The position numbers and the translations under genes are program-made. The notes under the pieces are model-generated. The model saw only the letters and a list, made by a program, of their open reading frames with translations, made no database searches and had not been told where the DNA came from. From an uncultured Eubacteriales bacterium (GTDB lineage Bacteria; Bacillota_A; Clostridia; Oscillospirales; Oscillospiraceae), in the NCBI GenBank assembly GCA_949742895.1, contig CATJRT010000254.1, forward strand, positions 1 to 27,817: a stretch of DNA of 27,817 bases, in the 5' to 3' direction. This document shows, one piece after another, positions 1 to 27,817 of the stretch. The number at the start of each line of letters is the position of its first letter. Within the stretch, counting starts at the first letter, position 1.

Positions 1-165
1 CTGGTCTGCCTGGCCCCGGACGTCCAGCCCGAGGACGTGGAGCAGATGGCGGAGTATGCCCCCGCCAAGGCCGTCATTTCCCGGGATAGCTTTGCCGGCG
101 ATTCGGCAATGGCGAACGCTTACTACATCCTGCGGGACCGGGGTGTAGACTTGAAACTGGTGTGA
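1..165 (+). CDS. mod: Type III restriction-modification methyltransferase Mod, C-terminal fragment
   Basis: Only the last 54 codons lie in the window; the gene enters from the left edge in frame 1 and stops with TGA at 163-165. The tail contains 'SFAGDSAMANAYYILRDRG' and ends in LKLV, which resembles the C-terminus of type III adenine-specific DNA methyltransferases. The catalytic motifs are outside the window. The call rests mostly on context: the stop is 10 nt before the start of a complete type III Res gene, the usual mod-res order. Mod would recognise the asymmetric DNA site and methylate adenine with S-adenosylmethionine, and would also provide specificity to the Mod-Res nuclease. Confidence 0.8.
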   Translation: MVCLAPDVQPEDVEQMAEYAPAKAVISRDSFAGDSAMANAYYILRDRGVDLKLV

Positions 166-175
166 GGGTGCGGAT

Positions 176-3100
176 ATGAAACTGCAATTCAAAACCCAGG
201 ATTTCCAGACCGCCGCCGTCCGCGCGGTCACAGACCTGTTCGCCGGGCAGGAGCACACCCGCGCCACCTTCTCCGTCCTGGACGAGGGCCAGCTCCCGGG
301 GCAGGGGGCTTTTGGGCAGACAGAGCTGGGCGTGGGCAACGTCCTGCGCCTCAGTGACAGCACCTTGACGGACAATATGCGCTCGGTGCAGAAACGGAAT
401 CTCTTGCCCCTGACGGACAGCGCCGCCTCCCGCCAGTTTTGTATTGAGATGGAAACCGGCACCGGGAAAACCTATGTCTACACCAAAACGATTTTTGAAC
501 TAAACCGGCGGTATGGTTTTACCAAGTTCATCGTAGTAGTGCCCTCCGTGGCCATCCGAGAGGGCGTATACAAATCCTTCCAAGTGACGGCGGAGCACTT
601 TGCCTTGCAGTATGACAGCGTACCCTGCCGCTATTTCATCTACAATTCGGCCAAGCTGTCCGGCGTGCGCCAGTTTGCCGCCAGCGCCAATATCGAGGTC
701 ATGATCATCAACATCGACGCGTTCAAAAAGGCGGAGAACATCATCAATCAGGCGCAAGACAGGCTGAACGGCGAGACGGCCATGCGGTACATCCAGGACA
801 CCAACCCCATCGTCATCATCGACGAGCCCCAGAGCGTGGACAACACCCCCAAGGCCAAAGAGGCTATCGCGTCGCTGAATCCGCTGTGTGTCCTGCGCTA
901 CTCCGCCACCCACCGGGAGAAAATCAACCTGCTCTACCGCCTGACCCCGGTGGACGCCTATCAAATGGGGCTGGTGAAACAGATTTCCGTGTCCTCCAAC
1001 CAGGTTTATGCGGGGTTCAACCAGGCGTATGTGCGGCTGCTGTCCGTGTCCAACGAGAAGGGGTTCCGGGCAAAGGTGGAGATCGATGTGAAGGGCAAGA
1101 CGGGCGTTGTGGCCCGGAAAACGGTGACGGTGAAGCCTGGGGACGACCTGTTCCTGTTATCCGGCGGGCGGGAGCTGTACGAGGGCTGCACCGTGGCAGA
1201 TATCGACTGCACCCCTGGGTATGAGCACATCGAGTTCGGCAACACCCAGGAGGTGGCGCTGGGCAAGGCCATCGGGGATGTAGACGAGAACGTAGTGAAA
1301 AAGGCTCAGATCCGCCGCACCATTGAGGCGCACTTGGACAAGGAGCTGCGCTATCAGGGCCGTGGGATCAAGGTGCTGTCCCTGTTCTTCATCGACAAGG
1401 TGGACAAGTACCGCCGGGAGGACGGCGCGCCGGGAATCTACGCCGGGATGTTCGAGGACTGCTACCGGGAACTGATCGCCAAGGAAAAGTACGCCCCCAT
1501 CCGGGAGCGGTTCTCTGCGGATATCTCAAAAATTCACAACGGCTACTTCTCACAGGACAAAAAAGGCCGCCTAAAGGACACCAAAGGCGACACCCAGGCG
1601 GACGACGATACCTATAACACCATCATGCGGGACAAGGAATGGCTGTTGAGCTTCGATTGCCCACTGAGGTTCATTTTTTCCCATTCTGCGTTGAAGGAGG
1701 GCTGGGACAACCCCAACGTGTTCCAGGTGTGTACGCTGCTCGAGCAGAGGTCGGTGTTCACCTGCCGCCAGAAGGTGGGGCGCGGCTTGCGGCTGTGCGT
1801 TGACCAGAACGGGGAACGGGTGGAGGACAAGGATATTAACATCCTCCATGTAATGGCCAACGAAAGCGTGGCCGAGTTTGCCGGCACCTTGCAGAAGGAG
1901 ATCGAGGCCGAGACAGGCGTGAAATTCGGCGAGCTGCAGCTCAGCCTGTTCGTGGGCCTGGCTTACGATGTGGAGCATCAGGAGGAGCGCGCCGTCACAA
2001 CGGAGCAGGCGCAAAAGGTGGTTGAGGTGCTCAAGACCGCCGGAGCCATCGGCGGGGACGGGAAAGTCCAGTCCGGCGTCAAACCAGAGGAAATCAGTTT
2101 GCCCCAGGAGCTGGAGGAGGTCCGGGACACGGTTCTGGCCATCATGGAGAAGCCGGAACCCGTGGCCGCTGAGACGCTGGCGGGAACGGCCTACACCCGA
2201 ACCGTGGTAGAGGAGAAGCAGATCACCTATGACGATGCCAGAGAGCTGATAGAACATTTCCAGAAGAAGGACTATATCACCCAAGATGGAAAAATAAGGG
2301 ACACCATGAAGAACGCATTGAAAGCCGGGACACTGGAATTGCCGAAGAAGTACGAGGCCGCCCGCAGCCGCTTTGAGGCCATCCTTGCCAGCGCCGGCCG
2401 GAAGCCTCCCGTGCGGGACGCTTCCCGGGATGTGACGGTGCGGCTGAATAAGCAGGTCATGCTTTCACCGGAATTTATGGAACTGTGGGGAAAAATCAAG
2501 CAAAAAACTACCTACCGTGTTCGCATCGACACCGGGCGGCTGGTGGAAAACTGCGTCAAAGCCCTGCGTGATATGCCCCGGATCACCAAGACCCGGCTTA
2601 TTTCCCAGACGGCGGACATCCATGTGGAGCAGGCGGGGATCTATCACACAGAACGGGAAATGCGGACGATAGATGTGGAGGACTCCTATCAAATTTTGCC
2701 GGACCTCATCACCATCATCAGTGACGAGGCCATGCTTACCCCCGCCACAGTGAACCGTATCCTTCAGAAGAGCGGGCGGTGCGGTGAGTTCCTGGATAAC
2801 CCGGAGGCGTTTCTGGAAAAGGCTGTGGAGATCATCCGTGACAACCGCCACGCCCTGGCCATCGACGGAATCAGCTACATCAAGCTGGATGGCGAGGAGT
2901 ATTATGCCCAGGAGATTTTTGACTCGGCGGAACTGCTGGCCAATCTGGACCGCAACGCCGTCAAGGTGGAGCACAGCGTTTATGACTATATCGTTTATGA
3001 CAGCAGTTCGGTGGAGAAGCCTTTTGCTCTTGCTTTGGACCATGACCCGGATGTGAAGATGTTTTTCAAAATCCCAAGCCGGTTCAAGATCGAGACGCCC

Positions 3101-3319
3101 ATTGGCGCCTATAACCCTGACTGGGCGGTGTACCTGACCCGTAATGGAGAGGAGAAGCTGTATTTCATCTTGGAAACCAAAGGAGATACCAGCCTGATGG
3201 AACTCCGCACCCGGGAGCAGTTGAAGATCCACTGCGGGAAAAAGCATTTTGAGGCATTGGAAAACGGGGTGGAAATGCAGACCGTAAACAGTTGGGGTGA
3301 GTTTAGGCAAACCGTATAA
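176..3319 (+). CDS. res: Type III restriction enzyme, Res subunit (helicase-endonuclease)
   Basis: This 1047-residue protein has the full length and order of type III Res subunits. An SF2 helicase/translocase core carries Walker A 'TGTGKT' near residues 94-99, motif II 'IIDEPQ' near 214-219 and motif III 'YSATH' near 241-245. Motifs V and VI follow as 'SALKEGWDNPN' and 'QKVGRGLRL' near residues 505-540. The C-terminus carries a PD-ExK nuclease: 'NPDWAVYL' near 980, then 'FILETKGD' near 1000. It acts in the cytoplasm with Mod, hydrolysing ATP and cutting DNA after engaging unmethylated sites. The ATG at 176 lies 10 nt after the mod stop, so the two genes form one transcription unit. I see no frameshift or lost motif, so the nuclease is probably functional. 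Confidence 0.95.
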   Translation: MKLQFKTQDFQTAAVRAVTDLFAGQEHTRATFSVLDEGQLPGQGAFGQTELGVGNVLRLSDSTLTDNMRSVQKRNLLPLTDSAASRQFCIEMETGTGKTYVYTKTIFELNRRYGFTKFIVVVPSVAIREGVYKSFQVTAEHFALQYDSVPCRYFIYNSAKLSGVRQFAASANIEVMIINIDAFKKAENIINQAQDRLNGETAMRYIQDTNPIVIIDEPQSVDNTPKAKEAIASLNPLCVLRYSATHREKINLLYRLTPVDAYQMGLVKQISVSSNQVYAGFNQAYVRLLSVSNEKGFRAKVEIDVKGKTGVVARKTVTVKPGDDLFLLSGGRELYEGCTVADIDCTPGYEHIEFGNTQEVALGKAIGDVDENVVKKAQIRRTIEAHLDKELRYQGRGIKVLSLFFIDKVDKYRREDGAPGIYAGMFEDCYRELIAKEKYAPIRERFSADISKIHNGYFSQDKKGRLKDTKGDTQADDDTYNTIMRDKEWLLSFDCPLRFIFSHSALKEGWDNPNVFQVCTLLEQRSVFTCRQKVGRGLRLCVDQNGERVEDKDINILHVMANESVAEFAGTLQKEIEAETGVKFGELQLSLFVGLAYDVEHQEERAVTTEQAQKVVEVLKTAGAIGGDGKVQSGVKPEEISLPQELEEVRDTVLAIMEKPEPVAAETLAGTAYTRTVVEEKQITYDDARELIEHFQKKDYITQDGKIRDTMKNALKAGTLELPKKYEAARSRFEAILASAGRKPPVRDASRDVTVRLNKQVMLSPEFMELWGKIKQKTTYRVRIDTGRLVENCVKALRDMPRITKTRLISQTADIHVEQAGIYHTEREMRTIDVEDSYQILPDLITIISDEAMLTPATVNRILQKSGRCGEFLDNPEAFLEKAVEIIRDNRHALAIDGISYIKLDGEEYYAQEIFDSAELLANLDRNAVKVEHSVYDYIVYDSSSVEKPFALALDHDPDVKMFFKIPSRFKIETPIGAYNPDWAVYLTRNGEEKLYFILETKGDTSLMELRTREQLKIHCGKKHFEALENGVEMQTVNSWGEFRQTV

Positions 3320-3338
3320 ACCTATCACATACATCTGA

Positions 3339-3362
3339 GGGCTCCCACCACAGCGGGAGCCC
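3339..3362. terminator. Hairpin between convergent res and spore-protein genes
   Basis: GGGCTCCC at 3339-3346 pairs perfectly with GGGAGCCC at 3355-3362 around an 8-nt loop. It sits 20 nt after the res stop and 14 nt before the end of the convergent spore-protein gene, so it could serve both strands. The following run is CT-rich rather than a clean U-tract, so termination strength is uncertain. Confidence 0.5.
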
Positions 3363-3375
3363 CTCTCGTTCCTCT

Positions 3376-3642
3376 TTACAGGCACAGCGCCGCCTGATAC
3401 CCGGCCAGGAACTCATGCCCTGCCGCCGTCCGGTTTTCCCGGTGGAAGCTCGCCTTTCGTACGGGACACACGTTTTTGACCATCTGGCCGCCCACAGAAC
3501 CGGCCTGACGGCTGGTCAGGTCGCCGTTGTAGCCCTGCTTCAGGTTGACGCCCACCTCATTGGCCGCCTCCATCTTGAACTTGTCCATAGCCTCGCGGGC
3601 ACCGGGAACGACCAGACGATTAGAAGTGTTAGAGTTAGACAT
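3376..3642 (-). CDS. Alpha/beta-type small acid-soluble spore protein, atypical C-terminus
   Basis: Residues 1-55 are a clear alpha/beta SASP. They include 'SNRLVVPGAREAMDKFKMEA', the GPR-protease-like region F-K-M-E-A-A-N-E-V-G, and the second conserved block 'GYNGDLTSRQAGSVGGQMVK'. These proteins coat spore DNA and protect it from UV and heat, and are degraded at germination. The family normally ends soon after QMVKK with a short helix. Here the frame continues as KNVCPVRKAS and about 25 further residues, including Cys, to a stop at 3376, giving 88 residues. One extra A in the A5 run (plus-strand T5 at 3473-3477) would restore QMVKK and end the protein near 3413. The ATG at 3642 has an AAAAGGAGA ribosome site, and a sporulation-type promoter lies upstream. 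Confidence 0.9.
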   Translation of the reverse strand: MSNSNTSNRLVVPGAREAMDKFKMEAANEVGVNLKQGYNGDLTSRQAGSVGGQMVKNVCPVRKASFHRENRTAAGHEFLAGYQAALCL

Positions 3643-3702
3643 GATCCTCGTCTCCTTTTCGTAAATCTTTGTTTGTTGTTTGTTGGATTAGCAATCCGAG
3701 CA

Positions 3703-3731
3703 TAGTTTGAGCCGTCCCGATTTTTATATAC
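3703..3731 (-). promoter_or_regulatory. Candidate sporulation (SigG/SigF-like) promoter of the spore-protein gene
   Basis: Read on the minus strand, GTATA (3731-3727) is followed after exactly 17 nt by CAAACTA (3709-3703). This resembles the forespore sigma-G pattern (-35 gnATA, -10 CATnnTA) with one mismatch in the -10. It lies about 60 nt upstream of the spore-protein start. Forespore control is what the family would lead one to expect. Confidence 0.5.
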
Positions 3732-3813
3732 GAACGTTTTGCTGGTAAGTTTAGGCTGACGCCAACGCCGTCTTACTCAACTGTAAATAGAATTTTTCTC
3801 AACAAACCCGTTA

Positions 3814-3842
3814 TTGTTTTTTCGTCTATACCCCGATATCAT
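3814..3842 (+). promoter_or_regulatory. Candidate vegetative promoter of the XRE regulator, with palindrome downstream
   Basis: TTGTTT (3814-3819), a 17-nt spacer and TATCAT (3837-3842) make a plausible sigma-A promoter. The perfect 14-bp palindrome GACCGGCGCCGGTC at 3851-3864 follows at about the expected transcription start, where an autorepressor could bind. This also argues against translation starting at the upstream in-frame TTG at 3814. Confidence 0.45.
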
Positions 3843-3894
3843 AAATTCAGGACCGGCGCCGGTCACTTCTATTATGAATAGGAGCGCAAATATA

Positions 3895-4734
3895 ATGCAA
3901 ATCAAATTAGGTGAAAAAATCAGGTCGCTGCGAAAAGAGAAAAACATCCCCCAGGAGGTGCTGGCTCAGTATTTGGGCGTAACATTTCAGGCGGTGAGCA
4001 AATGGGAAAACGGCGCGGCCCTGCCGGACGTAGCCGCCATTCCTGCCATCGCCATGTTCTTTGGCGTATCCACCGACCAGCTTTTTGACATCCACTTGCT
4101 GGACATCGACCGGCAGGTATCTGAAATCTGTGATGAAGCGGTGCGATTCCGGAATACCGACCCAGCCAGAGGCGAGGAGATCCTTCGGAACGGTTTAAAA
4201 AAGTTCCCCGGAAACGATATTCTGCTGAATAACCTACTCTATTTCCTACGGGCTCCCGAACGCAGCAACGAGCTGATCTGTCTGTGCAAGACCCTCATAG
4301 CGGGGACGCGGGACGACGCGGTGAAATACGATGCCTGCCGCATTCTGGCGAAAACCCACAAAGTACGGGGCGAATACGATTTGGCAAAGCTGGCATTGGA
4401 GCAAATTCCGGAAATCTATTTTACCAAGCTCCAGTTTCAGGCCCTTCTGCTGGAGGGCGGCGATATGTATGCCCCTGCCTGGGAGCAGAAGGAGCTGGCG
4501 GCGGAAATGCTGGTGGATATGCTTCTGCGTCTGGCCTCTTATTATAAAGAAAAAGGCGAGGACGGCAAAGCCTCCTGCCAGCTTTCTGTCTGTCAAAACG
4601 TTATCGAAGCCTTGGCACAGGACGGCGTTGGGCCAGACCGGACGCAGAGCTTTTATGAGCGCTATGGCTGCAGGATACTGGAGCAGATCCGGTCCTGCCC
4701 CGGAGAAATTCCCCAACCCAGCGCCTGGCAATAG
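3895..4734 (+). CDS. XRE-family helix-turn-helix regulator with helical TPR-like C-terminus
   Basis: With the ATG at 3895 (AGGAG at 3880-3884, 10-nt spacing) the protein has 279 residues. Residues 3-60 are a typical Cro/C1-type HTH: 'LGEKIRSLRKEKNIPQEVLA', then 'VTFQAVSKWENG' as recognition helix and 'FFGVSTDQLF' closing the domain. The remaining ~215 residues are amphipathic helices with a repeat feel ('ARGEEILRNGLKKFPGNDIL', 'GEYDLAKLALEQIPE') like TPR arrays of peptide- or stress-sensing regulators. It is monocistronic and flanked by hairpins. An upstream in-frame ATG (3874) is possible. No target can be assigned beyond possible autoregulation through the palindrome at 3851-3864. Confidence 0.85.
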   Translation: MQIKLGEKIRSLRKEKNIPQEVLAQYLGVTFQAVSKWENGAALPDVAAIPAIAMFFGVSTDQLFDIHLLDIDRQVSEICDEAVRFRNTDPARGEEILRNGLKKFPGNDILLNNLLYFLRAPERSNELICLCKTLIAGTRDDAVKYDACRILAKTHKVRGEYDLAKLALEQIPEIYFTKLQFQALLLEGGDMYAPAWEQKELAAEMLVDMLLRLASYYKEKGEDGKASCQLSVCQNVIEALAQDGVGPDRTQSFYERYGCRILEQIRSCPGEIPQPSAWQ

Positions 4735-4843
4735 TCTCAGCGCGGCGTCTGCGCGGCAAAAATCGCCGCCTGCGGCGTTAAAAATATTGAGAGGCGCAAA
4801 GTATTCCTGCGTTTTTTTGCTTTGCCGGTAGCAATTTTGCCTC

Positions 4844-4881
4844 GTGCATCTGCACGCTTTGGCGATTGGTACAGGTTCTTA
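4844..4881 (+). repeat. Copy A of an inverted repeat flanking the flagellin-like gene
   Basis: This 38-nt stretch begins GTGCATCTGCA and ends TGGCGATTGGTACAGGTTCTTA. It matches copy B on the minus strand (8020-7988) at 30 of 33 positions once a 5-nt indel (CGCTT) is allowed. Both copies point inward toward the 3-kb gene between them. Confidence 0.75.
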
Positions 4882-4892
4882 AATCTGCAAAT

Positions 4893-4929
4893 AATCCCCG
4901 GCACACTTTTGCAAAGTGTGCCGGGGATT
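4893..4929. terminator. Strong terminator between XRE gene and flagellin-like gene
   Basis: A perfect 17-bp stem (AATCCCCGGCACACTTT at 4893-4909 with its complement at 4913-4929) closes a 3-nt loop. It is 18 nt past the end of the minus-strand flagellin-like gene and downstream of the plus-strand regulator, so it probably works for both directions. Local U-tracts are short, but the stem is very stable. Confidence 0.7.
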
Positions 4930-4946
4930 TCTGATGTTCCGACCTG

Positions 4947-7913
4947 TCAGCCCCGCAGCAGGTATCCCACGTCCTCCATCCCCCGCTGGCGCAGGAAGAT
5001 GGCCTTGGGAGACTGCCTTAGCACCTCACGGATATCGCAGGCCAGGGAGCTGGCCTCGCTGGTGTCCCGCACTGTGCCGGCATACCGCTGGACGCTGTAC
5101 ATACTGCTGGCGCTTTGTCCGAGCTGCCCATACATGGCTCCGTAAGCCCCCTGGAGTCGGGCCACCCAGCGGCGGTCGGCGGCCAGCACGGTCAGGGCGC
5201 TGCGCGCCGCCTCCCGGTTGGAAAGGTTCAGGGTATCCAACCGCAGCGCCTGTGCGGACACCCGGAACCGGGGCAGCGTCAGGCTGGTTTCGCCCATCTG
5301 AATGGAAAACCCTTTCCGGGTCCACAGCTTGGCACCGCCAATATCCGTCCCGGCAGCCACCTGGACCCTTCCACAGTTGCCGAAGAGGCATCCGCCGATA
5401 TCTCCGTCCGGTCCGCCGCCTTGGGCCTTGGCCACACGGGCGGAGCCGGTGATGGAAATGTCGCCGCACCCGCCCTGTATTCCCGCGCCGATGGCGGCGG
5501 CACAGCAGTCGGCCTGGGCCGTGACCGTGCCGCCCTGGATGCGGATGTCTCCCGCCGCCGCGCCCAACGCGCCGCCGATGCCCGCGCCGCCCCCGGTCCC
5601 GGCAGCGTTGACCATGCCGCCCCGGATGAGGATCGGGCCGGTCTGTCCCCGGCCCCCGCCGCTGTCCCGGCCGATGCCCGCGCCGCCGGAGCCGCCGGAC
5701 ACGGTGAGCGTCCCGTCCGGATCGCCCCTTGCGCCCTTTACTTTGTCAATGCGCAGGGCGGTATTAACGCCCAGCGATATCCCTGCATAGCCCGGACCGC
5801 TTTCAAACACATTGTGCGTCCCGCGTTGCAGGAGCAGCGTCACATCGTTCTCCCGACCCAGGTCGAACGCCCTGCCGGAGGCCACCCGGCACTCCACATT
5901 GTCCAGCGTTAACTCTACCCTGCCGATACCGCCGGCCAGGGCGATCCTGCCGCTGAAGGGCGTCTGGTTGGCATCCGTCCCGGTCCCACCGGCGATAGTC
6001 ACCGCCTGTCCGGACAGGATGCGCAGGGTCTGGCTCTCCTCCTCGTAACGCCAGTCCTGCTCTGGCTCGCCGCCGGTGACGGTGAAGGGGTTGGGGTACA
6101 TGGACACCTCCTGAAACACCCCCGTCCGCTGGTCCCAGCGCACGCAGACATACCGGGTCCTGAGCTGGCCTGCCCGGTCCCGGCCACGAAGGACTATCCC
6201 GTGAGCTGGGTATCCCTGGGACGAATCCCCCTTCAGCAGCCACAGCCGGACGGGGTCGTTCTGCGTCAGGGCCTGCCGCCCCTGCCTGCCGTCTATTGCC
6301 AGGGCGGTGAGAGAGCTCCACTCCGGCAGCAGCGTTTTCCACACAATGTCAAAGGGGGTCAACGGCTCGCCCTGGGCGCTGCGTACAGCGGTCCCGTCCG
6401 CCGCCAGCAGGGACACCGGACCATCTACCACCACCGGAACCGCCTGGGCCCCGGCTCCGTTTCCGGCAAGCTCCACTGCGCCTCCCGTCAGACGAAGTGC
6501 ACCAGATGCCCCACTCAGCACCTGTCCAATGCGCACGAACCCGCCGCCGTCTATGGTGAGTACCGCCCCTTCTCCCAAATGGACCTGGGCCAGCACGGTC
6601 TCTCCTGCGCTCTGAACCATGGCCTGGGCGGACTCAACATTGAGCAGAGGGATGTTTACCTGCTGGAGGGTCACCGTCCCTGAACTGGCCAGCCGGACCG
6701 CCGGGGCCTCCTGCCCCAGCCCTCGCAGGATGATATCGTCCGCTCCGTCTACCGTCAGCGTACCGGTCTCCGGGTCAAGGGCCGCGCCGGACACATCCCG
6801 GCCCACCGCCTGAACGGTCCCCAGCTCCGCCGTTCCGAGTTGAGGCGTCCTTTCCGCCTCCTGAGCTGCCGCCTGTAGGGCGGCTCCCTCCGGTGGGGCA
6901 GCGCTGTCCTGGGCGGCTGCGCCCGCCTGCATCTGCGCCGCCCCGGCTTCGGAGCCATCCAGCGCTGCCAGCAGGTCCATCAGCATCCCGATGTCTCCGC
7001 CGCCCCCGTCCAGAAGAATCCAAAAATCCGGCATGGGAAAAACAGTCTCTCCGGAAAACAGCAGATCCATCAAAAACGGCTCCATCCCTGGGGCGATGCC
7101 CCCGGCAAACTGGGCCTGGAAATCCGCCATGCCGCTGAACATACCGCCGGTCAGCAGCTCCACCGCCTGGTCCGGCGAAACGCCCTGGGCCACCATTTCC
7201 AGCAGCCTTTGCAGCCCTTCCGCTGCCTGCTCCGGGTCTGCCGTCCCCGAGGCCGCGCCGCCGGAGATGACCGCCCCAAGATAGAGTGCCGCCAGATAGC
7301 CTGCGGCGGGGCTTTCCTCCAGAGGGAGCCGCCCCAGCGCTGCCAGCAGCTCGGGGCCGGTGGCGGTCTCATCCAGACCCACCGCCGACAGCAGCGCCGC
7401 TTTATCGGGCGCTTCGCCCGCCACGCCTTGCAACAGCCAGGCCGGAAGGCTCTGCGTCCCCTCCTGGCGGGCGGCAAGCCCCTCCAGCACTGCATCCACC
7501 AGAGAATCCGGCCCGTCTACTCCGCCGTCCTGAAACAGTCCTGCGTCTATGCCGTTTTGGGCAATGCGCTCGATCTCCCCCCGCAGAAGCTCCAACGATT
7601 GCTGAAGGGCAGAACGGTCCACCGGGCCATCCCCCGCCGCCTCCCGTGCCAGTCCCTCCATTTGCTCCAAGCTGTCCTGTACCTCCGCCAGAGCAGCCTC
7701 GCCGGTCTGAAGGGTGCGCCGTCCTTCACGGACGTACCGCTCCGCCTGGCTCACCCGGGTCATAAGCTGCCGGAGCGTCTCCGAAACGGTGGCTGCAGCC
7801 CGGCTGTCTGGCCGCCGGACCTGATTGCTGCCGGTCTGCTTTTCCGTCTTTTCCGTTCTCTGATACTGGGGTACGGCGAACCCCCGGTTTCTGCGTACGC
7901 TCAGTTCTCCCAT
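4947..7913 (-). CDS. Giant flagellin-like protein with glycine-rich beta-helix insert
   Basis: The ATG at 7913 is 8 nt after AAGGAGG, giving 988 residues. Residues about 44-128 read like the N-terminal D0/D1 helices of flagellin: 'SETLRQLMTRVSQAERYVREG', 'LQTGEAALAEVQDSLEQM' and 'DRSALQQSLELLRGEIERIA'. The last ~100 residues mirror the flagellin C-terminal helices: 'LDTLNLSNREAARSALTVLA', 'GAYGAMYGQLGQSASSM', and a terminal helix ending DVGYLLRG. Between them lie a long Ala/Gly-rich helical region and, from about residue 390 to 870, repetitive beta-helix strands such as 'GGAGIGGALGAAAGDIRIQG' and 'CGDISITGSARV'. There is no signal peptide, as for flagellins. No other flagellar gene is in the window. 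It could be an unusual filament or surface protein; the function is inferred from sequence pattern only. Confidence 0.7.
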   Translation of the reverse strand: MGELSVRRNRGFAVPQYQRTEKTEKQTGSNQVRRPDSRAAATVSETLRQLMTRVSQAERYVREGRRTLQTGEAALAEVQDSLEQMEGLAREAAGDGPVDRSALQQSLELLRGEIERIAQNGIDAGLFQDGGVDGPDSLVDAVLEGLAARQEGTQSLPAWLLQGVAGEAPDKAALLSAVGLDETATGPELLAALGRLPLEESPAAGYLAALYLGAVISGGAASGTADPEQAAEGLQRLLEMVAQGVSPDQAVELLTGGMFSGMADFQAQFAGGIAPGMEPFLMDLLFSGETVFPMPDFWILLDGGGGDIGMLMDLLAALDGSEAGAAQMQAGAAAQDSAAPPEGAALQAAAQEAERTPQLGTAELGTVQAVGRDVSGAALDPETGTLTVDGADDIILRGLGQEAPAVRLASSGTVTLQQVNIPLLNVESAQAMVQSAGETVLAQVHLGEGAVLTIDGGGFVRIGQVLSGASGALRLTGGAVELAGNGAGAQAVPVVVDGPVSLLAADGTAVRSAQGEPLTPFDIVWKTLLPEWSSLTALAIDGRQGRQALTQNDPVRLWLLKGDSSQGYPAHGIVLRGRDRAGQLRTRYVCVRWDQRTGVFQEVSMYPNPFTVTGGEPEQDWRYEEESQTLRILSGQAVTIAGGTGTDANQTPFSGRIALAGGIGRVELTLDNVECRVASGRAFDLGRENDVTLLLQRGTHNVFESGPGYAGISLGVNTALRIDKVKGARGDPDGTLTVSGGSGGAGIGRDSGGGRGQTGPILIRGGMVNAAGTGGGAGIGGALGAAAGDIRIQGGTVTAQADCCAAAIGAGIQGGCGDISITGSARVAKAQGGGPDGDIGGCLFGNCGRVQVAAGTDIGGAKLWTRKGFSIQMGETSLTLPRFRVSAQALRLDTLNLSNREAARSALTVLAADRRWVARLQGAYGAMYGQLGQSASSMYSVQRYAGTVRDTSEASSLACDIREVLRQSPKAIFLRQRGMEDVGYLLRG

Positions 7914-7980
7914 ATCATGGACCTCCTTCCGCCCTGCCGGTATAGCCGCTCCTTTTTTATCAATATCGTCCCGTTGGCGG

Positions 7981-8056
7981 GAAAAAATAAGAAGCTGTGC
8001 CAATCGCCATGCAGATACACACACCCTAATGGGCGCCGAGGTGATTGGTACAGCTT
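7981..8056 (-). terminator. Long hairpin plus T-tract after mobA, formed by repeat copies B and C
   Basis: AAGCTGTGCCAATCGCC (7992-8008) and GGTGATTGGTACAGCTT (8040-8056) are complementary at 15 of 17 positions, with G-U at the others depending on strand. On the minus strand the stem is followed by CTTATTTTTTC, like an intrinsic terminator for the mobA operon ending at 8105. The loop is long (31 nt), so it could instead be a protein-binding or mobile-repeat structure. Confidence 0.5.
7988..8020 (-). repeat. Copy B of the inverted repeat flanking the flagellin-like gene
   Basis: On the minus strand this reads GTGTATCTGCA then TGGCGATTGGCACAGCTTCTTA. It matches copy A (4844-4881) with three substitutions and one 5-nt gap, in opposite orientation, 75 nt upstream of the flagellin-like start codon. 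Confidence 0.75.
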
Positions 8057-8062
8057 CATAAG
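8038..8062 (+). repeat. Copy C, shorter relative of the same repeat
   Basis: The segment GTGATTGGTACAGCTTCATA at 8041-8060 matches the core of copy A at 17 of 20 positions. It lies next to copy B in opposite orientation and pairs with it as a hairpin. Confidence 0.6.
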
Positions 8063-8104
8063 ATACTGCCCCGCGTAAGTGCGGCGTTTAGGTAAGGATT
8101 TGAT

Positions 8105-9268
8105 TCAAAGGGCAAGGCCCGCAGCGGCGTATTCCTCCATGAGCCGCTTGGCAGCGGCAAATTCCTCCGGCGTGTTGCAGTTCATCAACAGCTCCTCTGG
8201 GCCGGGGTAATCGAAGCGCCGCCAGCGCACCCTCCGCTTCAGAGCCTGGACGGAGCGCTCCCCTGCGTCCAGCATGGCGGCGATATCCCCGGCGGAGGTA
8301 CGGTCGTACACTCCTATCAGCGGCTCCTCCCGCTTCCCATGGCACAGGACGGTGACGCCGCCTGTGTGGCTCTGCCCCAGGTGGGACAGGGCTGCGGCGG
8401 GGATGAGGGGCGCGTCTACGCTCAACGCCAGACAGGCGTTGTTCCGGGCGGAGCGCAGGCAGGCGTGCAGCCCTCCCAGCGGCCCCTGGTCCCGGTATTC
8501 GTCGGGGACAGTCCGCGTACCAGGCAGGCTGGAGCAGCGCTCACCGGACAGCATAATGTCCTTGATGCCCAAGGCGTGCAGCTTGTCCACCTGCCGCTGA
8601 AGCAGGGTTCTGCCTCCCAGCCGCAGCTCCGCCTTGCTTTCCCCCATCCGCCGGGACGCGCCCCCCGCCAGCACGATGCCGGACAGGCGCTTCCGCTCCC
8701 ACCCCTGCCGGCGGATGGACAGTGCCCGCCGCGCTTCATCCAATAATGCGCCGGATATATCCAACTCCTTCGCCAAAACCTCCGCAATTTGCCCCTTGAC
8801 GGCGGTGTCCGCCGGAGCGTAGGCCAGCGCGGCGGCAGCCAGCCGCGCTCCGCAGAGCTCCAAGCCATCCGGGCCGTAACCCTCCAGGTCCAGGCCGGTT
8901 ATTTGGCCTGCCGTCCCGCCCCACAGGAAATTGCGCAGGTTTCCCTCCAATGGGAGCTGCCCGCACAGCGCAAAGCACCGGCGCAGCCATGCCACCAGGC
9001 TCTGCCAGGGGGCCGGGTCAAAACCCTCCCCCTCCTGCCGCTCCAGCTCGGCCAGCAGGGTGGGATAGCTCAGGTGCTCCAGCACCAGCACCCCCGGCTC
9101 TGTTCCCAGCACCGCCGGAAGGGGCAAACGGCCTGCCAGCGCGGCATACAGCTCCCGTTCCCGCCGCCAGTCCTCTGCGTCCGCAAAGTGCTTTTCCACG
9201 GCAGCGCGGCCCTGCCGCAGCACAGGGTAGACCTGGTTGCGGCGGCTGTAAAACGGCGTCTGGTTCAT
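8105..9268 (-). CDS. mobA: Fusion of a degenerate kinase-like domain with MobA (molybdenum cofactor guanylyltransferase)
   Basis: The 387-residue product has two parts. Residues about 195-387 are MobA-like: 'LAGGASRRMGESKAELRLGG' is the GTP-binding loop, followed by 'DQGPLGGLHA', 'LSVDAPLI' and 'EEPLIGVYD'. MobA transfers GMP from GTP to Mo-molybdopterin, making the bis-MGD cofactor used by DMSO-reductase-family enzymes. Residues 1-190 resemble an aminoglycoside-phosphotransferase or lipopolysaccharide-kinase fold: 'VEKHFADAEDWRRERELYAA', then 'GNLRNFLWGG' and 'ITGLDLEGYG'. Where such kinases have HGDxNxRNFL, this reads PLEGNLRNFL, so the catalytic Asp is missing and the domain is probably a pseudokinase. 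The ATG overlaps the preceding stop as ATGA, implying translational coupling. A Mo-enzyme operon just upstream is the obvious client. Confidence 0.85.
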   Translation of the reverse strand: MNQTPFYSRRNQVYPVLRQGRAAVEKHFADAEDWRRERELYAALAGRLPLPAVLGTEPGVLVLEHLSYPTLLAELERQEGEGFDPAPWQSLVAWLRRCFALCGQLPLEGNLRNFLWGGTAGQITGLDLEGYGPDGLELCGARLAAAALAYAPADTAVKGQIAEVLAKELDISGALLDEARRALSIRRQGWERKRLSGIVLAGGASRRMGESKAELRLGGRTLLQRQVDKLHALGIKDIMLSGERCSSLPGTRTVPDEYRDQGPLGGLHACLRSARNNACLALSVDAPLIPAAALSHLGQSHTGGVTVLCHGKREEPLIGVYDRTSAGDIAAMLDAGERSVQALKRRVRWRRFDYPGPEELLMNCNTPEEFAAAKRLMEEYAAAGLAL

Positions 9269-9717
9269 GAAGCGGTGAGTACGGCCACGTTGGCCACGTT
9301 GCGCTTGCTGTTTTCGTCGCCAAACACCACCAGCTGCGCCCCGCCCCGCTCCTGGAGCATCAGGTACACCTTGTCCGGCTGGGCGACCTCCTCCGCCGTC
9401 ACCACGGCGCTGTACGAATCTTCGGCGGTGACGGTAACTTTTCCGAAGTCCGTCACGCCCAGCTCCTCCAGCACGGCGGACAGCAGCGCACCCTCCCCGT
9501 CCACAGCCAGCTCCTCCCCCTTCCCGTTGCGGACGGTCCCGTGGATGGAGTGCAGCTCCAGCCTGGTCAGATATGCCTCCGACGCTCCGCCGTCCCACTC
9601 CACCCGGATCGTCCCTGCTGTTACCTGGGTTCGGCTGGAAAGGTGGAGTGCGGCGGCGATGGCGGTGAGCGCCGCCAGCACCAAGAGCACGATCACGATA
9701 AGCCTATCCTTTCTCAT
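9265..9717 (-). CDS. Membrane-anchored protein with sulfite-oxidase-like (molybdopterin-binding) fold, cofactor ligand absent
   Basis: The 150-residue product starts with a charged MRKDR and one hydrophobic helix (residues 6-25), followed by a soluble domain outside the membrane. Its pattern, 'GALLSAVLEELGVTDFGKVT', 'DSYSAVVTAEEV', then 'QLVVFGDENSKRNVANVAVL', resembles the central part of the oxidoreductase molybdopterin-binding family (sulfite oxidase fold). The protein contains no cysteine, so it cannot provide the usual Mo ligand and may bind another ligand or act as a structural partner. Its start overlaps the upstream membrane-protein gene by 14 nt and its stop overlaps mobA, so it belongs to that operon. 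I do not recognise a named gene; the family link is tentative. Confidence 0.6.
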   Translation of the reverse strand: MRKDRLIVIVLLVLAALTAIAAALHLSSRTQVTAGTIRVEWDGGASEAYLTRLELHSIHGTVRNGKGEELAVDGEGALLSAVLEELGVTDFGKVTVTAEDSYSAVVTAEEVAQPDKVYLMLQERGGAQLVVFGDENSKRNVANVAVLTAS

Positions 9718-10288
9718 GCGCTGGTCCCTCCCGTTGCGTATGTTTTTTCTCTCCCAGCCCCCGGCCAAGCACCGGGTCCAGCCGCCGGACGAGCTCCGCT
9801 CCCGCCAGCCCGAACACCGCCCCGGACAGGGCGGACACACACAAGTAGAGCAGCAGAACGGCGCCGCGCAGCTGGAACACGATGAGGTTTGCGGTCATGG
9901 CCGCGCAGGGGGCGGCTATGGCGTTGGACAGCACGATGCAGTCCCGCCGGGGCAGCGGGGTGCGCCGCAATGCGGCCAGGATCACGTCCATGGCCAGCCC
10001 CGGTACGATGTAGCCGACGGGGGACAGCGCCCCCATGCTGCCAACCATGCCGAAGGCCAGGGCCAGGGCGCTCTGCACCGCTCCCATGGCCGCGGCGCAG
10101 CCGAAGCGATCCACCACCGCGGCGGCGATCGCCAGGAACATCAGAGACAGGCTGGTGCCGATTCCGCCGGGTATGTGCAGCGCGTCGGTGATGAGGTTGG
10201 CGGCGGGGGCGATCAGGCGCTTGGAGAACAGCCCCAGGTCGCAGCACAGGGCCAAAAATATGAGGGTGCGCAGCCGGTTTGGTTTCAT
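9704..10288 (-). CDS. Polytopic membrane protein, ECF transporter S-component-like
   Basis: With the ATG at 10288 (GGGGG ribosome site 7 nt upstream) the product has 194 residues and about five to six hydrophobic segments. The stretches 'FSKRLIAPAANLITDALHIP' and 'GGIGTSLSLMFLAIAAAVVD', followed by 'GYIVPGLAMDVILAALRR', resemble substrate-binding S-components of energy-coupling factor importers. No ATPase or EcfT is nearby, consistent with group II systems that share a common ECF module encoded elsewhere. First gene of a three-gene overlapping set with the molybdopterin-fold protein and mobA, so a cofactor-related substrate is tempting but unproven. A Gx-transporter-type membrane protein is an alternative. 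A longer in-frame start (10348) lies inside a leader hairpin and is unlikely. Confidence 0.65.
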   Translation of the reverse strand: MKPNRLRTLIFLALCCDLGLFSKRLIAPAANLITDALHIPGGIGTSLSLMFLAIAAAVVDRFGCAAAMGAVQSALALAFGMVGSMGALSPVGYIVPGLAMDVILAALRRTPLPRRDCIVLSNAIAAPCAAMTANLIVFQLRGAVLLLYLCVSALSGAVFGLAGAELVRRLDPVLGRGLGEKKHTQREGPAHEKG

Positions 10289-10321
10289 ACAAGACCCCCT
10301 TGCTAAACTGGCGCATGAAAA

Positions 10322-10353
10322 GAGGCGTACCCCGAGCAGACAGGGCACGCCTC
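10322..10353 (-). terminator. Possible attenuator hairpin before the ECF-like gene
   Basis: An 11-bp stem including one G-U pair and a 10-nt loop is followed on the minus strand by CTCTTTTC. It lies 34 nt upstream of the start codon at 10288. The T-run is short, so termination may be partial or conditional. Confidence 0.45.
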
Positions 10354-10461
10354 AACCGCACACATCTCAAAAGCGGATGCGCACCGGAATCATGCCTTCT
10401 TCTCAAATACGGAAAGCGGGGCCGTTTCCAGACCTACTCGGCGGCGGGATGTCCCGCTGCG

Positions 10462-10498
10462 GCCCCGGCGTCATAGGCTTCCCCTTAGACGCCGGGGC
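10462..10498 (-). terminator. Hairpin after the molybdoenzyme operon
   Basis: GCCCCGGCGTC at 10462-10472 pairs perfectly with GACGCCGGGGC at 10488-10498 around a 15-nt loop, 34 nt past the AsrB-like stop. No T-tract follows on the minus strand, so it may protect a 3' end or be part of the downstream leader rather than terminate. Confidence 0.4.
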
Positions 10499-10532
10499 TT
10501 GAAAGCAGATGAACTTGTAAAAAATGTGTTTC

Positions 10533-11327
10533 TCAGTCGAACAGCCCTTTGGCCTTTGTGTAGTTGAACACCGGCCCTTCCAGGCACACATAGGTCTCGT
10601 TGATCTTGCAGTGGCCGCACTTGCCCACAGCGCAGGACATCTTCCGCTCAAAAGACACCCAGATTTTATCCTCTTCCGCCCCGTTTTTCACACATTCCAG
10701 CGCCGCGAAGCGCATCATCACCGGCGGGCCCACAATGGCGATATTATAGTCCGCAAACTCTCTGAAGGGGACCTTGGGGATATGGGCGGTGACCATCCCC
10801 GTCTCGAAGCCGGGGGCGGAGGAAGCGTCCAAGGTGTAGATGGTGTGGAATTTCTCCTGAGCGTGGAACTTCTCCAGCTCCTCGGTGAACAGCACGCAGT
10901 CGATATCTTTGAACCCTGCGATGAGCCAGAGGCTTTCGATCTCCTCCGGATGCCGGCAGAAATGGTTCAGCATGGTTTTCACTGGGGCCATGCCCGTGCC
11001 GCCGCAGATGACCACCAGGTCTTTGCCCTTGAACTGCTCGATGGGGAAGGGCTTGCCGTAGGGCCCCCGCATGAACAGCATATCCCCGCTCTGGAGGCCG
11101 AACACCCCCTGGGTGAGCCGCCCCACCTTGCGGATGGTGAACTCCACGTAGCCCTCTCCCTTGCCGCTGACGGAGATGGGGGCCTCCCCCACCTTGGGGA
11201 TGGATAGCTGGAAGAACTGGCCGTGCCGGGTCTCGCCGTGATATTCCACCCGGAAGGTGTACTCGGCCTTCGTCTCCTTCAACACGCTGAGGATCTTGTG
11301 GGGCTCGGGCAGCATGATGTTCTCCAT
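10533..11327 (-). CDS. AsrB-like FAD/NAD(P)-binding [2Fe-2S] electron-transfer subunit
   Basis: The 264-residue product has the layout of anaerobic sulfite reductase subunit B and related ferredoxin-NADP-reductase-type proteins. A flavin-binding beta-barrel (residues about 10-98) contains 'GDMLFMRGPYGKPFP'. A nucleotide-binding domain contains 'LVVICGGTGMAP' (104-115) and 'IAIVGPPVMMRF' (197-208). A C-terminal cluster site has Cys232, Cys237, Cys240 and Cys248 within 'SCAVGKCGHCKINETYVC'. It should accept hydride from NAD(P)H and pass electrons to the Fe-S subunits. The ATG at 11327 is 1 nt after the stop of the AsrA-like fusion. No siroheme-containing AsrC follows, so sulfite is unlikely to be the direct substrate; the partner is more likely the molybdopterin enzyme of this operon. 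Confidence 0.88.
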   Translation of the reverse strand: MENIMLPEPHKILSVLKETKAEYTFRVEYHGETRHGQFFQLSIPKVGEAPISVSGKGEGYVEFTIRKVGRLTQGVFGLQSGDMLFMRGPYGKPFPIEQFKGKDLVVICGGTGMAPVKTMLNHFCRHPEEIESLWLIAGFKDIDCVLFTEELEKFHAQEKFHTIYTLDASSAPGFETGMVTAHIPKVPFREFADYNIAIVGPPVMMRFAALECVKNGAEEDKIWVSFERKMSCAVGKCGHCKINETYVCLEGPVFNYTKAKGLFD

Positions 11328-11328
11328 G

Positions 11329-12978
11329 TCAGTTGTCCCCCTTTCCCGCTTCCAGCGCGTCCGTCAGGCCGTTCACCGCATCCAGATAGTCGATGTCCTT
11401 GGGGCAGCGGTCGATGCACCGCCCGCAGCCCACGCACATATGCGCCCCGCCAAAGCGCTCTTTGAAGTCGTACATTTTGTGGAGCACCTTGAAGCGCATA
11501 TTGGCCCCCTGGGTCTTGCGGGCCATGCCCCCTCCGGCGGTCTGGGTGAAGTCCCGAAGCATACAGCCCGACCACACCCGGCGGCGTTCGCCGTCAGGAC
11601 TGGTCTCATTGTAGATGACGTCCACCGTGTCGAAGCAGGAACAGGTGGGGCAAACCGTATTGCACCCGCCGCAGGCGATGCAGTCCTCGTCGAACTGCTT
11701 CCAGTAATCCAGCCCACACACCTGGCCCAGCTCCTCCCGGCCTTCGATGCGGGGCAGACGGGCGGAGCGGCGGTTCTCTTGCACGAATTCGGGGGTAAAA
11801 GCAATGGGCACCTCGTCCTGGAAGTAGGGCAGCAGTTCCTCGTCACAAATCTCCATCAGCGCGCAGATGTCGTCGATGCGCACAGCGGCAGCGTAGTCCC
11901 ACGCCTCGTTGGTGCCCATGGACGCGCAGAAGCAGTTGTCGAAGCCCTCCCGGCACTCCAACAGCACCGGCTTCACCGTTTCCCTCATACGGGCGTAATA
12001 CAGGTCGGGTTGGCCGTTGTGGAGGAAGATATCGTCCAGCCGCCGGATGGCGTTGAGGTCGCAGGGGCGGACGAACAGCAGGATATCTCTGCCGTCGTCC
12101 AGCTCCTTTTCCGCGCAGCTCTCGCCGTTGAAGTAGAACATGGTCTGGGAGATGGGGTAAAACACCTCTTTGGCAGAGAAGTGAGACTTTTCTTTGTATT
12201 CGATATCAGCCAGCGTGTCGATCTCGCCATAGCGGATGAGGTCGCCGCCTCCGGGGCCCCGGCCGGGGAAGCGCTTGGGAGCGAAGATACGGTATTTCGC
12301 CTTGAGCCGGGTAAAGATGGGGTCTATCCGGTCCGCCCGAACGGAAAAGCTCCGGGCCTGCCGTATTTCGCCGGACATGAGGGCGGACTGGTAATCCCCC
12401 TCCAGCGACAGGAAAGCGGCGGTGATGCGGCCCACGGCCTTGTAGAAGTCTACCCGGGCGCACTTCTCGATGTCGGCCACAAAGGCGGGCACCCAGTTCA
12501 ACAGGTGGGAATTGAGGAAGTCTGACTGCTCTTCCGCCGTGCTGTTTTCGATGAGCCACGCTATGAATTCCAGCTCCAGGGCCAGATGGTCCTCGTGGAG
12601 GCCGTCAGCGCTCCCGTCCCTGCCCAGGCCCTTTTCGGCATACCGGCGGGACACGTCCTCCCAAGCGTCTTGCATGAAGATACGCTTTGGGCTGGTGTAG
12701 ACCGACTCGCAGGGGATGGCAGCGGAGCCGTCCGCCGAGCCGGCGGCCAGGAACACAGTGGCGTAGTCCACTGCCAGCTCCTCCAGGGCGTTTTCACCGC
12801 AGTGGTCCAGGTAATCTTTCAGCAGGGTATAGCCCGCTGCCAGACCGCCCTCCGCCTGGGGCAGGGCCAGCGCTTTCAATTTGTCCAGCAGCGTCCCGTC
12901 CACCTCGGCGCGGTAGAGTCGGGAGAGCAGGCGGTAAAACCGGGCCCGGCTCCGGTCATTGGTTTTGGAGATCATCAT
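11329..12978 (-). CDS. Fusion of a TorD-type chaperone with an AsrA-like 4Fe-4S electron-transfer protein
   Basis: The 549-residue product joins two known modules. Residues 1-195 are all-helical and match the TorD/DmsD molybdoenzyme chaperones, with 'CESVYTSPKR' (90-99) and 'HEDHLALELEFIAWL' (128-142). These chaperones normally bind the apo-catalytic subunit until its cofactor is inserted. Residues from about 215 are AsrA-like: 'EKSHFSAKEVFYPISQTMFY', 'LFVRPCDLNAIRRLDDIF', then two ferredoxin sites, Cys433/436/439 plus Cys443/446, and Cys515/518/521/525. This part would relay electrons between the AsrB-like flavoprotein and the Mo enzyme. The start overlaps the upstream stop as ATGA. The chaperone module strongly ties the electron-transfer arm to the molybdoenzyme. 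Confidence 0.87.
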   Translation of the reverse strand: MMISKTNDRSRARFYRLLSRLYRAEVDGTLLDKLKALALPQAEGGLAAGYTLLKDYLDHCGENALEELAVDYATVFLAAGSADGSAAIPCESVYTSPKRIFMQDAWEDVSRRYAEKGLGRDGSADGLHEDHLALELEFIAWLIENSTAEEQSDFLNSHLLNWVPAFVADIEKCARVDFYKAVGRITAAFLSLEGDYQSALMSGEIRQARSFSVRADRIDPIFTRLKAKYRIFAPKRFPGRGPGGGDLIRYGEIDTLADIEYKEKSHFSAKEVFYPISQTMFYFNGESCAEKELDDGRDILLFVRPCDLNAIRRLDDIFLHNGQPDLYYARMRETVKPVLLECREGFDNCFCASMGTNEAWDYAAAVRIDDICALMEICDEELLPYFQDEVPIAFTPEFVQENRRSARLPRIEGREELGQVCGLDYWKQFDEDCIACGGCNTVCPTCSCFDTVDVIYNETSPDGERRRVWSGCMLRDFTQTAGGGMARKTQGANMRFKVLHKMYDFKERFGGAHMCVGCGRCIDRCPKDIDYLDAVNGLTDALEAGKGDN

Positions 12979-13604
12979 AGCTTGCGGCCTCCTTTCCGGT
13001 GGGCGCTGTGTTCCACGCAGTCCTGGGGCAGCACGTCCACCCAGTCATCATGGCGCAGGATGTAGCGGACGGTGGGACCGTTGCCGAAGTCCCGCAGGGC
13101 GTGGATGTGGGCGGGAGCGACCTCCGCCAGGAGCCTGGACACCTCGCTGTCCGGGTCGCCTAAATCGCCGTAGTGCAGGGCGGAGCTGGAGCAGTTGCGC
13201 ACGCAGGCGGGAATGTCCCCCGCCTCCCGGACCTGGGCGCACAGGGTACACTTGTCCGCCACCCGCAGTTCCTTGTTGGAGTGGATCATGTCGTAGGGGC
13301 AGGCTCTCTTACAGCTTCCGCAGCCGATGCACATGGCCTGGTCCACCCGGATCACGCCGTCCGCCCCGTCCTTATAGCACGCTCCGGTGGGGCACACCTG
13401 GACGCAGGACGGATTTTCGCACTGCTGGCACATGGCGGGCAGGAAATACATCTGGAGATTAGGGTAAGTACCGTTGGGGCCAATGGTACACACCTTGGTG
13501 CGGCCCTCGCCCAGGGCCACGGCGTTCTCCAGCTTGCAGGCCACTTGGCAGCCCTTGCAGCCGATGCAGCGGTCCAGGTCCACCACAAATGTCATCTGTC
13601 TCAT
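12975..13604 (-). CDS. Four-cluster ferredoxin subunit of a molybdopterin oxidoreductase (DmsB/PsrB/HydN type)
   Basis: The 209-residue protein carries sixteen cysteines placed as four [4Fe-4S] sites: Cys13/16/19/23, Cys59/62/67/71, Cys92/95/98/102 and Cys119/122/134/138. This is the classic beta subunit of DMSO-reductase-family enzymes and forms an electron wire next to the catalytic subunit. It begins MRQMTFVVDLDRCIGCKGC, with no export signal, so the complex is cytoplasmic. The start overlaps the catalytic subunit stop (ATGA), and its own stop overlaps the next gene. The usual membrane-anchor gamma subunit is absent; the AsrA/AsrB-like genes stand in its place. Confidence 0.93.
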   Translation of the reverse strand: MRQMTFVVDLDRCIGCKGCQVACKLENAVALGEGRTKVCTIGPNGTYPNLQMYFLPAMCQQCENPSCVQVCPTGACYKDGADGVIRVDQAMCIGCGSCKRACPYDMIHSNKELRVADKCTLCAQVREAGDIPACVRNCSSSALHYGDLGDPDSEVSRLLAEVAPAHIHALRDFGNGPTVRYILRHDDWVDVLPQDCVEHSAHRKGGRKL

Positions 13605-16147
13605 ACGCGCACCTCCTCAGTGGGACCGGCGGGGTTGGGCAGCCAGGGCCGGAAATCCTCCGGGTCCAGCCACACCCCGGCGGGAGCGCCCTCCGCAGGG
13701 CTCACCCGCACCTGGAATGCCCGCAGGGTATAGGTGCCCACCACGTCGTTGAAGGGAGCGGTGGCCTTGGTGAGCATATTCACGTTCATCTCTTTCCATC
13801 CGTGGGTGGGGGTGTTCAGGGTCTCCGGGTTCCAGAACCGCTCCATGTACACCGTGCCAGGGTTGATGCCCTGAGTGACCTTAGCCACCGCCTGGGTCTT
13901 GCCCCGTTTGGACTCCACCCAAACCCAGCCGCCGTCCTCGACGCCGTATTTCTCCGCCGCTGTGGGATGGATCCACAGCTCGGGGGCCGGGTACATCTCA
14001 CGCAGCCAGGGGATGTTGCGCAGGGTGTTGTGGTGGAAGTAGGGCACCCGGCCTCCAGTGAGCACCAGGGGGTACTCCTCCGCAATCTCGCTGCCCGGCA
14101 GGGGGCTTTCCACCGGCTCCATGTAGTAGGGCAGGGGGTCGTAGTCCTCATCGGCGGGCTCCAGATCGATGGGGCTGAAGGGCCGGCCTGTGCGGCCAAG
14201 CTCGATCATGCTCTCCACATACAGCTCACACTTTTTGCTGGGTGTAGGAAACCCGGCGGGTCTGCCGCCGTTGTTCGGGTCTGGCTGCTTATAGACGTAG
14301 TAAGAACGCCACTGGTCCTTTGGCAAGTATTCGATGGGGGCATTGGCGGCGAACTCCTTCCAGCTCATGCCCAGCCGGTTCACCCAATGGTCCAGAAATT
14401 CCTCCATGCTGTCCCAGTAGGGCAGGTCGTGGCCCATATAGTCCGCATCGAAGGCGCGGGCGCAGCCCTCATGGCCAAGCTCGCCGCAGCGCCTGGCCAG
14501 CTTGGACCAGAACAGGGTCTCGTCCATAGTTTCCCACAGGTGGGTACACTGCTGCCGGGCCACCAGGGTGTTGCAGGTCTCAACCAGCATATCCGTCTCC
14601 AGCCACTCCTGGGCGGGGATGAGGATGTCGGCGTAGGCGGAGAAGGAGGTGGGGTACATATAGACATGGACGATGAAGTCCAGCTTGTGGATGGCCTGTT
14701 CCCACCGCTGGCTGTCGGCGGTGGCCCCCAGCTTGTTGCCAGAGCGGTCGATCCACACCCGGGGCTGGTACGGCTCTCCGGTGAGGATGGCCTCCAGGAT
14801 GCTGGAAGGATGGCCCGCCCACCAGATGCCCAGCCCCTTGTGGGCGCGGCCTCCCAGCCGCTTTTTGAGCTGCTCCGGGGGCAGGCGGTCCGCCGCCACG
14901 GGGACGGGGTAGTTGGGCATATCGAAGCACCCGCTGGTGCGGAAGCGCTGGAGCAGGGCGCCTGGGCACTCCACATTGCCCATAAGCAGGTCGATGGTGG
15001 CTGCGGCCATGGCGGCCTGGACAGAGTTGGGGGTTTGGTCGGTGGCCACGCCAATGGACAGGCCACTGGGCAGATTGTCGGTGAATACCCGGATGGCCTG
15101 CTCGATCTTGCCCGCGTCCAGCCAGCACACTTCTGCGGCCTTTTCCAGGGTGTACTCCTCCACCCGCTCCCACAGGAGCTGCCAGCCTGTCTTGCATTGC
15201 CGTCCATTTACCGTGAACTCACCCTCCAGAGCAGGGTCCAAGGCATCGTTCCACGGGTATTCCAGCGGCTGGGGGGAGCCAGTCTTTTTGTCCCACACCA
15301 TGAAGGTGTCCGGCTGGCCGTCCGCACCCTTCCAGGGCCGCAGGAACAGCTTGGTCTCCACATCTACCAGGTAAGGCAGGTTGGTCCATTTCATCACAAA
15401 GTCGGCGTCGTACAGCTTGTTGTCCAGTATGTAGCGGATCCACGCCAGTTGCAGGGCCACGTCGCTGCCGGGCCGGATAGGGAGCCACACGTCCGCCTTG
15501 GCGGCGTCCGGGGTAAACCGTGGGTCCACCACCACGGTTTTCCCGCCGCGAGCCCGCAGGTCGGCCACCATGCCGCCGCCGGAGGCGGGACAGGACCAGG
15601 CCGGGCCGGTGCCCCACAGCACAAGAGCTTTAATGGGGGTGTCGTCGGGGAAGTACAGCTCCAGGGCGTTAGAGTCGGCGATGCTGGGGTCTCCCCCGCC
15701 GTACATCATGGTGTAGGCCAGTACACGGGGCAGGTAGCACTGGGCACACCCCGGCTCGAACCAGTTGGGGGTGCCGAAGATGTTGCAGAACCGGGCGATG
15801 GACCAGATCTCTGGATTCCCGCCCCCACCAGTGGAGCAGAACACCGCCTCCGCGCCGTACTTTTCCCTCGTCTCCATCAGTTTCTTGGCGATGGCGTCCA
15901 GCGCCTCATCCCAGGAGATGCGCTTCCACTGGCCGCTGCCCCGGGGCCCCACCCGCTTCATGGGGTACTTGTTCCGGTTTGGGTGGTACAGCGCCTGGAT
16001 GCCGGACAGGCCCTTGGCGCACATACGGCCCTTGCTCATGGGGTCCACCGGGTTGCCCCGCAGGCTCACCACCCGCCCGTTTTTTACCGTGGCCAGCACG
16101 CCGCAGTTGGCAATGCAGGCCCGACAGGCGGTCTTGACCACCCGCAT
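13601..16147 (-). CDS. Molybdopterin oxidoreductase catalytic subunit (DMSO-reductase superfamily)
   Basis: With the ATG at 16147 (AAGGAG five nt upstream) the protein has 848 residues. The N-terminus holds the [4Fe-4S] site Cys8-x2-Cys11-x3-Cys15-x27-Cys43, followed by AKG. 'GTGPAWSCPASGGG' and 'KTVVVDPRFTPDAAKADVWL' are cofactor-binding stretches, and 'GNVECPGALL' is typical of the third domain. The C-terminal bis-MGD-binding beta-barrel starts near 'YPLVLTGGRVPYFHHNTLRN'. The Mo or W ligand is probably a cysteine in 'EPGCAQCYLPR' (Cys134 or Cys137). There is no Tat signal, so it acts in the cytoplasm. Substrate is unknown; the family includes thiosulfate and polysulfide reductases, acetylene hydratase, transhydroxylases and catechol dehydroxylases. 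A TTG at 16252 overlapping the regulator stop is an alternative start adding 35 residues. Confidence 0.93.
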   Translation of the reverse strand: MRVVKTACRACIANCGVLATVKNGRVVSLRGNPVDPMSKGRMCAKGLSGIQALYHPNRNKYPMKRVGPRGSGQWKRISWDEALDAIAKKLMETREKYGAEAVFCSTGGGGNPEIWSIARFCNIFGTPNWFEPGCAQCYLPRVLAYTMMYGGGDPSIADSNALELYFPDDTPIKALVLWGTGPAWSCPASGGGMVADLRARGGKTVVVDPRFTPDAAKADVWLPIRPGSDVALQLAWIRYILDNKLYDADFVMKWTNLPYLVDVETKLFLRPWKGADGQPDTFMVWDKKTGSPQPLEYPWNDALDPALEGEFTVNGRQCKTGWQLLWERVEEYTLEKAAEVCWLDAGKIEQAIRVFTDNLPSGLSIGVATDQTPNSVQAAMAAATIDLLMGNVECPGALLQRFRTSGCFDMPNYPVPVAADRLPPEQLKKRLGGRAHKGLGIWWAGHPSSILEAILTGEPYQPRVWIDRSGNKLGATADSQRWEQAIHKLDFIVHVYMYPTSFSAYADILIPAQEWLETDMLVETCNTLVARQQCTHLWETMDETLFWSKLARRCGELGHEGCARAFDADYMGHDLPYWDSMEEFLDHWVNRLGMSWKEFAANAPIEYLPKDQWRSYYVYKQPDPNNGGRPAGFPTPSKKCELYVESMIELGRTGRPFSPIDLEPADEDYDPLPYYMEPVESPLPGSEIAEEYPLVLTGGRVPYFHHNTLRNIPWLREMYPAPELWIHPTAAEKYGVEDGGWVWVESKRGKTQAVAKVTQGINPGTVYMERFWNPETLNTPTHGWKEMNVNMLTKATAPFNDVVGTYTLRAFQVRVSPAEGAPAGVWLDPEDFRPWLPNPAGPTEEVRV

Positions 16148-16248
16148 GTCGTCTCCTTGCTTTTCAGCCGCAGCCTTTGGGGTCAGGCCGGGGCTGTCCA
16201 GACCGGGGATACCGCCGATGCGGATGGCGCTAAGATAGCTTGCTGCGT

Positions 16249-16974
16249 TCAATCTGTTCCGCTCCCTTCTGTGTTGGCCATGATGGACCGGATGTGGTCC
16301 ATCATGGCCTGTTCAGCCCGCCGGCCGTCCCCGGCGGCGATGGCGTCCAGCACCCTCCGGTGGTCCGCCGTCGATTCGTAGTACTTCTCCCGGTCCTTGC
16401 CGTACACTGCCTCGTACAGCCCCAGGTCGGAGCCTGCGGCGTGGACGATGTTGACGAAATGGATATAGAACTGGTTGTGGGAGGCGGCGGCGCACTGGAG
16501 GTGGAACAGGTCGTCCAGCGCCAGCATATCGCCTAAACCCTTCTCTCCTTGGACGTAGATGGGGACGGCCTCCTCCATCTCGTCCAGCACTGACCGCAAC
16601 ACTTCCACATCCTCGGGGGAGGCGTTTTGCGCCGCCAGCCGTGCGGCGGTACCCTCTACCTCCATCCGGGCTTCGAACAGGTTGCCGGACAGGCTGTCGT
16701 CCAGCATGGTGCAGGTGTGGAGGATGCGTCCCAGTGTCCTGGGGGAGAACGCCGCCACATAGGTGCCGTTTCCCTGCCGTTTTTCCAAAATGCCCACCAC
16801 GCACAAAGCGCTGACGGCCTCCCGCAGGGGGACGCGGGAGATGCCCAGGGAAACGGCAAAGTCCCGCTCGGAAGGCAGGCGGTCTCCGGGCCGTAGCTCC
16901 CCCCGGTCGATGCGGTTCAAAATATAGTCCACCACCTGCTGGCTGATGCTGGTGCGCTGAATCGCAGCCTCCAT
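16249..16974 (-). CDS. GntR/FadR-family transcriptional regulator (FCD ligand domain)
   Basis: The ATG at 16974 lies 6 nt after AAAGGAGG and gives 241 residues. Residues 8-75 form the GntR winged helix: 'GELRPGDRLPSERDFAVSLG', then 'ISRVPLREAVSALCVVGILE' and 'RQGNGTYV'. The remainder is an all-helical FCD domain with 'LDDLFHLQCAAASHNQF' and 'DHRRVLDAIAAGDGRRAEQA', which in this family binds a carboxylate or acyl-type effector, often with a metal held by His/Asp. Its stop at 16249 overlaps a possible TTG start of the molybdoenzyme, so it heads that operon. A palindromic TGGTATTACCA site overlaps its own -10 region, indicating autorepression, and a near copy lies before the dehydratase operon. 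Confidence 0.92.
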   Translation of the reverse strand: MEAAIQRTSISQQVVDYILNRIDRGELRPGDRLPSERDFAVSLGISRVPLREAVSALCVVGILEKRQGNGTYVAAFSPRTLGRILHTCTMLDDSLSGNLFEARMEVEGTAARLAAQNASPEDVEVLRSVLDEMEEAVPIYVQGEKGLGDMLALDDLFHLQCAAASHNQFYIHFVNIVHAAGSDLGLYEAVYGKDREKYYESTADHRRVLDAIAAGDGRRAEQAMMDHIRSIMANTEGSGTD

Positions 16975-16985
16975 ATCTATCCTCC

Positions 16986-17016
16986 TTTGGTATATTGGTA
17001 TTACCAATATACCAAA
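16986..17016. promoter_or_regulatory. 31-bp perfect palindromic operator of the GntR regulator
   Basis: Fifteen bases at 16986-17000 (TTTGGTATATTGGTA) are repeated exactly inverted at 17002-17016 with one central base. The core TTGGTATTACCAA fits the TGGT-n3-ACCA operators of FadR-type GntR regulators. It spans the -10 and start region of the promoter for the regulator and sits just upstream of the Shine-Dalgarno. Confidence 0.88.
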
Positions 17017-17034
17017 GACGTTTCGGCTTGTCAA
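17006..17034 (-). promoter_or_regulatory. Promoter of the gntR-molybdoenzyme operon
   Basis: On the minus strand TTGACA (17034-17029), a 17-nt spacer and TATATT (17011-17006) form a near-consensus sigma-A promoter. The -10 is inside the palindromic operator, so a bound regulator would block RNA polymerase. Start codon is 32 nt further at 16974. Confidence 0.8.
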
Positions 17035-17055
17035 GCGGCATATTTCCGGTTGCAG

Positions 17056-17097
17056 AAAAAAATACAGCCTCCGAACATGGCTGTTTGGAGGCTGTAT
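17056..17097 (-). terminator. Intrinsic terminator of the dehydratase-acyl-CoA dehydrogenase operon
   Basis: ATACAGCCTCC (17062-17072) pairs perfectly with GGAGGCTGTAT (17087-17097) around a 14-nt loop. On the minus strand the stem runs into TTTTTTT (17062-17056). It begins 5 nt after the acyl-CoA dehydrogenase stop and separates this operon from the gntR promoter. Confidence 0.88.
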
Positions 17098-17102
17098 CGT
17101 CA

Positions 17103-18245
17103 TTATTTTAGAAGCTGGCCGGAAATGACCATCTGCTGCACCTGGCTGGTGCCCTCGTAGATGCTGGTGATCCGGGCGTCCCGGTAAAAACGCTCTACCT
17201 TGTATTCCTTGATATGGCCGTCCCCGCCGTGAATCTGCACGGCCTTGTACGCCACCCGGTTGCACATCTCGGCGGCAAACAGCTTGCTCATGGCGCACAG
17301 CTTGGAGCTGTCCGGGTCCCCCGCGTCCTTGCGCACTGCGGTGGAGTAGACCAACTGCCGCGCCGCTTCGATCTCCGTGGCCATGTCCGCAATCATGAAG
17401 CTGATGCCCTGGAATTTGGCAATGGGTTTGCCGAACTGCCTGCGCTCCTTGGCGTATTTGATGGACTCGTCCAGGCAGCCCTGGGCAATACCCACCGCCT
17501 GAGCCGCCATGCCCAACCGTCCACCGTCCAGGGTTTTCATGGCGGTGGCGAAGCCGCGGTGCAGGGGGCCCAGCAGATCGCTCTTGTGGACCCGCACATC
17601 CTCCAAAATTACGTCGCTGGTTGGGTAGCCCACAATGCCCATTTTATGCTCCGGCTTGCCACAGGACACGCCGGGCAGCTTCATGTCCACGATGAACATA
17701 GAGATGCCCTTAGAGCCCTTTTGGCCCAGGTCGGTTCGGGCATACACGATGGCATAGTCGGCAAAGGGCGCGCCGGAGATAAAGGTCTTGCGGCCGTTGA
17801 GCACAAAGCAGTCCCCGTCCGGCACGGCGGTGGTGAGGGTGCCTCCAGCGTCGGAGCCCGCCCCCGGCTCGGTGAGGGCGAAGGCGATGATCTTTTCCCC
17901 CTTGGCGCAGGGGGTGAGGTACTTCTGCTTCTGCTCCTCGGTGCCGCAGAACAGCAGCGGCCCGCCGCCCAGGGAGTTGGAGGTGTTGGCGTAGATGGAC
18001 AGCACCGGGGACACCCGGGCGAACTCCTCCACCATCATGGCGTATTCCAGCGAGCCGCAGCCGCTCCCGCCGTACTGCACGGGAATTTTCACGCCCATGA
18101 AGCCATACTTTGCCATTTTGTTGTGGATATCCCGGTCAAATTCGCCGGTCTCCTCCAGCCGGTCCAGCAGCTCGCCGGTGAACTCCGTCTCCGCGAACTC
18201 CCGGTACAGTTTGCGCAGTAGCGCTTGTTCCTTTGTCAATATCAT
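17103..18245 (-). CDS. Acyl-CoA dehydrogenase (enoyl-CoA reducing, AcdB-type role)
   Basis: The 380-residue flavoprotein has normal family length. 'FALTEPGAGSDAGGTL' and 'NGRKTFISGAPFADYAIVYA' bind FAD and substrate, 'ERRQFGKPIAKFQGISFMIA' lies in the helical C-terminal domain, and Glu364 in 'SIYEGTSQVQQ' is at the usual catalytic-base position. In Stickland reductive pathways a partner of this kind reduces the 2-enoyl-CoA made by the dehydratase to the saturated acyl-CoA, with electrons from an electron-transferring flavoprotein. It is the last gene of the activator-dehydratase operon, 15 nt after the dehydratase beta subunit and directly before a terminator. No etfBA genes follow, unlike the leucine operon of Clostridioides difficile, so ETF must come from elsewhere. 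Confidence 0.92.
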   Translation of the reverse strand: MILTKEQALLRKLYREFAETEFTGELLDRLEETGEFDRDIHNKMAKYGFMGVKIPVQYGGSGCGSLEYAMMVEEFARVSPVLSIYANTSNSLGGGPLLFCGTEEQKQKYLTPCAKGEKIIAFALTEPGAGSDAGGTLTTAVPDGDCFVLNGRKTFISGAPFADYAIVYARTDLGQKGSKGISMFIVDMKLPGVSCGKPEHKMGIVGYPTSDVILEDVRVHKSDLLGPLHRGFATAMKTLDGGRLGMAAQAVGIAQGCLDESIKYAKERRQFGKPIAKFQGISFMIADMATEIEAARQLVYSTAVRKDAGDPDSSKLCAMSKLFAAEMCNRVAYKAVQIHGGDGHIKEYKVERFYRDARITSIYEGTSQVQQMVISGQLLK

Positions 18246-18260
18246 GTCCCCGCTCCTCTC

Positions 18261-19379
18261 TTATTCCAGCAGGTCCCGGAAGGTCTCGATCACGGTACGG
18301 GCCTGCTCGTAGCTCACAATTTGCCGGTCCACTTCCACCGTGGCCACAGCCAGTCCCGCCGCCTCGCAGGTGCGCTTGAGCAGCGGGTAATCGAACTCCT
18401 CCGGGTCGCAGAATTTGGTCATCACGATGAGCACGCCACGGGCGCCCCTGGCCCTGGCCTCGTCCGCCGTCATAGCCAGTCGCTTTTTGTCCTGGTCGTA
18501 GAGCACGGAGCAGCCGTCCATGGCGCAGAATTTCCGGGCCAACCGCTCTAACGGTGCGCCCTCCTCCGGGGCATCGGTGCGGTACTGGCGGCTCTCCGCC
18601 GCCACGTCGTCGGCCACCACCTGCATCCCGTACTCGTCCAGCAGGGCGGTTAGCCCCGGTGCGCTGGCCAGGATTCCGCTCACCGCGATGGGGATGCGGT
18701 CCTGTCCGGGGGCCTGGGCCTCCAGCCCGGCAATGAGCTGCTCCACCAGGGCGGTATGCTCCTCCTTCAGCATAAACCAGGCGCTTTTGAACACGTCTGC
18801 CCGCCGAGCGGGCAACACCTCCGGGTGCCGCGCCAGCGCTTCGGACAAGCGCCGCATGGCGGCGTTGTGGGCGTTATACACTGCGATGGACTTTGCCAGC
18901 GTCTCCTCCGAGAACTGCGCCCCGGTCGCCCGTTCCAGATCGGCAATGACCCGCCGGTAGCCCGCCAAGGTGAAATCCACGGCGTACTCCGGCTTGCGGT
19001 TCTGGGGGTAGGTCATGGGGACGAAGGGGATGGCGGGCACGGCGTACTTCCAGTTCTGGCCCAGCACCTTCAGGCTGTCGCAGAGAGAGGGGATAACGAT
19101 GGCGGACGCGCCGTCATAGGTTCCCTTCATACCCAGCTCCACAATGGACTGGACGATGGAGCAGAGGAAGGCGGGAAAGTACCGCTTGGCCCCCTCCAGT
19201 TCCACGTCGCCGCCCCAGACCCCCATGGGGACCAGCCCCATGGCGTGGACGATCTCCTCTGGGGTGTAGACCGGCGCGGTGAGCACCACCTTTTTCCCCT
19301 GGGCCAGATAGGCGTCCATCTGCCTGCGGGGATTCCGGGCCACGGCGGAGAATTGCTCCAGCAGCTCGTTCACGCTCAT
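18261..19379 (-). CDS. 2-hydroxyacyl-CoA dehydratase, beta (HgdB/HadC/FldC-like) subunit
   Basis: The 372-residue product belongs to the HgdB/BcrB family. Conserved stretches include 'APVYTPEEIVHAMGLVPMGV', 'AFLCSIVQSIVELG', 'IPSLCDSLKVLGQNW' and 'MTKFCDPEEFDYPLLK', each with a cysteine that can ligate the subunit's [4Fe-4S] cluster. With the alpha subunit it removes water from (R)-2-hydroxyacyl-CoA by a ketyl-radical mechanism after one-electron activation. Its ATG immediately follows the TAA of the alpha subunit with no gap, so expression is coupled and probably equimolar. Substrate chain (aliphatic or aromatic) cannot be told from sequence by eye. Confidence 0.9.
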   Translation of the reverse strand: MSVNELLEQFSAVARNPRRQMDAYLAQGKKVVLTAPVYTPEEIVHAMGLVPMGVWGGDVELEGAKRYFPAFLCSIVQSIVELGMKGTYDGASAIVIPSLCDSLKVLGQNWKYAVPAIPFVPMTYPQNRKPEYAVDFTLAGYRRVIADLERATGAQFSEETLAKSIAVYNAHNAAMRRLSEALARHPEVLPARRADVFKSAWFMLKEEHTALVEQLIAGLEAQAPGQDRIPIAVSGILASAPGLTALLDEYGMQVVADDVAAESRQYRTDAPEEGAPLERLARKFCAMDGCSVLYDQDKKRLAMTADEARARGARGVLIVMTKFCDPEEFDYPLLKRTCEAAGLAVATVEVDRQIVSYEQARTVIETFRDLLE

Positions 19380-20615
19380 TTACAGTCCCTCCTTTCGCGC
19401 TTCCATAATCTCGGTAAGGCCCTGGACCCGTGTTTCATACTGGGCCTCGGAGAAGTTGCGGGGGTCGGCCTGGTCGCCGTCGAAGGAGGCTACCGGGATA
19501 TCGCATACCTCGCCGATCTGGCGGCTCATCTCGTACATGAAGCCACTCCACAGCTTGCAGGAGCGGTTGGTGTGGACCAGCAGGCCCTCCACATGGTTGT
19601 CCTTGCACAACTTCACCCGCTTGTCACGGGAGTACTCCAGGTTGATGGCGTTGGGCACCTTGCAGTAGGCCCGGCACATATCGTCGAAATCCTTGTACAC
19701 GAAGCCGAAGGCGTCGGCATAGATGGTAGTGACCATATTGATGCCCCGGCTCTTCAGGCCGGTGGAGGTACACCGCAGCCAGGGCCAGCAGGCGATGCCC
19801 TCGAACATAATGCGGTGCTTCTCCTCGCCCCGGAAGGTGGACTCCCCTTTTTCGTGGTTTTCCTCGTACTCCTGCAGCAGGGTTTCCATGGCCTCGGCAG
19901 CCTCCTTCTTGCCACGGGCGGTGACCATCACCGCCATGTGGTTTAGCAGGTCAAAGCCGTTGAAGGGGGAGGGGGTGTACCGGGCAGTGGCGGTGGCGGC
20001 CAGCCATGCGTGGCTGGTGCGGCCGGAGTACTCCATGACCTCCTTGTACTTCTCCTCGTCCCACTTCTTGCCGGTCAGCTTTTCAAGCTGATGGATGGCG
20101 TCCCAGAATTGGGCGCGGACGTAGGCCACCTCTGCGTCAGACACCTCATAGTCCGGGTTAAAGGGGATGTCGATCATGATGAGGGGGATATCCAGCTCAC
20201 GGGACAGGTTTTCGTACCATTTTATCATGCAGTTGCAGATATTGTTGCAGCACAGCAGGAAGTCGGGCTGGGGCATATCCTGCTCCGGACATTCCTTGAT
20301 CTTGGCGTAGGCCAGGCTGATGCGGGCATAGGCGCAGATGTCGTTGGAGTAGCCGTCCGCCTCGCTGATCTCGCACATCCTGGCTCCGGCTCCCCGTGCG
20401 GCGATGCCTGCGGCCTGGTTCTCCGGATAGACCACCGCCAGCCCCAGGGTTTCGGGTATCTCCACCGGGAAGTTGCTGGCGCACCAGCCCACCGGCTCCC
20501 CACGAACTTTGGCGGCCTGGGCGTCGGAATACGCCTTGGCGGCAATCTGGCCCAGCTTGTACTTGGCGGAATTGGGGTCGGGGGGTGGACGGTGCTTTTT
20601 GATTTCTTCAGACAT
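19380..20615 (-). CDS. 2-hydroxyacyl-CoA dehydratase, alpha (HgdA/HadB/FldB-like) subunit
   Basis: The ATG at 20615 follows AAAGGAGG by 7 nt and gives 411 residues; a longer frame upstream would overlap the activator gene. The family signature is visible in 'VGWCASNFPVEIPETLGLAV' near residue 43, 'LLCCNNICNCMIKWYENL' near 120, and 'LLVHTNRSCKLWSGFMYEM' in the C-terminal third. These hold cluster-ligating cysteines. It pairs with the adjacent beta subunit. The neighbours (activator upstream, acyl-CoA dehydrogenase downstream, CoA-transferase divergent) match the reductive branches described for leucine (had genes) and phenylalanine (fld genes) in Clostridia. Confidence 0.9.
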   Translation of the reverse strand: MSEEIKKHRPPPDPNSAKYKLGQIAAKAYSDAQAAKVRGEPVGWCASNFPVEIPETLGLAVVYPENQAAGIAARGAGARMCEISEADGYSNDICAYARISLAYAKIKECPEQDMPQPDFLLCCNNICNCMIKWYENLSRELDIPLIMIDIPFNPDYEVSDAEVAYVRAQFWDAIHQLEKLTGKKWDEEKYKEVMEYSGRTSHAWLAATATARYTPSPFNGFDLLNHMAVMVTARGKKEAAEAMETLLQEYEENHEKGESTFRGEEKHRIMFEGIACWPWLRCTSTGLKSRGINMVTTIYADAFGFVYKDFDDMCRAYCKVPNAINLEYSRDKRVKLCKDNHVEGLLVHTNRSCKLWSGFMYEMSRQIGEVCDIPVASFDGDQADPRNFSEAQYETRVQGLTEIMEARKEGL

Positions 20616-20650
20616 GGGAACTCCTCCTTTATATGTAACAGTTTCAATGC

Positions 20651-21424
20651 TCAGGCTGTGGTTTTGCGGTATGCGCAGAGGGCCGCGCCCATGGCTCCGA
20701 AGAGCTGGGCGTGCCCGGAGAGCAGAATCTCGCAGTCCAGGCTGCGCGACAGCGCATTGTGTACGCCGCTGTTGCGGGCCACGCCGCCGCTCATGCACAC
20801 GGCGGGGACCACCCCCATGCGTTTAGCCAGCGCCGCCACCCGGCCCGCTACGCTGTCGCAGATGCCTGCCACCAGCTCGGGCAAAGGTGTGCCGTTGGCA
20901 AGCTGGCTGATAACCTCGCTCTCGGCAAACACGGTACAGGTGCTGGAAATAGCAGCGGACCGCTCCGCCCGGGCAGCATAGTCACCCAGCCCGTCCACAG
21001 GGAGCTGGAGGATATTGGCCATCACGTCCAGAAACCGGCCTGTTCCGGCGGCGCACTTGTCGTTCATTAAAAACTCCCGCATCCGCCCTTTTTCGTCCAG
21101 AGAAATCACCTTGGCGTCCTGCCCGCCGATGTCAATAACCGTGCGCACTTGGGGAAAAACGAAGTGTGCACCCAGGGCGTGGCAGGTCAGCTCGCTGGCC
21201 TGATACCGGGCCAGGGGGCAGCGGGCGCGGCCATAGCCGGTGGCGGCCACGGCCGCCATATCCTCCAGGGTCAGGCCGGTGGACCACACCTGCTCCAGCG
21301 CCAGGTCCGGACCTTTGGTGCCGATGCCGCCGGTGACGATGGAGCTGGCGGCAAGGCGTTCTCCATCCTCCAGCACCACGCATTTGGATGTGGTTGAGCC
21401 GATGTCGATTCCCAGAGTATACAT
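20651..21424 (-). CDS. Activator ATPase of 2-hydroxyacyl-CoA dehydratase (HgdC/HadI/FldI-like)
   Basis: The 257-residue protein is of the BadF/BadG/HgdC ATPase family (ASKHA fold). Residues 4-15 'LGIDIGSTTSKC' form the phosphate-1 loop, 'DIGGQDAKVI' (98-107) is phosphate-2, and 'MSGGVARNSG' (211-220) is the adenosine motif. Cys124 in 'NDKCAAGTGRF' and Cys163 in 'STCTVFAESEV' are the two ligands each subunit gives to the bridging [4Fe-4S] cluster of the homodimer. It uses ATP to push one electron from ferredoxin or flavodoxin into the dehydratase, and is extremely oxygen-sensitive. First gene of the minus-strand operon, with a perfect promoter and a GntR-type site upstream; AAGGAGG ribosome site. 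Confidence 0.95.
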   Translation of the reverse strand: MYTLGIDIGSTTSKCVVLEDGERLAASSIVTGGIGTKGPDLALEQVWSTGLTLEDMAAVAATGYGRARCPLARYQASELTCHALGAHFVFPQVRTVIDIGGQDAKVISLDEKGRMREFLMNDKCAAGTGRFLDVMANILQLPVDGLGDYAARAERSAAISSTCTVFAESEVISQLANGTPLPELVAGICDSVAGRVAALAKRMGVVPAVCMSGGVARNSGVHNALSRSLDCEILLSGHAQLFGAMGAALCAYRKTTA

Positions 21425-21454
21425 AGCGGGCCTCCTTGTGGTATTCTTTATTAG

Positions 21455-21467
21455 CTGGTATGACCAG
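21455..21467. promoter_or_regulatory. GntR-type operator at the start site of the dehydratase operon
   Basis: CTGGT-ATG-ACCAG is an inverted repeat whose 11-bp core TGGTATGACCA differs at one base from the core TGGTATTACCA before the GntR gene. It lies 8 bp downstream of the -10 box, at the expected transcription start, a classical repressor position. Confidence 0.65.
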
Positions 21468-21475
21468 TAATCTTG

Positions 21476-21504
21476 ATTATACAGGTTGAGCCGTCAACTG
21501 TCAA
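21476..21504 (-). promoter_or_regulatory. Consensus promoter of the activator-dehydratase operon
   Basis: On the minus strand a perfect TTGACA (21504-21499), a 17-nt spacer and a perfect TATAAT (21481-21476) precede the activator start by about 50 nt. Such a strong promoter implies that control is by repression, consistent with the operator just downstream. Confidence 0.88.
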
Positions 21505-21598
21505 CGGCTGGCCCTTCGTCAAAACACAAAAATATTCTGCACCATTTTTGTGGAGAATGGAGAATGTAGGGTTGACGTTAATATTTTTTTATTTTAGG

Positions 21599-21627
21599 TT
21601 GACTTAGTTAACTAAGTGTGGTATTTA
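21599..21627 (+). promoter_or_regulatory. Candidate promoter of the CoA-transferase gene with a 16-bp palindrome
   Basis: TTGACT (21599-21604), 17-nt spacer and TATTTA (21622-21627) are a weak sigma-A match, about 57 nt before the start codon. The perfect palindrome ACTTAGTTAACTAAGT (21602-21617) overlaps the -35 and spacer. Its TTAGTTAACTAA core resembles MarR/SlyA-type operators rather than the GntR site, so a second regulator may act here. The surrounding 100 nt are AT-rich. Confidence 0.5.
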
Positions 21628-21684
21628 TATGAACGGTAAATCAACCGATCCGTTCCCATATTCTTACATACAGGAGGAATCATC

Positions 21685-22926
21685 ATGTCCACCCTTCCCC
21701 GCCCCCTGGAGGGAGTCAAGGTGGTGGAGCTGGCCACCTTCATCGCTGCGCCGTCCTGTGGCCGCTACCTGGCCGACCTGGGCGCCCAGGTCATCAAGGT
21801 GGAGTCACCCGCCGGCGACCCTCTGCGCCGCACCGCCGTTAACGAGGGCCGTCCCGCCGGCGACCTGGAGAACACCAGCTTCGACCTGGACAACGCTGGC
21901 AAGCGGGCAGTCTGCCTGAACACCAAGTCCCCCGAGGGCCGGGAGGCGCTGGAAAAGCTGATTGCCCAATCTGATATCTTCATCACCAACGTGCGCTATA
22001 AATCTCTGGTCAAATCCGGTCTGGACTACGAGACGCTGAAGGCCAAGTACCCCAAGCTGGTGATGGGCTATGTCACCGGCTACGGCGAGAAGGGCCCAGA
22101 CAAGGACCTGCCCGGCTTCGACTTCACCGCCTACTTTGCCCGGGGCGGTATCCTGGGGACCCTTTTTGACAAGAATGCCGTCCCCATGCTCACCATGCCA
22201 GGCTTCGGCGACCATCCAGTGGGGATGTACCTGGCCTCCGGCCTGCTGGCCGCCCTCTACCGGGCGGAGCGCACCGGGTGCGGCGACATGATTACCGTCA
22301 GCCTGTTCCACGCCGCCATCTGGGCGGTGTCCACCATACTGCAAAGCGCCCAATACGGCCAGAGCGCCACCCGCTACCCCATGTCCCGGAAAGACATCGC
22401 CAACCCCTTTACCGTGGCCCACAAGACCAAAGACGGCCGCTGGATTCAGTTTGCCGCCCCGGCCTACGACGCGCTGTACGACAAGTTCGTCTCCGCCCTG
22501 GGCCGGTCCGACCTGGCGGGAGACCCCCGGTTCTTCCCCCAGTCCAACCTCCAGTCCAACCTCCACGAGTTCTACGACATCCTGGTGGACGAGGTGGCGA
22601 AACGGACGCTGGGCGAGTGGTGCGCGGCCTTCAAGGCCGCCGACATCCCCTACGCCGTGGCCCAGACCTGGGATGAGCTGTTGGTGGACGAGCAGGCATG
22701 GGCGGCGGACTGCTTCTATAAGATGAGCTATCCCACCGGTGCGGAGCGCACCCTGGTACGGCCCCCGGTGCTGTTCCAGGATACCCCTCTGCCCGAATAC
22801 AGGCGCGGGCCCTATCAGGGCGAGCAGACCGAAGCCATCCTGGCGGAGCTGGGCTACACCCGTGAGCAGATACAGGCTATGCTGGAGGCGGGCGCGGCCT
22901 GCCACCCCGCCCCCAGGGAAAACTGA
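21685..22926 (+). CDS. CaiB/BaiF-family (class III) CoA-transferase, HadA/FldA-like
   Basis: The 413-residue product begins after CAGGAGGA with ATG at 21685. 'LEGVKVVELATFIAAPSCGR' and 'LGAQVIKVESPAGDPLR' open the family's N-terminal Rossmann domain. Asp146 in 'PGFDFTAYFARGG' is the expected catalytic aspartate that forms the acyl anhydride and enzyme-CoA intermediates. 'AGDPRFFPQSNLQSNLHEFY' and 'TWDELLVDEQAWAADCF' are in the C-terminal part. As remembered, the C. difficile 2-hydroxyisocaproate CoA-transferase shares 'GYGEKGP' and 'PGFDYTAYFARGG', so the role is likely to load CoA onto (R)-2-hydroxy acids from the saturated or unsaturated acyl-CoA product. It is divergent from the dehydratase operon, sharing its control region. 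Confidence 0.92.
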   Translation: MSTLPRPLEGVKVVELATFIAAPSCGRYLADLGAQVIKVESPAGDPLRRTAVNEGRPAGDLENTSFDLDNAGKRAVCLNTKSPEGREALEKLIAQSDIFITNVRYKSLVKSGLDYETLKAKYPKLVMGYVTGYGEKGPDKDLPGFDFTAYFARGGILGTLFDKNAVPMLTMPGFGDHPVGMYLASGLLAALYRAERTGCGDMITVSLFHAAIWAVSTILQSAQYGQSATRYPMSRKDIANPFTVAHKTKDGRWIQFAAPAYDALYDKFVSALGRSDLAGDPRFFPQSNLQSNLHEFYDILVDEVAKRTLGEWCAAFKAADIPYAVAQTWDELLVDEQAWAADCFYKMSYPTGAERTLVRPPVLFQDTPLPEYRRGPYQGEQTEAILAELGYTREQIQAMLEAGAACHPAPREN

Positions 22927-22941
22927 ACCGCTGAGACAACG

Positions 22942-22979
22942 AAAGACAGGGAAGGGGCAAACACCTTCCCTGTCTTTTT
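22942..22979 (+). terminator. Intrinsic terminator of the CoA-transferase gene
   Basis: A perfect 14-bp stem (AAAGACAGGGAAGG at 22942-22955 with its complement at 22964-22977), 8-nt loop and a T5 run follow the CoA-transferase stop by 15 nt. Confidence 0.92.
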
Positions 22980-23066
22980 GTCCGCCCACGCTTTAACGCC
23001 GTCCGCCTGCCCCTTACCACCCGGAAAGAAAATGCCGGATAAACAAGAAAAATGGCGCGTTCAGCC

Positions 23067-23095
23067 TTGTGACGCCGCCGGAAACATGATATCAT
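23067..23095 (+). promoter_or_regulatory. Candidate promoter of the hsd operon
   Basis: TTGTGA (23067-23072), a 17-nt spacer and TATCAT (23090-23095) form a plausible sigma-A promoter about 67 nt upstream of hsdM. Confidence 0.55.
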
Positions 23096-23161
23096 AAGAA
23101 ACGCACAGATTGCTTGGGCAGTCTGTCAATGCGAAACGAGGAACAGGAGCAGAGAGCATCA

Positions 23162-25606
23162 ATGGCCATCAAGAAAAACGAGCTTTACAGCTCCCTCTGG
23201 GCGAGCTGCGACAAGCTGAGAGGGGGCATGGACGCCTCCCAATATAAGGACTATATCCTGACCCTGCTGTTCGTCAAATACGTCACAGACAAATACAAGG
23301 GCGTGCGGTATGCGGACATCACCGTACCAGAGGGTGGCAGCTTTGACGACCTGGCAGAGCTGAAGGGCGACAAAAACATCGGCGAGAAAATGGACAAGGT
23401 CATCGCCAAGCTGGCGGGGGCGGATGGCAACAACCTGCGGGGCGTCATCGACAACGCCCATTTCAACGACGAGACCAAGCTGGGCAAGGGCCAGGAAATG
23501 GTGGACAAGCTCACCGGCCTGATCGCCATCTTCCAGCGCCCCGAGTTCAACTTCAAAAACAACAAGGCCAGCGGCGACGATATTCTGGGCGACGCCTACG
23601 AGTACCTGATGCGCAACTTCGCCACCGAGAGCGGCAAGAGCAAGGGCCAGTTCTACACCCCCGCTGAGGTATCACGTGTCCTGGCCAAAATCATCGGCAT
23701 CGACCGGATCGCCGACCCGGACACCACCGTCTACGACCCCGCCTGCGGCTCCGGCTCCCTGCTCATCAAGGCTGCGGACGAGGCCCCCTTCGAGGTGGCT
23801 ATCCACGGTCAGGAGAAGGAGATCACCACCGCCGGCCTGGCCAAGATGAACCTGGTGCTCCACAACCGGGCTACCGGCGTCATCGCCACCGGCAACACCT
23901 TTTCCGATCCCCAGTATTTCGAGCCGAACTCCAACAACCAGGTTCTCCGCCGCTTTGACTTCATCGTGGTCAATCCGCCCTTTTCCCTGAAAAACTGGAC
24001 GGACGGCGTGAAGGACTATGGCCGCTTTTCCACCCGCATCGGCCGTCCGCCGGAGCGCAACGGCGACTTCGCCTGGCTGCTGCACGTGCTGAAGTCCCTG
24101 AAATCTACTGGCAAAGCGGCGGTCATCCTGCCCCGCGGCGTGCTGTTCCGGGGCTATGCGGAGGAGTCTATTCGCCGGGGCATCATCGACCGGGGCTTTA
24201 TCAAGGGCATCATTGGCCTGCCCCCCAACCTGTTTTACGGCACCGGCATACCGGCCTGCATCCTGGTCATTGACAAGTCCGACGCCGGGAAACGCGAGGG
24301 CATCTTTATGATTGACGCCAGTCGCGACTTCGTGAAGGACGGCAATAAAAACCGCCTGCGGGAGCGGGACATCTATAAAATCGTCACTACCTTCAACCGG
24401 CAGATCAAGGACGACCCCAGGTATGCCCGGTTTGTGCCCAACCACGAAATCAAGGTGACAAACGATTACGACCTGAACCTTTCCCGCTACATCGACAGCG
24501 TCGGCTCCGGGGATATCCAGGACATCGACGGACACCTTCACGGCGGTATTCCCGAGGTGGACGTGGTCTCCATGAAACAATACTGGGCCATGTTCCCCCG
24601 GCTCCGGGACAGGCTGCTTTCTCCGCTGAAGGAGGGGCGCTGGACGCTGCACCTCCCCAAGGAGGAGGTGCATGGCGCAATCTGTGGGGACGATGACTTT
24701 TCCGCCTATGCCGGACGCATCCATGGGGCCTTTGAAGCGTGGAAGGAGGAGGTGGCTCCCGATCTGCGCGGCATCGACGGGACGGTAAACGCAAAACGGT
24801 TTATAGCGGAGCTGTCGGAGCGGCTGATCGCCAGGTTTGAACCCCTGGAGCTGCTGGACAAATACGACGTGTACGAGGCTTTGCTGTCCTACTGGCAGGA
24901 AACCATGGCGGACGATGTGTTCATCCTGAAATACGACGGCTACAGCGCAGGCCAGGAATGGGAAAATATCGTGGAATACAAGGAAAACAAAAAGGGTGAA
25001 CGGCAAGAAAGAATCAAGGGCTGGGAGGGCAAGCTGATCCCCAAGGCCATCCTGGAGCGGGTCTACTTTTCGGCGGAGCGGACGGAGATTGACCGGGTCC
25101 AGCGGGCGTTGGACGAGGTCCAGAACCGCCTGGACGAGTTGACGGAAGAGCAGACCGGCGAGGGCGGCTTCCTGCTGGACCACCTGAACAGCCGGGACAA
25201 GGTAGATATCAAATCTGTTACTGCCCGGCTGCGCCATCTGGAGCGGATCCAGCCGGACGGCGAGGAATGTCAAGTGCTGCGGCAGTACGCTGGCCTTGCT
25301 GCCCAGGTGAAGGAGCGCACCAAAGCCGTCAAGAAGTTGTCCGCCGCCCTGGAAGCGCTGCTGAAGGAAAAATACGGCCTGCTGACCCTGAGCGAGGTCA
25401 AGGACCTGCTGGTGGAGGAAAAGTGGTGCCGGTCCGTGCTTGCGGGCATCGAGGCGCTGTACGGCAGCGCCGCCCGCAGCATGGCGGACCGGGTGACGGA
25501 GCTGGCGGCGCGGTATGAGGCCACTTTGCCCCGGTTGGAGCAGGACGCGGAGGAGTGCAGGAACCGGGTCAAGGCCCATCTGGAAAGGATGGGGTACGCG
25601 TGGTAA
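23162..25606 (+). CDS. hsdM: Type I restriction-modification DNA methyltransferase HsdM
   Basis: I place the start at ATG 23162 (814 residues) because the family typically opens with a sequence like MAIKKNELYSSLWASCDKLRGG; an in-frame ATG at 23129 and TTG at 23114 are alternatives with no better ribosome site. 'DPACGSGSLL' near residue 191 binds S-adenosylmethionine, and 'NPPF' near 270 is the adenine-N6 catalytic motif. After the methylase core, about 340 residues of mostly helical sequence follow, as in the long HsdM subfamily, ending in coiled-coil-like segments ('ERTEIDRVQRALDEVQNRLD') that contact HsdS. Two HsdM and one HsdS make the modification enzyme. Its stop overlaps the hsdS start region. 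Confidence 0.95.
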   Translation: MAIKKNELYSSLWASCDKLRGGMDASQYKDYILTLLFVKYVTDKYKGVRYADITVPEGGSFDDLAELKGDKNIGEKMDKVIAKLAGADGNNLRGVIDNAHFNDETKLGKGQEMVDKLTGLIAIFQRPEFNFKNNKASGDDILGDAYEYLMRNFATESGKSKGQFYTPAEVSRVLAKIIGIDRIADPDTTVYDPACGSGSLLIKAADEAPFEVAIHGQEKEITTAGLAKMNLVLHNRATGVIATGNTFSDPQYFEPNSNNQVLRRFDFIVVNPPFSLKNWTDGVKDYGRFSTRIGRPPERNGDFAWLLHVLKSLKSTGKAAVILPRGVLFRGYAEESIRRGIIDRGFIKGIIGLPPNLFYGTGIPACILVIDKSDAGKREGIFMIDASRDFVKDGNKNRLRERDIYKIVTTFNRQIKDDPRYARFVPNHEIKVTNDYDLNLSRYIDSVGSGDIQDIDGHLHGGIPEVDVVSMKQYWAMFPRLRDRLLSPLKEGRWTLHLPKEEVHGAICGDDDFSAYAGRIHGAFEAWKEEVAPDLRGIDGTVNAKRFIAELSERLIARFEPLELLDKYDVYEALLSYWQETMADDVFILKYDGYSAGQEWENIVEYKENKKGERQERIKGWEGKLIPKAILERVYFSAERTEIDRVQRALDEVQNRLDELTEEQTGEGGFLLDHLNSRDKVDIKSVTARLRHLERIQPDGEECQVLRQYAGLAAQVKERTKAVKKLSAALEALLKEKYGLLTLSEVKDLLVEEKWCRSVLAGIEALYGSAARSMADRVTELAARYEATLPRLEQDAEECRNRVKAHLERMGYAW

Positions 25607-26772
25607 GGCCGGGATACAAGCGCACACAGGCCGGCGTGATCCCGGAGGAGTGGGAGGAAGCCCTGCTGGGCGAAAAGGCCGGCATTTACCGGGGCGGGTC
25701 GCCCAGGCCCATACAGAGCTATATCGCCCAGTCCGGCAGCGGAGTAAACTGGATCAAAATCGGCGACGTGGGCGCCGGTGAGAAGTACATCACAAAAACG
25801 GCGGAAAAAATTACCCTGGAGGGAGCCGCCCGCTCCCGCAGGGTGTATGCGGGCGATCTTATTCTGTCCAACTCCATGAGCTTCGGCCGCCCCTACGTGC
25901 TGGCGCTGGACGGCTGCATCCACGACGGATGGCTGGTCATCCAGGATTACCACGACACCTTCTGCCAGGACTTTCTGTATTACCTGCTGTCCTCTGAGTT
26001 TGTCTTTCGGCAGTACGCCTTTATGGCGGCGGGCAGCAGCGTGCAGAATCTCAACAAGGGCAAGGTGGAGGCGCTGCGGGTAGTCATACCTTCCCGGCCC
26101 GAGCAGGAGCGCATCGCCGGTGCGCTCTCCGACGCAGACGGGCTGATTTCCGCACTGGAGCGGCTTATCGTAAAGAAGCAAAGCATCCGGCAGGGGGCCG
26201 TCGGCCGGCTGCTCACCGGGGAAACAAGGCTTCCGGGCTTTTGCGGAGTGTGGAAGAGCGGCTGCGTGGGCGACATTGCACAGCCTGTCCGGGGACAGAT
26301 GCTGAAATCCACCGACTACGTCCCCGGCCCCTATCCGGTGATCGCTGGAGGCAAAAGTCCCGCCGGATACCATAACGCCTGCAACCGCACCAGCGTCACC
26401 GTCACCATCAGCGCTTCCGGGGCCAACGCAGGATATGTGGCCCTTTATCGGACTCCGGTTTTCGCCAGCGACTGCTCCACCATCTCCGAAGGTACTGGCT
26501 ACTGTGTGGAGTACGTCTATTACCTGCTGCAAAGTATGCAGGAAACCATCTATAAAGCACAGACCGGCGGCGCACAGCCCCACATCCATCCGGACGATAT
26601 CACGCCACTCAGGGTGCGCTACCCCGCAGACGTTGCCGAGCAGGAGGCCATCGCCGCCCTGCTCTCTGACATGGACCGGGAAACCGGCGCATTGGAGCAG
26701 GAGCTGGACAAGGCCCGCAGCCTCCGGCAGGGCATGATGCAGCAGCTTTTGACGGGAAAAATCAGATTGTAA
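25600..26772 (+). CDS. hsdS: Type I restriction-modification specificity subunit HsdS
   Basis: I place the start at GTG 25600, overlapping the hsdM stop (25604-25606), giving 390 residues. The two-repeat HsdS plan is clear. Target recognition domain 1 begins 'GVIPEEWEEALLGEKAGIYR' and ends in the conserved helix 'EQERIAGALSDADGLISALE' followed by 'KQSIRQGAVGRLLTGETRLP'. Domain 2 begins 'GVWKSGCVGDIAQPVRGQ' and ends 'EQEAIAALLSDMDRETGALE' plus 'RQGMMQQLLTGKIRL'. Each domain reads one half of a bipartite DNA target. The repeated helices set the spacing between half-sites. No inverted hsdS copy is in the window, so phase variation by inversion cannot be shown here. Confidence 0.94.
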   Translation: MVRPGYKRTQAGVIPEEWEEALLGEKAGIYRGGSPRPIQSYIAQSGSGVNWIKIGDVGAGEKYITKTAEKITLEGAARSRRVYAGDLILSNSMSFGRPYVLALDGCIHDGWLVIQDYHDTFCQDFLYYLLSSEFVFRQYAFMAAGSSVQNLNKGKVEALRVVIPSRPEQERIAGALSDADGLISALERLIVKKQSIRQGAVGRLLTGETRLPGFCGVWKSGCVGDIAQPVRGQMLKSTDYVPGPYPVIAGGKSPAGYHNACNRTSVTVTISASGANAGYVALYRTPVFASDCSTISEGTGYCVEYVYYLLQSMQETIYKAQTGGAQPHIHPDDITPLRVRYPADVAEQEAIAALLSDMDRETGALEQELDKARSLRQGMMQQLLTGKIRL

Positions 26773-26797
26773 CAGCCGCAGAACAGGGGGGATTTCC

Positions 26798-27817
26798 ATG
26801 GCCAACATCGGCGACAATGAACGGAAAACACAGAGCCATGTCATTCGCTTCTTTGGCGGCAGGCTGGGCTACACCTATCTTGGGAACCTCCATGACAGCG
26901 AGAACGGCAGCATCATGGAGGAGCACCTGCTCGCCTGGCTGACCGGGCAGGGCTATGCCCGCAAACTGGCAGTCCAGGCCGTTGACCGGTTCGTCCGGGC
27001 GGCGGGAAACCTCCAGCAGGGGCTGTACCAGACCAACAAGGAGGTCTACTCCCTGCTGAAATACGGCGCGAAGGTCAATGACGATGCGGGGCGGCCGGTG
27101 ACGGTGTACTTCATCAACTTTGAGCGGCCCCGCAACAACGACTTTGGCATAGCTGAAGAGGTCACCGTGGCCGCTGCCAACACCAAGCGGCCAGACCTGG
27201 TGGTGTACGTCAACGGCATCGCCCTGGCCATCATTGAGCTGAAGCGCAGCTCTGTCTCGGTGTCGGACGGCATCCGGCAGAACCTGACCAACCAGAAGGA
27301 GCAGTTCATTCAGCAGTTTTTTACCACCATCCAGTTCTGCATGGCGGGTAATTTCAGCCAGGGCCTGCGCTATGGCACCCTGCGTACCGGGGAAAAGTAC
27401 TATCTGGAGTGGAAGGAGGACGGCTTTTCCCAGTGCCCGGACGAGCGCAGCCCGGTGGATATCCAAATCGAGGCGGCCTGCCGGGACATGGAGGACAAGC
27501 TGGACCGGCAGCTCTTCGCCATGTTTTATAAGGAGCGCTTCCTCGACCTCATCCACAACTTTATCGTGTTCGACAAGGGCCGCAAGAAGGTGTGCCGGTA
27601 CAACCAGTATTATGCGGTTAAGCGCGCCCAGCGCAGGCTGGCGGACAAGGGCCAGGGCGGCATTATCTGGCATACCCAGGGCAGCGGGAAATCCCTGACC
27701 ATGGTGTGGCTGTCCACTTGGATAAAAATTTTATGGTGCATATCTTCTCATAAGTTCTTAGAACGGCTCTGTTCAAGCAATTCTTCCGAATTATCTCACG
27801 CAATTTCTCATAACTTC
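26798..27817 (+). CDS. hsdR: Type I restriction subunit HsdR, N-terminal part, apparently interrupted
   Basis: ATG 26798 follows GGGGGG by about 6 nt and is 25 nt after hsdS. The PD-ExK nuclease is intact: Asp133 in 'RPDLVVYVNG' and Glu147-x-Lys149 in 'IIELKRS'. Walker A 'HTQGSGKS' is at residues 292-299. From about nt 27713-27722, shortly after 'SLTMVWL', the sequence loses similarity to HsdR and becomes AT-rich; the frame stays open to the window edge but encodes Ser/Ile/Phe-rich text. A complete HsdR would be around 1000 residues with seven helicase motifs, so only the first third is present. Either an insertion split the gene or the contig end is a chimeric assembly join. Restriction activity is probably lost if the interruption is real. 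Confidence 0.88.
   Translation, partial: MANIGDNERKTQSHVIRFFGGRLGYTYLGNLHDSENGSIMEEHLLAWLTGQGYARKLAVQAVDRFVRAAGNLQQGLYQTNKEVYSLLKYGAKVNDDAGRPVTVYFINFERPRNNDFGIAEEVTVAAANTKRPDLVVYVNGIALAIIELKRSSVSVSDGIRQNLTNQKEQFIQQFFTTIQFCMAGNFSQGLRYGTLRTGEKYYLEWKEDGFSQCPDERSPVDIQIEAACRDMEDKLDRQLFAMFYKERFLDLIHNFIVFDKGRKKVCRYNQYYAVKRAQRRLADKGQGGIIWHTQGSGKSLTMVWLSTWIKILWCISSHKFLERLCSSNSSELSHAISHNF
27713..27817. mobile_element. AT-rich sequence at the junction inside hsdR, possible mobile-element end
   Basis: About 100 nt at the right edge differ sharply in composition from the GC-rich hsdR before it, starting near 'ATAAAAATTTTAT'. Two near-copies of TTCTCATAA[G/C]TTC occur within it (around 27752 and 27805). 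On the minus strand one frame is open throughout. No transposase is visible, so the element type is unknown. Confidence 0.35.

Follow-up and report, generated by a model that had tools for sequence, protein, structure and literature searches.

A molybdopterin catalytic subunit (MopB) encoded in one operon with AsrA and AsrB, subunits of anaerobic sulfite reductase, raises the question of what such a combination does and how it arose. We addressed it in a stretch of 27,817 nucleotides (the window) from an uncultured Eubacteriales bacterium. An earlier note on this DNA had proposed a soluble enzyme without a membrane subunit, in which AsrAB is re-used without AsrC; the content of the locus, where neither AsrC nor a membrane subunit is found among the genes of the operon, and a search for AsrC in 24 genomes of relatives both uphold that proposal. 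On balance, the enzyme made by the operon is probably a cytoplasmic NAD(P)H:acceptor oxidoreductase whose active site holds Mo (or W) and in which AsrAB takes the place of a membrane arm; its reaction quite likely runs in the reductive direction.

Five genes on the minus strand (10533-16974), in the order GntR(FCD)–MopB–ferredoxin–TorD::AsrA–AsrB, lie behind a conserved promoter/operator (Table 1). Pfam and TIGR matches and direct reading agree with the earlier description of MopB, a four-cluster ferredoxin subunit, TorD::AsrA and AsrB joined by tight junctions (ATGA, ATGATG and a 1-nt gap), and direct reading found no internal stops. Its gene set for 10533..16147 stands, but the extent does not. 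The MopB start moves from ATG 16147 to TTG 16252, because relatives have about 40 extra N-terminal residues resembling the stretch 16252-16147 and because the TTG overlaps the stop of the GntR/FCD regulator as TTGA; by the same overlap the regulator becomes the fifth, upstream gene.

Table 1. Features of the MopB–AsrAB operon and its flanks, in window positions
Feature	Position	Strand	Evidence
Terminator-like hairpin 3' of asrB	10322..10353	-	13 pairs, T-run; hairpin scan (total 9 vs 9.9 in its shuffles, no excess)
AsrB, FAD/NAD(P)H-binding + [2Fe-2S] subunit, 264 aa	10533..11327	-	Pfam NAD_binding_1, DHODB_Fe-S_bind
AsrA domain, fusion residues ~206-549	11329..12363	-	Two [4Fe-4S] motifs; TIGR02910 over residues 211-543
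TorD/NarJ-type chaperone domain, fusion residues 1 to ~205	12364..12978	-	Pfam Nitrate_red_del
Ferredoxin subunit, 209 aa, DmsB/NrfC type	12975..13604	-	Four [4Fe-4S] motifs, counted by eye
Catalytic MopB, 883 aa, TTG start	13601..16252	-	Pfam Molybdopterin, Molydop_binding, Molybdop_Fe4S4
GntR/FCD (FadR-type) regulator, 241 aa, RBS AGGAGG	16249..16974	-	Pfam GntR + FCD; stop overlaps MopB start (TTGA)
Perfect 16-bp inverted repeat across the -10 box, core TTGGTAATACCAA	16985..17017	.	100% complementary, arms 1 nt apart
Sigma-70-like promoter TTGACA-17-TATATT, TG 5' of second hexamer	17006..17034	-	11/12 positions match; scan gave 5 such sites in 13.7 kb vs 2.6 (sd 1.8) in shuffles
Hairpin with T-run between upstream HadBCI/dehydrogenase operon and MopB operon	17062..17097	-	Inverted-repeat search; stem listed on plus strand by hairpin scan, T-run read directly on minus strand

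The catalytic subunit belongs to the DMSO reductase (MopB) superfamily, as judged from its FS0 motif (Cys43/46/50/78 for a [4Fe-4S] cluster), its three MopB Pfam domains and a cysteine at the ligand position; its N terminus keeps a remnant of a Tat peptide. The predicted cysteine-type metal ligand is Cys172, which aligns with the ligand cysteines of acetylene hydratase and PsrA. Gln171 and Cys172 are invariant across the groups of the clade (60, 11, 8 and 5 sequences), and His740 is present in 59/60, 11/11, 8/8 and 5/5 of them and absent from every other group. The structure prediction for MopB was poor (mean pLDDT 59.9). Its best PDB match is acetylene hydratase (2e7z), with which it shares the FS0 and the cysteine ligand. 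The residue after the second FS0 cysteine is a catalytic Asp in acetylene hydratase and Ile47 in 60/60 no-Tat MopBs (those of loci without a twin-arginine signal). A hydratase, besides, needs no electron arm.

With the sulfite reductase AsrABC the operon shares AsrA and AsrB at equivalog level (376.6 bits for TIGR02910, cut-off 323.15; 332.0 bits for TIGR02911, cut-off 288.6); it differs in having no AsrC, in placing the arm with a MopB enzyme and in fusing AsrA to TorD. The name 'anaerobic sulfite reductase subunit AsrA' that such fusions carry at source would misleadingly imply sulfite reduction. The top structural match of the AsrA domain (model mean pLDDT 74.1) is the beta subunit of sulfhydrogenase I (9nez_B), AsrB matches the gamma subunit (9nez_C) in the PDB, and the TorD domain is modelled as all-helical, with TorD/DmsD among its structural matches. 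The Pyrococcus sulfhydrogenase I (9nez), whose structure is solved, sets a precedent for the module: there an NADPH arm resembling AsrA/AsrB serves another kind of catalytic core, a [NiFe] hydrogenase. In the complex that we propose, AsrB would take electrons from NAD(P)H through its FAD and [2Fe-2S] and hand them to the two [4Fe-4S] clusters of AsrA; from there they would run through the four clusters of the ferredoxin subunit and FS0 to the bis-MGD metal, the site in MopB at which an organic acceptor would be reduced. Cofactor insertion would fall to the TorD domain that is joined to AsrA.

A gene-neighbourhood search for MopB beside AsrA and AsrB found the arrangement again in relatives: the ferredoxin subunit, full AsrA and AsrB follow MopB in the same order in 51 of 57 readable no-Tat loci, a count in which the sorting of loci into no-Tat and membrane-type rested partly on AsrAB absence. 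Because the order is kept so widely, the arrangement is not due to chance. AsrAB is incomplete in the other six, three of which lack AsrB and the Fe-S part of AsrA (L001, L005, L008), while all or nearly all of AsrA is gone from L015, L029 and L041. TorD and AsrA are separate genes in 26 of the 51 full loci, and TorD is absent in one. The hosts are gut Clostridia, some lactobacilli and some other bacteria, several of them cultured. Beyond Moco genes and regulators, no shared neighbours are conserved around the no-Tat loci, and phage and plasmid collections yielded only distant MopBs (<60% identity) and pieces of AsrB, ferredoxin or MopB.

In the tree, the window MopB and 60 no-Tat MopBs form a single clade (support 1.0) that is nested among Tat-type relatives, joining three Sporomusa sequences at 0.997. 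Support is also 1.0 for the node that unites the whole group with the Dadh-type sequences and the pair L106/L133; it is weak for the group itself with L125 included (0.68) and for how it branches with respect to the Dadh group (0.25). Of the 18 membrane-type loci, 15 have a twin-arginine motif (14 identified by pattern and L074 by eye; the other three were not read). No such motif was seen in the 61 no-Tat loci that could be read, and many of these retain a remnant resembling 'DFLxAT..GL'. The Tat-exported relatives are of the NrfD/NapGH type. Since the clade is nested in Tat-type relatives, its Tat peptide is decayed and the active-site motif is common to both, the AsrAB-type MopBs appear, on sequence evidence, to be one catalytic lineage with an exchanged electron donor. 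A Tat-exported, membrane-linked ancestor would have lost its signal and membrane arm and gained AsrAB once, and the TorD–AsrA fusion would have come later than that gain.

Expression of the operon may be controlled by its own first gene. The TTGACA hexamer upstream of the regulator is also seen in six relatives, and a core TGGTAwTACCA lies 31-42 bases 5' of the regulator in 7/7 loci examined (the window and these six), regulator starts in the relatives being estimated from alignment. The inverted repeat across the -10 box is likely the operator for this GntR/FCD protein, which would render the operon substrate-inducible.

Two alternatives start from genes outside the enzyme itself. If AsrAB served a siroheme AsrC encoded elsewhere, its position 3' of MopB would be incidental. 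Our profile search of the genomes of 24 relatives did find AsrC over the cut-off in five, and in seven further genomes the AsrC model scored 87-142 bits (cut-off 324). Nevertheless, each of the five has another AsrB within 40 bases of its AsrC, the remaining 19 have no AsrC over the cut-off, AsrB is linked to MopB in 22 of the 24, and the genes overlap and include a TorD::AsrA fusion; we therefore regard a distant AsrC partner as extremely improbable. The HadBCI-like and acyl-CoA dehydrogenase genes adjoining the operon had been taken as a hint to function, and would suit a 2-oxoacid/(R)-2-hydroxyacid oxidoreductase that resembles the viologen-linked Mo enzyme of Proteus and supplies the adjacent 2-hydroxyacyl-CoA dehydratase pathway. 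The regulator is likewise closest to LldR/GlcC models (below their cut-offs; LldR 103.8 bits against 311, scanned from 16896 down), and the operator has a TTGGTnnnACCAA core, which resembles LldR/GlcC operators. But the 2-hydroxyacyl-CoA genes form a unit of their own past the hairpin at 17062-17097, and this unit is not conserved: among 80 related loci HadB and HadC were matched in none, HadI in one and the dehydrogenase in two. The hint thus falls away, and this HVOR-like 2-oxoacid reductase is very unlikely.

For the cytoplasmic NAD(P)H-dependent reductase that we prefer, the earlier note had left open dehydroxylation of an aromatic or reduction of a sulfur or N-oxide compound, and of these we favour the former. 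A cytoplasmic reductase for thiosulfate, polysulfide, DMSO or TMAO would be in keeping with the sulfur-metabolic origin of AsrAB, with the MopB-FeS-NrfD layout of the membrane relatives, which is that of Psr/Phs, and with PhsA as the top NCBIfam match; that match, at 277.5 bits, is well under the cut-off of 694, PsrA and DmsA are placed elsewhere in the tree, and DmsA has no residue aligned with the Cys metal ligand, so that such a substrate seems unlikely. Another candidate is a catechol dehydroxylase proper, which would use NAD(P)H in place of menaquinol to remove the para-hydroxyl of a single catechol of dietary or microbial origin. Dadh-type catechol dehydroxylases are nearest to the wider MopB group, with acetylene hydratase next, and the partners of the membrane relatives (FeS subunit, anchor, TorD, NapG/NapH-like ferredoxins) are of the kinds given for Dadh in the available part of PMC11887054; the operon also occurs in Eubacterium ramulus and E. 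oxidoreducens (L030, L031), named as phloroglucinol degraders in an excerpt of PMC10470551. Yet MopB is a member of neither group: it stands beside, not within, the Dadh clade (8 sequences, support 1.0), is about 35% identical to Dadh over 326 aa, and has a ligand loop, EPGxAQCY[LM]PR, unlike that of the Dadh group. Moreover, the three plus four E. lenta DSM 2243 catechol dehydroxylases in the available part of PMC11887054 apparently omit that strain's two enzymes of the MopB clade. We consider this reading doubtful, if a serious candidate.

A wider class of substrate, a polyhydroxylated aromatic that loses a hydroxyl reductively, is a tentative suggestion. We favour it because the operon co-occurs with genes of the pyrogallol hydroxytransferase type (4v4c), a Mo enzyme for polyhydroxybenzenes, and clusters with them and with Moco genes in two Lachnospiraceae genomes. 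Across 397 genomes from a single Lachnospiraceae family, the hydroxytransferase-type gene is present in 9, this type of MopB in 11 and both in 6 (p=2.6e-6 among 149 moaA-positive genomes and p=0.009 minus six earlier-chosen genomes, statistics that ignore relatedness). Among the window's close relatives (G148-G154) only 2/7 have a distant homologue, at 44-46% identity. 1,2,3,5-Tetrahydroxybenzene is the cosubstrate of pyrogallol-phloroglucinol hydroxytransferase, and a more specific, rather improbable version has the enzyme dehydroxylate polyhydroxybenzenes reductively at the expense of NAD(P)H, either as a partner of this transferase or by setting its cosubstrate pool, for instance by removing or making that compound; where the search gave no close hydroxytransferase, as in the window's relatives, it would act alone, draining NAD(P)H onto a related phenol. 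That MopB is itself the hydroxytransferase was rejected: two relatives have real homologues besides (1279-1734 bits), and the 4v4c large subunit is not among the 53 PDB sequences matching MopB at E<=0.001. Separately, an O-demethylation link through URO-D-type genes was set aside; these occur in 7/62 no-Tat loci (1.05 Mb) versus 195 copies in ~77 Mb (25 genomes), about 2.6-fold, with differing detection methods.

How does the operon compare with described systems? From the portions of PMC7028382 and PMC11887054 available, the Eggerthella-type catechol dehydroxylases (Dadh, Hcdh, Cadh) share with it the FS0, the Cys ligand, the FeS subunit and the TorD chaperone, and share NrfD and NapG/NapH-like partners with the membrane relatives of MopB; the window operon lies outside their clade, with another ligand loop, an NAD(P)H arm and neither Tat signal nor membrane anchor. 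The Gordonibacter type (Dodh, Cldh) is likewise soluble, without a Tat signal and with an FeS partner, according to extracts of PMC7028382. Unlike MopB, its catalytic subunits are said in part of PMC11574389 to have no FS0 motif, and the extracts seen do not mention an NAD(P)H arm. Ucdh, the urolithin C dehydroxylase of Enterocloster bolteae, is also a cytoplasmic, NADH-using Mo dehydroxylase of a gut Clostridium; in the accessible portion of PMC12771579 it belongs to the xanthine oxidase family, its partner subunits carry FAD and [2Fe-2S], and its catalytic core is unrelated to MopB. An unclassified MopB beside asrAB has been noted once already, in the open-licence literature as far as seen: in a Margulisbacteria region described in part of PMC6349859, asrA and asrB accompany cooF and a molybdopterin oxidoreductase of no assigned class, together with a hydrogenase and Mrp subunits. 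It too was proposed as an oxidoreductase module, but in a hydrogenase/antiporter setting.

Gut phenol dehydroxylation was until recently attributed to the catechol dehydroxylases of Coriobacteriia, many of them membrane-bound, and the clostridial exception reported is a xanthine oxidase homologue (both from the available text of PMC12771579). To these the operon adds an adjacent lineage of the DMSO reductase family, present in Clostridia and some lactobacilli, whose NAD(P)H arm is soluble. In it one can follow how a molybdoenzyme tied to the membrane could have turned into a cytoplasmic redox sink, its active site kept, its export signal decayed and its anchor exchanged for AsrAB. The cultured hosts (L012, L030, L031, L046) make the substrate question directly testable. 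If the enzyme were a polyhydroxybenzene dehydroxylase acting with the hydroxytransferase or on its cosubstrate pool, the breakdown of gallate and tannins in gut Clostridia would be coupled directly to NAD(P)H balance.

Scanning genome contigs with an alignment of 18 MopB sequences returned 117 relatives. The 80 best were split, by tblastn mapping and reading of the N termini, into 62 no-Tat loci and 18 membrane-type loci. AsrA and AsrB had no match in the membrane-type loci, an absence that was part of the criterion for the split. Five of the no-Tat contigs end too early, leaving 57 loci to be scored. Full-length AsrA and AsrB follow MopB and the ferredoxin subunit in 51 of these, the same order as in the window, which supports the earlier note's proposal that MopB is wired to an AsrA/AsrB-type NAD(P)H arm. 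A TorD-AsrA fusion occurs in 24 of these 51 loci, and 26 have the two as separate genes, a number possibly inflated by assembly frameshifts; one locus has no TorD. Among the six loci without the arm, three (L001, L005 and L008) have an AsrA that ends at nearly one point before the Fe-S part and no AsrB, perhaps reflecting a common later loss; AsrA is absent from L015 and L041, and L029 retains only a fragment. In L008, genes for an old-yellow-enzyme-type flavoenzyme and a URO-D-type protein come after the AsrA remnant.

The junctions of the window's five-gene run are, in gene order, TTGA, ATGA, ATGATG and a 1-nt gap, as read on the sequence. A purine-rich stretch lies 5' of every start, and no internal stop was found in any frame of the five genes. 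The MopB gene stands as previously called, but its start does not: because relatives have about 40 similar residues ahead of it, we place the start further 5', at a TTG. A perfect 16-bp inverted repeat overlaps the promoter, and its core, TGGTAwTACCA, lies 31-42 bases 5' of the regulator in all seven loci examined, the window included. A T-run hairpin separates the HadBCI/dehydrogenase operon from this promoter; a terminator-like hairpin also lies 3' of asrB, in a region where the count of such sites is not above that in shuffles.

Features of the window, in order of position
Feature	Position	Strand	Remarks
Type III restriction endonuclease	176-3319	+	at one window end
1025-aa protein	4947-8024	-	sole match a weak flagellin N-terminal
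MobA-like NTP transferase; adjoining small membrane protein	8105-10288	-	transferase N-terminal part kinase-looking, no Pfam match; membrane protein without Pfam match, resembles ECF S component
GntR/FCD regulator, MopB, four-cluster ferredoxin subunit, TorD::AsrA fusion, AsrB	10533-16974	-	five-gene run
MopB start (TTG)	16252	-
Promoter	17034-17006	-	11/12 matches; upstream of regulator
HadB/HadC/HadI-like dehydratase set, acryloyl-CoA-reductase-like dehydrogenase, type III CoA transferase	17103-21424; 21685-22926	-; +
Promoter of the Had-side branch	21504-21476		12/12 matches; hairpin at end of branch
Type I HsdM, HsdS, HsdR	23114-27817	+	at other window end; HsdR cut by it

An AsrC encoded elsewhere is an improbable partner of AsrAB. 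In 24 genomes with a MopB of the window's clade, of unstated completeness and many of them metagenome bins, AsrB exceeded the cut-off in 23 and lay inside the MopB operon in 22. AsrC exceeded its own cut-off in five, each time with an AsrB no more than 40 bases away; seven further genomes gave AsrC-model matches of 87-142 bits against a cut-off of 324.1. AsrABC itself has not been purified so far, according to the part of PMC10949509 available.

The closest solved structure to MopB is acetylene hydratase, followed by thiosulfate/polysulfide reductase. Genome G064 is probably that of Eggerthella lenta DSM 2243. Dopamine dehydroxylase (Dadh) was located in G064 through a primer printed in the accessible part of PMC7028382; a second primer is also present in three of the nine hits. 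In a FastTree phylogeny (128 sequences, 836 columns, FdhF root, L041 and L073 left out), the window and 60 no-Tat MopBs form one clade with support 1.0; the sequences used for acetylene hydratase and PsrA are incomplete, as are five of the seven in the Dadh group, which lack the C-terminal end. The closest neighbours of the window's clade, with support 0.997, are three Tat-type enzymes of Sporomusa, and further Tat-type enzymes (Sporomusa, Acidobacteriota, Deferribacteres, Telmatospirillum) surround it with weaker support. Next outward are Coriobacteriia relatives of about 50% identity, two of them in G064 (support 0.99, or 0.68 once the Gordonibacter sequence L125 is included). The Dadh clade holds eight sequences (support 1.0), seven from G064, the same number as the catechol dehydroxylases named for DSM 2243 in the portion of PMC11887054 seen. 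It is united at 1.0 with the window's wider group and the pair L106/L133, the branching order among them having support 0.25; acetylene hydratase is the next branch (0.87), and PsrA, DmsA and FdhF lie outside. The check on phylogeny proposed earlier places the window clade beside the Dadh clade, not inside it, and away from PsrA and DmsA.

Two Tat/NrfD-type enzymes of the wider clade in G064, L165 and L166, have NapG/NapH-like partners and membrane-spanning regulators; a literature search by approximate locus numbers found no paper on either. Separately, the MopB of L108/L126 (G010:C8:49152-51464) has one in-frame TGA and is possibly a selenoprotein.

A twin-arginine motif is present in 15 of the 18 membrane-type loci, 14 by pattern and L074 by eye, with L067, L069 and L070 unreadable; it was found in none of the 61 readable no-Tat loci. 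Many of these carry Tat-peptide remnants, for example NKKDFLSATNITGI versus NRRQFLKATAVTGI in Sporomusa. Clustering placed NrfD in eight of the 18 membrane-type loci (family confirmed for L042), NapG/NapH-like ferredoxins are frequent there, and TorD directly follows the ferredoxin subunit in four (L057, L069, L070 and L071). Dadh has accessory proteins resembling those of these relatives, and its activity is lost on deletion of dadhB or dadhD-H, not of dadhC (PMC11887054, in the part available). In the earliest AsrAB branch (L043, L045 and L047), TorD and AsrA are unfused. We suggest that a Tat-exported, membrane-linked ancestor would have lost export and anchor and gained AsrAB; the TorD-AsrA fusion would have come later, and a few lines would have lost AsrAB again.

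In the alignment, Cys172 falls on the cysteine that binds the metal in acetylene hydratase and in PsrA; it is kept in all groups but DmsA, which has a gap there. The loop E166-P-G-x-A-Q-C172-Y-[LM]-P-R shows little or no variation in 60 no-Tat, 11 Tat-type, eight Coriobacteriia and five distant Coriobacteriia sequences, groups that omit L125 and the duplicates or paralogues L092, L093, L094 and L098. His740 is found in 59/60, 11/11, 8/8 and 5/5 of these, respectively, and in no other group, although just two of seven Dadh-group sequences extend that far. The catalytic Asp of acetylene hydratase, Asp13, is replaced by Ile47 in the window. The natural reading is that the chemistry would be unchanged on both sides of the rewiring, with another electron donor.

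The Had, dehydrogenase and CoA transferase genes beside the operon are likely a reductive 2-hydroxyacid branch, which the earlier note had taken as a hint; this was not borne out. Neighbours of the MopB operon are little conserved. Those recurring in the 62 no-Tat loci are MoeA (9), MoaA (8) and MocF-like genes (6), with LysR (19) and window-type GntR (6) among regulators. The MobA-like and small membrane protein genes recur near the operon in L002, and MobA also in L003.

The best lead to the substrate is a link to pyrogallol hydroxytransferase, for which tetrahydroxybenzene is a cosubstrate. Eubacterium oxidoreducens and Parasporobacterium have real homologues (1279-1734 bits to structure 4v4c), and 10 of 26 genomes with window-type MopB match the Parasporobacterium gene at E<=1e-100, some at just ~36-46% identity. 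In a set of 397 genomes from the family that includes the Lachnospiraceae genome G157, nine have a hydroxytransferase-type gene (E<=1e-200; just 44-45% identity in G390), 11 a window-type MopB and six both. All lie within the 149 moaA-positive genomes, where the association gives Fisher p=2.6e-6, or p=0.009 after removal of six genomes picked earlier through MopB, both uncorrected for kinship. One Parasporobacterium contig carries, within 25 kb and in this order, UbiX-family, symporter-like, hydroxytransferase, ferredoxin-type and Moco genes and the MopB operon. The ferredoxin-type gene occupies the place of the hydroxytransferase small subunit, and the UbiX-family gene comes closest, among specialised models, to that for subunit B of hydroxyarylic acid decarboxylase, where its 253 bits fall short of the cut-off of 290. 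In G157, hydroxytransferase, MoaA and the MopB operon lie within 17 kb; in the family's other genomes with both, the two are on different contigs. Several Lachnospiraceae (G001, G003, G157, G158 and others) have at least two hydroxytransferase-type genes each, in classes of ~83, 63 and 53% identity to the Parasporobacterium gene. The hydroxytransferase is absent or distant in the window's near relatives G148-G154 (two of seven, 44-46%). On all these grounds we regard a polyhydroxylated aromatic as a tentative candidate substrate; reduction is the probable direction.

A MopB gene beside asrAB had been noticed before: a Margulisbacteria region with hydrogenase, Mrp subunits, an unclassified molybdopterin oxidoreductase, cooF, asrA and asrB was suggested to be an oxidoreductase module (PMC6349859). 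In the part of that paper available, the clade, TorD fusion, Tat relic and donor swap were not found described. Overall, the earlier observation stands, as does its interpretation of the wiring, but not that of the neighbourhood. As judged from sequence, the window operon represents a branch that neighbours the catechol dehydroxylases, occurs in many gut Clostridia and is predicted to be soluble and wired to NAD(P)H.
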